A stretch of 64,000 nt of DNA from Notolepis coatsorum (taxonomy: Eukaryota > Chordata > Actinopteri > Aulopiformes > Paralepididae). The stretch is from NCBI GenBank assembly GCA_963971535.1, contig OZ020585.1:158233065-158297064 (forward strand), read 5' to 3'. Numbering within the stretch: position 1 is the first letter of the stretch; each line of letters begins with the position of its first letter. Both the position numbers and the translations under genes were made by a program. The notes under the pieces are model-generated. The model saw only the letters and a list, made by a program, of their open reading frames with translations. It searched no databases and was not told the origin of the DNA. Of this stretch, positions 1 to 64,000 are shown one piece after another.

Positions 1-2008
1 GCCTGTCTGAAGTGTGGCTTATGTCGTTGTGTACAGTTCAGGTGATAGCTGCTTAGCTTGCGTGCTAGTTTGTGGCCTACTGTTAGCCAGTCAGCTGTTA
101 GCTGCAGCGCTAGCTCGTTGTGTTCACTAGGCTAGGAAACGTTAGCTTGTTGCTATCAGTCGGGAGCGGCTGTTAGCTTAATGCTACACTGTTGAACGTT
201 ACTGTGAGTATAACATGCCTTAAACACTCTGACTACGACGTCATCTTTGACAGAGGATGTTAGTTGACCCTACACCGGGTGCCATGCCAGCGAGGACTTC
301 GTCAACATGGAGAACGGCGGCTGGGTGGCGTAGCGGACATTACCCTCGTCACCAACGCAGGAGACGCCGGGTTCGACTCGGCTGTTCCGTTAACCAGTGT
401 TGCAGTCCTCTCGGCCTGCGCTCAGGGTGGAGGTAGGAGTCCTGACCGGACTTTAAACACTTCTTCTTTTCTTCCCTTCTAAATGTTTTGTAATAACAAT
501 GTTTTCCAAAACGTGTGTTGCTGCAATACATTGAGGATACAACGCGTGTTGTGTGTGAATTGTCTTGTTACTGATAGCTTCTCTCTACATAGAAAATCTG
601 CGTTGTTTTTTACATGTGTAAAAATGAACTGGTTAGTTGTGATGAGAACATGTGTGTTCATGTAACGTTTGTAACGTGGGTGAACTCACAACTAAGTGGG
701 TTAATTAACCTGTGAAGCTATGCTTAGTGACATGTGCTTGAGGAATGAATCCTTTTCTCAGCCTGTGATGACAATGAACAGCGTGTTCACATATTAACAG
801 GGGTACCTGTTCAACCTGGTTGTATCAAGGGTAAGGTAGGAGGGGTGACCAGTTTTTTCCTGGGCTTCCCCCCCTCCTCTCAGACATGTTTGTTTACAAT
901 ATATTGTGTCACTGTGTTTGTGGGGATACGATGTAACCCTCAGCTTAAACTGCTGGGGTTGTGCTTCTGCTTGGAAACGATTTTTTTCCTAGGGAAAAGG
1001 TTGTTTGGTCACTGTCATGTGTGCTTAGCAAGGCCTGTGGCCAATATGTAATCGAGGACTTATGTCTCTCGTTATGAAAAACGGCGTTCCTCTGTAGTAG
1101 AGTGTACTTTTGCCATTTGTTGTGATGAAGGGTTGTGTGTGTCGTTGAGATCTACAACTGGGTTAGATTTTGGCCCACAGAAGCACATGTGTAAGTCTGG
1201 TACCGGGGCTCTTAAAGGGGCCCTCTCTGTTCTGTGTTTTTTCCTTAGTAAAAATCAGATAGCAGGTTAGCACATGAGCTATGTGAAGCTGTTAAATGCT
1301 TCATGTAGCATGCTATGACTGGTGTCATGGCTCTGCTTTGTCATTACATCGTATCAGGGGTGAGGGGTCGTAAAGGGGTGAACTGGTAAACCTTTCTTCC
1401 CCTTTTCTGATTGGTCAGGGGTTAAAACCCCCTGTCCTTCAGGGTTCCTGTCACGTTGCTGTTTCGGCACGTTACAGGGTAGGGGGGGGGGGGGGTGAGT
1501 TTCCTTGTCCCACGTCCTGAAAGATTGGGCGTGTGCACCGCGGAAATTCCCCCGCCATAGAGTATGTCACTGAGCGTGTTTCTATTGGTAAGACTTCCGT
1601 GAGTTGTTCAGGTTCCATGTTATGGATCTGTTTCAGGGAGTTGTCAGAGCCTCCTCCTCACGAAGCTCCTCCTCAGGGAGAAGAGCCTTCTGTGAGTTCG
1701 GACCCTCCTTCCCAGTGAGGGAGCCTCCTCAGAGTTTCAGAGCCTCCTCCTCAGATTGTCAAGGTGAGTAGAACTTCAAAAAGGAGTTCTGCTCTATTGT
1801 ATGTGTATTCGATTCAATTCGATTATTGAGTGTGTATTGGTTCAGAGCCTCCTCCTTGGAGAGTCCTAACCCAAGTGTTACATACTGTAGCTCAATGTTG
1901 CAATATTTCTTTTCAATCTATACAGCTCGCGTGGGAAGTCTCTCTGGGGGTTCCCCGTCCTCTCCTTTTTGGAGTAGATGGACGGGGTATTGTTTAGGGT
2001 TTCCCTGA
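1..2008 (+). CDS. Candidate multi-exon gene inside large TIR element (left copy)
   Basis: I do not recognise the product. Candidate exons, each bounded by a good acceptor or donor and open in one frame: 1-41 (end of an exon, donor gtgata), 254-432 (acceptor ctttgacag, donor gtagga, 59 codons open), 762-830 (acceptor ccttttctcag, donor gtaagg), 1637-1763 (acceptor ctgtttcag, donor gtgagta) and 1926-2008 (acceptor ctatacag, ending in TGA). The 1637-1763 exon ends in phase 1 and joins in frame to the last one; the exon at 1-41 joins in phase 0 to 254-432. Exons 762-830, 1637-1763 and 1926-2008 recur with the same length and open frame in the inverted copy. The joins between 432 and 1637 are not resolved, so the chain is a proposal. 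The exon at 1637 is Ser/Pro-rich and partly repetitive, which can keep frames open by chance. Confidence 0.35.
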
Positions 2009-4021
2009 CTCCTCGCCTTACAGGTCTGTTGAGTCATGGGTTTCCCCCCGTCATAGGGGTACGTCACTCACCGTCCCCTCTTATGAAGTGTGGTTGACGG
2101 GGTGGTGTTTCCCTCAGCCGCGTCGCATGGGGCCCATGTCCGTATTATTTTATCTTTTTTCTGAAAAATTTTAAATTAAAAAATCGGCTTCTTGTCGTTC
2201 CCCAGGCGGCTTGGAGGAACCGTATCTGGTGTCTTGTTAGACTATCCATTGATGTGTTTTGGGTCTCGACATGTACATAGTGCTGGCTCTGGGTGTTTCT
2301 GATAGGAATCACGCATGAGGCTGGTGCGCCTTGGTTGCTCGTTATTAAAACAGCGTTTTTATAGGGCAACTGGGATGGAGTTTTTCTCTTCCGAGCGCCA
2401 GTTTACTAGGTTTGTCTCGACGAATTCTCGTTCATATCTGGGGGATGTTAACGGAATAGATCAAAGCATAGGTAGAGGGGTCTCACGCCCTTGGTGTGGG
2501 CCACTGAGCGCGGTACGAATGGGACCGTCTGGGTGGCGCCCTCTATAATGTTTTAGATCGACACGCGTACCTACCCCCCCTCCTGGAGTTGGTGATGTCG
2601 GCGTGATTAGGGCACGGGACTGGTTCTGGTCACGCTGATCCAGGTCCATTAACCCGTTGTCCGCCAGGGACGCAGATCTTCTGTTCTGGTACCCTGAGGG
2701 ACTTGTGCTTTTTTCAGGGGGAAAAATGCTGGGTCGGCCCGGGTGTCACAGGGTTTGATATTATGGAGATGTTCGTTCTCCATTCTTTTCGCCTCTCTCT
2801 TCTCCCGCTTACGCATGGCTGAGAGGGGGCTGTTGAGGTGATTTTTATAGTACTCATCTGGCATCCCTGTGTACGTTGCGGTCCGCCGGGTCCGGTCCGA
2901 AGTCGTTTTCGTCGACCCGTACGCCTGGGATAACCCCTTTTTGAAAACTGAAACACTTGTACTGCGGTATAGCCAGTGTATACCCGCAGGTGTGTTTTGG
3001 AGTTTTTTCCTGAGGGGTTATAGGAACAACCACCGCATGTTGAACCAAGAGGGTGCTTGATTCCCTGGTGTGTTGGAGCGGAGTCAACTCCCGGGTTACC
3101 CGGTTGAGTGTGCCCCTGCACATTCATGACCTCTGCCAATCATGTCAGCCTTCTCTGCCTCTGCCCCTCTAGAGCGTCGGGGATCTTTTGGTGGAGGCTT
3201 TGACATGGTGCTCAAACAATGCCAGCATACACCCCTTCCGCCGGGGTGCTGTTTTCAGTTGACCCCTTTGGCGCCTGTCTTGTCCGCAGTGTTCCAGGCT
3301 GGGGTCAGGTGCCTGCTGCCTGGATTGAGGGATCGGCCTCTTCTGGAGGTCGTCTTCCCGGTGCGCTGCCTGCTCCCGCTATAGTGTAGCCTCTTGAGTG
3401 CTTCGAGTTACAGCCATGCTGACTGCCTGAGTATGCCAGGGTCAGTGTGCCAGGCGGCATGCTAGTGGGGGGAAGGGCCCGCTCTTGGATGGGCCCTGTC
3501 TGAATACGCTGGCGATGTGGGGAGCGGTGTCACTAGTGACCGCCTGGTGAGGTTGTGATGCTGTGGCGTCATTGGCCTCTCCGGGCCCCCTTTTTCCAGG
3601 GGGATCCAGTCCCTTCTGGGTCTGGGTCTTCCTTCGCGCTCCGCTGCTACGGCCTTCCCACGGGGTTGAGTTTGCTCTTGACCCCGTGATTTTGGGGGCG
3701 GTAACGAGGTTGTTACTTCCGTTCGTTCCCCCGGTGGCATGCGGGTTGTGCGTGTGCGTAGTCGTGGAGTTAAGCCACGGTCTGCTCACCCTGTGCGTTG
3801 AGTTGCTCGAGTTCCTCTTCGCACGGTCGGATCCGTCTCCCTCCCGTCCTCCAATAGGGAGGGTGTCCCTCCATTAGGGAGTGTCGGGGGGCTCGGTCCT
3901 CCCCGGTTCTGATGGTTGTGGGGGGCCTCAGTGGGGTACATTTGTCGAGCTTCAGCTCCCGCTCCCGCTCAGCTCCCGTTGTGCAGATTGACGCTGAGCG
4001 GCAGCTAATACGATATAGAAC
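1..4021 (-). mobile_element. Large TIR element, left copy, truncated by window start
   Basis: This stretch is the inverted counterpart of 7641-14823. Position 1 pairs with about 14823 and the inner end (3982-4021) pairs with the TIR at 7641-7680, with several substitutions. It lacks the ~3.3 kb of tandem modules found in the other copy (9147-12470) but keeps a ~280-bp segment at 254-536 that the other copy has lost. The end carries the same gacgctgagcg motif as the other TIRs. The superfamily is not recognised: no DDE transposase is visible. The two copies differ by scattered substitutions and small indels, so they are not a recent duplication. Confidence 0.75.
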
Positions 4022-4314
4022 GATAGGTTATGAATATAACCGTAGTTCTATGAGTATTAGTGACACTCAGCGTCTGGACGCCACTGCGGCCCTTGATCTT
4101 ACCTTGTGGTGAAATGATTGAGAAGGAGATGAGTGTGTGGCCACACCCCTGCTTATGTAGGTAGCAGATGGGGGTGTGGCCAGACGGATGTTGGTATGTA
4201 AAGGTACATTTGTGAGTTTTTATTCAGTGCACGTCACTGGAGTGAGATATGTGCAGATTGACGCTGAGCGTCACTAATACTCATAGAACTACGGTTATAT
4301 TCATAACCTATCGT
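4019..4314. mobile_element. Short palindrome-ended TIR element related to the large element
   Basis: A ~296-bp unit with ~55-bp near-perfect terminal inverted repeats (4019-4074 and 4259-4314). Each TIR contains an internal hairpin (ggttat-gaat-ataacc) and the motif shared with the large element (gttctatg ... ctcagcgtc). The interior (4116-4262) is the same subterminal segment found at the outer end of the large element (15615-15750), with inverted arms ggccacacccc/ggggtgtggcc. It looks like a non-autonomous deletion derivative. It abuts the end of the left large copy directly. Confidence 0.7.
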
Positions 4315-4500
4315 TAACCCTTTCACTACCACACTGCATATGGTTAACCCTTTCACTACCACACTACAGAAGGTTAACCCTTTCACTGCCAACTACATAA
4401 GGTTAACCATTTCACTACCACACAACAAAGGGTTAACCCTTTCACAACCACTACATAAGGTTAACCCTTTCACTACCACACTACATAAGGTTAACCATGA
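4315..4500. repeat. Minisatellite of about 28-30 bp (ggttaaccctttcactacca type)
   Basis: About six imperfect tandem copies of a unit containing ttaaccctttcact followed by a variable accaca(c)tacataa part. The array begins exactly where the short TIR element ends. A diverged array of the same core motif lies at 53783-53950. Confidence 0.85.
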
Positions 4501-5009
4501 AATGTAGTTAAACATGTAACTGAAACTATGTGTGATTAACTGCTCCCCCAACTGATCTCTTAACCTGTTCCACCCCAGGTGAAAATCTGCATAAAATGTA
4601 TACCTAGGTAAATGGAATATTGCTCCACTTCTACAAGGGCTATTTGCATATTCTTGGTATCTAGGAACATCTATGGACCTCAGTGAATGTATTCTCAGTG
4701 TCAGAAATATTGTGTCTATTACTAGGCTTGCTTAAATTGTGATGAAACAAAGGAAAATATGAATTATGATTTTTCTTTTCATCTTTGACAGTGAATAACA
4801 CCATGATAATAATGACCAGACCTCGTCCAGTACCCTCTTGAGATCATGTGTACAAAAGATCTAAGGAAATTAATAAACGGAAGATGATAAAACCAAAGGT
4901 TCTGTATATACAGTACTGAATTCTCCCATCCGGACCAATGCAATTTGAAATATTATTATAGAATATAGAATATTTGCTTATACATTACCTTATTATAGCC
5001 AATTCGCAC

Positions 5010-5132
<123 letters not shown>

Positions 5133-5452
5133 GTATCTTTCAAATGCTCGTCAATACAGTCAATTTGTATTTAGCATCACCAGGCATGCATAATAACAGA
5201 TAATAATATCTACTGTAATCGACTGTACTTTTTTATTTTTCTCATAGTGCAAGCATTTTGAAACTAATTTCAGATCTAGTTGTTCCTATATGCTAACAAT
5301 ATGGAGGAGAAACTAACTGCGTTTCAATATTTGTCAAATCGTTACCTTTTGTGGCTTATTATCAAGAATAATAACATTTATTGACATATTCCATAATTCA
5401 ACTCAGAACTTTGAACCCCCATAGAATTTGAAGGGAAATGTAGTTTGAAAAA

Positions 5453-5569
5453 ATGTCAACGCTCATCGACAGCCCTGAGTGCCCTCGACAAAATGCAAAA
5501 TACAATTTGCGGTTTTTTTATATTTCCAAAATGGTCGCCGGCTCGGATAGACTTCTTCAAAATGAGAAG
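5453..5569 (+). CDS. Candidate first exon in repeat unit U
   Basis: An ATG at 5453 opens a 39-codon frame (starts MSTLIDSPEC, ends LLQNEK) that runs exactly to an AAG|GTAAAA splice-donor-like site. Eight bases upstream lies gggaaatgtagtt, the reverse complement of the ACTACAnnTCCC core-promoter motif known from vertebrate promoters. The same exon is repeated at 12169-12285; the one coding difference noticed (tcg versus tcc) is synonymous. No downstream exon is identified and I do not recognise the peptide. It may be a promoter plus exon 1 captured from a gene. Confidence 0.35.
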
Positions 5570-5665
5570 GTAAAACCTTATTATGACACTTTTAACCTAT
5601 TGCTAACCTATTGCCAACCTAACGTTTTACATTCTACATGCTTTTGTGACATAGTAGTGATGTTA

Positions 5666-5811
5666 ATACTTGAAAACGGTTGATTTTAAAATCACAAATT
5701 ATTTTCATAACTCATAAAAATATGCCTATATGATCATAATGTCAAAAGGGGTCGGTACCGACCCCGTGGGGGGGAACAGGATCTCTTAAGAGTCTGACTC
5801 TTAACCACCAA
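5666..5811. other. Short spacer with two perfect or near-perfect palindromes
   Basis: Contains an 18-bp perfect palindrome at 5748-5765 (ggggtcggtaccgacccc) and a near-perfect one around 5783-5801 (ttaagagtc-t-gactcttaa). No ORF. Confidence 0.6.
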
Positions 5812-5822
5812 AACAGTAGGTT

Positions 5823-7187
5823 ATGAATATAACCGTGTTCTATGAGTATAGTGATGCTAAATCAACCGTTTTCTCTCTTCTCTCCTTCCTTTCTAAAACA
5901 CTTGAACGTGCTGTATCCAACCAACTTACTGCTTATCTCTTACAGAATGACCTCCTAGACCCTAATCAGTCAGGCTTCAGGACTGGTCACTCCACAGAGA
6001 CAGCCCTCATTGCGGTCACAGAGGCACTTCACTTAGCAAAAGCGAAAGGCCTCTCCTCTGTCCTGATTCTCCTAGATCTATCTGCAGCCTTCGACACAGT
6101 CAACCACCAGATCCTCCTTGCGGCCCTCGCAGGAATGGGAGTGGCTGGCTCTGCGCTGACATGGCTGTCATCATACCTCAATGACCGCTTCTACCAAGTG
6201 TCATGGAGAGGGACCCTGTCGGCCACCCGCCCCCTGCGGACGGGTGTCCCCCAGGGCTCGGTTTTAGGACCCCTTCTCTTCTCCCTCTACACTAAATCAC
6301 TGGGTAACATTATCACGTCTCATGGCTTCTCCTACCATTGTTATGCCGACGATACTCAACTCTTCCTCTCCTTCCCTCCCTCAGATATCCACGTCTCTGA
6401 GCGGATCTCGGCCTGTCTGTCCGACATCTCCGCCTGGATGACGTCCAACCACCTCAAACTGAACATAAGCAAAACAGAATTGCTCCACCTGCCGGCCAAA
6501 TCCTCCCCCCTAACCGACCTTTCAATCACAGTCGAGAATGCAGCTGTGACTGCGTCCCCGACCGCCAAGAACCTCGGTGTTGTCCTCGACGACCAGTTGA
6601 ACTTCTCTGCTCACATCGCAGCGACAACCAGAACCTGCCGATTCCTCCTGAGCAACGTCAGAAGGATCCGCCCCTTCCTGACAAAAGAAGCCACCCAACT
6701 CCTCGTCCAATCAACAGTCATCTCCCGCCTCGACTACTGCAATGCACTGCTCGCTGGCCTCCCGGCCACTGCCACTAAGCCTCTTCAACTCATTCAGAAC
6801 GCAGCGGCCCGCCTGATCTCAAACCTACCGAAGTCGGCCCATGTCACCCCACTTCTTAGGGACCTGCACTGGCTCCCCATTGCTGCACGAATCCGCTTCA
6901 AGGCCCTCGACCTAGCATACCGTGCGGCAAAGGGAATCGCTCCCGCCTACCTCCGGTCAATGGTCTCTAACTACACACCCTCAAGACCCCTACGCTCTCC
7001 ATCTTCTGGCCGCCTCAGACCTACTCCTATCCAAGCTCCGGGAGGGTCATCAAAGAGAAGTCGCCTATTCTCAGTCCTTGCCCCACAATGGTGGAATGAA
7101 CTACCCACCCCAGTTAGGACAGCCGAATCACGTCCAATCTTTCGCCGTCGACTAAAGACGCACTTCTTCAACCATTATCTGAATTAA
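5823..7187 (+). CDS. L2-type LINE reverse transcriptase, C-terminal part
   Basis: A 454-codon open frame; the first ~14 codons, including the ATG, come from the TIR element into which the LINE inserted, so the start is an artefact. The LINE part begins near SKTLERAVSNQL and carries the RT palm: LDLSAAFDTVNH (about residues 84-95), GVPQGSVLGPLL (141-152) and the catalytic YADD (174-177), followed by the thumb and the C-terminal region with a conserved W-N-LP motif. The missing N-terminus would hold the apurinic endonuclease and RT fingers. Function in intact elements: target-primed reverse transcription. No stop or frameshift inside, so the insertion is fairly young, but it cannot be autonomous. 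Confidence 0.88.
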   Translation: MNITVFYEYSDAKSTVFSLLSFLSKTLERAVSNQLTAYLLQNDLLDPNQSGFRTGHSTETALIAVTEALHLAKAKGLSSVLILLDLSAAFDTVNHQILLAALAGMGVAGSALTWLSSYLNDRFYQVSWRGTLSATRPLRTGVPQGSVLGPLLFSLYTKSLGNIITSHGFSYHCYADDTQLFLSFPPSDIHVSERISACLSDISAWMTSNHLKLNISKTELLHLPAKSSPLTDLSITVENAAVTASPTAKNLGVVLDDQLNFSAHIAATTRTCRFLLSNVRRIRPFLTKEATQLLVQSTVISRLDYCNALLAGLPATATKPLQLIQNAAARLISNLPKSAHVTPLLRDLHWLPIAARIRFKALDLAYRAAKGIAPAYLRSMVSNYTPSRPLRSPSSGRLRPTPIQAPGGSSKRSRLFSVLAPQWWNELPTPVRTAESRPIFRRRLKTHFFNHYLN

Positions 7188-7407
7188 ATAAAAAAACTAT
7201 AAAAAAAACTAAAATCTAACCCTAACTAACCGTACTGTCATGCACTTGTCCTAATAAACTAACCTACACTGTAGCACTCAACACTTTGATGAACATTGTT
7301 ACTCAGCTGATAGAGTTGTGCCCTTCCTGATGGCTTGTCGTACAGAACTTGTAAGTCGCTTTGGATAAAAGCGTCAGCTAAATGACTAAATGTAAATGTA
7401 AATGTAT
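5863..7407 (+). mobile_element. L2-type LINE, 5'-truncated
   Basis: Consists of the C-terminal part of a reverse transcriptase ORF plus a 3' UTR that ends in the well-known fish L2 tail (gtcgctttggataaaagcg, then repeated atgtaa units). It starts directly inside the host element's left TIR region, as expected for a 5'-truncated target-primed insertion. The matching 3' end recurs at 9793-10243. Confidence 0.85.
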
Positions 7408-7640
7408 ATTGCACATATCTCACTCCAGTGCATGTGCACTGAATAAAAACTCACAATGTACCTTTACATACCAACATCCGTCTGGCCACACCCCCATCTG
7501 CTACCTATATAAGCAGGGGTGTGGCCACACACTCATCTCCTTCTCAATCTTTCACCACAAGGTAAGATCAAGGGCCGCAGTGGCGTCCTGACGCTGAGCG
7601 TCACTATACTCATAGAACACGGTTATATTCATAACCTACT

Positions 7641-7680
7641 GTTCTATGTCGTAGAGCTTCCGCTCAGCGTCATATTGCAC
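7641..7680 (+). repeat. Left TIR of large element (40 bp)
   Basis: Exact reverse complement of 15749-15788, checked base by base. Contains the cgctcagcg motif shared with the short TIR elements. Confidence 0.9.
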
Positions 7681-9146
7681 AACAGGAGCTGAGCGGGAGC
7701 TGACGCTCGACAAATGTACCCCACTGAGGCCCCCCACAACCATCAGAACCTGGGAGGACCGAGCCCCCCGACCCTCCCTAATGGAGGGATACCCTCCCTA
7801 TTGGAGGACGGGAGGGAGACGGATCCGACCGTGTGAAGAGGAACTCGAGCAACTTAACGCACAGGATGAGCAGACCGTGGCTTGACCCCACGACTACGCA
7901 CACGCACAACCCGCATGCCACCAGGGAACAAACGGAAGGAACAAACCTCGTTACCGCACCCAAAATCACGGGGTCAAGAGCAAAGCTCAACCCCGTGGCA
8001 AGGCCGTAGCAGCGGAGCGCGAAGGAAGACTCAGACCCAGAAGGGACTGGATCCCCCCGGAAAAAGGGGGCCCGGAGAGGCCAATGACGGTCGCCACAGC
8101 ATCAAGACCTCACCAGGCGGTCACTAGTGACACCGCCCCCCCACATCGCCAGCGTATTCGGACAGGGCCCATCCAAGAGCAGGCCCTTCCCCACACTAGC
8201 ACGCCCCCTGGCTCACTGACCCTGGCATACTCAGGCAGTCAGCATGGCTGTAACTCGAAGCACTCAAGAGGCTACACTACAGTGGGAGCAGGCAGCGCAC
8301 CGGGGAGACGACCTCCAGAAGAGGCCGATCCCTCAATCCAGGCAGCAGGCACTTGACCCGAGCCTGGAGCACTGCGGACGAGACAGGCGCCAAAGGGGTC
8401 AACTGAAAACAGCACCCCGGCGGAAGGGGCGTATGCTGGCATTGTTGAGCACCATGTCAAAGCCTCCACCAAAAATCCCAGACGCTCTAGAGGGGCCGAG
8501 GCAGAGAAGGCTGACACGATTGGCAGACGTCATGAACGTGCAGGGGCACACTCAACCGGGTAACCCGGGAGTTGACTCCGCTCCAACACACCAGGGAATC
8601 AACCACCCTCTTGGTTCAACATGCGGTGGTTGTTCCTATAACCCCTCAGGAAAAAACTCCAAAACACACCTGCGGGTATACACTGGCTATACCGCAGTAC
8701 AAGTGTTTTAGTTTTCAAAAAGGGGTTATCCCAGGCCTACGGGTCGACGAAAAACCGGGTGGACCGGGCCCGGTGGACCGGGACGTACACAGGGATGCCA
8801 GAGGAGTACTATAAAAACCACCTCAACAGCCCCCTCTCAGCCATGTGTAAGCGGGAGAAGAGAGGGGCGAAAAGAATGGAGAACGAACATCTCCATAATA
8901 TCAAACCCTGTGACACCCGGGCCGACCCGGCATTTTCCCACGTGAAAAAAGCACAAGTCCCTCAGGGTACCAGAACAGCAGTCGGGTTAACTGACCTGGA
9001 CCAGCGTGACTAGAACCAGTCCCGTGCCCTAATCACGCCGACATCCCCAACTCTAGGAGGGGGGGGGGTAGGTACGTGTGTCGATCTAAAACATTATAGA
9101 GGGCGCCACCCAGACGGTCCCGTTCGTACCGTGCTCAGTGGCCCAC
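7681..9146. other. Interior of large element, GC-rich, no recognised gene
   Basis: Pairs in inverted orientation with 2490-3981. Several frames of 60-155 codons are open in each copy, but the frames drift apart through 1-bp indels (for example around 8470 versus 3185), which argues against conserved coding. Nothing recognised. Confidence 0.5.
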
Positions 9147-9542
9147 TTCTACAAGGGCTATTTGCATATTCTTGGTATCTAGGAACATCTATGGACCTCA
9201 GTGAATGTATTCTCAGTGTCAGAAATATTGTGTCTATTACTAGGCTTGCTTAAATTGTGATGAAACAAAGGAAAATATGAATTATGATTTTTCTTTTCAT
9301 CTTTGACAGTGAATAACACCATGATAATAATGACCAGACTTAAAAACTGCCACTGACCTCGTCCAGTACCCTCTTGAGATCATGTGTACAAAAGATCTAA
9401 GGAAATTAATAAAGGGAAGATGATAAAACCAAAGGTTCTGTATATACAGTACTGAATTCTCCCATCCGGACCAATGCAATTTGAAATATTATTATAGAAT
9501 ATAGAATATTTGCTTATACATTACCTTATTATAGCCAATTCG

Positions 9543-9718
<176 letters not shown>

Positions 9719-9792
9719 GTATCTTTCAAATGCCCAAGTTCAATTTGTATTTAGCATCACCAGGCATGCATAATAACAGATAATAATATCTA

Positions 9793-10243
9793 CGGTCAAT
9801 GGTCTCTAACTACACACCCTCAAGACCCCTACGCTCTGCATCTTCTGGCCGCCTCAGACCTACTCCTATCCAAGCTCCGGGAGGGTCATCAAAGAGAAGT
9901 CGCCTATTCTCAGTCCTTGCCCCACAATGGTGGAATGAACTACCCACCCCAGTTAGGACAGCCGAAACACGTCCAATCTTTCGCCGTCGACTAAAGACAC
10001 ACTTCTTCAACCATTATCTGAATTAAAAAAAAAAAAAAAAAAAAAAAAAACTAACCCTAACTAACCATACTGTCATGCACTTGTCCTAATAAACTAACCT
10101 ACACTGTAGCACTCAACACTTTGATGAACATTGTTACTCAGCTGATAGAGATGTGCTCTTCCTGATGGCTTGTCGTACAGAACTTGTAAGTCGCTTTGGA
10201 TAAAAGCGTCAGCTAAATGACTAAATGTAAAATGTAAATGTAC
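9793..10243 (+). mobile_element. L2-type LINE, 3' fragment inside U copy 1
   Basis: Carries the last 75 codons of the same reverse transcriptase ORF as at 5823-7187 (frame 9799-10026, ending HFFNHYLN), an A-rich stretch, and the same 3' tail (gtcgctttggataaaagcg, atgtaa repeats). It interrupts U between atctac and the T-run that follow each other in the other U copies. It is too short to be functional. Confidence 0.9.
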
Positions 10244-10907
10244 TTTTTTTATTTTTCTCATAGTGCAAGCATTTTGAAACTAATTTCAGATCTAGTTGTT
10301 CCTATATGCTAACAATATGGAGGAGAAACTAACTGCGTTTCAATATTGGACCAGCGTGACCAGAACCAGTCCCGTGCCCTAATCACACCGACATCCCCAA
10401 CTCTAGGAGGGGGGGGGGGGGGGGGGGGGTAGGTACGCGTGTCGATCTAAAACATTATAGAGGGCACCACCCAGACGGTCCCGTTCGTACCGCGCTCAGT
10501 GGCTCCACTTCTACAAGGGCTATTTGCATATTCTTGGTATCTAGGAACAACTATGGACCTCAGTGAATGTATTCTCAGTGTCAGAAATATTGTGTCTATT
10601 ACTAGGCTTGCTTAAATTGTGATGAAACAAAGGAAAATATTAATTATGATTTTTCTTTTCATCTTTGACAGTGAATAACACCATGATAATAATGACCAGA
10701 CTTAAAAACTACCACTGACCTCGTCCAGTACCCTCTTGAGATCATGTGTACAAAAGATCTAAGGAAATTAATAAAGGGTAGATGATAAAACCAAAGGTTC
10801 TGTATATACAGTACTGAATTCTCCCATCCGGACCAATGCAATTTGAAATATTATTATAGAATATAGAATATTTGCTTATACATTACCTTATTATAGCCAA
10901 TTCGCAC

Positions 10908-11014
<107 letters not shown>

Positions 11015-11756
11015 GTATCTTTCAAATGCCCAAGTTCAATTTGGATTTAGCATCACCAGGCATGCATAATAACAGATAATAATATCTACTGTAATCGACT
11101 GTACTTTTTTTATTTTTCTCATAGTGCAAGCATTTTGAAACTAATTTCAGATCTAGTTGTTCCTATATGCTAACAATATGGAGGAGAAACTAACTGCGTT
11201 TCAATATTGGACCAGCGTGACCAGAACCAGTCCCGTGCCCTAATCACGCTGACATCCCCAACTCTAGGAGGGGGGGGGTAGGTACGCGTGTCGATCTAAA
11301 ACATTATGAGGGCGCCACCCAGACGGTCCCGTTCGTACCGCGCTCAGTGGCTCCACTTCTACAAGGGCTATTTGCATATTCTTGGTATCTAGGAACAACT
11401 ATGGACCTCAGTGAATGTATTCTCAGTGTCAGAAATATTGTGTCTATTACTAGGCTTGCTTAAATTGTGATGAAACAAAAGAAAATATTAATTATGATTT
11501 TTCTTTTCATCTTTGACAGTGAATAACACCATGATAATAATGACCAGACTTAATAAACTGCCACTGACCTCGTCCAGTACCCTCTTGAGATCATGTGTAC
11601 AAAAGATCTAAGGAAATTAATAAAGGGAAGATGATAAAACCAAAGGTTCTGTATATACAGTACTGAATTCTCCCATCCGGACCAATGCAATTTGAAATAT
11701 TATTATAGAATATAGAATATTTGCTTATACATTACCTTATTATAGCCAATTCGCAC

Positions 11757-11759
<3 letters not shown>

Positions 11760-11840
<81 letters not shown>
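11760..11840. repeat. (TA)n microsatellite, U copy 3
   Basis: About 40 TA dinucleotides. Confidence 0.98.
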
Positions 11841-11845
<5 letters not shown>

Positions 11846-12168
11846 GTATCTTTCAAATGCCCGAGTTCAATTTGGATTTAGCATCACCAGGCATGCATAA
11901 TAACAGATAATAATATCTACTGTAATCGACTGTACTTTTTTTTATTTTTCTCATAGTGCAAGCATTTTGAAACTAATTTCAGATCTAGTTGTTGTTCCTA
12001 TATTCTAACAATATGGAGGAGAAACTAACTGCGTTTCAATATTTGTCAAATCGTTACCTTTTGTGGCTTATTATCAAGAATAATAACATTTATTGACATA
12101 TTCCATAATTCAACTCAGAACTTTGAACCCCCATAGAACTTGAAGGGAAATGTAGTTTGTTTGAAAAA

Positions 12169-12285
12169 ATGTCAACGCTCATCGACAGCCCTGAGTGCCC
12201 TCGACAAAATGCAAAATACAATTTGCGGTTTTTTTATATTTCCAAAATGGTCGCCGGCTCCGATAGACTTCTTCAAAATGAGAAG
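12169..12285 (+). CDS. Candidate first exon in U copy 3
   Basis: Same 39-codon frame and GTAAAA donor as at 5453-5569, with the promoter-like gggaaatgtagtt upstream. The full unit is kept here and at 4618-5665 but the 3' part holding this exon is missing from U copies 1 and 2. Product unknown. Confidence 0.35.
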
Positions 12286-12550
12286 GTAAAACCTTATTAT
12301 GACACTTTTAACCTATTGCTAACCTATTGCCAACCTAACGTTTTACATTCTACATGCTTTTGTGACATAGTAGATGTTAATCCCCAACTCTAGGAGGGGG
12401 GGGTAGGTACGCGCGTCGATCTAAAACATTATAGAGGGCGCCACCCAGACGGTCCCGTTCGTACCGCGCTCAGTGGCCCACCCCAAGGGCGTGAGACCCC
12501 TCTACCTATGCTTTGATCTATTCCGTTAACATCCCCCAGATATGAACGAG

Positions 12551-12600
12551 AATGGTGATTCCTGGTTAAATAAAGGTTAAATAAAAAAAATAAAAAAATA
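12551..12600 (+). repeat. Small A-rich LINE 3' remnant
   Basis: gattcctggttaaataaagg followed by aaataaa repeats: a typical fish CR1/L2-group LINE tail. It replaces ~30 bp present in the left copy of the large element (near 2400-2430), so it arrived after the two copies separated. Confidence 0.6.
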
Positions 12601-12978
12601 AAACTGACAAACTCCATCCCAGTTGCCCCATAAAAACCCTGTTTTAATGATGAGCAACCAAGGCGCACAAGCCTCATGCGTGATTCCTATCAGAAACACC
12701 CAGGGCCAGCACTATGTACACATCGAGACCCAAAACACATCAATGGATAGTCTAACAAGACACCAGATACCATTCCTCCAAGCCGCCTGGGGGAACGACA
12801 ATAAGCCGCTTTTTTTATTTTACATTTTTTCAGAAAAAATAATACGGACATGGGTCACATGTGACGCGGCTGAGGGAAACACCCCCCCGTCAACCACACT
12901 TCATAAGAGGGGACGGTGAGCGACGTACCCCTATGCCGGGGGGAAACCCATGACTCAACAGACCTGTAAGGCAAGGAG

Positions 12979-15153
12979 TCAGGGAAACCCTAAACAATAC
13001 CCCGTCCACCTACTCCAAAAAGGAGAGGACGGGGAACCCCCAGAGAGACTTCCCACGTGAGCTGTATAGATTGAAAAGACATATTGCAGCATTGAGCTAT
13101 GTAACAATTGGGTTAGGACTCTCCGAGGAGGAGCTCTGAACTCCCCGAGGAGAAGACTCCGAACACCAGAGGAGGAGGCTCTGACCCAATACACACACTA
13201 CAAGTAGGGAGCAGCGCAGAAGAACCACGTCTCTACTGCGTTGCATCACCCACCAAGCTCAATAATCGAATTGAATTGAATCGAATACACATACAACAGA
13301 GCAGAACTTTGTTTTGAAGTTCTACTCACCTTGACAATCTGAGGAGTAGGCTCTGAAACTCTGAGGAGGCTCCCTCATTGAGAGGGAGGGTCCGAACTCA
13401 CAGAAGGCTCTTCTCCCTGAAGAAGAGCTCTGTGAGGAGGAGGCTCTGAAAACTCCCTGAAACAGAACCATAACATGGAACCTGAACAACTGACGGAAGT
13501 CTTACCAATAGAAACGCGCCCAGTGACGTACTCTATGGCGGGGGAATTTCCGCTGTGCACACACCCAATCTTTCAGAGTGTGGGACCAGGAAACTCCCCC
13601 CCCCCCCTTACCCTGTAACGTGCCAAAACAGCAACGTGACAGGAAGCCCGAAGGACAGGGGGTTTTAACCCCTGCCCAAACAGAAAAAGGGGGAGGAAGG
13701 GTTTACCAGTTCACCCCTTTACGACCCCTCACCCCTGATACGATGTAATGACAAAGTAGAGCCATGACACCAGTCATAGCATGCTACATAAAGCGTTTAA
13801 CAGCTTCACATGTGCAAACCTGCTATCTGATTTTTACTAAGGAAAAACACAGAACAGAGAGGGCCCCTTTAAGAGCCCCGGTACCAGACTTACACATGTG
13901 CTTCTGTGGGCCAAAACCTAACCCAGTTGTGGATCTCAACGACACACACAACCCTTCATCACAACAAAAAAGGGCAAAAGTACACTCTTACTACAGAGGA
14001 ATGCCGTTTTTCATAACGAGAGAGACATAAGTCCTCGATTATGTATTGGCCACAGGCCTTGCTAAGCACATATGACAGTGACCAAACAACCTTTTCCCTA
14101 GGAAAAAAAATTGTTTTCTCAAGCAGAAGCACAACCCCAGCAGTTTAAGCTGAGGGTTACATCGTATCCCCACAAACATAGTGACACAATATATTGTAAA
14201 CAAAACATGTTTGAGAGGAGGGGGGGAAGCCCCAGGGAAAAACCGGGGGGGTCACCCCTCCCTACCTTACCCTTGATACGACCAGGTTGAACAGGTACCC
14301 CTGTTAATATGTGAACACGCTGTTCATTGTCATCACAGGCTGAGAGAAGGATTTATTCCTCAATCACATGTCACTAAGCATAGCTTCACAGGTTAATTAA
14401 CCCACTTAGTTGTGAGTTCAACCACGTTACTAACGTTACATGAACACACATGTTCTCATCACAACTAAACCAGTTCATTTTTACACACGTAAAAAACAAC
14501 ACAGATTTTCTAGGTAGAGAGAAGCTATACCAGTGACAAGACAATTCACACACAACACGCGTTGTATCCTCTGTCAAAGATGACGTCGTAGTCAGAGTGT
14601 TAAGGCTTGTTATTCTCACAGTAACGTTCAACAGTGTAGCATTAAGCTAACAGCCACTCCGACTGATAGCAACAAGCTAACGTTTCCTAGCCTAGTGAAC
14701 GCAACAGGCTAGCGCCGCAGCTAACAGCTTTCTGGCTAACAGTAGGCCACACACTAGCACGCAAGCTAAGCAGCTATCACCTGAACTGTACACAACAACA
14801 TAACAAGCCACACTTCAGACAGGCCGCTGCCTGAATCCCTCCTCATCCTAAGAGAGAAGAGAAAAATAAATGTCAACACAGTTTTCAACAGTGATTTAAC
14901 AGACATACGGCGGAGTCGGCACAATTCCCATCCGGGCTGCAGCTGACTTGAGCATGGAACTACCGATAAAGAAGATCCAGACCCACATTTCCTCGTGCTT
15001 AGGGTGTAATCTCTCATTCATTTGAAAGATGGGGCCTTCACGGGACAGAGAAGAATCCGCTCGTCCAGAGAACCCCGGGTTTAAACCAGATCTCGGTCGT
15101 GGCCCACTAGTTTGACCATTATGGGCGTCAGACCAGGACCCTCCATCCGTCGC
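12979..15153 (-). CDS. Candidate multi-exon gene inside large TIR element (right copy)
   Basis: Read on the minus strand: exon 15153-14909 (acceptor ctgtctcttag, 81 codons open, donor gtatgt, phase 2), a 61-bp intron, exon 14847-14781 (acceptor ttctctcttag, donor gtgata, phase 0), then exons 14339-14271, 13456-13330 and 13061-12979, which match the left copy in length (69, 127, 83 bp), splice sites and open frame. The first two join in frame. At 14781-14847 the right copy has three bases more than the left, a frame-preserving indel. The exon equivalent to 254-432 is deleted here, so this copy is probably broken. A possible upstream first exon starts at 15461 (MSSSLGCLED) but its join is not resolved. 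Product unknown; no domain recognised. Confidence 0.38.
14573..14582 (-). other. Site of lost exon in right copy
   Basis: The left copy has ~280 bp (254-536) here, bounded by the direct repeat gaggat; the right copy has a single gaggat. A deletion by short direct repeats fits best, because the homology of the left segment to 55960-56170 continues past the breakpoint. Confidence 0.5.
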
Positions 15154-15614
15154 CTAAGAGACAGAGCAGAGGACCCCAATCTGGGGCCGGCCTTCGTAAA
15201 ATTGTCACTAACCCCCATAGCATTAGCAGCACAACTGGCGCCCGCATAGCAAAACATTACTCACCCAGCCCAGAAAGCAACCAGTTTCTCACAACAGCCG
15301 GTGCCTCCTGCAGTCCAGCTGTAGAACCGGAGGTTCAATACCTATCCAGCCGCAGCAAGGAGGACTGCAGGTGGGGAGTAGATCAGCGACGCGAGCCCCT
15401 AATACGAAAAAGCCGTGGAGGTCAGAATGATCATCATCTTCCAGACACCCCAGTGACGAAGACATTATCGCTGTATTTTCTCGAAAATAGTGAGAGAGAA
15501 AATAAAGATATAACGTCAACGTATCTCCTTGTTCTTCTGTTTTCCTTTCTTCAGCTAAATACTTTCTTTACCACGTCAAGTGATTGGTATACAGGCACTC
15601 TCTTGTGGTTGAAA

Positions 15615-15748
15615 TTTGAGAAGGAGATGAGTGTGTGGCCACACCCCTGCTTATATAGGTAGCAGATGGGGGTGTGGCCAGACGGATGTTGGTATGTAAA
15701 GGTACAATGTGAGTTTTTATTCAGTGCACATGCACTGGAGTGAGATAT
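15615..15748 (-). promoter_or_regulatory. Subterminal hairpin with TATA-like box, possible element promoter
   Basis: Inverted arms ggccacacccc (15638-15648) and ggggtgtggcc (15669-15679) flank a ctatataa box (minus strand, 15651-15658). The same segment is present in both short TIR elements (4116-4262 and 7408-7590). Placed just inside the TIR and ~190 bp upstream of a possible ATG at 15461, it could be the promoter of the gene read leftwards. Transposase-binding subterminal repeats are an alternative. Confidence 0.4.
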
Positions 15749-15788
15749 GTGCAATATGACGCTGAGCGGAAGCTCTACGACATAGAAC
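15749..15788 (-). repeat. Right TIR of large element (40 bp)
   Basis: Perfect inverted match to 7641-7680. Confidence 0.9.
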
Positions 15789-16507
15789 CTGCACAGACTA
15801 CAACGTATATCATGCCAGTTAGGGTACCTTGTGTATACACTACAGTACTGTTTACTTTTATTCTTACTCATAGTATATATGCAGATTCAATCAGATTATT
15901 TATTGCCTATATTTATTGAAATATATAATATAACCAATAGGTCATACAGACCCTCATCTGCACCTTAGTTTACGCCATTTCTTTTTCTCATATTTCTATA
16001 TTCAGTTAATTACATTGTTTACACTGTTTATTTTTCTCATATTTTTATATTCAGATCTAATTGATCTTATTGCCTAAATGTATGTCTTAGTTTCTGAATG
16101 AATGAATTTATTCACACACACACACACGATATATTACATATACATATCTTCATGTGAAAACATCATCGTTGAGATTGTGTGCGTGTGCCAGGTCTCCCAA
16201 GAAGCTATTTAAAGCTATTTGATCACAAATATAAACAAATATAAACAAACAAAAACATACAACATGGGTAGGCGTACACACCTACCTACTAACATACATA
16301 CAACATATACATAAATACAGACAATTAATATACCTAAGTATGGATTCTATTTAGAGATATGATTTAAGCAGTTCCTCTTTCAGTGATTTTTTTTAAGGTT
16401 GTGATGGATTTTGACAGTTTCAGACTCTCGTCGAGCTCGTTCCAGATCAATCTACCATTACCCTACCATTACCATGCCCCACGCTGCAATATATATATTC
16501 TTTTATA
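15789..16507. other. AT-rich region without recognised gene
   Basis: Contains a short (CA)n tract near 16112-16127. No credible ORF or RNA gene seen. Possibly unique or old degraded repeat DNA. Confidence 0.5.
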
Positions 16508-16715
16508 AATGGTGCATTTATATAGCGCCTTTATCCAAAGCGCTTTACAATTTTGTTCCTCACATTCACCCATTCACTCACACACCGACGGCAGAGGCGA
16601 CCATGCAAGGTGCCGACCTGCTCACCGGGAGCAATTAGGGGTTAAGTGTCTTGCTCAAGGACACTTCAACACGCTGCCCGGGAGGAGTGGGGAATCGAGC
16701 CACTGTCGCCCCTGC
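16508..16715 (-). mobile_element. tRNA-derived SINE, partial
   Basis: On the minus strand it reads from ggcgacagtggctc through a B-box-like ggctcgattccc, then the conserved fish SINE body (gtccttgagcaagacactta, gcaggtcggcaccttgcatg) and the 3' part ending gtaaagcgctttggataaagg and cgctatataaatgcacc. The A-box segment of the tRNA part seems to be missing, so it is a 5'-deleted copy. RNA polymerase III would normally transcribe such elements and a partner LINE move them. Confidence 0.7.
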
Positions 16716-17139
16716 TATGATGCCCAAATTTCCCCAAGGAATCAATAAAGCAATATTTAATCTTATCTTATTTTATCTTATATTATCTAACTCTGTGGTG
16801 AAGTGAGACAGAAGGGTTTTGTAATTGGAAAATGTAAGTGATTCAGAGTCTTGTGTTAAACGCTGTGTCAAGCTCTGGTTGATGCTACAGTGAGGAAGCT
16901 CGATCCTTATTGCACCGGGAGGGTCATCCTCACATTATTCACCGGACAAAGGCTTCTTCATACAGAGTGGGACCGGGTTCTCATGACGACACTGAAGGAG
17001 GAGAGAGACTAGACTCTAGTGTTTTTGTCTGAATAATCCTCAGTGACACTGAAGAGAGATCTACATATTGCTACGCTACATGTCCACTCTATTTCACATT
17101 AATCTGTTATATATACAGTAGGGATATCTGGGCACAGAA
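16716..17139. other. LINE-tail remnant then no recognised feature
   Basis: 16735-16790 (caaggaatcaataaagcaat, then ttatctta repeats) looks like the 3' end of a Rex1/CR1-group LINE. The remaining ~350 bp hold no ORF or RNA gene I can support. Confidence 0.45.
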
Positions 17140-17439
17140 CTGTCTTCAATTCAAGTCAAGAGTTTTATTTGTCACGGCATACAAGTATACAATGAAATGC
17201 GGGTGGTCTTGCCCGCAACGAGGTGCATAATACAATAGTAATATATAATAGAATCCAATAGAACGACATTGTGCCATAAAACAAGTAAACAGAGTAGGGC
17301 ATATCGGTATATGTACATGAGTTATTTATAGAGCATGGTAGGACATGCTAGGTCCTGTGGTAGTGCAATACACTGTTAGCTACGGATGAGGCGCTCGATC
17401 TTTATGTACATGCTATTGTAGACACCTGAATATAGAATA

Positions 17440-18697
17440 GAAAAGAATAGAAATACTTTTATTATCCCGTGGAAAATTAGACACTGCAAATCGCTCAACA
17501 TTTAAACATTTAGACAGGACAGGTCACAATTTAGAATGATAACACAAATCAAATCAAGTTGCCTAGGATAAGAGTAGAGTAGAATAAAATAGGATAAAAT
17601 GAAATGAAATAAAATATACAGAAATAAATACAGTAAGAATATACTGAGCATACTGAGCATGGGGTAACAATTTGGTCAATATAATTATAATTTAAATCTA
17701 ACTAAATGAAATATGAAATATATATTCCAGTATTCACAGTGTCACAAGGTGCAGTATGCTTTAGATAGTGTATTGTCCTCCTTGGGTTCCAATAAGATCT
17801 AGATCTATGTCTGGCAGCCGTCGCTGCCCCCTGTTGTGGAGCCTGGAGGCCGCTAGTCGCGTCCTCCTGCCACTAATGAGCTGCCGCTCTGTGCTCAGTG
17901 ATGCAGTGAGGCACAGTGATGCATTATATAGTCTGATGGCTGTTGGAATGAAGGACTTCCTGTGCTGCATTTGGGTAGTGTGAGCCTAGCACTGAACATG
18001 CTCCTCCTGTCAGCCAAGTCTGTGTATAGTGGGTGGGTGGGGTTTTCCCTGATGGCCTGGAGCTTAGCGAGGCTCCTCCTCTCCGCCACCCTCGCTAGAG
18101 AGTCCAGCTCCACCCCAACCACGCTGCTGGCCTTCCTGACCAGCTTATCCAGCCTGGTTGTGTCCACTGCTCTCAGTCCGCTGCCCCAGCAGGTCACAGC
18201 GTACAAGAAGGTGCCCGCCACCACCGACTCATAGAACATCCTCAACATCCTTGTACAGACATTGAAGGATCTCAGCCTTCTGAGGAAGTAGAGTCGGCTC
18301 TGGCCCTTCTTGTACAGTGCTTCTGCATGTTTTGACCCGTTCAGTTTGTTGTCGATGTGCACACCGAGGTATTTGTACACCTCAACCATGTCCACATCAA
18401 CTCCCCTGATGGAAACGGGGGTCACAGGTTCACTCCTCCTCCTCCCCAGCTCCACAACCAGTTCCTTGGTCTTCGCCACATTTAGCTGCAGGTGGTTTTT
18501 ATCGCACCATGTGACAAAGTCCACTACCAGTTCCCGGTATTCCCTCTCGTCACCGTCCTTTATACATCCCACTATCGCACAGTCATCAGAAAACTTCTGA
18601 AGGTGGCAGGACTCTGACCGATAGTGGAAGTCGTTGGTGTAGACAGTGAAGAGGAAGGGAGAGAGGACTGTCCCCTGCGGGGCCCCGGTGTTGCTGA
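17440..18697 (-). mobile_element. Rex1-like LINE, 3' part
   Basis: Minus-strand reverse transcriptase coding followed by a 3' UTR ending in an aataaaag-type tail (read on the minus strand near 17455). The 5' side stops where the long LTR at 18698 begins. A second Rex1-like 3' UTR (gagttttatttgtcacggca on the plus strand) lies just downstream at ~17150-17430. Confidence 0.8.
17761..18690 (-). pseudogene. Rex1-like LINE reverse transcriptase, C-terminal fragment with frameshift
   Basis: The frame from 18690 to 17895 shows RT motifs GAPQGTVLSPFLFTVYTNDF, the catalytic box as FSDD (variant of FADD), LQLNVAKTKELVV, YKYLGVHIDNKL and [16 protein letters not shown]. Near 17965 the frame shifts: the expected C-terminal motif (SFIPTAIRLYNASL) is in the neighbouring frame (17970-17761). 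The N-terminal half and endonuclease are absent. The codons upstream of 18690 in the open frame belong to the adjoining LTR. Clade call: Rex1/Babar within the CR1 group, by similarity to the other two copies in this window. Confidence 0.8.
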
Positions 18698-19615
18698 ATA
18701 TGTCTAACAATAATTCAATGTGTCTAACTTTAATTCCTTCCATTCTCTGTGTTCGCGATGACGTTGTGTAACTTGCTGACCCCTCTTGATCCTCCATATC
18801 CTAACATTGACACTTAATAGTGGGACATGATACAGGTACCGCCAGGGGGAGCTGGTGGCGAAGTTGGGCAGGGGGACACAGGTGAAGAAGGATGGGCTCA
18901 GGGCACGGCGCCTGCGGCGGAACTTCCTCTTCATTGTTTTCCAGAGAAGCAAGAGGTCGCTTGGAGCTGGAGCTCCAGACATCAAGCACACAGAATATAA
19001 ACCCAGTTACGAAGCGGGTTAGTAATGGAATATGCGATAGCTTAGCTTCCAGTTAATGCTAAAGAGACATTGTGAACGAAGAAGCAGACGTGCTACTGCC
19101 GAAGAGTGTGGTAGATATTGCACATGTTGCGTTTTAGTTAAAGTATAGGCGACAGGACAGGGGGTCGTCCCGACCCACAGCTTAGTTTCAGTTAGGCCTA
19201 GCACCACAGTTTAGCCTCTCCAGCCCAGCAGCGGACGTCGCTGCACTGCACGCACCTCCAGCCCCTCCGAGCCGTTGCCCTCCAGCAGTCACCTGCCTAA
19301 CGTCTACCCAGCCCCGCCTCCTGCTATCACGGGACTTCTCGACGGCCATCTCACCACACGGACGTTCGGTGGTGAGAGCAGGCCCGCCCTTGGTTAAGTA
19401 CACTCAAGCCAGTTACAGTGAGCGCTCCGAGTGCTGGAACTTTATCGGTAGACATTCTCTTTGTGCGGAGCGGGCCCTTTAAGGGCGAAGAGAAGCAGTA
19501 CTTTGAACTGACACTGGTAGCAGTGATTAGGGGCGCCCCGACATTTATTATTTTGGGGAAGCCGGCTATAGATAGGACTTGTTTTCAACGTGGGCCCACT
19601 CTCTTTTGGTTGAAT

Positions 19616-21862
19616 GTTTCAAGTTTCAAGTTTCAAGTTTCTTTAATAGTTGTCATACAGAAGTACAGAATACTTTCATACAAAATGCTTCTTACTGTTA
19701 CGCTCCAGAGACTGTGCTAGACAAGATAGTATCAAATAACATAGTATAGCATGTAATTTAGAAGAAGAAAATGAGGTCACAGTGTTCGGTATAGACATAT
19801 GTACAATGTTCTGAGTTACCATATAATATACAATACTATGCAGTGTACTAATGTACAGTACTATATAGTGCAAAGCAGAAATGGGATCAGGTACAATTTA
19901 GGTACAATTTACAGTAAGGTGTACGAGTTGTAGTGCAATCCTTCATCAATAAATATAAAGTGTGGGGAGTGGGTGCTACAGTGTGTTTGTTTAAAGTGGG
20001 TGTGTGCTATAAAGTGTGTGGAGTGGGTGCTACAGTGTGTTTGTTTGAAGTGAGTGTGTGCGTGTGGATGTGTGTGCTATGTGCGTTTGGTGGTTGTTGT
20101 TGTGTAGTGTTCATTGTTCGTTTAGCAGCCTGATGGCCTGGGGATAGAAGCTTCTTCTGAGTCTTTCTGTGCTCGCCTTGAGACTCCGGTATCGCTTGCC
20201 TGACCGCAGCAGTTCAAAGAGGCAGTTGTTCGGGTGACTGGAGTCTTTAATGATTCTCTTAGCCTTGCCCTTGCAACGCTTGTTGTAAATGTTCTGGAGG
20301 GTGGGGAGCCCCCCTCCAATTGTGCGTTCGGCTGAACGTGTCACTCTTTGTAGTCTGCTTCGGTCTTGTGCAGTGCTATTCCCAAACCAGGAGGTGATGT
20401 TGCCGGTCAAGATGCTCTCTATTGTACATGAGTAGAAGTTCTTAAGGATCTTCTGACTGACTTGGAACTTCCTTAGGCGCCTGAGGAAGTAGAGGCGTTG
20501 TCGTGCCTTCTTCACAACACTGTCAATGTGTGTGGTCCATGTCAAGTCCTCGGATATGTAGGCTCCGAGGTACTTAAAGCTGTTGACTCTCTCAACCGGT
20601 GCCCCGTCGATGCTGAGGGGGCTGTAGTCCTTGACCCCCGACCTCCTGAAGTCCACAATCATCTCCTTTGTTTTGCTGACGTTCAGGGAGAGGCTGTTTT
20701 CCTGGCACCATCCCGCCAGGACCTTGACCTCTTCCAGGTAGGCCCTCTCGTCGTTGGCAGAGATCAGGCCCACCACCACTGTGTCGTCAGCAAATTTGAT
20801 GATTGTATTGCTACTCCGCTGAGCCACACAGTCGTGTGTGTACAGGGAGTAGAGGAGGGGACTCAGAACACAGCCCTGGGGGGCCCCTATGTTGAGGGTG
20901 ATGGATGAGGAGGTGCAGTTGCCTGCTCTCACCACCTGGGGTCTGCCAGTCAGGAAGTCCAAGACCCACTGGCAGAGGTCATAGTTCAAGCCCAGGTCCC
21001 TGAGCTTGGCTATGAGTATGGAGGGGACTATGGTATTGAATGCCGAGCTGTAGTCGATGAATAGCATTCTCACATAGTTCCCCTGCCTCTTGTCCAGGTG
21101 TGATGCTGCTGTGTGCAGCACATGGGCTATGGCGTCCTCCGTGGACCTGTTGGGGCGGTATGCAAATTGCAGGGGGTCCATGTTGATGGGGAGGGAGGAG
21201 CAGATGTAGCCCTTTACTAGCTTCTCAAAGCACTTCATGGCTATGGAGGTGAGAGCTACAGGGCGGTAGTCGTTGAGGCAAGCAGGCTTGGATTTTTTGG
21301 GTACAGGGATAATAGTGGACTTCTTCAGGCAGGTGGGGATGACAGCCTGTTCTAAGGACAGGTTAAATATGTCAGTGAATACTGGGGCCAGTTGGTCGGC
21401 ACAGACTTTTAGGACGCGGCCGGGGATGCCGTCCGGACCTGCTGCCTTCCTGATATTCACTTTTTTAAAGGTCCGCCTCACCTCATGCTCTGTTACCCTG
21501 AACACTGCGCCTCCATCAGCAGCCGACCCCCCCCCCCTCATAGCCGTGGCTTGTGAGCTGGTGTTGTTATTATCAGCATCAAACCTCGCATAGAAGGTAT
21601 TAATGTCATTTGCTAAGGAGATGTCACTGTTCAGTTTGAGGGAGGCGCCTTTGTAGTCTGTCATCGTTTTGAGCCCCTGCCACATAGCTCTAGAGTCAGC
21701 TTGTTCAAACTGGAGTTCAATTTTATCCCTGTAGCGCCGTTTGGCCTCTGACACTGTCCTCCTTACGTTGTATCGCGCCACCTTGTGGTCATTCATGTTG
21801 CCTGCCACTAGGCCGTCGTTGTATGCTTTGGTCTCAGAGCTTGGTGTGATAACGTGTGTTCC
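19616..21862 (-). mobile_element. Rex1 LINE, 5'-truncated, inserted in the long LTR
   Basis: The 3' end (plus strand 19616-19640) is a run of caagttt units, as in the copy at 30555. The 5' end stops at ~21862; the LTR continues there with ctttataaaattcccattga, which in copy 2 (45235-45260) is uninterrupted. Confidence 0.88.
20111..21862 (-). CDS. Rex1/Babar LINE reverse transcriptase (5'-truncated, open)
   Basis: A 610-codon frame runs 21943-20111, but its first ~28 codons are LTR sequence. LINE coding starts near [11 protein letters not shown] and covers the linker and the whole [15 protein letters not shown] (about residues 167-179), [13 protein letters not shown] (295-307), [12 protein letters not shown] (353-364), the catalytic FADD (384-387), [23 protein letters not shown], then the C-terminal [11 protein letters not shown] and [13 protein letters not shown]. 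The N-terminal endonuclease is missing, so the copy is not autonomous. The intact frame suggests it is young. Role: target-primed reverse transcription. Confidence 0.9.
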
Positions 21863-22599
21863 TTTATAAAATTCCCATTGAGTAGCTCCAGTACCCCTCT
21901 CCCTCTTCCTCCCGTCTCTCCCCACATACGGGGGAATGAACAAGTATTTAAACCCTTAAAGGGACGGGTTCTATTACTGTGTCTTGACCAGTGTGGGAAG
22001 AACTTTAGTCATTGCCGTAGAGTGAGAGCACTAGGTGCCCAGTGTGGAAAGAGCTTTGCTTCTTGTGCCTTGTGTAAATATATGTCTAAGAGATAAGTCT
22101 TTCAGTAAAAGAGAGCTAAATGGGAACACTGTGTGCGTGTCTGTTAATGTGCATTCTGTCTAACCCTTTCCTTTCCGGGTAATGCTCATTATTGTTTAAC
22201 CCTTTAACCCCCTGCCTATGCATCATTGGGACAGGTCTCTACTCGCCAATCAGGAAGGGTACTGCTTTGGGGAGAAAGTATATCATCCATCATTACTGTC
22301 ATCGGGTGTGGGAGGGTGCAGGAAGTATTGAGGGAAGTGTGGGTGTGTGGGGAACTACTGCGAGTCACCCTGGAGGGCAAGAAGGACCAGCGCACCACCC
22401 CTAGGTTAGTGAATCCTAGGCCCCATCCACTCCCTCTGCTAAACCTTCACTCCAATACTCCTGGCCTACATTCGGGAACTCAGCCGGACCCAGATCTGCT
22501 GCGTTCCCACTACCAGGTGGCAGTGTACATCCACTCCCATAAAGCAGGGATAATCCACCCTGCTACACTATATTATACAATCTCAAGTTATACTATGCT

Positions 22600-23168
22600 A
22601 TTCTTAAAGTGACCTTTCCTTTTGTAAAGTGACCATAAGTGTGAGCGTGTGCAGCATGAGTGTGTGTTTGCTCATGTTAAAGTGGCTGCTAGTGTGTGAG
22701 CGTGTATAGTGTTTGTGTCGTGTGTGTGCTCATGTGTGCTTGTGTGTGGAGAGTTCAGTGTTCAAGGCTCTGATGGCCTGGGGGAAGAAGCTGAGCCGAA
22801 GTCTCTCTGTCCTAGTAGCTGGTGTTCACAGGCGTCTGCCTGACCTCAGCAGCATGAACAGGCTGTTGTTGGGGTGGTGAGGGTCTTTCATTATTCTGCA
22901 GGCTCTGGATTTGCACCTCTTGTTGTATGAACCTGCAGGGGTGGTAGTGCAATACCTGTGGTACGCTCGGCTGAGCGCACCACTCTCTGTAGGGCCTTCT
23001 TGTCCTGTGCCGTGCTGTTTTCATACCAGGCAGTGATGTTTCCAGTCAAGATGCTCTCTACAGCTCTGGAGTAGAAGGACTGGAGTATCTTCCCAGATAC
23101 TCTGAACTTCCTTAACTGTCTCAGGTGGTAGAGGCGCTGCTTCGCCTTTTTTTACGACTGAGTCTATG
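22600..23168 (-). pseudogene. Rex1 LINE 3' part, left of the BEL array
   Basis: On the minus strand it encodes, with frame breaks, [40 protein letters not shown] and a DPHHPNNSLFMLL motif, matching the C-terminal part of the Rex1 RTs at 20111 and 31048, followed by a TG-rich 3' UTR (22600-22770). The 5' continuation lies across the BEL array at 38232-38785; the reading frame joins through the duplicated ctatg. Confidence 0.85.
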
Positions 23169-24121
23169 TGTAGGAAAGCCCGTTAATAGACTACTTTGTT
23201 CTGTAATAGCCCTTTAATATGTTGTTGTTGACAGGATAGGGTAATTGATTCATGCCAGTGTATTCGTTCAGCGTGATGTGCTAGTGTTGCACTCTAGTCT
23301 TCTGATAACGTTACTGGCCCTTTAAGAGTTTCCCTTTCTACCGTGAGCAAGCTGTTCTCTGTGTTGCTGCCTGATGGTGCGGCTGCTGCAGCAGTAATAT
23401 CTGTCCCTTTGAGGAACGTGTGCGTAAATGACACGTGAGTACGGTACCTATGTTTAGTCCTGCTTAATTCATCCCTTCAGCTTACTCTACCTTTATAGTG
23501 TGTCTCCGCTGATCCATTCCTGTTGACGTTGTTCCCTCTGTTATTGAAACACTGCGCCGTTAGCTTAGCTACACGTTAGCCAACCTAGGTTCCCTCTGCT
23601 ATGATATGCTGCCTGCTAGTGATGCTGCGTGGTTAGCTTAGCCGCACGTGAGCTAGCCTAGGCTATATAACTCACTCACTACTTCTAGTGAATAGAATGT
23701 ATCTTTACACCCGGTTTACAGTCCGCCTACCTATATATTGTTTACATGCACTGCATGAGTAATCCCCCTGCATAGGCTATGTAGGTTATCTATAATAACT
23801 CCGGTTAAGTGAATGTCTTGGTTACTAGTAGTTGCACTGTATTGCTAATGAATATTATTGCAGCTATAGACCACATGTTTATGACATTATGTTTATGTGC
23901 GCCACTACTGTGTTTACTAATGTATACTGTATTGTACTCCTTTGTGTTTACTAATGTATACTGTATTGTATTCCCTTGTAGACAACCACACACCTTTCTG
24001 TTCCCAATACAACCAATACCTGCAGCACGCCTCTGTGTGATTCTTTAATCGGAGTTACAACGCCATAGTGTCCGCCAGCTCTATCAAACGCAACCCGTGG
24101 AGGCCCTAGCCCTCCGTGTCA
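23169..24121 (+). repeat. BEL/Pao LTR 1 (outer 5')
   Basis: Starts tgtaggaaagcccg, ends ccctccgtgtca; about 953 bp. A TATA-like ggctatataa lies at 23661-23670. Shares variants with LTR 4 (cacgtg near 23431, ctccgc near 23507) rather than with LTRs 2 and 3. Confidence 0.93.
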
Positions 24122-24137
24122 TGGTCCTTCGAGCCGG
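24122..24137 (+). other. Primer-binding site, tRNA-Tyr type
   Basis: tggtccttcgagccgg immediately follows the LTR. Its reverse complement equals the last 13 bases of vertebrate tRNA-Tyr plus CCA. Repeated after LTRs 2 (27956) and 3 (34317). Confidence 0.8.
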
Positions 24138-24158
24138 ATAGAGCTCCTCCAAGACGCT

Positions 24159-24392
24159 ATGGCAGACCAGGACACCACAGAGACCACCGCTCACCCGCAG
24201 AGAGAGCGCAACCTACCAAGCCACCTACGTGACCTCGAAGTGGGCTATGAACCTGAACTCAGTACTCAGATCAGTCAGTACTCGGATCAGTCAGTACTCG
24301 GATCAGTCAGTACTCGGATCAGTCAGTACCCGGATCAGTCAGTACTCGGATCAGTCAGTACTCAGATCAGTCAATTCCTAGACTCACCATAA
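24159..24392 (+). CDS. BEL/Pao gag N-terminal fragment, unit A
   Basis: 77 codons starting MADQDTTETT, an acidic start followed by a basic RERNLPSHLRDLEV stretch as in BEL/Pao gag N-termini. The second half is a tandem repeat of a ~16-bp unit (ggatcagtcagtactc), giving SVLGSVST-type repeats, and ends at a TAG. In a full element this would continue into gag; here the next ORF starts at 24620. The start was chosen because the ATG is just downstream of the primer-binding site. Confidence 0.6.
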   Translation: MADQDTTETTAHPQRERNLPSHLRDLEVGYEPELSTQISQYSDQSVLGSVSTRISQYPDQSVLGSVSTQISQFLDSP

Positions 24393-24619
24393 GGTCAGGT
24401 GTCGGCTCCCATCGTTCATACCCGGCGAGTGAGGCAAGGGACCCGTCTGAAGGTAGTAGGTTCTCACATCTGTCACTTCCTAGACCCACCATAAGGTCAG
24501 GTGTTGGCTCCCATCGTTCATCTGGGAGTGTACACCGACCACATGCTCTCTCACCAGTCCAGGAAGCTATCCTTCAGGAGCACATCCGCCACCTGGAGCT
24601 TGAGGAGCTACAGCGCCAG

Positions 24620-26875
24620 GTGCAGGAAGACCGCAACGCCGACCTGGAGTGCCAACGCTTACAACGCCTACAGCAGGAAGCACAAGATGCACGAGAAGCT
24701 ATAGCTACACGCCTCGACAGGCAGAGGCGGCTTAAGAAGAAGGAGCAGGAACTTCAAGTAGCCAAACTGGTCACCTCACTTCTTCAAGAGTCAAAGATGA
24801 GGGCTCTTGTGCGTGCAGCAGCATCTGAGCCGACCTATTCACCACCTGGACAACAGCACCACGTAGTGGCACCTGTGCCTCTAGCCCTTCCTACCGTACC
24901 ACAGAACGTGCATCCCCCGCCGGCTAATCCAGCCACCATCACTCCAGTGATACACCATCCAGCACAGGCGACGCCTCGCCCTGCTGCTCCCCCTGTGTCG
25001 CCAACCCAGCTCCCAACATGCCTGGTTCAATTGAGCAACCTACAATCTCACACAGGGCCCCCTGTAGCTACTCACAGTACCCAGAGTCCTACCTATGGTG
25101 CGACCATCCCTAGTACTCAACCCAGTACTCAACTCAGTACCCAACCCAGTACTCAACTCAGTACCCAACCTAGTACTCAACTCAGTACCCAACCTAGTAC
25201 TCAACTCAGTACCCAACCTAGTACTCAACTCAGTACCCAACCTAGTACTCAACCCAGTACTCAACCCAGTACTCAACTCAGTACCCAACCTAGTACTCAA
25301 CTCAGTACCCAACCTAGTACTCAACCCAGTACTCAACCCAGTACTCAACTCAGTACCCAACCTAGTACTCAACTCAGTACCCAACCTAGTACTCAACTCA
25401 GTACCCAACCTAGTACTCAACTCAGTACCCAACCTAGTACTCAACTCAGTACCCAACCTAGTACTCAACTCAGTACCCAACCTAGTACTCAACTCAGTAC
25501 CCAACCCAGTACTCAACTCAGTACCCAACCTAGTACTCAACCCAGTACTCAACCCAGTACTCAACTCAGTACTCAACCTAGTACTCAACCCAGTACTCAA
25601 CCCAGTACTCAACTCAGTACCCAACCTAGTACTCAACTCAGTACCCAACCTAGTACTCAACTCAGTACCCAACCTAGTACTCAACTCAGTACCCAACCTA
25701 GTACTCAACTCAGTACCCAACCCAGTACTCAACTCAGTACCCAGCCTAGTACTCAACCTAGTACTCAACCTAGTACTCAACCTAGTACTCAACCTAGTAC
25801 TCAACCTAGTACTCAACCTAGTACTCAGCCTAGTACTCAACCTAGCACCCAGCCTAGTACTCAATCTAGCACCCAACCTAGTACTCAACCCAGTACTCAA
25901 CCCAGTACTCAGCCTAGTACTCAGCCTAGTACTCAACCTAGTACTCAACCTAGTACTCAACCTAGTACTCAACCTAGTACTCAACCTAGTACTCAGCCTA
26001 GTACTCAACCTAGCACCCAGCCTAGTACTCAACCTAGTACTCAACCTAGTACTCAACCCAGTACTCGACTAACTCAACCTAGGACTTCTCCCAGTCCTCC
26101 GCTCCCTGCCGTTGAAGACCTCTCTTCACGGAAAGATCTCGTCCAAGCAACAGTCAGGTCCCTTCACGGTGCGGCTGATGCCCAGACCACCGATCAGCCT
26201 TATGAAGCAGCCGACTTCCTCAACGCTGAGAAGGTTCTCCTTAAACGAGCTCAACTGGACTCACTCCCAGAGGAGATCAAGGCCCTCAAGTCTGACCGAC
26301 CTCTTCCCCCAGACAGTCGTTTGGGCTCTCTATCTCCGGAGTATGAGAAGGCTACATGTCTCCTAGGTAGGCCGCACAGGGCCGAGAACTTGGAGATGGA
26401 TGACATTCACCCAATCGTCTTGGATCCACATCACCCCCTGACAAAGCTGATCATCCAAGATTATGATCAAACTCTTCTCCACCCCGGGCCTGAGAGGGTA
26501 TTCGTTGATCTTCAATCCCGATTCTGGGTTCTACGCGGAAGAGAAGCAATCCGCAAGCATCCGCACACCTGCCAAGAACGACATCTGCGGCGAGCAAAGC
26601 CCGACATGCCTAAAATGGCCGCCCTTCCACCCTGTCACCTGCGCCCCTACAAGCCCCCATTCTATTCCACCAGAGTAGACTGTTTTGGGCCATCTTACAC
26701 CAAGATAGGGCCCCGGAGAGGCAGAAGTGGAGGAAGGACGGCAAGAAACAGTCACTCGGCCCGGTGGCCCTCATCGTTGACCCACAGCCTCCTCGGGCAC
26801 TCTGGCCCGTTGGGAAGGTCACCCAGACGTACCCCGGAACTGACGAGCGTACCCGCACCGCAGCTGTCCAGGTGA
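24620..26875 (+). CDS. BEL/Pao gag-like / truncated integrase fusion with long STQ repeat, unit A
   Basis: 751 codons. Residues ~1-60 form a charged coiled-coil-like segment (LQRLQQEAQDAREAIATRL). Residues ~60-160 are Pro-rich. Residues ~165-483 are ~80 repeats of a 12-bp unit, STQP or STQL. The C-terminal ~200 residues are BEL/Pao integrase: DPHHPLTKLIIQDYD, LLHPGPERVF and HTCQERH form a zinc-binding H2C2 region, in which the second Cys pair is altered, then PPFYSTRVDCFGP. The DDE core is deleted; after it the frame moves off, and the integrase C-terminal tail (VALIVDPQPPRALWPVGKV) is in another frame at 26764-26979. RT and RNase H are missing between gag and integrase. A 9-bp deletion near 26365 relative to unit C removes VGG. 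Confidence 0.75.
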   Translation: MQEDRNADLECQRLQRLQQEAQDAREAIATRLDRQRRLKKKEQELQVAKLVTSLLQESKMRALVRAAASEPTYSPPGQQHHVVAPVPLALPTVPQNVHPPPANPATITPVIHHPAQATPRPAAPPVSPTQLPTCLVQLSNLQSHTGPPVATHSTQSPTYGATIPSTQPSTQLSTQPSTQLSTQPSTQLSTQPSTQLSTQPSTQLSTQPSTQPSTQPSTQLSTQPSTQLSTQPSTQPSTQPSTQLSTQPSTQLSTQPSTQLSTQPSTQLSTQPSTQLSTQPSTQLSTQPSTQLSTQPSTQLSTQPSTQPSTQPSTQLSTQPSTQPSTQPSTQLSTQPSTQLSTQPSTQLSTQPSTQLSTQPSTQLSTQPSTQLSTQPSTQPSTQPSTQPSTQPSTQPSTQPSTQPSTQPSTQPSTQSSTQPSTQPSTQPSTQPSTQPSTQPSTQPSTQPSTQPSTQPSTQPSTQPSTQPSTQPSTQPSTQPSTRLTQPRTSPSPPLPAVEDLSSRKDLVQATVRSLHGAADAQTTDQPYEAADFLNAEKVLLKRAQLDSLPEEIKALKSDRPLPPDSRLGSLSPEYEKATCLLGRPHRAENLEMDDIHPIVLDPHHPLTKLIIQDYDQTLLHPGPERVFVDLQSRFWVLRGREAIRKHPHTCQERHLRRAKPDMPKMAALPPCHLRPYKPPFYSTRVDCFGPSYTKIGPRRGRSGGRTARNSHSARWPSSLTHSLLGHSGPLGRSPRRTPELTSVPAPQLSR
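25111..26069 (+). repeat. 12-bp coding minisatellite (STQP/STQL), unit A
   Basis: About 80 tandem copies of agtactcaacc(t/c)-type units, arranged at first as alternating P/L pairs (24-bp higher order), later as P only. No frame on either strand contains a stop, so spurious ORFs of >300 codons appear in other frames. Confidence 0.95.
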
Positions 26876-26979
26876 AGGACAGAACATACCTGCGCCCTGT
26901 GTCCCGGCCGGTGCAGCTCCCGAGTCTCCCGGATACAGAGGACCCCCTGAGACTTTCCTGTTTAGTTCAAATGGTCTAA
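26764..26979 (+). pseudogene. BEL/Pao integrase C-terminal tail, unit A
   Basis: Encodes ALIVDPQPPRALWPVGKV and VQVKDRTYLRPVSRPVQLP, typical of the end of BEL/Pao integrase. It is out of frame with the preceding zinc-binding segment because of the internal deletion; the true fragment begins a few codons before the ATG. Copies at 33125-33340 and 37040-37255. Confidence 0.75.
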
Positions 26980-27000
26980 GTAGACTTTTGGGTGCGGCTG

Positions 27001-27955
27001 TGTAGGAAAGCCCGTTAATAGACTACTTTGTTCTGTAATAGCCCTTTAATATGTTGTTGTTGACAGGATAGGGTAATTGATTTATGCCAGTGTATTCGTT
27101 CAGCGTGATGTGCTAGTGTTGCACTCTAGTCTTCTGATAACGTTACTGGCCCTTTAAGAGTTTCCCTTTCTACCGTGAGCAAGCTGTTCTCTGTGTTGCT
27201 GCCTGATGGTGCGGCTGCTGCAGCAGTAATATCTGTCCCTTTGAGGAACGTGTGCGTAAATGACATGTGAGTACGGTACCTATGTTTAGTCCTGCTTAAT
27301 TCATCCCTTCAGCTTACTCTACCTTTATAGTGTGTCTCTGCTGATCCATTCCTGTTGACGTTGTTCCCTCTGTTATTGAAACACTGCGCCGTTAGCTTAG
27401 CTACACGTTAGCCAACCTAGGTTCCCTCTGCTATGATATGCTGCCTGCTAGTGATGCTGCGTGGTTAGCTTAGCCGCACGTGAGCTAGCCTAGGCTATAT
27501 AACTCACTCACTACTTCTAGTGAATAGAATGTATCTTTACACCCGGTTTACAGTCCGCCTACCTATATATTGTTTACATGCACTGCATGAGTAATCCCCC
27601 TGCATAGGCTATGTAGGTTATCTATAATAACTCCGGTTAAGTGAATGTCTTGGTTACTAGTAGTTGCACTGTATTGCTAATGAATATTATTGCAGCTATA
27701 GACCACATGTTTATGACATTATGTTTATGTGCGCCACTACTGTGTTTACTAATGTATACTGTATTGTACTCCTTTGTGTTTACTAATGTATACTGTATTG
27801 TATTCCCTTGTAGACAACCACACACACCTTTCTGTTCCCAATACAACCAATACCTGCAGCACGCCTCTGTGTGATTCTTTAATCGGAGTTACAACGCCAT
27901 AGTGTCCGCCAGCTCTATCAAACGCAACCCGTGGAGGCCCTAGCCCTCCGTGTCA
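27001..27955 (+). repeat. BEL/Pao LTR 2 (inner)
   Basis: Starts tgtaggaaag, ends gtgtca. Shares catgtg and tctctg variants with LTR 3. Confidence 0.93.
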
Positions 27956-27992
27956 TGGTCCTTCGAGCCGGATAGAGCTCCTCCAAGACGCT

Positions 27993-28226
27993 ATGGCAGA
28001 CCAGGACACCACAGAGACCACCGCTCACCCGCAGAGAGAGCGCAACCTACCAAGCCACCTACGTGACCTCGAAGTGGGCTGTGAACCTGAACTCAGTACT
28101 CAGATCAGTCAGTACTCGGATCAGTCAGTACTCGGATCAGTCAGTACTCGGATCAGTCAGTACCCGGATCAGTCAGTACTCGGATCAGTCAGTACTCAGA
28201 TCAGTCAATTCCTAGACTCACCATAA
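27993..28226 (+). CDS. BEL/Pao gag N-terminal fragment, unit B
   Basis: Same 77-codon frame as 24159-24392, with one noted change (Y to C at codon 30). Confidence 0.6.
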   Translation: MADQDTTETTAHPQRERNLPSHLRDLEVGCEPELSTQISQYSDQSVLGSVSTRISQYPDQSVLGSVSTQISQFLDSP

Positions 28227-28453
28227 GGTCAGGTGTCGGCTCCCATCGTTCATACCCGGCGAGTGAGGCAAGGGACCCGTCTGAAGGTAGTAGGTTCTCA
28301 CATCTGTCACTTCCTAGACCCACCATAAGGTCAGGTGTTGGCTCCCATCGTTCATCTGGGAGTGTACACCGACCACATGCTCTCTCACCAGTCCAGGAAG
28401 CTATCCTTCAGGAGCACATCCGCCACCTGGAGCTTGAGGAGCTACAGCGCCAG

Positions 28454-30661
28454 GTGCAGGAAGACCGCAACGCCGACCTGGAGTGCCAACGCTTACAACG
28501 CCTACAGCAGGAAGCACAAGATGCACGAGAAGCTATAGCTACACGCCTCGACAGGCAGAGGCGGCTTAAGAAGAAGGAGCAGGAACTTCAAGTAGCCAAA
28601 CTGGTCACCTCACTTCTTCAAGAGTCAAAGATGAGGGCTCTTGTGCGTGCAGCAGCATCTGAGCCGACCTATTCACCACCTGGACAACAGCACCACGTAG
28701 TGGCACCTGTGCCTCTAGCCCTTCCTACCATACCACAGAACGTGCATCCCCCGCCGGCTAATCCAGCCACCATCACTCCAGTGATACACCATCCAGCACA
28801 GGCGACGCCTCGCCCTGCTGCTCCCCCTGTGTCGCCAACCCAGCTCCCAACATGCCTGGTTCAATTGAGCAACCTACAATCTCACACAGGGCCCCCTGTA
28901 GCTACTCACAGTACCCAGAGTCCTACCTATGGTGCGACCATCCCTAGTACTCAACCCAGTACTCAACTCAGTACCCAACCCAGTACTCAACTCAGTACCC
29001 AACCTAGTACTCAACTCAGTACCCAACCTAGTACTCAACTCAGTACCCAACCTAGTACTCAACTCAGTACCCAACCTAGTACTCAACCCAGTACTCAACC
29101 CAGTACTCAACTCAGTACCCAACCTAGTACTCAACTCAGTACCCAACCTAGTACTCAACCCAGTACTCAACCCAGTACTCAACTCAGTACCCAACCTAGT
29201 ACTCAACTCAGTACCCAACCTAGTACTCAACTCAGTACCCAACCTAGTACTCAACTCAGTACCCAACCTAGTACTCAACTCAGTACCCAACCTAGTACTC
29301 AACTCAGTACCCAACCTAGTACTCAACTCAGTACCCAACCCAGTACTCAACTCAGTACACAACCTAGTACTCAATCCAGTACTCAACCCAGTACTCAACT
29401 CAGTACTCAACTCAGTACTCAACCCAGTACTCAACCCAGTACTCAACTCAGTACCCAACCTAGTACTCAACTCAGTACCCAACCTAGTACTCAACTCAGT
29501 ACCCAACCTAGTACTCAACTCAGTACCCAACCTAGTACTCAACTCAGTACCCAGCCTAGTACTCAACCTAGTACTCAACCTAGTACTCAACCTAGTACTC
29601 AACCTAGTACTCAGCCTAGTACTCAACCTAGTACTCAACCTAGTACTCAACCTAGTACTCAACCCAGTACTCAGCCTAGTACTCAGCCTAGTACTCAACC
29701 TAGTACTCAACCTAGTACTCAACCTAGTACTCAGCCTAGTACTCAACCTAGCACCCAGCCTAGCACCCAGCCTAGTACTCAATCTAGCACCCAACCTAGT
29801 ACTCAACCCAGTACTCAACCCAGTACTCAGCCTAGTACTCAGCCTAGTACTCAACCTAGTACTCAACCTAGTACTCAACCTAGTACTCAACCTAGTACTC
29901 AACCTAGTACTCAGCCTAGTACTCAACCTAGCACCCAGCCTAGTACTCAACCTAGTACTCAACCTAGTACTCAACCCAGTACTCGACTAACTCAACCTAG
30001 GACTTCTCCCAGTCCTCCGCTCCCTGCCGTTGAAGACCTCTCTTCACGGAAAGATCTCGTCCAAGCAACAGTCAGGTCCCTTCACGGTGCGGCTGATGCC
30101 CAGACCACCGATCAGCCTTATGAAGCAGCCGACTTCCTCAACGCTGAGAAGGTTCTCCTTAAACGAGCTCAACTGGACTCACTCCCAGAGGAGATCAAGG
30201 CCCTCAAGTCTGACCGACCTCTTCCCCCAGACAGTCGTTTGGGCTCTCTATCTCCGGAGTATGAGAAGGCTACATGTCTCCTCAGAGTAGGCGGTAGGCC
30301 GCACAGGGCCGAGAACTTGGAGATGGATGACATTCACCCAATCGTCTTGGATCCACATCACCCCCTGACAAAGCTGATCATCCAAGATTATGATCAAACT
30401 CTTCTCCACCCCGGGCCTGAGAGGGTATTCGTTGATCTTCAATCCCGATTCTGGGTTCTACGCGGAAGAGAAGCAATCCGCAAGCATCCGCACACCTGCC
30501 AAGAACGACATCTGCGGCGAGCAAAGCCCGACATGCCTAAAATGGCCGCCCTTCAAGTTCAAGTTCAAGTTTCTTTAATAGTTGTCATACAGAAGTACAG
30601 AATACTTTTGTACAAAATGCTTCTTACTGTTGCGCTCCAGAGACTGTGCATGACAAGATAA
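28454..30661 (+). CDS. BEL/Pao gag-like / integrase fusion, unit B, cut by a Rex1 LINE
   Basis: 735 codons, same architecture as 24620-26875. The STQ array (28944-29987) is longer than in unit A. The integrase remnant ends at KMAALQ, where the Rex1 3' tail begins; the last ~20 codons are LINE sequence. The VGG residues missing in unit A are kept (RVGGRPHR). Confidence 0.72.
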   Translation: MQEDRNADLECQRLQRLQQEAQDAREAIATRLDRQRRLKKKEQELQVAKLVTSLLQESKMRALVRAAASEPTYSPPGQQHHVVAPVPLALPTIPQNVHPPPANPATITPVIHHPAQATPRPAAPPVSPTQLPTCLVQLSNLQSHTGPPVATHSTQSPTYGATIPSTQPSTQLSTQPSTQLSTQPSTQLSTQPSTQLSTQPSTQLSTQPSTQPSTQPSTQLSTQPSTQLSTQPSTQPSTQPSTQLSTQPSTQLSTQPSTQLSTQPSTQLSTQPSTQLSTQPSTQLSTQPSTQLSTQPSTQLSTQPSTQSSTQPSTQLSTQLSTQPSTQPSTQLSTQPSTQLSTQPSTQLSTQPSTQLSTQPSTQLSTQPSTQPSTQPSTQPSTQPSTQPSTQPSTQPSTQPSTQPSTQPSTQPSTQPSTQPSTQPSTQPSTQPSTQPSTQPSTQSSTQPSTQPSTQPSTQPSTQPSTQPSTQPSTQPSTQPSTQPSTQPSTQPSTQPSTQPSTQPSTQPSTRLTQPRTSPSPPLPAVEDLSSRKDLVQATVRSLHGAADAQTTDQPYEAADFLNAEKVLLKRAQLDSLPEEIKALKSDRPLPPDSRLGSLSPEYEKATCLLRVGGRPHRAENLEMDDIHPIVLDPHHPLTKLIIQDYDQTLLHPGPERVFVDLQSRFWVLRGREAIRKHPHTCQERHLRRAKPDMPKMAALQVQVQVSLIVVIQKYRILLYKMLLTVALQRLCMTR
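28944..29987 (+). repeat. 12-bp coding minisatellite (STQP/STQL), unit B
   Basis: About 87 units; shares unusual variants (agtacacaacc, consecutive actcaactc pairs) with unit C. Confidence 0.95.
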
Positions 30662-32987
30662 GTATGAAATAAAAACATAGTAAAAATAGTAAAAATTAGA
30701 AGTAAAAAAAGAGGTCACAGTGTTCAGTTTAGACATATGTACAATGTTCGTAGACGTAGTTACCATACAATATACAATACTGTGCAGTGTACTAATATAC
30801 AATACTATACTATATAGTGCAAGGCATAAATGGACGAGGTGCAGTTTAGGTACAATTCACAGTAGGTGTACGAGTTGTAGTGCAAATCCTTTATCAATAA
30901 ATATAAAGTGTAAGTGTGTTTGTGTGATCTAAAGTGTGGAGAGTGGGTGCTGCAGTGTGTTGTTTGTTTGAGTGAGTGTGTGCGTGTGGGTGTGTGTGCT
31001 GTGTGCATTTGATGGTTGTTGCATAGTGATTATTGTTCGTTTAGCGATTATTGTTCGTTTAGCAGCCTGATGGCCTGGGGATAGAAGCTCCTTCTGAGTC
31101 TTTCTGTGCTCGCCATAAGACTCCGGTATCGCTTGCCTGACGGCAGCAGTTCAAAGAGGCAGTTGTTCGGGTGGCTCGAGTCCTTAATAATTCTCTTAGC
31201 CTTCCCCTTGCACCGCTTGTTGTAAATGTTCTGGAGGGTGGGAAGCCCCCCTCTAATTGTGCGTTCGGCTGAACGTGTCACTCTTTGTAGTCTGCTACGG
31301 TCTTTTGCAGTGCTATTCCCAAACCAGGAGGTGATGTTGCCGGTCAGGATGCTCTCTATTGTACATGAGTAGAAGTTCCTAAGGATCTTCTGACTGACTT
31401 GGAACTTCCTTAGGCGCCTGAGGAAGTAGAGGCGTTGTCGTGCCTTCTTCACAACACTGTCAATGTGTGTGGTCCATGTCAAGTCCTCGGATATGTGGGC
31501 TCCGAGGTACTTGAAACTGTTCACTCTCTCAACTGGTGCCCCGTCGATGCTGAGGGGGCTGTAGTCCTTGACCCCCGACCTCCTGAAGTCCACAATCATC
31601 TCTTTTGTTTTGCTGACGTTCAGGGAGAGGCAGTTCTCCTGACACCACTGTGACAGGTTCTCTACCTCTTCCAGGTAGGCCCTTTCGTCGTTGGCAGAGA
31701 TCAGGCCCACCACTACTGTGTCATCAGCAAATTTGATGATGGTGTTGTTGTTCCGCTGTGCTACGCAGTCATGTGTGTACAGGGAGTAGAGGAGGGGGCT
31801 CAGAACACAGCCCTGGGGGGCCCCTATGTTGAGCGTGATGGATGAGGAGGTGCAGTTGCCGGCTCTTACCACCTGGGGTCTGCCCGTCAGGAAGTCCAGG
31901 ACCCACTGGCACAGGTCATAGTTCAAGCCCAGGTCCCTGAGCTTGGCTATGAGTTTGGAGGGGACTATGGTATTGAATGCTGAGCTGTAGTCGATGAACA
32001 GCATTCTCACATAGTTCCCCTGCCTCTTGTCCAGATGTGATGCTGCTGTGTGCAGCACATGGGCTATGGCGTCCTCCGTGGACCTGTTGGGGCGATATGC
32101 AAATTGCAGAGGGTCCAGGTTGATGGGGAGGGAGGAACAGATGTAGCCCTTCACTAGCTTCTCAAAGCACTTCATGGCTATGGAGGTGAGGGCTACAGGG
32201 CGGTAGTCATTGAGGCAAGCGGGCGTAGATTTTTTGGGTACAGGGATGATGGTGGACTTCTTCAGACAGGTGGGGATGACGGCCTGTTCCAAGGACAGGT
32301 TGAAGATGTCAGTGAATACCGGGGCCAGTTGGTCGGCACAGACTTTTAGGACGCGGCCGGGGATGCCGTCCGGTCCTGCTGCCTTCCTGATATCCACTTT
32401 TTTAAAGATCCGTCTCACCTCATGCTCTGTTACCCTGAACACTGATTCTCCATCAGCAGACCCCCCCCCCCCCCATTGCCGTGGTTTGTAGGCTGGTGTT
32501 GTTGTTCACAGCCTCAAACCTCGCATAGAAGGAGTTGAGATCATTTGCTAAGGAGATGTCACTGTTCAGTTTGAGGGGGGTTCCTTTGTAGTCTGTCATT
32601 GTTCTGAGGCCCTGCCACATGCCTCTAGAGTCAGCCTGTTCAAACTGAAGTTCAACTTTATCCCTGTAACGCCGTTTTGCCTCTATTACTGCTCTCCTGA
32701 CGTTGTATCTTGCCATCTTGTGTTCTTCCATGTTGCCTGTCACCAGCCCGGTGTTGTATGCTGATGTGCGCACTTTCAGAGCCTCACGGACGGATTTGTC
32801 TACCCAGGGCTTTTGATTTGGGTAGATATTAATTTTGGTGGTGGGGATTATTACTTCTACCTGAGTACAGACATAGTCAATCACCGTTTCGGTGTATTCG
32901 TTAATATTGGCTGTGTTATCACGGAATACACTCCATTCTGTGCTTCCCAGCACTGCTTGGAGTGACTCCACTGACGTCACGGCCCTT
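30555..32987 (-). mobile_element. Rex1 LINE inserted in BEL unit B
   Basis: The tail on the plus strand is caagttcaagttcaagttt. A 7-bp candidate target duplication gcccttc flanks it (30548-30554 region and 32982-32990 region), and the BEL sequence continues with cttccaccctgtcacctgcg as in units A and C. Confidence 0.85.
31048..32980 (-). pseudogene. Rex1 LINE reverse transcriptase with one frameshift
   Basis: Minus strand. 32980-32453 encodes the endonuclease-RT linker ([36 protein letters not shown]); the frame then breaks in a C-run at ~32461-32474. The RT proper is open from 32442 to 31048: [38 protein letters not shown], the catalytic FADD and the C-terminal [14 protein letters not shown]. 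It is closely related to the copy at 20111-21862 but extends further 5'. The endonuclease domain is absent. Homopolymer slippage (or a sequencing error in the C-run) is the likely cause of the break. Confidence 0.88.
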
Positions 32988-33124
32988 CCACCCTGTCACC
33001 TGCGCCCCTACAAGCCCCCATTCTATTCCACCAGAGTAGACTGTTTTGGGCCATCTTACACCAAGATAGGGCCCCGGAGAGGCAGAAGTGGAGGAAGGAC
33101 GGCAAGAAACAGTCACTCGGCCCG

Positions 33125-33340
33125 GTGGCCCTCATCGTTGACCCACAGCCTCCTCGGGCACTCTGGCCCGTTGGGAAGGTCACCCAGACGTACCCCGGAA
33201 CTGACGAGCGTACCCGCACCGCAGCTGTCCAGGTGAAGGACAGAACATACCTGCGCCCTGTGTCCCGGCCGGTGCAGCTCCCGAGTCTCCCGGATACAGA
33301 GGACCCCCTGAGACTTTCCTGTTTAGTTCAAATGGTCTAA
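33125..33340 (+). pseudogene. BEL/Pao integrase C-terminal tail, unit B
   Basis: As at 26764-26979; lies on the far side of the Rex1 insertion. Confidence 0.75.
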
Positions 33341-33361
33341 GTAGACTTTTGGGTGCGGCTG

Positions 33362-34316
33362 TGTAGGAAAGCCCGTTAATAGACTACTTTGTTCTGTAAT
33401 AGCCCTTTAATATGTTGTTGTTGACAGGATAGGGTAATTGATTTATGCCAGTGTATTCGTTCAGCGTGATGTGCTAGTGTTGCACTCTAGTCTTCTGATA
33501 ACGTTACTGGCCCTTTAAGAGTTTCCCTTTCTACCGTGAGCAAGCTGTTCTCTGTGTTGCTGCCTGATGGTGCGGCTGCTGCAGCAGTAATATCTGTCCC
33601 TTTGAGGAACGTGTGCGTAAATGACATGTGAGTACGGTACCTATGTTTAGTCCTGCTTAATTCATCCCTTCAGCTTACTCTACCTTTATAGTGTGTCTCT
33701 GCTGATCCATTCCTGTTGACGTTGTTCCCTCTGTTATTGAAACACTGCGCCGTTAGCTTAGCTACACGTTAGCCAACCTAGGTTCCCTCTGCTATGATAT
33801 GCTGCCTGCTAGTGATGCTGCGTGGTTAGCTTAGCCGCACGTGAGCTAGCCTAGGCTATATAACTCACTCACTACTTCTAGTGAATAGAATGTATCTTTA
33901 CACCCGGTTTACAGTCCGCCTACCTATATATTGTTTACATGCACTGCATGAGTAATCCCCCTGCATAGGCTATGTAGGTTATCTATAATAACTCCGGTTA
34001 AGTGAATGTCTTGGTTACTAGTAGTTGCACTGTATTGCTAATGAATATTATTGCAGCTATAGACCACATGTTTATGACATTATGTTTATGTGCGCCACTA
34101 CTGTGTTTACTAATGTATACTGTATTGTACTCCTTTGTGTTTACTAATGTATACTGTATTGTATTCCCTTGTAGACAACCACACACACCTTTCTGTTCCC
34201 AATACAACCAATACCTGCAGCACGCCTCTGTGTGATTCTTTAATCGGAGTTACAACGCCATAGTGTCCGCCAGCTCTATCAAACGCAACCCGTGGAGGCC
34301 CTAGCCCTCCGTGTCA
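33362..34316 (+). repeat. BEL/Pao LTR 3 (inner)
   Basis: Very close to LTR 2; starts tgtaggaaag, ends gtgtca. Confidence 0.93.
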
Positions 34317-34353
34317 TGGTCCTTCGAGCCGGATAGAGCTCCTCCAAGACGCT

Positions 34354-34587
34354 ATGGCAGACCAGGACACCACAGAGACCACCGCTCACCCGCAGAGAGA
34401 GCGCAACCTACCAAGCCACCTACGTGACCTCGAAGTGGGCTATGAACCTGAACTCAGTACTCAGATCAGTCAGTACTCGGATCAGTCAGTACTCGGATCA
34501 GTCAGTACTCGGATCAGTCAGTACCCGGATCAGTCAGTACTCGGATCAGTCAGTACTCAGATCAGTCAATTCCTAGACTCACCATAA
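34354..34587 (+). CDS. BEL/Pao gag N-terminal fragment, unit C
   Basis: Identical frame to 24159-24392. Confidence 0.6.
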   Translation: MADQDTTETTAHPQRERNLPSHLRDLEVGYEPELSTQISQYSDQSVLGSVSTRISQYPDQSVLGSVSTQISQFLDSP

Positions 34588-34814
34588 GGTCAGGTGTCGG
34601 CTCCCATCGTTCATACCCGGCGAGTGAGGCAAGGGACCCGTCTGAAGGTAGTAGGTTCTCACATCTGTCACTTCCTAGACCCACCATAAGGTCAGGTGTT
34701 GGCTCCCATCGTTCATCTGGGAGTGTACACCGACCACATGCTCTCTCACCAGTCCAGGAAGCTATCCTTCAGGAGCACATCCGCCACCTGGAGCTTGAGG
34801 AGCTACAGCGCCAG

Positions 34815-37151
34815 GTGCAGGAAGACCGCAACGCCGACCTGGAGTGCCAACGCTTACAACGCCTACAGCAGGAAGCACAAGATGCACGAGAAGCTATAGC
34901 TACACGCCTCGACAGGCAGAGGCGGCTTAAGAAGAAGGAGCAGGAACTTCAAGTAGCCAAACTGGTCACCTCACTTCTTCAAGAGTCAAAGATGAGGGCT
35001 CTTGTGCGTGCAGCAGCATCTGAGCCGACCTATTCACCAGCTGGACAACAGCACCACGTAGTGGCACCTGTGCCTCTAGCCCTTCCTACCGTACCACAGA
35101 ACGTGCATCCCCCGCCGGCTAATCCAGCCACCATCACTCCAGTGATACACCATCCAGCACAGGCGACGCCTCGCCCTGCTGCTCCCCCTGTGTCGCCAAC
35201 CCAGCTCCCAACATGCCTGGTTCAATTGAGCAACCTACAATCTCACACAGGGCCCCCTGTAGCTACTCACAGTACCCAGAGTCCTACCTATGGTGCGACC
35301 ATCCCTAGTACTCAACCCAGTACTCAACTCAGTACCCAACCCAGTACTCAACTCAGTACCCAACCTAGTACTCAACTCAGTACCCAACCTAGTACTCAAC
35401 TCAGTACCCAACCTAGTACTCAACTCAGTACCCAACCTAGTACTCAACCCAGTACTCAACCCAGTACTCAACTCAGTACCCAACCTAGTACTCAACTCAG
35501 TACCCAACCTAGTACTCAACCCAGTACTCAACCCAGTACTCAACTCAGTACCCAACCTAGTACTCAACTCAGTACCCAACCTAGTACTCAACTCAGTACC
35601 CAACCTAGTACTCAACTCAGTACCCAACCTAGTACTCAACTCAGTACCCAACCTAGTACTCAACTCAGTACCCAACCTAGTACTCAACTCAGTACCCAAC
35701 CCAGTACTCAACTCAGTACACAACCTAGTACTCAACCCAGTACTCAACCCAGTACTCAACTCAGTACTCAACTCAGTACTCAACCCAGTACTCAACCCAG
35801 TACTCAACTCAGTACCCAACCTAGTACTCAACTCAGTACCCAACCTAGTACTCAACTCAGTACCCAACCTAGTACTCAACTCAGTACCCAACCTAGTACT
35901 CAACTCAGTACCCAGCCTAGTACTCAACCTAGTACTCAACCTAGTACTCAACCTAGTACTCAACCTAGTACTCAGCCTAGTACTCAACCTAGTACTCAAC
36001 CTAGTACTCAACCCAGTACTCAGCCTAGTACTCAGCCTAGTACTCAACCTAGTACTCAACCTAGTACTCAACCTAGTACTCAGCCTAGTACTCAACCTAG
36101 CACCCAGCCTAGCACCCAGCCTAGTACTCAATCTAGCACCCAACCTAGTACTCAACCCAGTACTCAACCCAGTACTCAGCCTAGTACTCAGCCTAGTACT
36201 CAACCTAGTACTCAACCTAGTACTCAACCTAGTACTCAACCTAGTACTCAACCTAGTACTCAGCCTAGTACTCAACCTAGCACCCAGCCTAGTACTCAAC
36301 CTAGTACTCAACCTAGTACTCAACCCAGTACTCGACTAACTCAACCTAGGACTTCTCCCAGTCCTCCGCTCCCTGCCGTTGAAGACCTCTCTTCACGGAA
36401 AGATCTCGTCCAAGCAACAGTCAGGTCCCTTCACGGTGCGGCTGATGCCCAGACCACCGATCAGCCTTATGAAGCAGCCGACTTCCTCAACGCTGAGAAG
36501 GTTCTCCTTAAACGAGCTCAACTGGACTCACTCCCAGAGGAGATCAAGGCCCTCAAGTCTGACCGACCTCTTCCCCCAGACAGTCGTTTGGGCTCTCTAT
36601 CTCCGGAGTATGAGAAGGCTACATGTCTCCTCGGAGTAGGCGGTAGGCCGCACAGGGCCGAGAACTTGGAGATGGATGACATTCACCCAATCGTCTTGGA
36701 TCCACATCACCCCCTGACAAAGCTGATCATCCAAGATTATGATCAAACTCTTCTCCACCCCGGGCCTGAGAGGGTATTCGTTGATCTTCAATCCCGATTC
36801 TGGGTTCTACGCGGAAGAGAAGCAATCCGCAAGCATCCGCACACCTGCCGAGAACGACATCTGCGGCGAGCAAAGCCCGACATGCCTAAAATGGCCGCCC
36901 TTCCACCCTGTCACCTGCGCCCCTACAAGCCCCCATTCTATTCCACCAGAGTAGACTGTTTTGGGCCATCTTACACCAAGATAGGGCCCCGGAGAGGCAG
37001 AAGTGGAGGAAGGACGGCAAGAAACAGTCACTCGGCCCGGTGGCCCTCATCGTTGACCCACAGCCTCCTCGGGCACTCTGGCCCGTTGGGAAGGTCACCC
37101 AGACGTACCCCGGAACTGACGAGCGTACCCGCACCGCAGCTGTCCAGGTGA
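34815..37151 (+). CDS. BEL/Pao gag-like / integrase fusion, unit C
   Basis: 778 codons, the longest of the three. Same layout: coiled-coil-like N-terminus, Pro-rich linker, STQ array (35305-36336), integrase zinc-binding segment, deleted DDE core. It keeps GVGGRPHR and reads HTCRERH where units A and B read HTCQERH. The tail frame continues separately at 37040-37255. Confidence 0.75.
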   Translation: MQEDRNADLECQRLQRLQQEAQDAREAIATRLDRQRRLKKKEQELQVAKLVTSLLQESKMRALVRAAASEPTYSPAGQQHHVVAPVPLALPTVPQNVHPPPANPATITPVIHHPAQATPRPAAPPVSPTQLPTCLVQLSNLQSHTGPPVATHSTQSPTYGATIPSTQPSTQLSTQPSTQLSTQPSTQLSTQPSTQLSTQPSTQLSTQPSTQPSTQPSTQLSTQPSTQLSTQPSTQPSTQPSTQLSTQPSTQLSTQPSTQLSTQPSTQLSTQPSTQLSTQPSTQLSTQPSTQLSTQPSTQLSTQPSTQPSTQPSTQLSTQLSTQPSTQPSTQLSTQPSTQLSTQPSTQLSTQPSTQLSTQPSTQLSTQPSTQPSTQPSTQPSTQPSTQPSTQPSTQPSTQPSTQPSTQPSTQPSTQPSTQPSTQPSTQPSTQPSTQPSTQSSTQPSTQPSTQPSTQPSTQPSTQPSTQPSTQPSTQPSTQPSTQPSTQPSTQPSTQPSTQPSTQPSTRLTQPRTSPSPPLPAVEDLSSRKDLVQATVRSLHGAADAQTTDQPYEAADFLNAEKVLLKRAQLDSLPEEIKALKSDRPLPPDSRLGSLSPEYEKATCLLGVGGRPHRAENLEMDDIHPIVLDPHHPLTKLIIQDYDQTLLHPGPERVFVDLQSRFWVLRGREAIRKHPHTCRERHLRRAKPDMPKMAALPPCHLRPYKPPFYSTRVDCFGPSYTKIGPRRGRSGGRTARNSHSARWPSSLTHSLLGHSGPLGRSPRRTPELTSVPAPQLSR
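35305..36336 (+). repeat. 12-bp coding minisatellite (STQP/STQL), unit C
   Basis: About 86 units; differs from unit B mainly by gain or loss of a 12-bp unit and single substitutions. Confidence 0.95.
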
Positions 37152-37255
37152 AGGACAGAACATACCTGCGCCCTGTGTCCCGGCCGGTGCAGCTCCCGAG
37201 TCTCCCGGATACAGAGGACCCCCTGAGACTTTCCTGTTTAGTTCAAAAGGTCTAA
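37040..37255 (+). pseudogene. BEL/Pao integrase C-terminal tail, unit C
   Basis: As at 26764-26979, with one change near the end (QMV to QKV). Confidence 0.75.
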
Positions 37256-37276
37256 GTAGACTTTTGGGTGCGGCTG

Positions 37277-38231
37277 TGTAGGAAAGCCCGTTAATAGACT
37301 ACTTTGTTCTGTAATAGCCCTTTAATATGTTGTTGTTGACAGGATAGGGTAATTGATTTATGCCAGTGTATTCGTTCAGCGTGATGTGCTAGTGTTGCAC
37401 TCTAGTCTTCTGATAACGTTACTGGCCCTTTAAGAGTTTCCCTTTCTACCGTGAGCAAGCTGTTCTCTGTGTTGCTGCCTGATGGTGCGGCTGCTGCAGC
37501 AGTAATATCTGTCCCTTTGAGGAACGTGTGCGTAAATGACACGTGAGTACGGTACCTATGTTTAGTCCTGCTTAATTCATCCCTTCAGCTTACTCTACCT
37601 TTATAGTGTGTCTCCGCTGATCCATTCCTGTTGACGTTGTTCCCTCTGTTATTGAAACACTGCGCTGTTAGCTTAGCTACACGTTAGCCAACCTAGGTTC
37701 CCTCTGCTATGATATGCTGCCTGCTAGTGATGCTGCGTGGTTAGCTTAGCCGCACGTGAGCTAGCCTAGGCTATATAACTCACTCACTACTTCTAGTGAA
37801 TAGAATGTATCTTTACACCCGGTTTACAGTCCGCCTACCTATATATTGTTTACATGCACTGCATGAGTAATCCCCCTGCATAGGCTATGTAGGTTATCTA
37901 TAATAACTCCGGTTAAGTGAATGTCTTGGTTACTAGTAGTTGCACTGTATTGCTAATGAATATTATTGCAGCTATAGACCACATGTTTATGACATTATGT
38001 TTATGTGCGCCACTACTGTGTTTACTAATGTATACTGTATTGTATTCCTTTGTGTTTACTAATGTATACTGTATTGTATTCCCTTGTAGACAACCACACA
38101 CACCTTTCTGTTCCCAATACAACCAATACCTGCAGCACGCCTCTGTGTGATTCTTTAATCGGAGTTACAACGCCATAGTGTCCGCCAGCTCTATCAAACG
38201 CAACCCGTGGAGGCCCTAGCCCTCCGTTACA
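37277..38231 (+). repeat. BEL/Pao LTR 4 (outer 3')
   Basis: Ends ccctccgttaca instead of ccctccgtgtca, followed by the target duplication ctatg. Confidence 0.93.
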
Positions 38232-38785
38232 CTATGTGTGTTGTCCATGTCAGATCCTCTGAGATGTGGACCCCCAGGTACTTAAAGCTGCTCACCCTGT
38301 CCAGGGTAGCCCCGTTTATCCTCAGTGGTGTGTGTGTCTCCCGCTGTCCTCTCCTATAATCCACGATCAGTTCCTTGGTTTTACCAATGTTCAGGAGCAG
38401 GCTGTTGTCCTGGCACCAGCGTTCCAGTACCTCAACCTCCTCCCGGTAGGCCTTCTTGTCGTTGTCCGAGATCAGCCCCACCACCACTGTGTCGTCCGCA
38501 AACTTCACTATGGAGTTGGAGCTGAACTTGGCCACACAGTTATGTGTGTATAGTGAGTACAGCAGGGGGCTCAGAACACAGCCCTGGGGGGACCCGATGC
38601 TCAGGGTGATGGTGTTGGAGGTCTGACCCCCCACCCTGACTGCCTGGGGCCTTTCACTCAGAAAGTCCAGTATCCAGGCGCTCAGAGCGGAGCTCAGACC
38701 CAACTCGATCAGCTTGTCCACCAGTCTGGTGGGGACTATGGTGTTGAACGCTGAGCTGTAGTCAATGAACAACAGTGGCATACGA
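38232..38785 (-). CDS. Rex1 LINE reverse transcriptase, 5' half of the split copy
   Basis: Minus-strand frame 38781-38227: [38 protein letters not shown], catalytic [39 protein letters not shown]. The next codons (DSVVKK) are found on the other side of the BEL array at ~23160, so the array split one LINE. The LINE is 5'-truncated at ~38785. Confidence 0.88.
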
Positions 38786-38789
38786 GAAA

Positions 38790-39045
38790 TACAAGGTATA
38801 GCTAGCCTTAAAAATAAGTTGAGATCTCATTTGAATATGAAAGTGATAATGTAGAGCCATGTGAAATATTTGCTGTGTGTTCCATGTGTTCTGTTATCGT
38901 TTGATTGTGTGTTTCTTTGGTCTGTGTGACGTGATGTTTTAATTTTGTCATGTTGTAAAGTTGTTTTTCGGACCCCAGGAAGACTGGCGTCTTTGCGTTA
39001 GCTAATAGGGATCCTTGTCAATAAACAATAAATAATCCTGCACAA
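38790..39045 (+). mobile_element. LINE 3' end (ORF end plus UTR)
   Basis: A short coding end ([18 protein letters not shown] then stop) is followed by a UTR with ggaccccaggaagactggcg and a tail tcaataaacaataaataat, a pattern common at the 3' ends of fish LINEs. Clade uncertain. Confidence 0.55.
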
Positions 39046-39650
39046 ATAAACGTCTCCTGCGTCTGTCTTTGGTTATCGTGACATTGCACAGATCTTCACC
39101 GATGCTTCCCAGCGACCCAGATCACAGCGACCTTTCCAAAGCCCTTGTGATGTGTTGACGGTAGGGTTGGGTACCGAACTCTGTACTTTTAAGGGTACCG
39201 ACCGAATTACATAGGTACTACCTACCGAGTACCGATTCACACTAGATCAATCAGTACCAAATTTCGGTACCTTTACATGTTTACTATAATAAGAGTGTAA
39301 TATGCTAGACAAGAAGGAGCCTTTTCCACAAATATATATATTACTGTCCGGTCTCTTGGGTCTTTAGAAAAACCAGACAAGCGAACAAAAGAATTCATCG
39401 AAGGCATTAAAGGATTGGTCAAAGATTACAGGTGTAAATGACTTATGGCGGTTACTTAATCCCACGACCCGAAAGTACTCTTGTCGATCTGCGAGACATA
39501 ATACACTATCCAGAATAGATTATGTCTTTGCATCACAGAGACTATTTGATAATTATGAAGTGGAAATGATACTCAGATCACTGTTATTTACTCCTTAAAG
39601 GTACATTTGGTATACTATCCTCCCGAGCCCCAAGATGGCGATTTAACTCG

Positions 39651-40073
39651 TTGCTGCTTAACAACAAGGAATTCATTACACAACTCAAAGAAGCTCTTAT
39701 AGTATTCCAACGGGAGAATGCAAACTCGGTGCAAGACCCCAGAATAATATGGATGTCGATAAAGGGAATGATCAAAGACTTCACGGATAGCTTTTCCTCC
39801 AAAATGCGCAAGAATCAAAGCACAAAACTGGATGAGCTGGAAACGCTTTACTCAACGTTATTTAATTCTCTGAAATACAACAACTCAACTCGACTAGAAA
39901 ATCAAGTTAACGTACTAAAAATAGAGATCAATGCCATATACAGACAACAATCGGAAATACAAATACGCAGCACAAGACAACAGCAGTACTCCCATGGTTC
40001 CAAACCCAGCCACCTATTAGCCATGCGATTAAGAATTAATGCAACATTTGCAGATATAACTAACTACCATTAG
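39651..40073 (+). pseudogene. L1 ORF2 segment between endonuclease and RT
   Basis: 140-codon frame (FITQLKEALIVFQRENANSV..) corresponding to the linker of L1 ORF2. Upstream, 39395-39595 encodes the end of the endonuclease (NPTTRKYSCRSARHNTLSRI). Downstream it ends at a stop and the frame changes before 40156. At least two breaks separate these pieces. Confidence 0.75.
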
Positions 40074-40155
40074 AGCACAACAAGTACTTGTAACAGATCC
40101 TGTAAAAATAAACGATACATTCAAAGTATTCTACTCCGACTTATATAAATCAGAA

Positions 40156-42564
40156 ATGACCTTTGATCAAAACAAAATGGACACATTTCTTAATCAAATT
40201 ATTCTCCCTAAACTTTCAGAGGATGACGCTAAACAGTTAGAAATACAGATCACACTAGAGGAACTCAAGAAGGCCATAACCGCAATGAAAAGTGGTAAGG
40301 CTCCAGGAAGAGACGGTTTCCCATCAGAAATGTACCTTTCTTGTTGGGACATAATTGGCCCCTTATTACTAAATATGATCTTATACTCAGTCAAGGAGGG
40401 TAACTTCCATAAAAATGACAATATTGCACTCATAACAGTCCTCCTTAAAAAAGACAAAGACCCCAACGAGTGCGGTAGTTATAGACCTTTAAGCCTCCTC
40501 GGAACAGATATCAAACTGTACTCTAAGGTATTAGCCATCAGATTACAAAAGCATATGACGTCTTTAGTTCACCCGGACCAAACTGGCTTCATAGGAGGCC
40601 GCCTGATCACTGAGAACATAAGACGTATACTGCACGTACTTGATGCCGACAAGGAGGACACCATACCTAAGGCGATGCTGTCCCTGGATGCTATGAAGGC
40701 CTTTGACAGGCTGGAATGGTCGTATCTGTGGGCAGTGCTAGAAAGGATGGGGTTAGGAAAAGGATTCATCGATATGATTAAAGTATTATACAAAGACCCA
40801 TCGGCCATGATTACAACAGGCACAATCATCTCTGAAATATTTCCGGTATCACGCTCTGCCAGACAGGGTTGTCCTCTTAGTCCCGGACTGTTCAATCTAT
40901 CATTAGAGCCTTTAGCACAATATATAAGACAATCCCAATCCATAGAACCTATCGTAATCAAGGGCACACAACAAAAAATTTGTTTATATGCGGACGATGT
41001 AATATTGTTCATGAAAAACCCCAACACCACATTGCCTCATCTGCTCAAGTTGATTGAGGACTTTGGTGATTTATCGGGATTTAAGATAAATTGGCCGAAG
41101 TCGGCTTTCCTTCCACTTAACACCCCTGCAAAAAAAGATACAACCCTCCCAGGACAGATACCGATGGTAAAACATTTCAGATGCTTGGGAGTGGAAATAT
41201 TCCCTACCATAAGACAAACGGTGAAGCACAACTACACAAAAATCCAAAACAAAATCAAAGACGACCTTGATAGATGGGCAAAACTTAAAAACACAGTACA
41301 AGCACGGATATCAATAGTTAAGATGGATGTACTACCTAAAATCAACTTCTTCTGTTCAATGCTACCGTTACCCCCTCCAGAGGGTTACTGGAAAAGATTA
41401 CACTCCTCCACATACAAATTTATTTGGAATAACAAACCACCACGTATAAAAAGATCCACCGCACAGAGAAATAAAGCAGATGGTGGCATGGCATTTCCAG
41501 ATTTTTTCCTATATTTTAAGGCGTACTCATTAAGTCCATTGACAACATGGTTTGACTCCCAAGCATTAGCATCTTGGAGAAAAATAGAAGAAAACATAGT
41601 AGCCCCACATAGACTGAAGGACATAGCATACACTAAACTACCAATCAAGCACTGTGAACGAAAATTTGGCCCCATAATTACTCATGCGATCCGGATATGG
41701 CGTGAATCACAAAAAAAAAATCCTAACCCACAAGAATGGCACAATCATACTCCCTTATTCAATAACAATGCTCTCTTAATTGGAAAACGACCTATAAGAT
41801 TCCCTATATGGGAAGAGCAAGGCATACACTCATTAGGGGATGTTTTTAACAAACAGGGTTTTTGTAGTGATAAAGAAATACGCAAAAAATGTAATCTCAC
41901 CAAGTCCACATGGCTTTTTCACAAACAGTTAGAGCTATGTTTGAAGTCTCACGGTGTTCCATTAGACAGACCAATTGAACACCACAGATACCACAAATTC
42001 TTCTACTCAAGAGAGACATCGAGAGGTTTTGTTTCAGAATTTTATCATCAATTACTAACGTCCTCGTATGAAACCCTCCAACTTGACTCTGTCTGGAGGA
42101 GGGATATACCAGACCTGGAAAATGACTTTGATTGGCAAGGAGCCTGGGCAAATGTCCGACTTACATCAAGGAACCCGGATCATCAACAAATCAATCTTAA
42201 CTATATTCACAGGACATACTTGACTCCTATAAGACTGTGCCGAATGGGGCTCAAACAAGATTCCAAATGCACCCAATGTACAAATGGGGACGAAGGGACA
42301 TTTATGCACATGTATTGGGACTGCTCACCAGTTAAGGCATTCTGGAAAGATGTGACCCAACAAATATCAAAACTCGTATCTTGGAATATACCTGTACACC
42401 CCTCGGTATTGCTGTTGAATGATGTTTTTGAGTTTGCAGTGAATCCACAGCTAAAGAGATTGGTTTTATCGGGTATCACAGTAGCCAAAAAGCTGATCGC
42501 ATCACGCTGGTTTCAACCGGAAAAATGTGCCGTAAAGTTTGGTTTCTTACATATCTCGATGTAA
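40156..42564 (+). CDS. L1-clade reverse transcriptase (ORF2 C-terminal two thirds)
   Basis: 802 codons. RT motifs in order: SGKAPGRDGFPSEMY (about 46-60), YRPLSLLGTDIKLYSKVLA (109-127), GFIGGRLITENIRRI (144-158), LDAMKAFDRLEW (177-188; the usual DAEKAFD has M for E), RQGCPLSPGLF (236-246) and the catalytic YADD (278-281), followed by the long C-terminal region with a CTQC...HMYWDC zinc-knuckle-like motif (about residues 710-735). The endonuclease is missing from this frame and the end reads off into VKFGFLHISM, shorter than full L1, so a late frameshift is likely. Target-primed reverse transcription would be its role. Confidence 0.88.
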   Translation: MTFDQNKMDTFLNQIILPKLSEDDAKQLEIQITLEELKKAITAMKSGKAPGRDGFPSEMYLSCWDIIGPLLLNMILYSVKEGNFHKNDNIALITVLLKKDKDPNECGSYRPLSLLGTDIKLYSKVLAIRLQKHMTSLVHPDQTGFIGGRLITENIRRILHVLDADKEDTIPKAMLSLDAMKAFDRLEWSYLWAVLERMGLGKGFIDMIKVLYKDPSAMITTGTIISEIFPVSRSARQGCPLSPGLFNLSLEPLAQYIRQSQSIEPIVIKGTQQKICLYADDVILFMKNPNTTLPHLLKLIEDFGDLSGFKINWPKSAFLPLNTPAKKDTTLPGQIPMVKHFRCLGVEIFPTIRQTVKHNYTKIQNKIKDDLDRWAKLKNTVQARISIVKMDVLPKINFFCSMLPLPPPEGYWKRLHSSTYKFIWNNKPPRIKRSTAQRNKADGGMAFPDFFLYFKAYSLSPLTTWFDSQALASWRKIEENIVAPHRLKDIAYTKLPIKHCERKFGPIITHAIRIWRESQKKNPNPQEWHNHTPLFNNNALLIGKRPIRFPIWEEQGIHSLGDVFNKQGFCSDKEIRKKCNLTKSTWLFHKQLELCLKSHGVPLDRPIEHHRYHKFFYSRETSRGFVSEFYHQLLTSSYETLQLDSVWRRDIPDLENDFDWQGAWANVRLTSRNPDHQQINLNYIHRTYLTPIRLCRMGLKQDSKCTQCTNGDEGTFMHMYWDCSPVKAFWKDVTQQISKLVSWNIPVHPSVLLLNDVFEFAVNPQLKRLVLSGITVAKKLIASRWFQPEKCAVKFGFLHISM

Positions 42565-43117
42565 TTTAACATGAAATATCTACAGCAAGAATTCTGGGTC
42601 TCAATGAATCCAAAATGTCAATGTGGTTAGAAGTGGTGGAGAGAATAAAAGCTAGCTTATAATGGTAGTGTCTGGTTAGGTGCGAGGGATAGTGGAGGTA
42701 CTTCTCAAGGTGGGGTCCGGGAGGGGGGGGTTCGAGCTGAGCATATGTGTGTAGGTTTTTTTTTTTAGATAACAGGTATTATGGGTATATCTTATATAAG
42801 ACAACTAACTAAAAGGTGATCTCATTGGATGTGCCCTGACAATTAATGCTTGTATATCTTATCGTGTGTTGTCATGTTTGTTTATATGTTTGTTTAAAAA
42901 ATAATAAAAAAAGAAAATACAAAAAAAGAAAAACCAGACAAGGTCAGAAGAGTTTACTCATTTGGATGGCCAGATAATGTTGATATTTAAACATTTAAAA
43001 ACATAATGCATGTGTAGCAGGGTGGATTATCCCTGCTTTATGGGAGTGGTTGTACACGGCCACCTGGTAGCGAGAACGCAGCAGAGCTGAGTCCAGCTGG
43101 GTCCCCGACTGTAGACC

Positions 43118-44707
43118 TGGGCCCTCATGCATCAATGTGGACGTAGAACTTGACCTACTTCCACACGTAAGCACGGAATGTAGAACTAGCGCACGCACAG
43201 GGAAGTCGGCATTCATCACAAGTGCGTACGCAGGCTCTATGGTCCTCCGTGTTGATGAATACCACTTTGTTCTACCGTCAATGCTCGTGCATGATTATCC
43301 ATATATGGTCATGAAAATGAGGAAACACCCCCCATGGGATGTGAAATAATGGACGGACCCGAGCGGAACCCTGAGAAACTCCACGGAGAATTCACTGCTG
43401 TCGAACCAAGAAGACACTATCGCGTATTGTGGGATAAATAAAAGGCGGATTTGTAAACGGTGATGTCAGATATCAACGGCTCCCTAAGACCATTGCTGCA
43501 ATTCTGCCTGGACAGCTCAAAATACTAATAAAGACCGTTCGTTGACCACTGTTTGGCGTTGGTTGTGTGTCATTATAACCGTGCTTGTAATATATGAATG
43601 CCTTTATTTGTGTTCGATTGGCTATATGATTTTTAGATGCATCTATTTTGTTGTCGGCTAATAAAGACCGCGCTGGAATATGACTGCCTTTTCCCGTGTT
43701 GTTTGATTAATACCCCAGGGATTAAAGTTCTCCTCAATTTTATTCCAAATCGCGATGGATCTCCCGTCAATTTTCTACCTGCTGCATATGATTTCTAGAG
43801 GCATACTACAATCTATTTTGATGTCAGTATTGGGTAGCCTATATATAAACAATATAATACGAGAGCATATACAAGAACAATGAATCTCACTGCATGTATG
43901 ATAGCCTGCCTTTCAATACATGAACTTGAATCCCATCATATACATAGTCTGTCCACTATAGTGTCATTGCAATGCGTTTTCTATTCTTTCTTATACAGTA
44001 AAAAGGGGGAAGAACACTATATTAATATGACTTGTATTCTGCTTACAGCTTCGAAGTTCCACTTGTTTCGTTTAACGTAAAGCCTTTTAAATATAATCAA
44101 AACGTTCCCGTGTTTCTGCGGTCTGCGCAGAATAATAACGAGTTGAGCTTTATGATTTATGATGAATTGAAAATGGGGGACCCTGATGTAAACAAGACGA
44201 AAGTTGGTCTGCATCCCCAATTAACAATTGTATGTACTGAGCTGTACTGTACTGTACCCATTCTGCAATCTGTTAATAAACTTTTCAATCAATCAATCAA
44301 TCAAGCTACGCGGAGCGCAGTCAGTCAGTAGCCTACACCCCGTATATTCCGATAACGCTATATAAACCATGCTGCATTCATTCTGAGAGAAAGATCTATT
44401 ATTCCAAATGCTATTTATAGGGTTTTGACCATAATTACACTACTGTTGCTATTCTACAATGAACTATAATGAACTACGGTTCGTACAGAACATGCCGGTG
44501 TTATTATGCACAGAAGCTCATTTCCTTGTTGTAATAATATATTCTACCACTGGGAGCTAGGTACGCCAGGTCTGACCTGTGCGTAGATGTAAGCACGAAG
44601 TCAAGTTCAAGTTGAAGTTGATGAATCCCACTCTTTGCTTAGAAATGATCGTACGCACAGGGTAAGCACAGATCTGTGCGTAGAACACGTTGATGCATGA
44701 GGGCCCA
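43118..44707. mobile_element. Non-autonomous TIR element (tgggccctcatgcatcaa)
   Basis: Inverted ends tgggccctcatgcatcaa(t/c)gtg at 43118 and 44707. Copy 1 of the LTR shows the uninterrupted site near 22450-22470. Target duplication not clear; superfamily not assigned. Interior ~1.59 kb, AT-rich, no ORF of note; a LINE tail sits at 44150-44306. Confidence 0.75.
44150..44306 (+). mobile_element. LINE 3' tail, 5'-truncated
   Basis: gaattgaaaatgggggaccc through aataaacttttcaatcaatc repeats; the same tail ends the LINE at 52081-52950 and another copy at 53640-53970. Confidence 0.75.
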
Positions 44708-46473
44708 GGAATGTTGAAGTGGAGGTCGAGCAGCAGGAGTAGATGGGGCCTAGGATTCACTGACCTAGGGATGGTACTCTGGTCCTTCTTGCCCTTCAGG
44801 GTGATCAGCAGTAGCTCCCCACACACCCACACTTCCCCCAATACTTCCTGAGCCCTCCCACACCCGATGGCAGTAAGGTGGATGATATATTCGCTCCCCA
44901 AAGCAGTACTCTTCCTTAATGATGAGTGGAGACTTTTTACAATAAACTATATGCAGGGGTGGGGAAAGGGTTAAACAATAATGAGCATTACCCGGAGAGA
45001 AAGGGGTTAGACAGAATGCACATTAAAGACACACACACAGTGCTCCCATTTACGTCTCCTTTACTGAAGGCTTAGTATGTTACACATTATCGCATATCTA
45101 TCAAGGCTACTTCCACACTGGGCACCTAGTGCTCTCACTCTATATTACAGACACAGTAAGAACCTCTTCCCTTTAAGGGTTATCTACTGCTCCGGTTCGC
45201 GGTAGGTGGAGAACAAGGTAAGGAGTAAAGGAGTTCAATGGGAATTTTATAAAGAACCACACATTATTATTACACTCAAAAGAAATTAACAGTGGGCCCA
45301 CATTAGCAAATAAAAGTCCTATCTACAGCCGGCTTTTCCCCAAAACAATAAATGGTCGGGGTGCCCCTAGATACTGCTGCCAGCGTTAGTTCAAAGCACC
45401 GTTTATCTTCGCCCTTAGAGAGCCTGCGCCACAGAGTGGAAATGTCTACCGATAAAGTTTCAGCACTCGGAGCGCCGCTGTACTTATCCAAGATGGCGGG
45501 CCTGCTCTCACCACCACTCGTCCGGGTGGTAAGATGGCCGCCGGGAGATCCCGCGATAACAGGCAGCGGGGCAGGGTAGACGCTGGGCAGGTGACTGCTG
45601 GGGTAAGGGCTGGGATGGGCTGGAGGAGCGTGTAGTGTAGTGACGTCCGCTGCTGGGCTGAAGGGGTGGGCCGATACTCCGGCTAAACTGTGGTGCTAGC
45701 CTAAACAAAGCTAAGCTGTGGGTCGTGGTAAACCCCCTGTCATAACGCCTATACACAGCTAACGCAAGGTGGACAATATCTACCACCTGGTCTTCAGCAG
45801 TCGCTCGCCTGCTGGTTCATTCACAATGTCTCTTCCGCATTAACCAAACGCTAAGCTACCGCATATACTTCTAGGATAACCCGCTTTGTAACTGAGTTTA
45901 TCTCTCGCGTGCTGAATCTCCGGAGCTCCCGTTCCGTGCGTCCTCCTCCCTCTGTCGAAAACGCTGAAGAGGAAGCCCCTCCCTCGGCACCACGCTCTGA
46001 ACCCATTCTTCTTCACCTGTGTCTCCCTGCCCAACGTGACCACCAGCGCTCCTGGCGGCACCCTGTATCCTGTCCCACTATGAAGCGTCAATGTTAGGAT
46101 AGGGAGAATCAAAGAGAGCAGCAAGTTAAGTGTCAATGTCGGGGTAGGGATGATCAAGAGCGGTCAGCCGGTTACACAACATCCTCGTGAACACAGGGAA
46201 TGCAAAAGATTAGCGTTAGACACCTTGAATAATAGTCATACATTTTCGGGTGTCTACACATGCTCATGCGATTTGTTTTGTGTGGTGTGTTACAACAATG
46301 AAACAAACTAAATGTAATCTAAATTAATAACAATGTTGAAATTGAGAAGTTTGGACAAATTTTTTACAACTGGAATTGTATTATTTGTTATTACAGAGAG
46401 AGTTTAGTACCGGAAAAAAAGGCCGATACCGGTATCGGTTCAAATGTGAACGGTACCCAACCCTAGTTGACGC

Positions 46474-46806
46474 TTGGCGGTCTCACTCTCATGGGTTCAT
46501 TCTGCACGCTCGTCCTTCCCTCATTACACCTCATCAACCTGGAGGAGGTAGCTGCTCCTTCTTTATTAAGCTCTTCCCAGAACATGCGGAGATGAAGTGG
46601 ATGTAAGCCTATTAGCGCTTATGCATCTTCATTTAAAATGACAACACTGGGGCCGCTCGGAAGGCTTGTCGGATTAACGACTGAGGCAAAGCCACCTGTC
46701 TTTACAGGGGATAGAGGGATTGGAAGGTATCAAACCATGACACATCAAAAGGGCCATTGCATTTAAGACACTTCCTTCCAAATGACCAGAAGCTACGCAG
46801 ACGCTT
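46474..46806. other. Flank without recognised gene
   Basis: Original neighbour of the hAT insertion. A short open stretch ends FFIKLFPEHAEMKW then M-stop; no family match can be supported. Confidence 0.4.
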
Positions 46807-47699
46807 CTAATCTACGAATTCCAATCTGGCTTCAGAACATCCCACTCCACTGACACATGCCTTCTCTCTTTAAACGACCACATCAAACAAGAGGTGGACG
46901 CGGGCAAATACTGCGGCATGGTCATGCTGGACCTACAAAAGGCCTTCGACACTGTCAATCACACCATTCTGATTGACAAGCTAAAAGCAATTGGTTTTGA
47001 TAGTCTATCAGTGAGCTGGATGCAATCCTACCTGGAGGGGAGAGAGCAGATGGTGGAGGTAAACGGTACCCTATCCCCCCCCCTCACAGTAAACTGTGGT
47101 GTTCCACAAGGAAGCATACTAGGTCCGCTACTGTTCCTAATTTATGCAAATGACATGTCGTCAGCTTGTGACTGCAACTTGTTCCTGTTTGCGGACGACT
47201 CAGCCCTGCTGGTCTCTGACAAGAACAAGTTACAGGTTGAAAAAACCCTCAGCTCAGAACTAGGCAAAATCTGCATATGGCTCGCTGATAACAAACTATC
47301 ATTACACATGGGCAAAACAGAGTCCATTCTCTTCGGTTCAAATAACAAACTCAGCAAGACCGACGGCTTCTCAGTTACAGTGGGTGACAATATTGTCACA
47401 AGGAAAGAAGATATTACCTACCTGGGTTCCATCCTAGAGGCAAATCTTTCCTGTGACAAAATGGCATCCAATGTAATAAAAAAAGTCAACCAACGAACAC
47501 GATTCTTGTACCGGATCTCCTCACTGGTAAACAAGAATACCCTGAAGACTCTAGCAGGAGCACTCATTCAAGGGTACTACGACTATGCTTGCACCTCATG
47601 GTACCAAAGCACCTCAAAGGCGCTAAAAACAAAATTACAAACATCTCAAAACAAACTGGTCAGACTACTGCTTGACCTTACTCCTAGAACCCACCTCAT
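46807..47699 (+). CDS. LINE reverse transcriptase, 5' piece of a split ORF
   Basis: Open from ~46810 (YEFQSGFRTSHSTDTCLL) with LDLQKAFDTVNH, GVPQGSILGPLLF, the catalytic FADD, LSLHMGKTESILFG and a thumb region; the frame runs into the TIR element and stops at 47758. The endonuclease is absent. Family by similarity: the same LINE type as the one at 62727-64000 is possible but not proven. Confidence 0.85.
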
Positions 47700-48040
47700 T
47701 AGTTGGGTCAAGAACCAACATTCTGTGACCATTCTCTGGCTAAGATGTTTTGATGATTGATTTGACTTCTATGGACCTTTTATAAAATATTTAGCCCCCG
47801 TGTCCCTCCGAAAAATCCCGGCATTTTTTGTCAGATGGCCAAATCCAAAATACCTGCCGACGCCATCTTGAAAAATTTACTTTTGATCCAGAGAACCTAG
47901 AATCATGTATGAATACACTTTTTTGTGTAAGTCAACCATGACGATTCCAATTCTGACATCAGTTTGACTCTATGACATCAATTTGACCCAGAAATCCAAG
48001 ATGGCCACCATATAGTAGAGCGAAAATGTAACTTTTAATG
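47700..48040 (+). repeat. Left long TIR of the 4.4-kb element
   Basis: Pairs with ~51715-52077, e.g. ttagcccccgtgtccctc against gagggacacgggggctaa, and aatccaagatggccaccat against the right arm. Confidence 0.88.
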
Positions 48041-48208
48041 TCAAAACCAATTTTACCATGGTACTGCTGTACTTTAAACAAACTACCTTCATAAGGATCT
48101 CAGCAAAATAATTTATGAATGTACAGTATGATAAGATAACTAATTATACTTCAAAATACGCTCTCTTAAATAGCTGTAACTTGAACAGATTAACAATGAA
48201 ACCACTTT

Positions 48209-48415
48209 TTTTTTCTTTTTTTTTTACTTAATTTTCTTTTAACTTTATAGCATTTTCAGCTTTTTCTGGCCACGCAGGACCGATAGAGGGAGAGAGGGAG
48301 AACGGGAGGAGAGGTAGGGAAGACATGCAGCAAATGGTCGCCGGGACTGGGAAACGAACCCGGGACGACCGCTTCGCGACTCAGCACGCTATGTGGTGTG
48401 CTACTGGAGCGCCCC
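48209..48415 (-). mobile_element. tRNA-derived SINE inserted in the 4.4-kb element
   Basis: Minus strand: ggggcgctccagtagcacac (A-box area), B box ggttcgtttcc (48350-48360), body, then an A-rich tail (T-run on the plus strand at 48209-48230). Flanked by a perfect 17-bp duplication aacaatgaaaccacttt (48192-48208, 48416-48432), the mark of target-primed insertion. Confidence 0.85.
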
Positions 48416-48499
48416 AACAATGAAACCACTTTAAACATGTCATGATCAGTCCGAATCAGAGCATTCTGCCTCACTAGATTCTGAATCATCAGATTCCAA

Positions 48500-50764
48500 T
48501 TAATCACCCCTCCTCCTCCATACATCATCATCTCCCTTCTCATCATCATCCTCCTCACTCTCCTCTTCCTCACTTTCTTCAGCTGGCCCTGGTGCAGGTA
48601 GATGTGTTGGGAGAGCAGGTCGTGTGTGGCGGACAGGGCGACAGCGACCACCCACCAGCTCCCAGCCATGTCCGAGTGGCGAAGGGTGTCGCTTCAGGGA
48701 GGGGTGGCGCACTAGATATGCCAAGTAGTTGGCACGGAGGCAGTGTTGGCGTAGGCTATCTGCATCTGGAGGGAGATGGATGAATGCTTTGTTCTTCATT
48801 CTCTTCCACTTTGTGGCACGGGCCTCAGCCATGGTGCTACTCTTCTTGTCGCCATAAATAACATGTCGTGTGAACTCGAACAGCTCCTCTAGCACCTCCT
48901 CCTCAAGGTCAAGGCTATCTCCACACCGCGAGAGCAGCCGTCGTGCCATAGGGCTCTTTGCCACCTTGTCATCCACCGACAACTTACCCTTGTCATAGAA
49001 GCCTGAATTGGCATCACAGCCTGTAATGCAGTGTAGCTGCACAATACAATCTGCCATCTCCTCAGTAACCAGGCCACGGCAGAAGACCGTGTTCTGCTTT
49101 CTCTTGATGCAGAGCATACCGGGCAGCTGTTGAGAGATGACCGCTGCCATGACATAGGCATCGGTGTCGGCTGCATCAATGACCACAGGGCCACTGTAGC
49201 CTGACTCACGTAGAACTGTGTAAGCAGAGAAGAGGATGGTGTCAGCCTCAGACTGGTCAAAGCTGTAGTTCTGCATTGGTTGCTGGGTTGACAAGTTGGT
49301 GCAGTGGGAGCCAACAGAGTAGACGATCTCTGTATCTACACCCTGTGCAACAAGGTCAGTCAGATAGCTGCATATAACTTTTTGTAGCCGCTCCTTGTTG
49401 CTGACGCTACACAGCAGTGTTTTGAACTCTCTGGCAGAGGGGAAGGGGTCGCCCAGCTTCATGTAGGTGTTGGGGACATGTACCTTACCTTGTACCCGCA
49501 GATCTCGCTCATCATCTTTAGTTGAGTATGCTGCGTCGTACGGGTCATTTACACAGAAAATACGGTCAGCATCACCATGGCGGGCAAGGATGATGGATGA
49601 TACCTTGTGGACATAGTCCAACCACTTGTATGGGGTGCCATCTTGTGTCTGCCGATCTTCTGCTGATGGGGTTGCCATCCTCCAGATCATGCCCATGTCG
49701 ACAAGAGCGGTGTAGGGTACTTGCAGATCTACAGATTGGAGAGAGAGCTTCTGAATGAGCTTGCTCTTCTGTGTCTTCCTATATGTGCCATTGGAGTTGA
49801 ATAAGGCCACACATTCCTCGACAACACGATGTTCCAGCAACTCTGAGAGATTCACAAGTTGACTGACCTCAACCAGGTCGATCACTGCCTTGAGAGCACT
49901 CCGCTCCATCTCAGCAGCTCTTGCTTTGAGTTCCTCCCCGGGCTTCTCCATGCAGGGCTGCTTGGCAAATGTCAAGCGTTTGCTCAGAGGGACAGGTGCA
50001 TGGAGGGAGGTTTTCTTACTGAACACTCTGTCTTTCAAGAAGCTGGTCAACTTCTCCTCTCCCACAGCATAGGCTGAGTTGAAGTCCGTGATGAGTTCAT
50101 CAGAGGCAGGCATGGCTGACTGTAGGGTGCGGAGGGTGGGTGAGGCTGGATCAAATGGGAAGGAATCAAACTCATGCATGCATGCGACCAGGTCCTGCAC
50201 GCGCTGCTCATCTTCTCTCATCCTTTTCGGACCACATTCTATGTGCTTCCTCTTGGCTTTTTTGTGTGTGGCCAGGGCATTGTGAGCCACCCGGATCTTG
50301 GCCAAATTGTTCACATTTCTGGAGTGCACCAGCAGCTGCTTCTCATTCTGGAGGATGGAGAGCCAGCCAGACTTCATTTTGCTGCCCTTGTTCATTGTAC
50401 ACTCGATCCACATGTCCCAGGCCATGTTGGAGTAGGGGTTGCCTGTGATGGACTGAGTGAAGTCAGTACGAAGGAAGGCGACCCGATCAGCAGGGAGAGC
50501 TGTCAGCATTGCCCAGAAGTCAGGCAGCCACCTTCCATACCTATTGTTGTCGTACACTACCATCCATGGCAGCATGGCACGCAGAGAGCTGACATACTCA
50601 TCCAAGTTGCAGATATGTACTGCATGCACATTCTGCATGAGTGCATCCGTCATAGACAGGAAGTCCCTCCAGTAGTCCGCCATGTCACTGGCCTCCACCT
50701 GGGTGAATAAATTGGTGATGAGGCTCTCGAGTATCATCCTCCAGTGCCGCATGTGCAGCTGCAC
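48500..50764 (-). CDS. Large element-encoded protein with acidic PIN/FEN1-like motifs
   Basis: 754 codons on the minus strand. From memory, it resembles an uncharacterised family common in fish and invertebrate genomes. Visible blocks: a D-rich segment NDPYDAAYSTKDDERDLR (about 407-423; family pattern FDgY..STK..E..R), EAD (506-508), DAADTDAYVM (530-539) and TGCDANSGFYDKGK (581-594; family pattern TGCDTTS.F.GKGK), then an acidic Glu/Asp tail (~730-750). The order D ... EAD ... DxD ... GCD is like the metal-binding residues of PIN/FEN1-type nucleases; that fold is my inference. The N-terminal part lies upstream in other frames (50685-51062, 50983-51300), so the copy is frameshifted. Could be the transposase or an accessory nuclease of the element; the long TIRs support a mobility role. 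Confidence 0.7.
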   Translation of the reverse strand: MQLHMRHWRMILESLITNLFTQVEASDMADYWRDFLSMTDALMQNVHAVHICNLDEYVSSLRAMLPWMVVYDNNRYGRWLPDFWAMLTALPADRVAFLRTDFTQSITGNPYSNMAWDMWIECTMNKGSKMKSGWLSILQNEKQLLVHSRNVNNLAKIRVAHNALATHKKAKRKHIECGPKRMREDEQRVQDLVACMHEFDSFPFDPASPTLRTLQSAMPASDELITDFNSAYAVGEEKLTSFLKDRVFSKKTSLHAPVPLSKRLTFAKQPCMEKPGEELKARAAEMERSALKAVIDLVEVSQLVNLSELLEHRVVEECVALFNSNGTYRKTQKSKLIQKLSLQSVDLQVPYTALVDMGMIWRMATPSAEDRQTQDGTPYKWLDYVHKVSSIILARHGDADRIFCVNDPYDAAYSTKDDERDLRVQGKVHVPNTYMKLGDPFPSAREFKTLLCSVSNKERLQKVICSYLTDLVAQGVDTEIVYSVGSHCTNLSTQQPMQNYSFDQSEADTILFSAYTVLRESGYSGPVVIDAADTDAYVMAAVISQQLPGMLCIKRKQNTVFCRGLVTEEMADCIVQLHCITGCDANSGFYDKGKLSVDDKVAKSPMARRLLSRCGDSLDLEEEVLEELFEFTRHVIYGDKKSSTMAEARATKWKRMKNKAFIHLPPDADSLRQHCLRANYLAYLVRHPSLKRHPSPLGHGWELVGGRCRPVRHTRPALPTHLPAPGPAEESEEEESEEDDDEKGDDDVWRRRGD

Positions 50765-51300
50765 AGGGTTCTTGGGAGAGACTCATATCTCTCAGAATCT
50801 CAAGGTTCTCCCTTGTCTCATCAGCCAGGTTGGGCATGAGCCTCCCCTTTACCAGCTGACTCATGAGTGCCTCATAGATGAGCCTCAAGCAACGCAGCCC
50901 CCTCTTGTAATGTTTGTGTTTCAGTGCACGGTCGACGGAGCCCTCTGCAATAGCTTTTCCTGCCACAAGTACATCTCCTAGCTCACTCCCCTTGTAGCGC
51001 TTGTAGATAGCGCTCATCATCACACACGGTGTGGAAGGGACCAAGAAAGGGTACAATGTCATGGTACTTGTTTGGGTTCTCGGCCTTGAGCAGAGTGATG
51101 AGGACGTACACAGGATGATCTCCCACTAAGAAGGCGAAGGGCATGTGCTTAGTTGCGATGATGGTAGACAGCTTCTCCATGATGTCATTCACAACTGACT
51201 TGTTGGGCGGTTTATTGTAAGATGTATGAAAATAAGCCTTGCTCTTCCTCTGCTCCATATTCAAGCCAGCGTGAAACCCATTGTATGAAGGGATAGTGCA
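50685..51300 (-). pseudogene. N-terminal part of the same protein, two frame breaks
   Basis: Frame 51300-50983: PNKSVVNDIMEKLSTII, then FLVGDHPVYVLITLLKAENP and FLGPFH (family pattern GDqPvY ... lGpFH). Near 51020 the frame shifts; the continuation AIYKRYKGSELGDVLVAGKA and RGLRCLRLIYEALMSQL is in the 51062-50685 frame. A second shift near 50770 leads into the main ORF. Upstream of 51300 only a (CA)n tract and the promoter-side TIR region are present, so a 5' exon may be missing or unrecognised. Confidence 0.65.
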
Positions 51301-51343
51301 TGCATGCACGCACGTACGCACACACACATGTGCACACGCACGT

Positions 51344-51345
<2 letters not shown>

Positions 51346-51410
<65 letters not shown>
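51346..51410. repeat. (CA)n microsatellite
   Basis: Long CA tract directly upstream of the coding part; creates an artefactual VCVC reading on the minus strand. Confidence 0.97.
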
Positions 51411-51411
<1 letters not shown>

Positions 51412-51714
51412 GCAGTCTATTGAAGAAGAAGGCCTGGATGAGCGAGGTCAACAGGAGTTCTTCATGTCAAGGAATGTCGAGATGGCGTGGTCCAAGATAC
51501 CTTTTGAAACAGAAGGCTGAGCACAAGCTCAGAACATCATCAAAATAACTCATGAAAGAAACAGCTTTCGAACACAACACAAGGGTTAACAAACCCCAAA
51601 CACAGGGCTACAATGACTATATTAGCTAACTAATTGTTGTTGCTAGCTAGCTAGCTATTGGGAAAGTTGTTAGTCTGAAGCCCTGCCCAAACACCAAATC
51701 TTACTTTCCCATTC

Positions 51715-52077
51715 AAAAGTTACATTTTCGCTCTGCTGTCTCTTTCTACATTTTTGCTCTACTGGATGGTGGCCATCTTGGATTTCTGGGTTAAATTGAT
51801 GTCATAGAGTCAAACTAATGTCAGAATTGGAATCGTCATGGTTGACTTACACAAAAAAGTGTATTCATACATGATTCTAAGTGCTCTGGATCAAAAGTTA
51901 ATTTTTCAAGATGGCGTCAGCAGATATTTTCGATTTGGCCATCTGACAAAAAATGCCGGGATTTTTCTGAGGGACACGGGGGCTAAATATTTTATAAAAG
52001 GTCCATAGAAGTCAAATCAATCATCAAAACATCTTAGCCAGAGAATGGTCACAGAATGTTGGTTCTTGACCCAACTA
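51715..52077 (-). repeat. Right long TIR of the 4.4-kb element
   Basis: See left TIR. Confidence 0.88.
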
Positions 52078-52080
52078 CAT

Positions 52081-52429
52081 CCCTGCCCACTTTGACAACC
52101 TAGGATGGCTTAGAGTAGACGACAGAGTACAGCAACTTGCAATGGGCCTGGTCTACAAGATACACTACACGACCAAGGTACCCATGTACATGACAAAATA
52201 CTTCCCAAAGGTCAGTGAATACCACGATCACAACACCAGAGGGAGCTCCACAAATCATGTTAAACCCAGATTCGGCTCAAACAAGGGACTAAACACGTTT
52301 CGCAATTATGCCACATCAATGTGGAACGCCCTACCCAAAGCTGTAAAGGAATGTGAATCACTACACACTTTCAAAAACACTCTCAAAAAACACCTAAGGG
52401 AGACTGCAACTCGAAACTGGCCCCTGTAA
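52081..52429 (+). CDS. LINE reverse transcriptase, 3' piece of the split ORF
   Basis: Continues in frame from 47699: PAHFDNLGWLRVDDRVQQL, YKIHYTTKVPMYM, HNTRGSS and the C-terminal FRNYATSMWNALPKAVKE ... FKNTLKKHL, ending RNWPL-stop. Such a W-N-LP ... FK-LK-hL end is typical of Jockey/CR1-superfamily LINEs. The UTR (52430-52950) has several C-runs and a (ttca)n tail. Confidence 0.82.
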
Positions 52430-52950
52430 ATGTCCGAACACAACCCCCTCCAATGTACAGTAAATTACCAAGTATGGTCTTGTCAATAATCCAATGTACA
52501 GTGTTTGTTTGTACAGTTGTACAGTGTCCCCCACCCACCCCTCCTACCCAACCCCCCCCCCCCCCCACTCCTACCCAACCCCCCCCCCCCCACCCACCCA
52601 ACCACCTCCAATGTACAGTCCCCCCCCACCCCACCTACCCAATCCAATGTACAGTTTCTACGCCTAATGTATATACTCTTTTCTTTCTGGACTCTTTTTG
52701 TATCACAAACAGTACTGTAATTGCAAATCTGGTATGTCATAAATGTATAGATGTAGCAGTACTGTCTATCTGTATGTCATGTATGTCATATATGTTACGA
52801 TGAATTGAAAATGGGGGACCCTGATGTAAACAAGACGAAAGTCTTTCTCTGGTCTGCATCCCCTTAACAATTGTATGTATTGAGCTGTACTGTACTGTAC
52901 CCATTCTGCAATCTGTTAATAAAGTTTTCATTCATTCATTCAGCTGTTGG

Positions 52951-53099
52951 TCTTGGATCTTCTTCTTCTTTTTGCATTTAAGTGAAAAGGTGAACTGCAC
53001 AGAATTGATTTCCATAATCTGTACTTACTAAATACTTCTTACAGCACCTGCACCAACTAAGTGTTAGACACCTCTACATTCTGACAGCCATCACTGATA
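52951..53099. other. Short flank
   Basis: No feature recognised. Confidence 0.3.
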
Positions 53100-53441
53100 G
53101 AGTGTTTGGTCAGTAACATATGGGTCTCCCAGGCTCTCCATTCTGCAGTAAATAGAAAATAAATTTACTTTATCCATTCAGGAGAGAAAGAAGTAAGAAC
53201 CGTAGATATGTTTTACTTATTTCAAGAAATCTTGCCAAGCCAAATTTGCTTACTGCACTGGTAGATCCTTTTACTTGTTTCAAGCACATTATTTACTTAA
53301 AACTAGTTTTAGTTTCTTGTTTTTGTCCAACCGTTTTGCAGTGTGGAGTTCTCTCTCCTGATTGGATAAAGTGGGACATTTATTTTGTGTTTACTGCAGA
53401 GTGAAGGGACTGGGAGACCCGTGTTACTGACCAAAACACTC
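53100..53441. mobile_element. Palindromic MITE, TA-flanked
   Basis: Inverted ends gagtgtttggtcagtaac (53100) and gttactgaccaaaacactc (53441), with homology between arms extending ~90 bp inward (gggtctccca, ctgcagtaaa, ggataaagt). TA on both sides suggests a Tc1/mariner-type or other TA-target element. No ORF. Confidence 0.7.
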
Positions 53442-53454
53442 TATACCAGCGATG

Positions 53455-53975
53455 GGAACTCCCATCTCACCCACCCCCTCCTAATGTACAGTTCCCTCCC
53501 CCTCGTGTGTATATATTTTCTATTAGGATCTCTGTGTAACTACTATATATTTGCATATCTGTAGCCTATGTCATAAATGTCATAATTAGTTTAGATTAGA
53601 TGATTAGATTAGATTTTTATATCTGTATATATCTGTATGCTGTGTATGTCATAAATGTCATTATGAATTGAAAATGGGGGACCCTGATGAAAACAATACG
53701 AAAATATTTCTCTGGTGGTCTGCATCCCCTTAACAATTGTGTGTATTGAGCCCGTACTGTATTGTACCCATTCTGCAATCTGTTAACCCTTTCACTGCCG
53801 CGCTACCAAACGGTTAACCCTTTTCACCGCGACAATACACAGGATTAACCCGTTCACTGCCGCACAACAGCCGGTTAACACTTTCACGGTCGCCATCGGT
53901 TGTGTGATAGAAGGGTTAACCTTCTGTCGTGTGGCAGTGAAAGGGTTAATAAACTTTTCAATCAATGAATCAACC
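53455..53975 (+). mobile_element. Second LINE 3' tail, containing a minisatellite
   Basis: Same UTR as 52440-52950 (gtacagttccctcccc, tgtatgtcataaatgtcatt, gaattgaaaatgggggaccc, ctgcaatctgttaa) interrupted at 53783-53950 by ttaacccttt repeats, then aataaacttttcaatcaatg. Confidence 0.7.
53783..53950. repeat. Minisatellite with ttaaccctttcactgcc core
   Basis: Four to five diverged ~33-bp units, the last ones inverted (gaagggttaacc, gtggcagtgaaagggtta). Same core as 4315-4500. Confidence 0.75.
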
Positions 53976-54692
53976 AGCGATGGCAGACTTCTTGGCACGC
54001 TTTGGGTGATTATTATTCACTGAACTGCTGCAGTACAATATTTCAACACGTTCACCAACAGAATGTGTCGCTTTGTGCTGCTGACAGCGTTTCCTTCAAC
54101 ACAATCCATCACTGCAGCAACAGACGCCGACAGTCGAGTGTTTTTGAAAAAAGATTATGCCTACCGTCCACCGCCACTAAAACTCGCATTCATAATACCC
54201 ACGATTTGTAATCACACACATGCCCCTTCATATTATACAGTACATTGACCAGCATAGGAAACTTTTCAAACGGAGACTGAGAAACTGTCCTGGGGCCTGC
54301 GTGACAGAGAAGTCATTTTAGATGGTCACTATCGCCATCTACTGCTCAGTAGGAGAGCTGCGGCCCACAACTGACAGTGTATAATGATCCAAGCCAGCCA
54401 TTTGCTTTGATTCCAATTCGAGTCAGTGATGATAATTGACGATATGCAATTGAAATTAACACTCAAATTAATTTTAAATCTTGATGATGCCATCAGTGAT
54501 TCACGCTTCTACTATTTTAGTTCAAATGAAGCCAATTATGTATTATAATTATATAATCATAATTATGTAATCATAGAAATCATAATAATCACAACTACAC
54601 AAGACAACTCGTACTAGTCTACCCATATCGCTCTGTATGATAGAATGTACAATAGTGCTGTATAAACCGTATACATTTACATTTAATGCATA
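53976..54692. other. Region without recognised gene
   Basis: AT-rich in its second half. ORFs of 60-70 codons at 54002-54248 have no recognisable motif. Confidence 0.45.
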
Positions 54693-54918
54693 TGTAACGG
54701 ATGGTACCGCGAAGCGCAGTCAAGATGGACTTCAGATGTTGTGAAGTGACTGGGGCGAGTAGCGGTGCTATGGGTTAAACTCACTCACCCTTAAAATAGA
54801 CACTTTACAAAGCAGTGAGTTCACCTCTTGGTATAGTGGTCTGTGGTGCGGCAGACCACGGGTTTCGAAACTCCCTCGGGGCATCAAAGTTTAAGGTGAC
54901 GATGTCACAACCGTTACA
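54693..54918 (+). mobile_element. Small element with TG..CA ends and an internal tRNA-like sequence
   Basis: 226 bp bounded by tgtaacgg and ccgttaca. Inside (about 54822-54886) a tRNA-like stretch has an A-box-like tggtatagtgg (54829-54839), an anticodon-like stem gtggtctg/cagaccac and a B-box-like ggtttcgaaac (54861-54871). It could be a tRNA-derived SINE fragment, a mini-LTR element or a tRNA pseudogene. No clear target duplication. Confidence 0.5.
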
Positions 54919-55619
54919 TATATATCCATATCTGTCTGAATATACCTGCATATAATCCTATATACGCAGGGCCGCCTCAGGGGGTGTGCGAGCAGTGCGG
55001 TCGCACAGGGCCTCGCGGGAGGGGGGCCTCGCAAAAAAAAAAAAAAAAAAAAAAAAGAATTATTAGTTTTTTTTATAATTTTTTTTTATTTTTTTTTATT
55101 TTTTTTCGAGGCCCCCCTTCCCGCGAGGCCCTTTTTCATCACAGACCTAAAATCTAGTTTTGCTTATATGCTTATATATTTCACATTAGACACGTTTGTA
55201 GAATGTGTCTGACTTGTTCCTGGGTCCTGCAGACATACTCACTATTGGAGCTCAGCTGGGGTTCTGCAGCAGCAGGCAGGTTTCAACGAAGGGAGTGGTT
55301 TTACTTACGTCATGTGTAGACAGTAGTACGCCCGCCGGCGCCGCGTGAGTCGAGATGCTTCCAGCGTGAGTCAGCTGCGTTTGACTATTTCATTTTCAGC
55401 GTGCAGCTTTTGACTATGCTTAGTCAAAGACGAAGACGAAGAAAGAGGTCGGTCATTATCATCATTATCAGTCGGTCGGTCGGTCGGTCACCAAGGAACG
55501 TTGACGAAAGGCCTCTCGCTAGCGGGACAAATGGCCGGAGCCATGATGTCGGCTATTAGCTAGCTTAGCTAAATGCTAACTAGCGTTAGCTAACCTATCC
55601 AGAGGGGCGAGGCGAGTGG

Positions 55620-55777
55620 ATGTCTTTTCAAAAGAAGGAGAAGATAACTTGTGAGCAGATAAATCTGTTAGGCAGCAATACGCCGAAAGGTGTCCAGTCT
55701 GCCGGAAAGTACTCGAAGAAGAAGAAATTACACTGTGGGGCCAAGAAAGTCTCCTTCCACGTTGATACTGCGTTATG
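55620..55777 (+). CDS. Candidate first exon within the hAT element
   Basis: ATG at 55620 opens a Lys-rich frame of 52 codons (MSFQKKEKITCEQINLLG...) ending at a strong donor (atg|gtgagtgacc). It follows a gttagc-rich, GC-rich stretch like a fish promoter. A possible further exon ends at 56018 (ctcgtgcag|gtaact) and is related to the exon at 254-432. Not recognised as hAT transposase; may be captured host sequence. Confidence 0.35.
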
Positions 55778-56413
55778 GTGAGTGACCGTGAGTCAACCTA
55801 TGATTATATACCCGCCGTGGATCTGACATCTCTCTTTCTCTCTCTCTCTGGAGCCAAACTGGTCGACTAGCTAATACTACTAGTAGCTAACGCTAACGGT
55901 GTGTGCCTGGTGGTGAGAGCACCTGGCTGTATGCATGTATACCATGACAAGGCAGCGAGAGGCCTTTCGTCAACGTGGAGACCTGTGTTGCGGCCTTTCG
56001 CCCTGCGCCCTCGTGCAGGTAACTAAGATTAATGAAAATGTCATGACATTACCCCACTCTTCCTTCCTTCCCCTCCCGAATGTTTTGTTAATAACGATGT
56101 TTTTTTCCAGGCAAAACATATGCTACTTCACAACATTTGGAGATACGACATGTGCTGTGTGTGAATGGTGTAGCTTGTGTAGCTTGTGTAGCTTGGGTAG
56201 CGTTGGGCCATTGGCCAAAGCTGTGTGTGGCCTGGTGTCTCACAGTACCTGGCTAGCCTATTTAGCTGATGTCGGCCATTGGCTCCTTGCTTTGGTTTCT
56301 CTGGTATACCCTGCTCTTCTTGTTGGATTTAAGTGTTGATCTTTGTCCTTTTGAATCTGTCATACATGCTCTAGTCTCTCTCTAACACACACACACATGA
56401 CAAACACACATGT

Positions 56414-56444
<31 letters not shown>

Positions 56445-56826
56445 AACACACACAGTCTGCCTATGGCGGCCTTTCTCGATGGCTAGGCTGTGCTCAAGGA
56501 TCTTCAGTCACAGTGCTCAGGTATTCTGCCACTGTGTACTCTCTGTTTAGGGCCAAATAGCATTTCAATTTCTTTCCAATGTGTCTCTCTCTCTCTCTCT
56601 CTCTCTTTTGATCTTTGTCCTTTTGAATCTGTCATACATGCTCTAGTCTCTCTCTAACACACACACACATGACAAACACATGTTCTCTCTCTCTCTCTCT
56701 CTGTACACTGTATATTGACTGTAGAACGGGAGCTCTCTCTCGCTCTCTCTTTTGCTATATGTTGACTGTATCATGCCCCGCCTCGGGCAGCGCTATTATT
56801 TAAGAATATGTTGACTGTATATATAA

Positions 56827-56860
<34 letters not shown>

Positions 56861-56892
56861 TATAATTTTTTTTTTTGTTTTTTTATCTTTGG

Positions 56893-56913
56893 GGGGGGGG
56901 GGGGGGGGGGGGG
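56893..56913. repeat. Poly-G run and preceding (TA)/A/T runs
   Basis: 56824-56913 is A-run, (TA)n, T-run, then ~21 G. Low complexity, assembly-sensitive. Confidence 0.9.
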
Positions 56914-57094
56914 CTTGCGTTAAATCTCGCACAGGGCCTCGCATTTCTCCCAGGCGGCCCTGTATATACCTACTTATACACCTGCATATAATCCTATATA
57001 CCTACTATATACCTCTGTATGATAACATGTAAAATAATGCTGTTTAAATGGTATATATATTTATTCTTACCGTACCTATATATAATCTACTTGT

Positions 57095-57662
57095 TCGGGT
57101 GAAAGTTCTAGAGGAACACGATGCTTACCTACGTGAGAAGACTGATGACCTGGAGAATCGGAGTCGTCAACTGAATCTTCGTGTCGTCGGAATCCCTGAG
57201 TCTGCTGAAGGCACCGATGTGATTGGGTTCATGTCCAAAATAATTCCATCGCTCCTGGGTCCGGATAACTTCCCCACTGCTCCAATTATTGAAAGAGCCC
57301 ATCGCTCACCGACAAATCGTCAGAACGAGCGTGGCACGCCTAGGCCCATCATCATAAAGTTGCTCTACTTCCAGGACAAGGTGAAAATCCTTCGACTTGC
57401 CAGAGAGAGTAAGAGAGTGGAATTCAACGGGTCTCGTGTCTACTTCAACCCAGACCTCAGCGCAGACTTGGCGAGGCGTCACAAGAGCTTTGCCACCATC
57501 AAACGCAAGCTCCGCGAACGTAAGATCAAGTACTTTGTTCGCTATCCATGTACATTGTGTGTCACCATTGATGGCAAAGAAGAAAGATTTAACTGTCCCA
57601 AGCTTGCTGAAAATGCCTTGATATCTTTACCGAACTCTCCAGAAGATATGCGGTACGAATGA
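57095..57662 (+). CDS. L1-type ORF1 protein, C-terminal part
   Basis: Frame 57048-57662; the LINE part begins ~57095. Coiled-coil end (LEEHDAYLREKTDDLENRSR), an RRM-like segment (LNLRVVGIPESAEG), the conserved IIERAHRSPT and RPIIIKL, YFQDKVKILRLARE, then the C-terminal domain (RVYFNPDLSADLARRHKSF) and DGKEERF. This is the RNA-binding chaperone of L1-type LINEs. The N-terminal coiled coil is truncated and no ORF2 follows, because the copy ends and a Gypsy element is inserted at 57887. Confidence 0.85.
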
Positions 57663-57886
57663 TGATGTTTATGACTGAGATAGTGCTCGGTAACTCTTCT
57701 TATGGTCCGAGCCGGCGTATTAATTAATTGGCCGTGCCCTCTCTTCTTCTTAATTCTCCTTTGTTCCTTCATATGAAGTGATGCCTCTGCATTATGAGTT
57801 TTGTTCTATTTTTGCCATGTTTATGATTTGGAAATATGTGCTCAATGTTAGCGTGAGCCTACTACATGGCTTCATTAATGTTACAT

Positions 57887-58087
57887 TGTAGCGCTGAGAA
57901 GAAGGAGTCGGAGGCGGTGTCTCGAAGTTAAACCTAATTCCTTTATTCATCAGCGTAACAACAAATCGACGTAGTCGTGTCGACAGTAAAATAAGAATGC
58001 CGGTGGCAGGAAGTGCCACCCTATAAATCGTCCGGGGGGAACTACCATTCCCAACGAGTTCCTTGTGAATTATGTACAGTCACTACA
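57887..58087 (-). repeat. Gypsy 3' LTR (left)
   Basis: Plus-strand start tgtagcgctgag, end cagtcactaca. Confidence 0.95.
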
Positions 58088-58103
58088 CAAGCCCCCCCAG
58101 AAT

Positions 58104-60407
58104 TCACCCATAGTCAAAATCCCCCCGGCATGGGGGAACAATTGCCCGGCCTCTGCGTGTGCGGAAAGCCGGGGGCGGGGAGGGCGGAGTGGCATAAGCG
58201 CCCGCGCCGTCCACGACACCCGGGGGCACGAAACGGCCTCGGCGAGCGCGGAAAACCGGGGGCGGAGAGGGGAAAGCGTCGCAAGCGCCCGTACCCTCAC
58301 CGACACCCGGGGGCGCTGGCATCGGTGAGGCCGCCGGTGGCTCTGTGGGCGGTGGCACCCGGGGCAACGGCGGACGACCCCTGCGGGGGGGAAGGGCCAA
58401 CTCCAAAGGCTGTGAAACGTCTACGTGAGCGGGCTTGATCCTGTCTATTGACACGGTCTCCGTCCTACCGCCCATGTCGACCATGAGGTCCTTGTTACCG
58501 TGTCGCAGGACCCTAAACGGGCCATCGTAAGGGGGGCGTAGGGGCCCACGGTGCGCATCGTGGCGAACAAAAACATACTCCGCCGTGTGCAGGCTGCGCG
58601 GCACCCGGGAAACGGGGGTACCATGCTGCGACGTGGGAATCGGGGCGAAGGTCTGAGCCGCTTCTCGCAGGGTGGAACGCTGGCTGGCCGCGGACCAAGG
58701 GGTTGTCGCGTCCGGAATGAAATCCCCCGGGACGCGCAAGATCTGGCCGTATAACAGTTCCGCGGACGAGGCCTGCAGGTCTTCCTTGGGGGCGCTCCTA
58801 AGTCCGAGCATGACCCACGGCAGCTTATCCACCCAGTTGCCGTCCGTCAGGCCTGCGCGCAGCGCCGCCTTCATGGACCGGTGGAAACGTTTGCATAGCC
58901 CGTTGGCCTGCGGGTGGTACGCGGTTGTACGGTGCAGCTTAACCCCCAGGCCGCTGGCGACCGCGTTCCAGAGCTCTGAGGTGAACTGCGAGCCCCGGTC
59001 GGAGGAGAGGTCAGACGGGGTCCCGAAACGTGCGATCCACGTGCTGATAAAGGCGCGGGCCACGTCGGAAGAAGACGTCGAGGCGAGGGGAACGGCTTCC
59101 GGCCATCGGGTGGTCCTGTCCACCATAGTGAACAGGTAGGTAAACCCGTGAGAGGAAGGAAGCGGGCCCACGAGGTCAACATTGATGTGGTCGAATCTCC
59201 TCTCGGGAACCACGAATGTCACAAGCGGGGCCTTGGTATGTCGGTGCACTTTAGCCCGTTGGCAGGACACACACGCGTCGACCCAGGCCATCACGTCTTT
59301 CTTGAGCCCTCGCCACACAAACTTCTGTGACACCAACCTGCTCGAAGGCTTCCTACCGGGGTGAGACAGGTCGTGCACAGCCTCGAAAGCCCGCCTGCGC
59401 CAGCCTATAGGGACCAGCGGCCGGGGTTGCCCGGTGGAGAGGTCACAGAGCAGGGACGCGCCCGAGCCGCCAATCGCGACGTCTCTGAGGCGCAGACTGG
59501 TATCCGCTGTCCTGAGGGCCTGGATGTCGTGGTCGGAGGCCTGTTCCGAGCCCATGGCGACGTAGTCGAGGCCCAGTTGCACAGCTCCGATGACGACCCT
59601 GGATAGGCAGTCTGCGACCACGTTGGCTTTCCCGGCGATATGCCGTATGTCTGTCGTGTACTCGGAAATGTACGAGAGTTGGCGCTGTTGTCGCGCGGAC
59701 CACGGTTCAGCCACCTTGGACATGGAGAACGTGAGTGGTTTGTGGTCGACGAAGGCCGTAAACTCCCGGCCCTCCAGCATGAAACGAAAATGGCGCACCA
59801 CCAACCAGAGACCTAGGAGCTCTCTGTCAAATGCGCTGTACTTGCGCTCCCTGGGGGTCAGTTGACGGCTGAAAAACGCCAGCGGTTGCCAGGCGCCGTC
59901 AACGTATTGTTCATGCACTGCGCCCACCGCGTAGTCTGACGCGTCGGTGGTAATGGCGACCGGGGCCCCCGGTGACGGGTGAGCCAACATGGCTGCACCC
60001 GCCAGGGCCGCCTTGGTGGCCGCGAAGGCTGTCGTCCTCTCGGCCGTCCAGTCGACCGGCTGGTTGGGGGACATGTCCTTCAGCGCCTCGTAAAGCGGCC
60101 GCATGGTGTGGGCCGCCCGGGGGATGAACCGGTGATAAAACGTCACCATCCCGAGAAATTCCCTGAGCGCCCGGGCCGTCGGGGGTCGTGGGAAAGCGGA
60201 AACGGCCTCCACTTTCGACGGGAGGGGGGCGGCCCCCCTCCTGTCGATGAGGTGTCCGAGGAACCGTATGGAGGTCAACCCGAACTGACACTTAGCCGGG
60301 TTGATGATTAGGCCGTTTTGGCCCAGCCTCGTAAAGAGGCATCGTAGGTGCTCCAGGTGCTCTTCGGGGCGAGGAGCTGGCGACGAGGATGTCGTCCAGG
60401 TAGACAA
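58104..60407 (-). CDS. pol: Gypsy pol part 2: RT end, RNase H, integrase
   Basis: 767 codons. RT connection ([11 protein letters not shown]), RNase H ([13 protein letters not shown], then [20 protein letters not shown]), integrase zinc finger H-H-C-C ([12 protein letters not shown]...CVSCQRAK), then the core: [10 protein letters not shown] and SSDRGSQF carry the two Asp; the third position reads NGLCKRFHR where NGLvERFHR is usual, so the catalytic Glu appears replaced by Lys. [15 protein letters not shown]-like segment follows; there is no chromodomain. The tail is Pro-rich. Out of frame with part 1 by one base. Confidence 0.93.
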
Positions 60408-61464
60408 AAATAAACGGCATGTCTCTGAGCATCGAGTCCATTAGCCTCTGGAAAGACTGTGCCGCGTTCTTCAGTCCGAACGGCATCCGTAGGAACTCAA
60501 ATAGACCGAAGGGTGTTACCACCGCCGTCTTCGGGACGTCCAAGGGGTGTACCGGCACTTGGTGGTAACCGCGTACCAGGTCTACTTTCGAAAAGAACAG
60601 CTTACCTGCCAGGTGCCCTGAGAAGTCCTGGATGTGGGGGACCGGGTAGCGGTCTGGCGTGGTAGCATCGTTGAGGCGTCTGTAGTCCCCGCACGGTCTC
60701 CATCCCCCGTCCGGTTTGGGCACGATGTGCAGCGGCGAGGCCCAGGGGCTGTCCGAGTGTCGGACAATCCCCAACTTCTCCATGTTGGCGAACTCTGACC
60801 TAGCGACTGCTAGTCTGTCAGGGTTGAGCCGGCGGGCCCTAGCGTACACGGGAGCTCCTTGAGTCTCTATGTGATGCTCGACCCCGTGTTTGGTGGTCGC
60901 GGCCGAGAACGTAGGCTGTGTCAAGCCGGGAAACTCCCGCAGTAGGCGTTGGTACACGTCACCTTCTGCGAGCGAGCTGGCCAGCCCGCTGTATACCACT
61001 TCATTGCGCACACAAGTCAAGGAAGCGTACGTCTGGGCGTCTACCAGGCGGCCGTGCCTCACGTCCACGAGGAGCCCATGTGCGCAGAGGAAATCCGCCC
61101 CGAGTAGTGGGAACGAGACGTCGGCCGTGACAAACTCCCACGTGAACCGCTGTCCCCCGAAACACAACTCCACGGTCCTCGTGCCGTAGGTGCGGATCGG
61201 GTTACCGTTGGCGGTCGTCAGTCGCGGACCCCCCCCCCCGCCGGCGGTGTCCTCCACCGTCGCCGGTAGGACGCTCCTCTGTGCTCCGGTGTCGCAGAGG
61301 AATTCTCGACCAGAGAGTGTGTCCTTAATGAAGAGTAGCCTGTTCGACGCACCTGCGCTCACGGCCGCTACTGGGCGCAGGTGTTGGCGTTTCCCGCCCT
61401 GACAAAAGTACAAGGCGGGCGGCACTTTGTTGCTTTCGCGCCGAAGCGTGCATGGAAATAACAC
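60292..61464 (-). CDS. pol: Gypsy pol part 1: protease and RT N-terminal part
   Basis: 390 codons. Aspartic protease active site [12 protein letters not shown] (Asp at ~58), then RT from ~residue 225: [52 protein letters not shown] and the catalytic YLDD (~355-358). Just after it the frame is lost: a run of C near 60369-60372 has one base more than the reading frame of part 2 requires. It overlaps the gag frame by 97 bases in the -1 frame, consistent with programmed -1 frameshifting for Gag-Pol. Confidence 0.93.
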
Positions 61465-62085
61465 AGGCCTGTGTCATTATTGCCGTCGGCCGCGGCGCCC
61501 CTCTCCATCTTCGCCCCTCCCCCTCTGGGCATGTGCGCCCGTGTCGGGGCCAGCACCTCTGGGGCTAAGTGCTGCGTGGCCAGGTAGAACCGATCTGCCT
61601 CCTCTGCCAGAGCACGGGGATCCACAATGTTTGTATTGGCCAGCGCCGTCTGTACCCGTGGCGGCATGTGTCTGAGGAACAGCTCTTTAAATAAAAAGTT
61701 CGGCTGCTCGGCGCCCAGTAGATTCAGCATCATCTCCATATGCGCCGACGGCTTGCTGTCTCCCAAGCCACGTATATCCAACAAGCGTCGGGCCCGCTCA
61801 GACGGCGACAACTCAAAAATCCTGAGTAGGTGCGTCTTAAACGCCTCATATCTATCCCGGGCCGGCGGAGCGGTAATGAAGCCTACCGTTCGCGCCGCTG
61901 TAGTGTTGTTCAGACTCGAGACGACGTGGAAGTATCGAGCGGCGTCATCCACGATTCCCCGTAGGGCGAATTGCGCCTCCGCCTGGGCGAACCACGCGGC
62001 CGCCGACTGCTCCCAAAACTCAGGCAGTCTGAGAAAACCAGCGTTGTTTGCCATGTTCGTCGTATTCTCCGTCTCGGAAACTTCT
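61368..62085 (-). CDS. gag: Gypsy Gag
   Basis: The open frame reaches 62243 inside the LTR, but the likely start is the ATG at about 62053 ([14 protein letters not shown]), or one slightly upstream. Matches the capsid-type gag of many Ty3/Gypsy elements: [60 protein letters not shown] and a C-terminal zinc-knuckle variant [18 protein letters not shown]. Forms the particle shell and packages RNA. Confidence 0.88.
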
Positions 62086-62097
62086 TCGAGACTAATG

Positions 62098-62110
62098 TCG
62101 GGGTCACCAG
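62098..62110 (-). other. Primer-binding site, tRNA-Trp type
   Basis: Minus strand tggtgaccccgac; matches 13 bases of the tRNA-Trp 3' end (gtcggggtcacca). One base separates it from the LTR. Confidence 0.8.
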
Positions 62111-62311
62111 TGTAGCGCTGAGAAGAAGGAGTCGGAGGCGGTGTCTCGAAGTTAAACCTAATTCCTTTATTCATCAGCGTAACAACAAATCGACGTAGTC
62201 GTGTCGACAGTAAAATAAGAATGCCGGTGGCAGGAAGTGCCACCCTATAAATCGTCCGGGGGGAACTACCATTCCCAACGAGTTCCTTGTGAATTATGTA
62301 CAGTCACTACA
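62111..62311 (-). repeat. Gypsy 5' LTR (right)
   Basis: Identical by eye to 57887-58087. Confidence 0.95.
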
Positions 62312-62726
62312 ACATGCTGTTATGTTTACATTCTGAATGCCGTAGCGTAAATGCGTCACTTCCGGTAGCGCCTACGTGCGTACGTCACGTTAATACCGTG
62401 ACTAATTCATAGTAGAGATTTATCAGAATGAAAGATTTAAAGTCTTTGATGCCGCCTGTAAATTTCAGGCTACAAACTTTCTTTTCTTTTTCTTTCTCTA
62501 AGAATACAGACAGAGCTTTGAGTTTATAGTGAATTCCCATAGACATGCCAGGTACTGCTGGGACATGCTGGGATTTAGTTTTGTGTTATGTATTTATGTT
62601 GTGTTGTGTGTGTGTACTTGAATGTATGTCGCTCTCCTGCTCCCTGCTCATTATCCATTGTTCCTCCTTGCACATGATTATATATCCCGTTGTTTTTGTT
62701 TCTTTTTTTTTTAATACAACTCTGGT
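62312..62726 (+). other. Downstream flank and LINE 5' region
   Basis: 62312-62500 continues the pre-insertion DNA. 62500-62726 is probably the 5' UTR of the LINE that follows (T-rich, no ORF). No ORF1 is seen in front of the endonuclease. Confidence 0.45.
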
Positions 62727-63038
62727 ATGATGAATACTTCTAAAGGTTTAAATGTTATTCACCTGAATATAAGGAGTCTGTACCCCAAAATCTATCTACT
62801 TAGAGCTTGGCTTGTCTACAATAATCCCAGTGTAATTACTGTGTCTGAGACATGGTTGCATAGTGCAATCTCTGACAATGAAGTTGAACTTGACAACTAT
62901 GTTCTGTACAGAGCTGATAGGGGTACTAGGGGTGGAGGAGTGGCTACATATGTCAAATCAAATCTGACATCTGAGCTCCTCAGGCCAAGGGTAAACCCTA
63001 TAAACTTTGAGTGTCTTTTTATTAAAATTTCTTTTTGA
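62727..63038 (+). CDS. LINE endonuclease N-terminus
   Basis: 103 codons starting MMNTSKGLNVIHLNIRSL, the first apurinic-endonuclease motif (HLNIRSL), then ITVSETWL (the catalytic Glu motif) and YRADRGTRGGGVATYV. The frame ends at a TGA in a T-run (63032-63038); the rest of the endonuclease continues one frame over. Confidence 0.88.
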   Translation: MMNTSKGLNVIHLNIRSLYPKIYLLRAWLVYNNPSVITVSETWLHSAISDNEVELDNYVLYRADRGTRGGGVATYVKSNLTSELLRPRVNPINFECLFIKISF

Positions 63039-64000
63039 AAATAAGCAGTTGACCATAGGAAATATTTATAGACCTCCTGATTCTCCCTCTGAATCTACAA
63101 ATGATATATTATCCACCATTAACTCTTTAGATCGTCCAAATGAAATTATTATCTTGGGTGACTTTAACATCAACTGGCTAGATCGATCATCTAGTAATGC
63201 TCGAAACCTATTTGGCAGTGTCAATTTAACTCAACTCATTAGTGAGCCTACTAGAGTTGATACTAGATCCAAGTCCCTGCTAGATTGGATTCTCGTTTCA
63301 CACCCGGACAGAATTTCAAACTCTGGTGTGTTACCTGATAGTTTCAGCGACCATTCTATCATCTTCTGCATTTGGAAGATAAAGTTACCACGTCTACCAC
63401 CAAAATGTATCAGGATAAGACAATGTAGGAATTTGAATATTGAGCACTTTATTCAAGATATAACATCTATAAATTGGGACAGGTTTAAATTGATTACATT
63501 TGTTGAAGATGCATGGAATTTCTTCTACACTGAGCTTACTAATGTTATTGACCATCATGCTCCCTGGAAGATGCTCAAAGTAAAGGGTAGACACTTGCCC
63601 TGGATTAATAGTGAACTTATAAATCTGTATAAACAAAGAGATAAGGCTTGGGAAAAGCATCGTCTGACAAAGGATTCTGCCGACTTCATTGCATATAAAC
63701 AAATACGGAACTTATGTACAACTAAAACAAGAAATGCTAAATCTAACTATTTCAAAGATTGTTTAAGCAATGAATTTAGCAATCCAAAACAGTTTTGGAA
63801 GAGAATCAACAGCATTACTAAGAAGTCGTCTATAAATCCCACTCATATTAGAATTAATAATGAAGTTGTCAATGATCCCTCCTCAATTGCACTTGCCTTT
63901 AATCAGCACTTTAATTCTGTCTGCAGACTCAAATTTAATGACTCCTCATGTTCCGATGTGCCTCTTAATAACACCAGATGCAACAGCTCTTTTTCCTTTA
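63037..64000 (+). CDS. LINE endonuclease remainder and RT linker, open to window end
   Basis: A 321-codon open frame without its own start, continuing the previous entry after a one-base shift: NIYRPPDSPSES, ILGDFNINWLD (catalytic Asp/Asn motif), SKSLLDWILVS, SFSDHSIIFC (catalytic His motif), then a linker with PWINSELINLYKQRDKAWEK and NYFKDCLSNEF. RT lies beyond the window. Resembles CR1/Jockey-superfamily ORF2. Confidence 0.85.

Follow-up and report, generated by a model that had tools for sequence, protein, structure and literature searches.

In Tn7, the DDE enzyme TnsB is accompanied by TnsA, a separate protein with a restriction-endonuclease fold, and PIF/Harbinger elements have target-site duplications (TSDs) of 3 bp with the form TWA. 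The AcademX nuclease is of the XPG type. AcademX is said, in Repbase and by Kojima in 2020 (Mob DNA 11:15), to be a lineage of the Academ superfamily. According to PMC10045372, TSDs are 3–4 bp long in AcademX and 9–10 bp long in AcademH, TSD length in Academ apparently being tied to the encoded nuclease (AcademX) or helicase (AcademH). A DDD/E transposase and an additional nuclease are also combined in one transposon in KolobokE, KolobokP and KolobokD, whose nuclease folds are given as lambda-exonuclease-like, His-Me finger and DEDDh; the Kolobok TSD is TTAA, and that of solo repeats of KolobokP is 3–5 bp (PMC9587614).

An element of 4378 bp with terminal inverted repeats (TIRs) and its gene on the minus strand was found at 47700–52077 of the window, a stretch of 64,000 nucleotides of Notolepis coatsorum DNA. 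Its TSDs, which were 3 bp long both in the window (CAT) and in 19 of 20 other copies with paired TIRs, resembled those of AcademX as far as these are described (3 or 4 bp), as did the presence of an encoded nuclease, recognized here by predicted fold and conserved residues. The longer copies were close in length to the mean given for bivalve Academ elements, and the window copy differed from AcademX in being a deletion derivative. Compared by published features and not by sequence, the element is most probably an AcademX transposon; its type would hence match a group already named and most probably does not represent a new kind. In contrast to AcademH, which has a helicase and 9–10-bp TSDs, the TSDs were 3 bp and no helicase was detected by Pfam at E ≤ 1 in eight relatives of the element's protein. 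The Kolobok elements share the combination of a transposase with an extra nuclease, but their nuclease folds differ and their 4-bp TSD is specific for TTAA, whereas the 3-bp TSDs found here were varied. The PIF/Harbinger form TWA fitted only one of the 20 duplications, that of the window included (TTA in copy L025).

Element ends, inverted repeats and insertion site

The ends of the element lay at 47700 and 52077, exactly as given in the first-pass annotation, with the termini TAGTTGGG...CCCAACTA. The left TIR, on the 3' side of the gene (47700–48030, plus strand), was 331 nt long and the right TIR, on the 5' side of the gene (51747–52077, minus strand), was identical to it at 319 of 331 positions, the outermost 109 bp being without mismatch in an arm-versus-arm comparison. 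The diverged inverted repeats previously put at about 340 bp were thus present, with their size corrected to 331 nt.

The element interrupts a LINE reverse-transcriptase ORF on the plus strand, the left part of which occupies 46894–47699 and the right part 52078–52429, and the junctions read ...CACCTCAT / TAGTTGGG ... CCCAACTA / CATCCCTG... The triplet CAT was present on both sides (47697–47699 and 52078–52080). The restored LINE frame had been put forward as proof that CAT was duplicated; since this frame was open with one CAT and equally with two, it is no proof by itself and was dropped as such, whilst the duplication was upheld by the spacing of LINE homologues. From 120 LINE proteins among the matches listed, 23 scored well on both flanks; the other 97 fell short of the score limit on one flank or both and did not enter the spacing count. 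When aligned to each flank, all 23 junction-spanning homologues had single-CAT (single-codon) spacing, so that the 3-bp duplication is secure to the codon. The element at 47700–52077 was thereby confirmed as a genuine insertion with TIRs and a 3-bp TSD.

A SINE-like insert with a T-run (48209–48415, minus strand), in which ARAGORN found no tRNA, was bounded by 17-bp direct repeats (48192–48208 and 48416–48432). Both repeats were exact in 13 of the 20 other paired copies and one of them in the remaining seven; because at least one of the repeats recurs exactly in all 20, the insert is probably older than the spread of the element. A (CA)n-rich tract (51300–51410) lay at the junction of a deletion from which the N-terminal part of the coding region is absent. 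Rfam matches to microRNAs and snoRNAs were sub-threshold, fell on or across this tract and were taken as chance.

Other copies in the genome

The N. coatsorum genome (3.42 Gb, 4787 contigs) was searched with the left arm. Forty scored matches, including that of the window, were drawn from 626 first-look candidates and had 99–100 % identity over at least 330 of the 331 query bases. Twenty-one of the 39 matches outside the window (two of the 39 being copy L024) were fetched as copies, mostly in order of match quality, and the fetched copies are therefore probably the youngest. TIRs were paired in 20 of these 21, the second arm being partial in L026 and divided by an insert in L025. All 20 paired copies opened with TAGTTGGG and closed with CCCAACTA, and the family coding region, nuclease included, was partly or mostly present in every one. 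An exact 3-bp direct duplication was found in 19 of the 20 and a 4-bp duplication in none, all TSD evidence coming from this one genome; L024 had paired TIRs without a duplication, and for L014 the outer of two possible right ends was used, the inner end yielding no TSD. The triplets were diverse (TTT, TAT, TGT, ATA, CAG, TCA and others). The genome-wide check for same-TIR copies with 3-bp duplications that had been proposed earlier was thus answered in the affirmative.

TIR arm divergence as a clock was rejected from an arm-by-arm comparison across copies. The gene-3' arms of the 20 copies, which had been selected by that arm, matched that of the window at 327–331 of 331 positions. The gene-5' arms could be compared without gaps in 16 of the 20; they were closer to the gene-5' arm of the window by at least six positions in 10 copies, about equidistant in three (L010, L011 and L013) and closer to its gene-3' arm in three (L021, L024 and L029). 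The divergence between the two arms in the window is mostly not a matter of insertion age.

Coding remnant in the window copy

One large minus-strand protein had been assigned to the element. The strand was correct, but the single ORF was not: tblastn with relatives revealed a broken transposase–nuclease remnant at 48449–51297 (minus strand), which spans three frames (51297 to about 51022, 51056 to 50733 and 50731 to 48449), with frameshifts near 51030–51056 and at 50731 and an in-frame stop at 48500–48502. The first ~11 residues of the ORF noted earlier, through the GTG at 50764, were out of the family frame. Similarity to copy L021 (5477 bp) ended at window position 51297, at the start of the (CA)n tract, and about 570 N-terminal residues (numbering of the relative P0101) were absent from the window copy, including the Cys/His motifs and the first candidate catalytic Asp (deleted at about 51297). 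The second candidate DDE aspartate (VGDHP, 51118–51120) and the candidate DDE glutamate (WIE, 50402–50404) were retained, both on the minus strand.

The C-terminal part of the window product was predicted by structure prediction and fold search to adopt a FEN1/EXO1-type 5'-nuclease fold (48674–49771, minus strand; ORF residues 332–697). Nothing significant was obtained in a Pfam scan of the window ORFs or in sequence searches against solved structures, and the nuclease was visible by fold search only. Its acidic residues, all encoded on the minus strand, comprised a first Asp (49697–49699), a second Asp (49544–49546), the Glu and Asp of an EAD motif (49241–49249), a DxD motif (49160–49168) and the Asp of a TGCD motif (49013–49015) followed by GxGK. 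The D, EAD, DxD and GCD blocks pointed out in the first-pass annotation were therefore found in the window product, and they were conserved among the relatives of alignment A3, a set of 37 proteins picked mostly by length from 183 among the matches listed. All seven candidate metal-binding acidic residues were kept in 36 of the 37 rows. The proposal of a metal-dependent nuclease of PIN/FEN1 type agrees with this conservation and with the predicted fold, that of the FEN1/EXO1/XPG superfamily. By motif order, the seven residues presumably correspond to those numbered in FEN1; the gateway residues are K93/R100 in FEN1 and K85/R92 in EXO1. Among the matches listed, the 5'-nucleases FEN1, EXO1, XPG and GEN1 had 9–16 % identity, and in contrast to them the predicted nuclease of the element is joined to a transposase-like region.

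Architecture of the full-length protein

Single-frame relatives of 1499–1555 aa made up 26 of the 37 rows of A3; the most distant rows shared about 35 % identity with the product of the window. The order of residues was Cys/His positions (the conserved ones including C6, C10, C14, H62, C65, C128, C131, H191 and C194), then D459/D461, D634, H663 and E875, and then the nuclease residues D1110, D1161, E1259, D1261, D1286, D1288 and D1337. The N-terminal Cys/His motifs are probably DNA-binding zinc fingers, which would bind zinc. The candidate D, D and E were identical in 37 of 37 rows, and this set and the nuclease set were both complete in 36; the exception, P0090, terminates within the nuclease, past the first Asp. 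The middle region corresponded to Pfam DUF6589, which was above cut-off in seven of eight relatives scanned. The first-pass annotation had the nuclease-like protein instead of a recognizable transposase; this probably does not hold, since the long relatives carry the DUF6589 region with its invariant D, D and E before the nuclease, and the earlier interpretation of the protein as a whole was partly supported.

In the predicted model of the relative P0028 (1152 aa, mean pLDDT 80.8), strands 89–95, 112–119 and 230–239 were followed by helix 245–261, strand 267–271, a helix, strand 293–297 and a further helix, a modelled succession that corresponds to the RNase-H order. D94 ends the first strand, D272 lies immediately past the fourth and E514 lies beyond a helical insertion, adjoining a low-confidence stretch (515–528). 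No solved transposase matched the whole model significantly (ISCth4, E 0.23), and RAG1/2 entries accounted for 10 of the 50 rows listed (E 0.56–2.0), in a comparison that included the upstream region only within the whole model. VIA output for the model was taken up by the nuclease domain. The DUF6589 region is likely a DDE core, with the corresponding chemistry to be expected, by virtue of its modelled RNase-H topology and the invariance of D, D and E and not of a significant structural match.

Deleted copies and selection

The window copy could be aligned end to end with 10 of the 20 paired copies at 96–99.6 %, and the deleted form has therefore spread. N-terminal coding sequence was kept in L021, L029 and L024, all three of which were also broken, and the protein matches of other copies began at 574–575 of P0101. 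First-look candidates numbered 68 for the DNA of the N-terminal part versus 626 for the arm, a rough sign, with queries of different length and two arms per element, that the deleted form is commoner than the longer one.

The 78 pairs formed by 13 short copies had a mean dS of 0.0138 and dN of 0.0101 (ratio 0.73), and dN/dS against L021 was 0.53–0.85, so that selection looks mostly relaxed. Strong selection on the open truncated frames of ~990 aa was considered, and the case for it was weakened by the ratio of 0.73. Stop-free frames of at least 960 aa held 16 of the best 30 protein matches, and because of these open frames and a dN/dS below 1 the truncated product may itself have a role.

Proposed mechanism and alternatives

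We consider it highly probable that the window holds an N-terminally deleted, non-autonomous copy of AcademX type, that the long form encodes a DDE plus nuclease protein and that the deleted copies are mobilized in trans. The basis for this reading is the TIRs, the 3-bp TSDs, the many copies, the predicted nuclease fold, the conserved residues and the deletion. The long form would be a single protein of ~1500 aa with Cys/His motifs, a helix-interrupted DDE/RNase-H-like core (DUF6589) and a C-terminal FEN1/EXO1-type 5'-nuclease. The DDE core would bind and cut the TAGTTGGG ends and, by joining them to the target strands with an offset of 3 bp, produce the 3-bp duplication, and the nuclease may process branched or flapped DNA arising from excision or gap repair. 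Intact copies, present or past, would mobilize the 4.3-kb derivatives.

The nuclease might instead be the transposase itself, as in the stronger form of the first-pass interpretation, with the DUF6589 region merely structural or DNA-binding; its predicted fold is firm, its active site is complete and the whole-model search gave no significant solved-transposase match upstream. We regard this as very unlikely, given that the upstream D, D and E are invariant in all 37 rows and lie at RNase-H positions, that a fixed 3-bp stagger is typical for DDE strand transfer and that we know of no strand joining by 5'-nucleases. Membership of the fold in a superfamily of cellular repair enzymes would suit a single capture of a host FEN1/EXO1-like gene by some unrelated TIR element, a history made barely credible by the coding region in 20 of 20 paired copies and by the fusion of DUF6589 with the nuclease, which recurs in 36 of the 37 rows of A3, even though the most distant of these rows share only about 35 % identity with the window product. 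As to the name, the Academ link rests on descriptions: no protein match listed bore the name Academ, most being unnamed, and none of the papers searched mentioned DUF6589 or combined the words Academ, XPG and transposon. A separate, unnamed superfamily that is AcademX-like only in its nuclease and 3-bp TSDs is nevertheless unlikely, as the element agrees with published Academ or AcademX features in its length, in the size of its TSDs and in having a nuclease.

Within the preferred reading of a DDE core and nuclease in one AcademX-type protein, a Tn7-like sharing of strands can be proposed tentatively, and with considerable doubt: the DDE core would cut the transferred 3' strands and the nuclease would cut or trim the non-transferred 5' strands. 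The likeness to TnsA and TnsB lies in the pairing of a DDE enzyme with a second, unrelated nuclease; in contrast to Tn7, the predicted FEN1/EXO1-type fold is in the same protein, and the sharing of strands is conjectural. If true, it would allow hairpin-free excision and insertion leaving exactly 3 bp, and would make the protein a eukaryotic one-protein counterpart of TnsA–TnsB built from a repair-enzyme fold. The AcademX-type reading would in any case supply a concrete architecture for a transposase with its own FEN1/EXO1-type nuclease and a likely role, as transposase catalytic core, for the unannotated Pfam family DUF6589, and the reason for a structure-specific nuclease in a DDE transposon becomes directly testable.

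Relatives and spread

Viral contigs, searched by protein, alignment and TIR pattern, yielded no relatives, and neither did the searched genome contigs, plasmids and phages. A tree of 28 proteins placed the window copy within a well-supported clade of 18 rows, in which five proteins of the snail Nucella, as well as a sea spider and a crab, were grouped with fish (Dissostichus, Synaphobranchus and others). These five Nucella proteins were 96.5–99.7 % alike among themselves and 69–88 % alike to the fish copies compared, versus 36–53 % (mostly about 45 %) for three other Nucella proteins. Recent activity in multiple copies is likely, as is horizontal transfer, in a clade that is in large part unresolved and has some short or long-branched rows. 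In fish annotations, proteins of the family are entered as host genes, for example as ‘U3 small nucleolar RNA-associated protein 10’, and the assignment would therefore help to tidy gene sets.

Coding capacity and structure of the element copies

Among the 30 best protein matches in the whole genome, 16 kept a stop-free frame of 964–1045 aa. In eight of these 16 frames, the match extended from residue 574–575 (numbering of the relative P0101), the start of the coding part left in N-terminally deleted copies, to the end of the protein, and these eight frames cover the second D, the E and the entire nuclease.

The element in the window carries a SINE-like insert (48192–48432) flanked by 17-bp direct repeats. 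Both repeats were found exactly in 13 of the 20 other copies with paired TIRs and one was found exactly in the remaining seven, and the insert therefore probably entered the element ahead of its spread through the genome. No further copy of the insert was present in the 64-kb window. The LINE interrupted by the element (46894–47694) was 92–94 % identical, over 56–71 % of the query, to proteins from the Antarctic fish Dissostichus and Pogonophryne (P0187, P0193 and P0203), and this similarity points to a fish as the probable host.

Two of the genomic copies were aberrant. In L014, a partial extra TIR copy (4546–4815) adjoins the right end, and of the two TIRs at this end only the outer one gives the 3-bp duplication. 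In L024 (201–3899), which has an internal deletion, the two arms match each other at 331 of 331 positions, and no target duplication was present at the ends (TAG/CAT).

Relatives in the protein databases

Family members in Nucella lapillus formed two lineages, one comprising P0009, P0025, P0032, P0041 and P0087 and the other P0034, P0059 and P0055, which were approximately 45 % alike; similarity within each lineage was 96–99.7 %. Both lineages appear to have amplified recently. One of the two was close to the fish copies, which suggests horizontal transfer of the family.

Four family members from Dissostichus eleginoides (P0002, P0003, P0018 and P0095) carry the names of host genes in the databases, namely U3 small nucleolar RNA-associated protein 10, leucine-tRNA ligase or dynein; these names have probably been given to transposon sequence in error. 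Another member, P0104, is assigned in the database to a MAG of the bacterium Sedimenticola sp.; since this protein clustered with corals in the tree, it probably represents animal contamination.

Other repeats in the window

Three arrays of a 24-bp unit, with 40–44 copies apiece, were located between 24953 and 36353 (25112–26070, 28946–29982 and 35307–36353). They sit within long, mutually similar ORFs in which ‘STQPSTQL’ repeats are abundant. The window also contains, at 1–14803, a large inverted duplication that is imperfect, with numerous arm pairs matching at 92–98 % (approximately 1–4210 versus 7455–14803).
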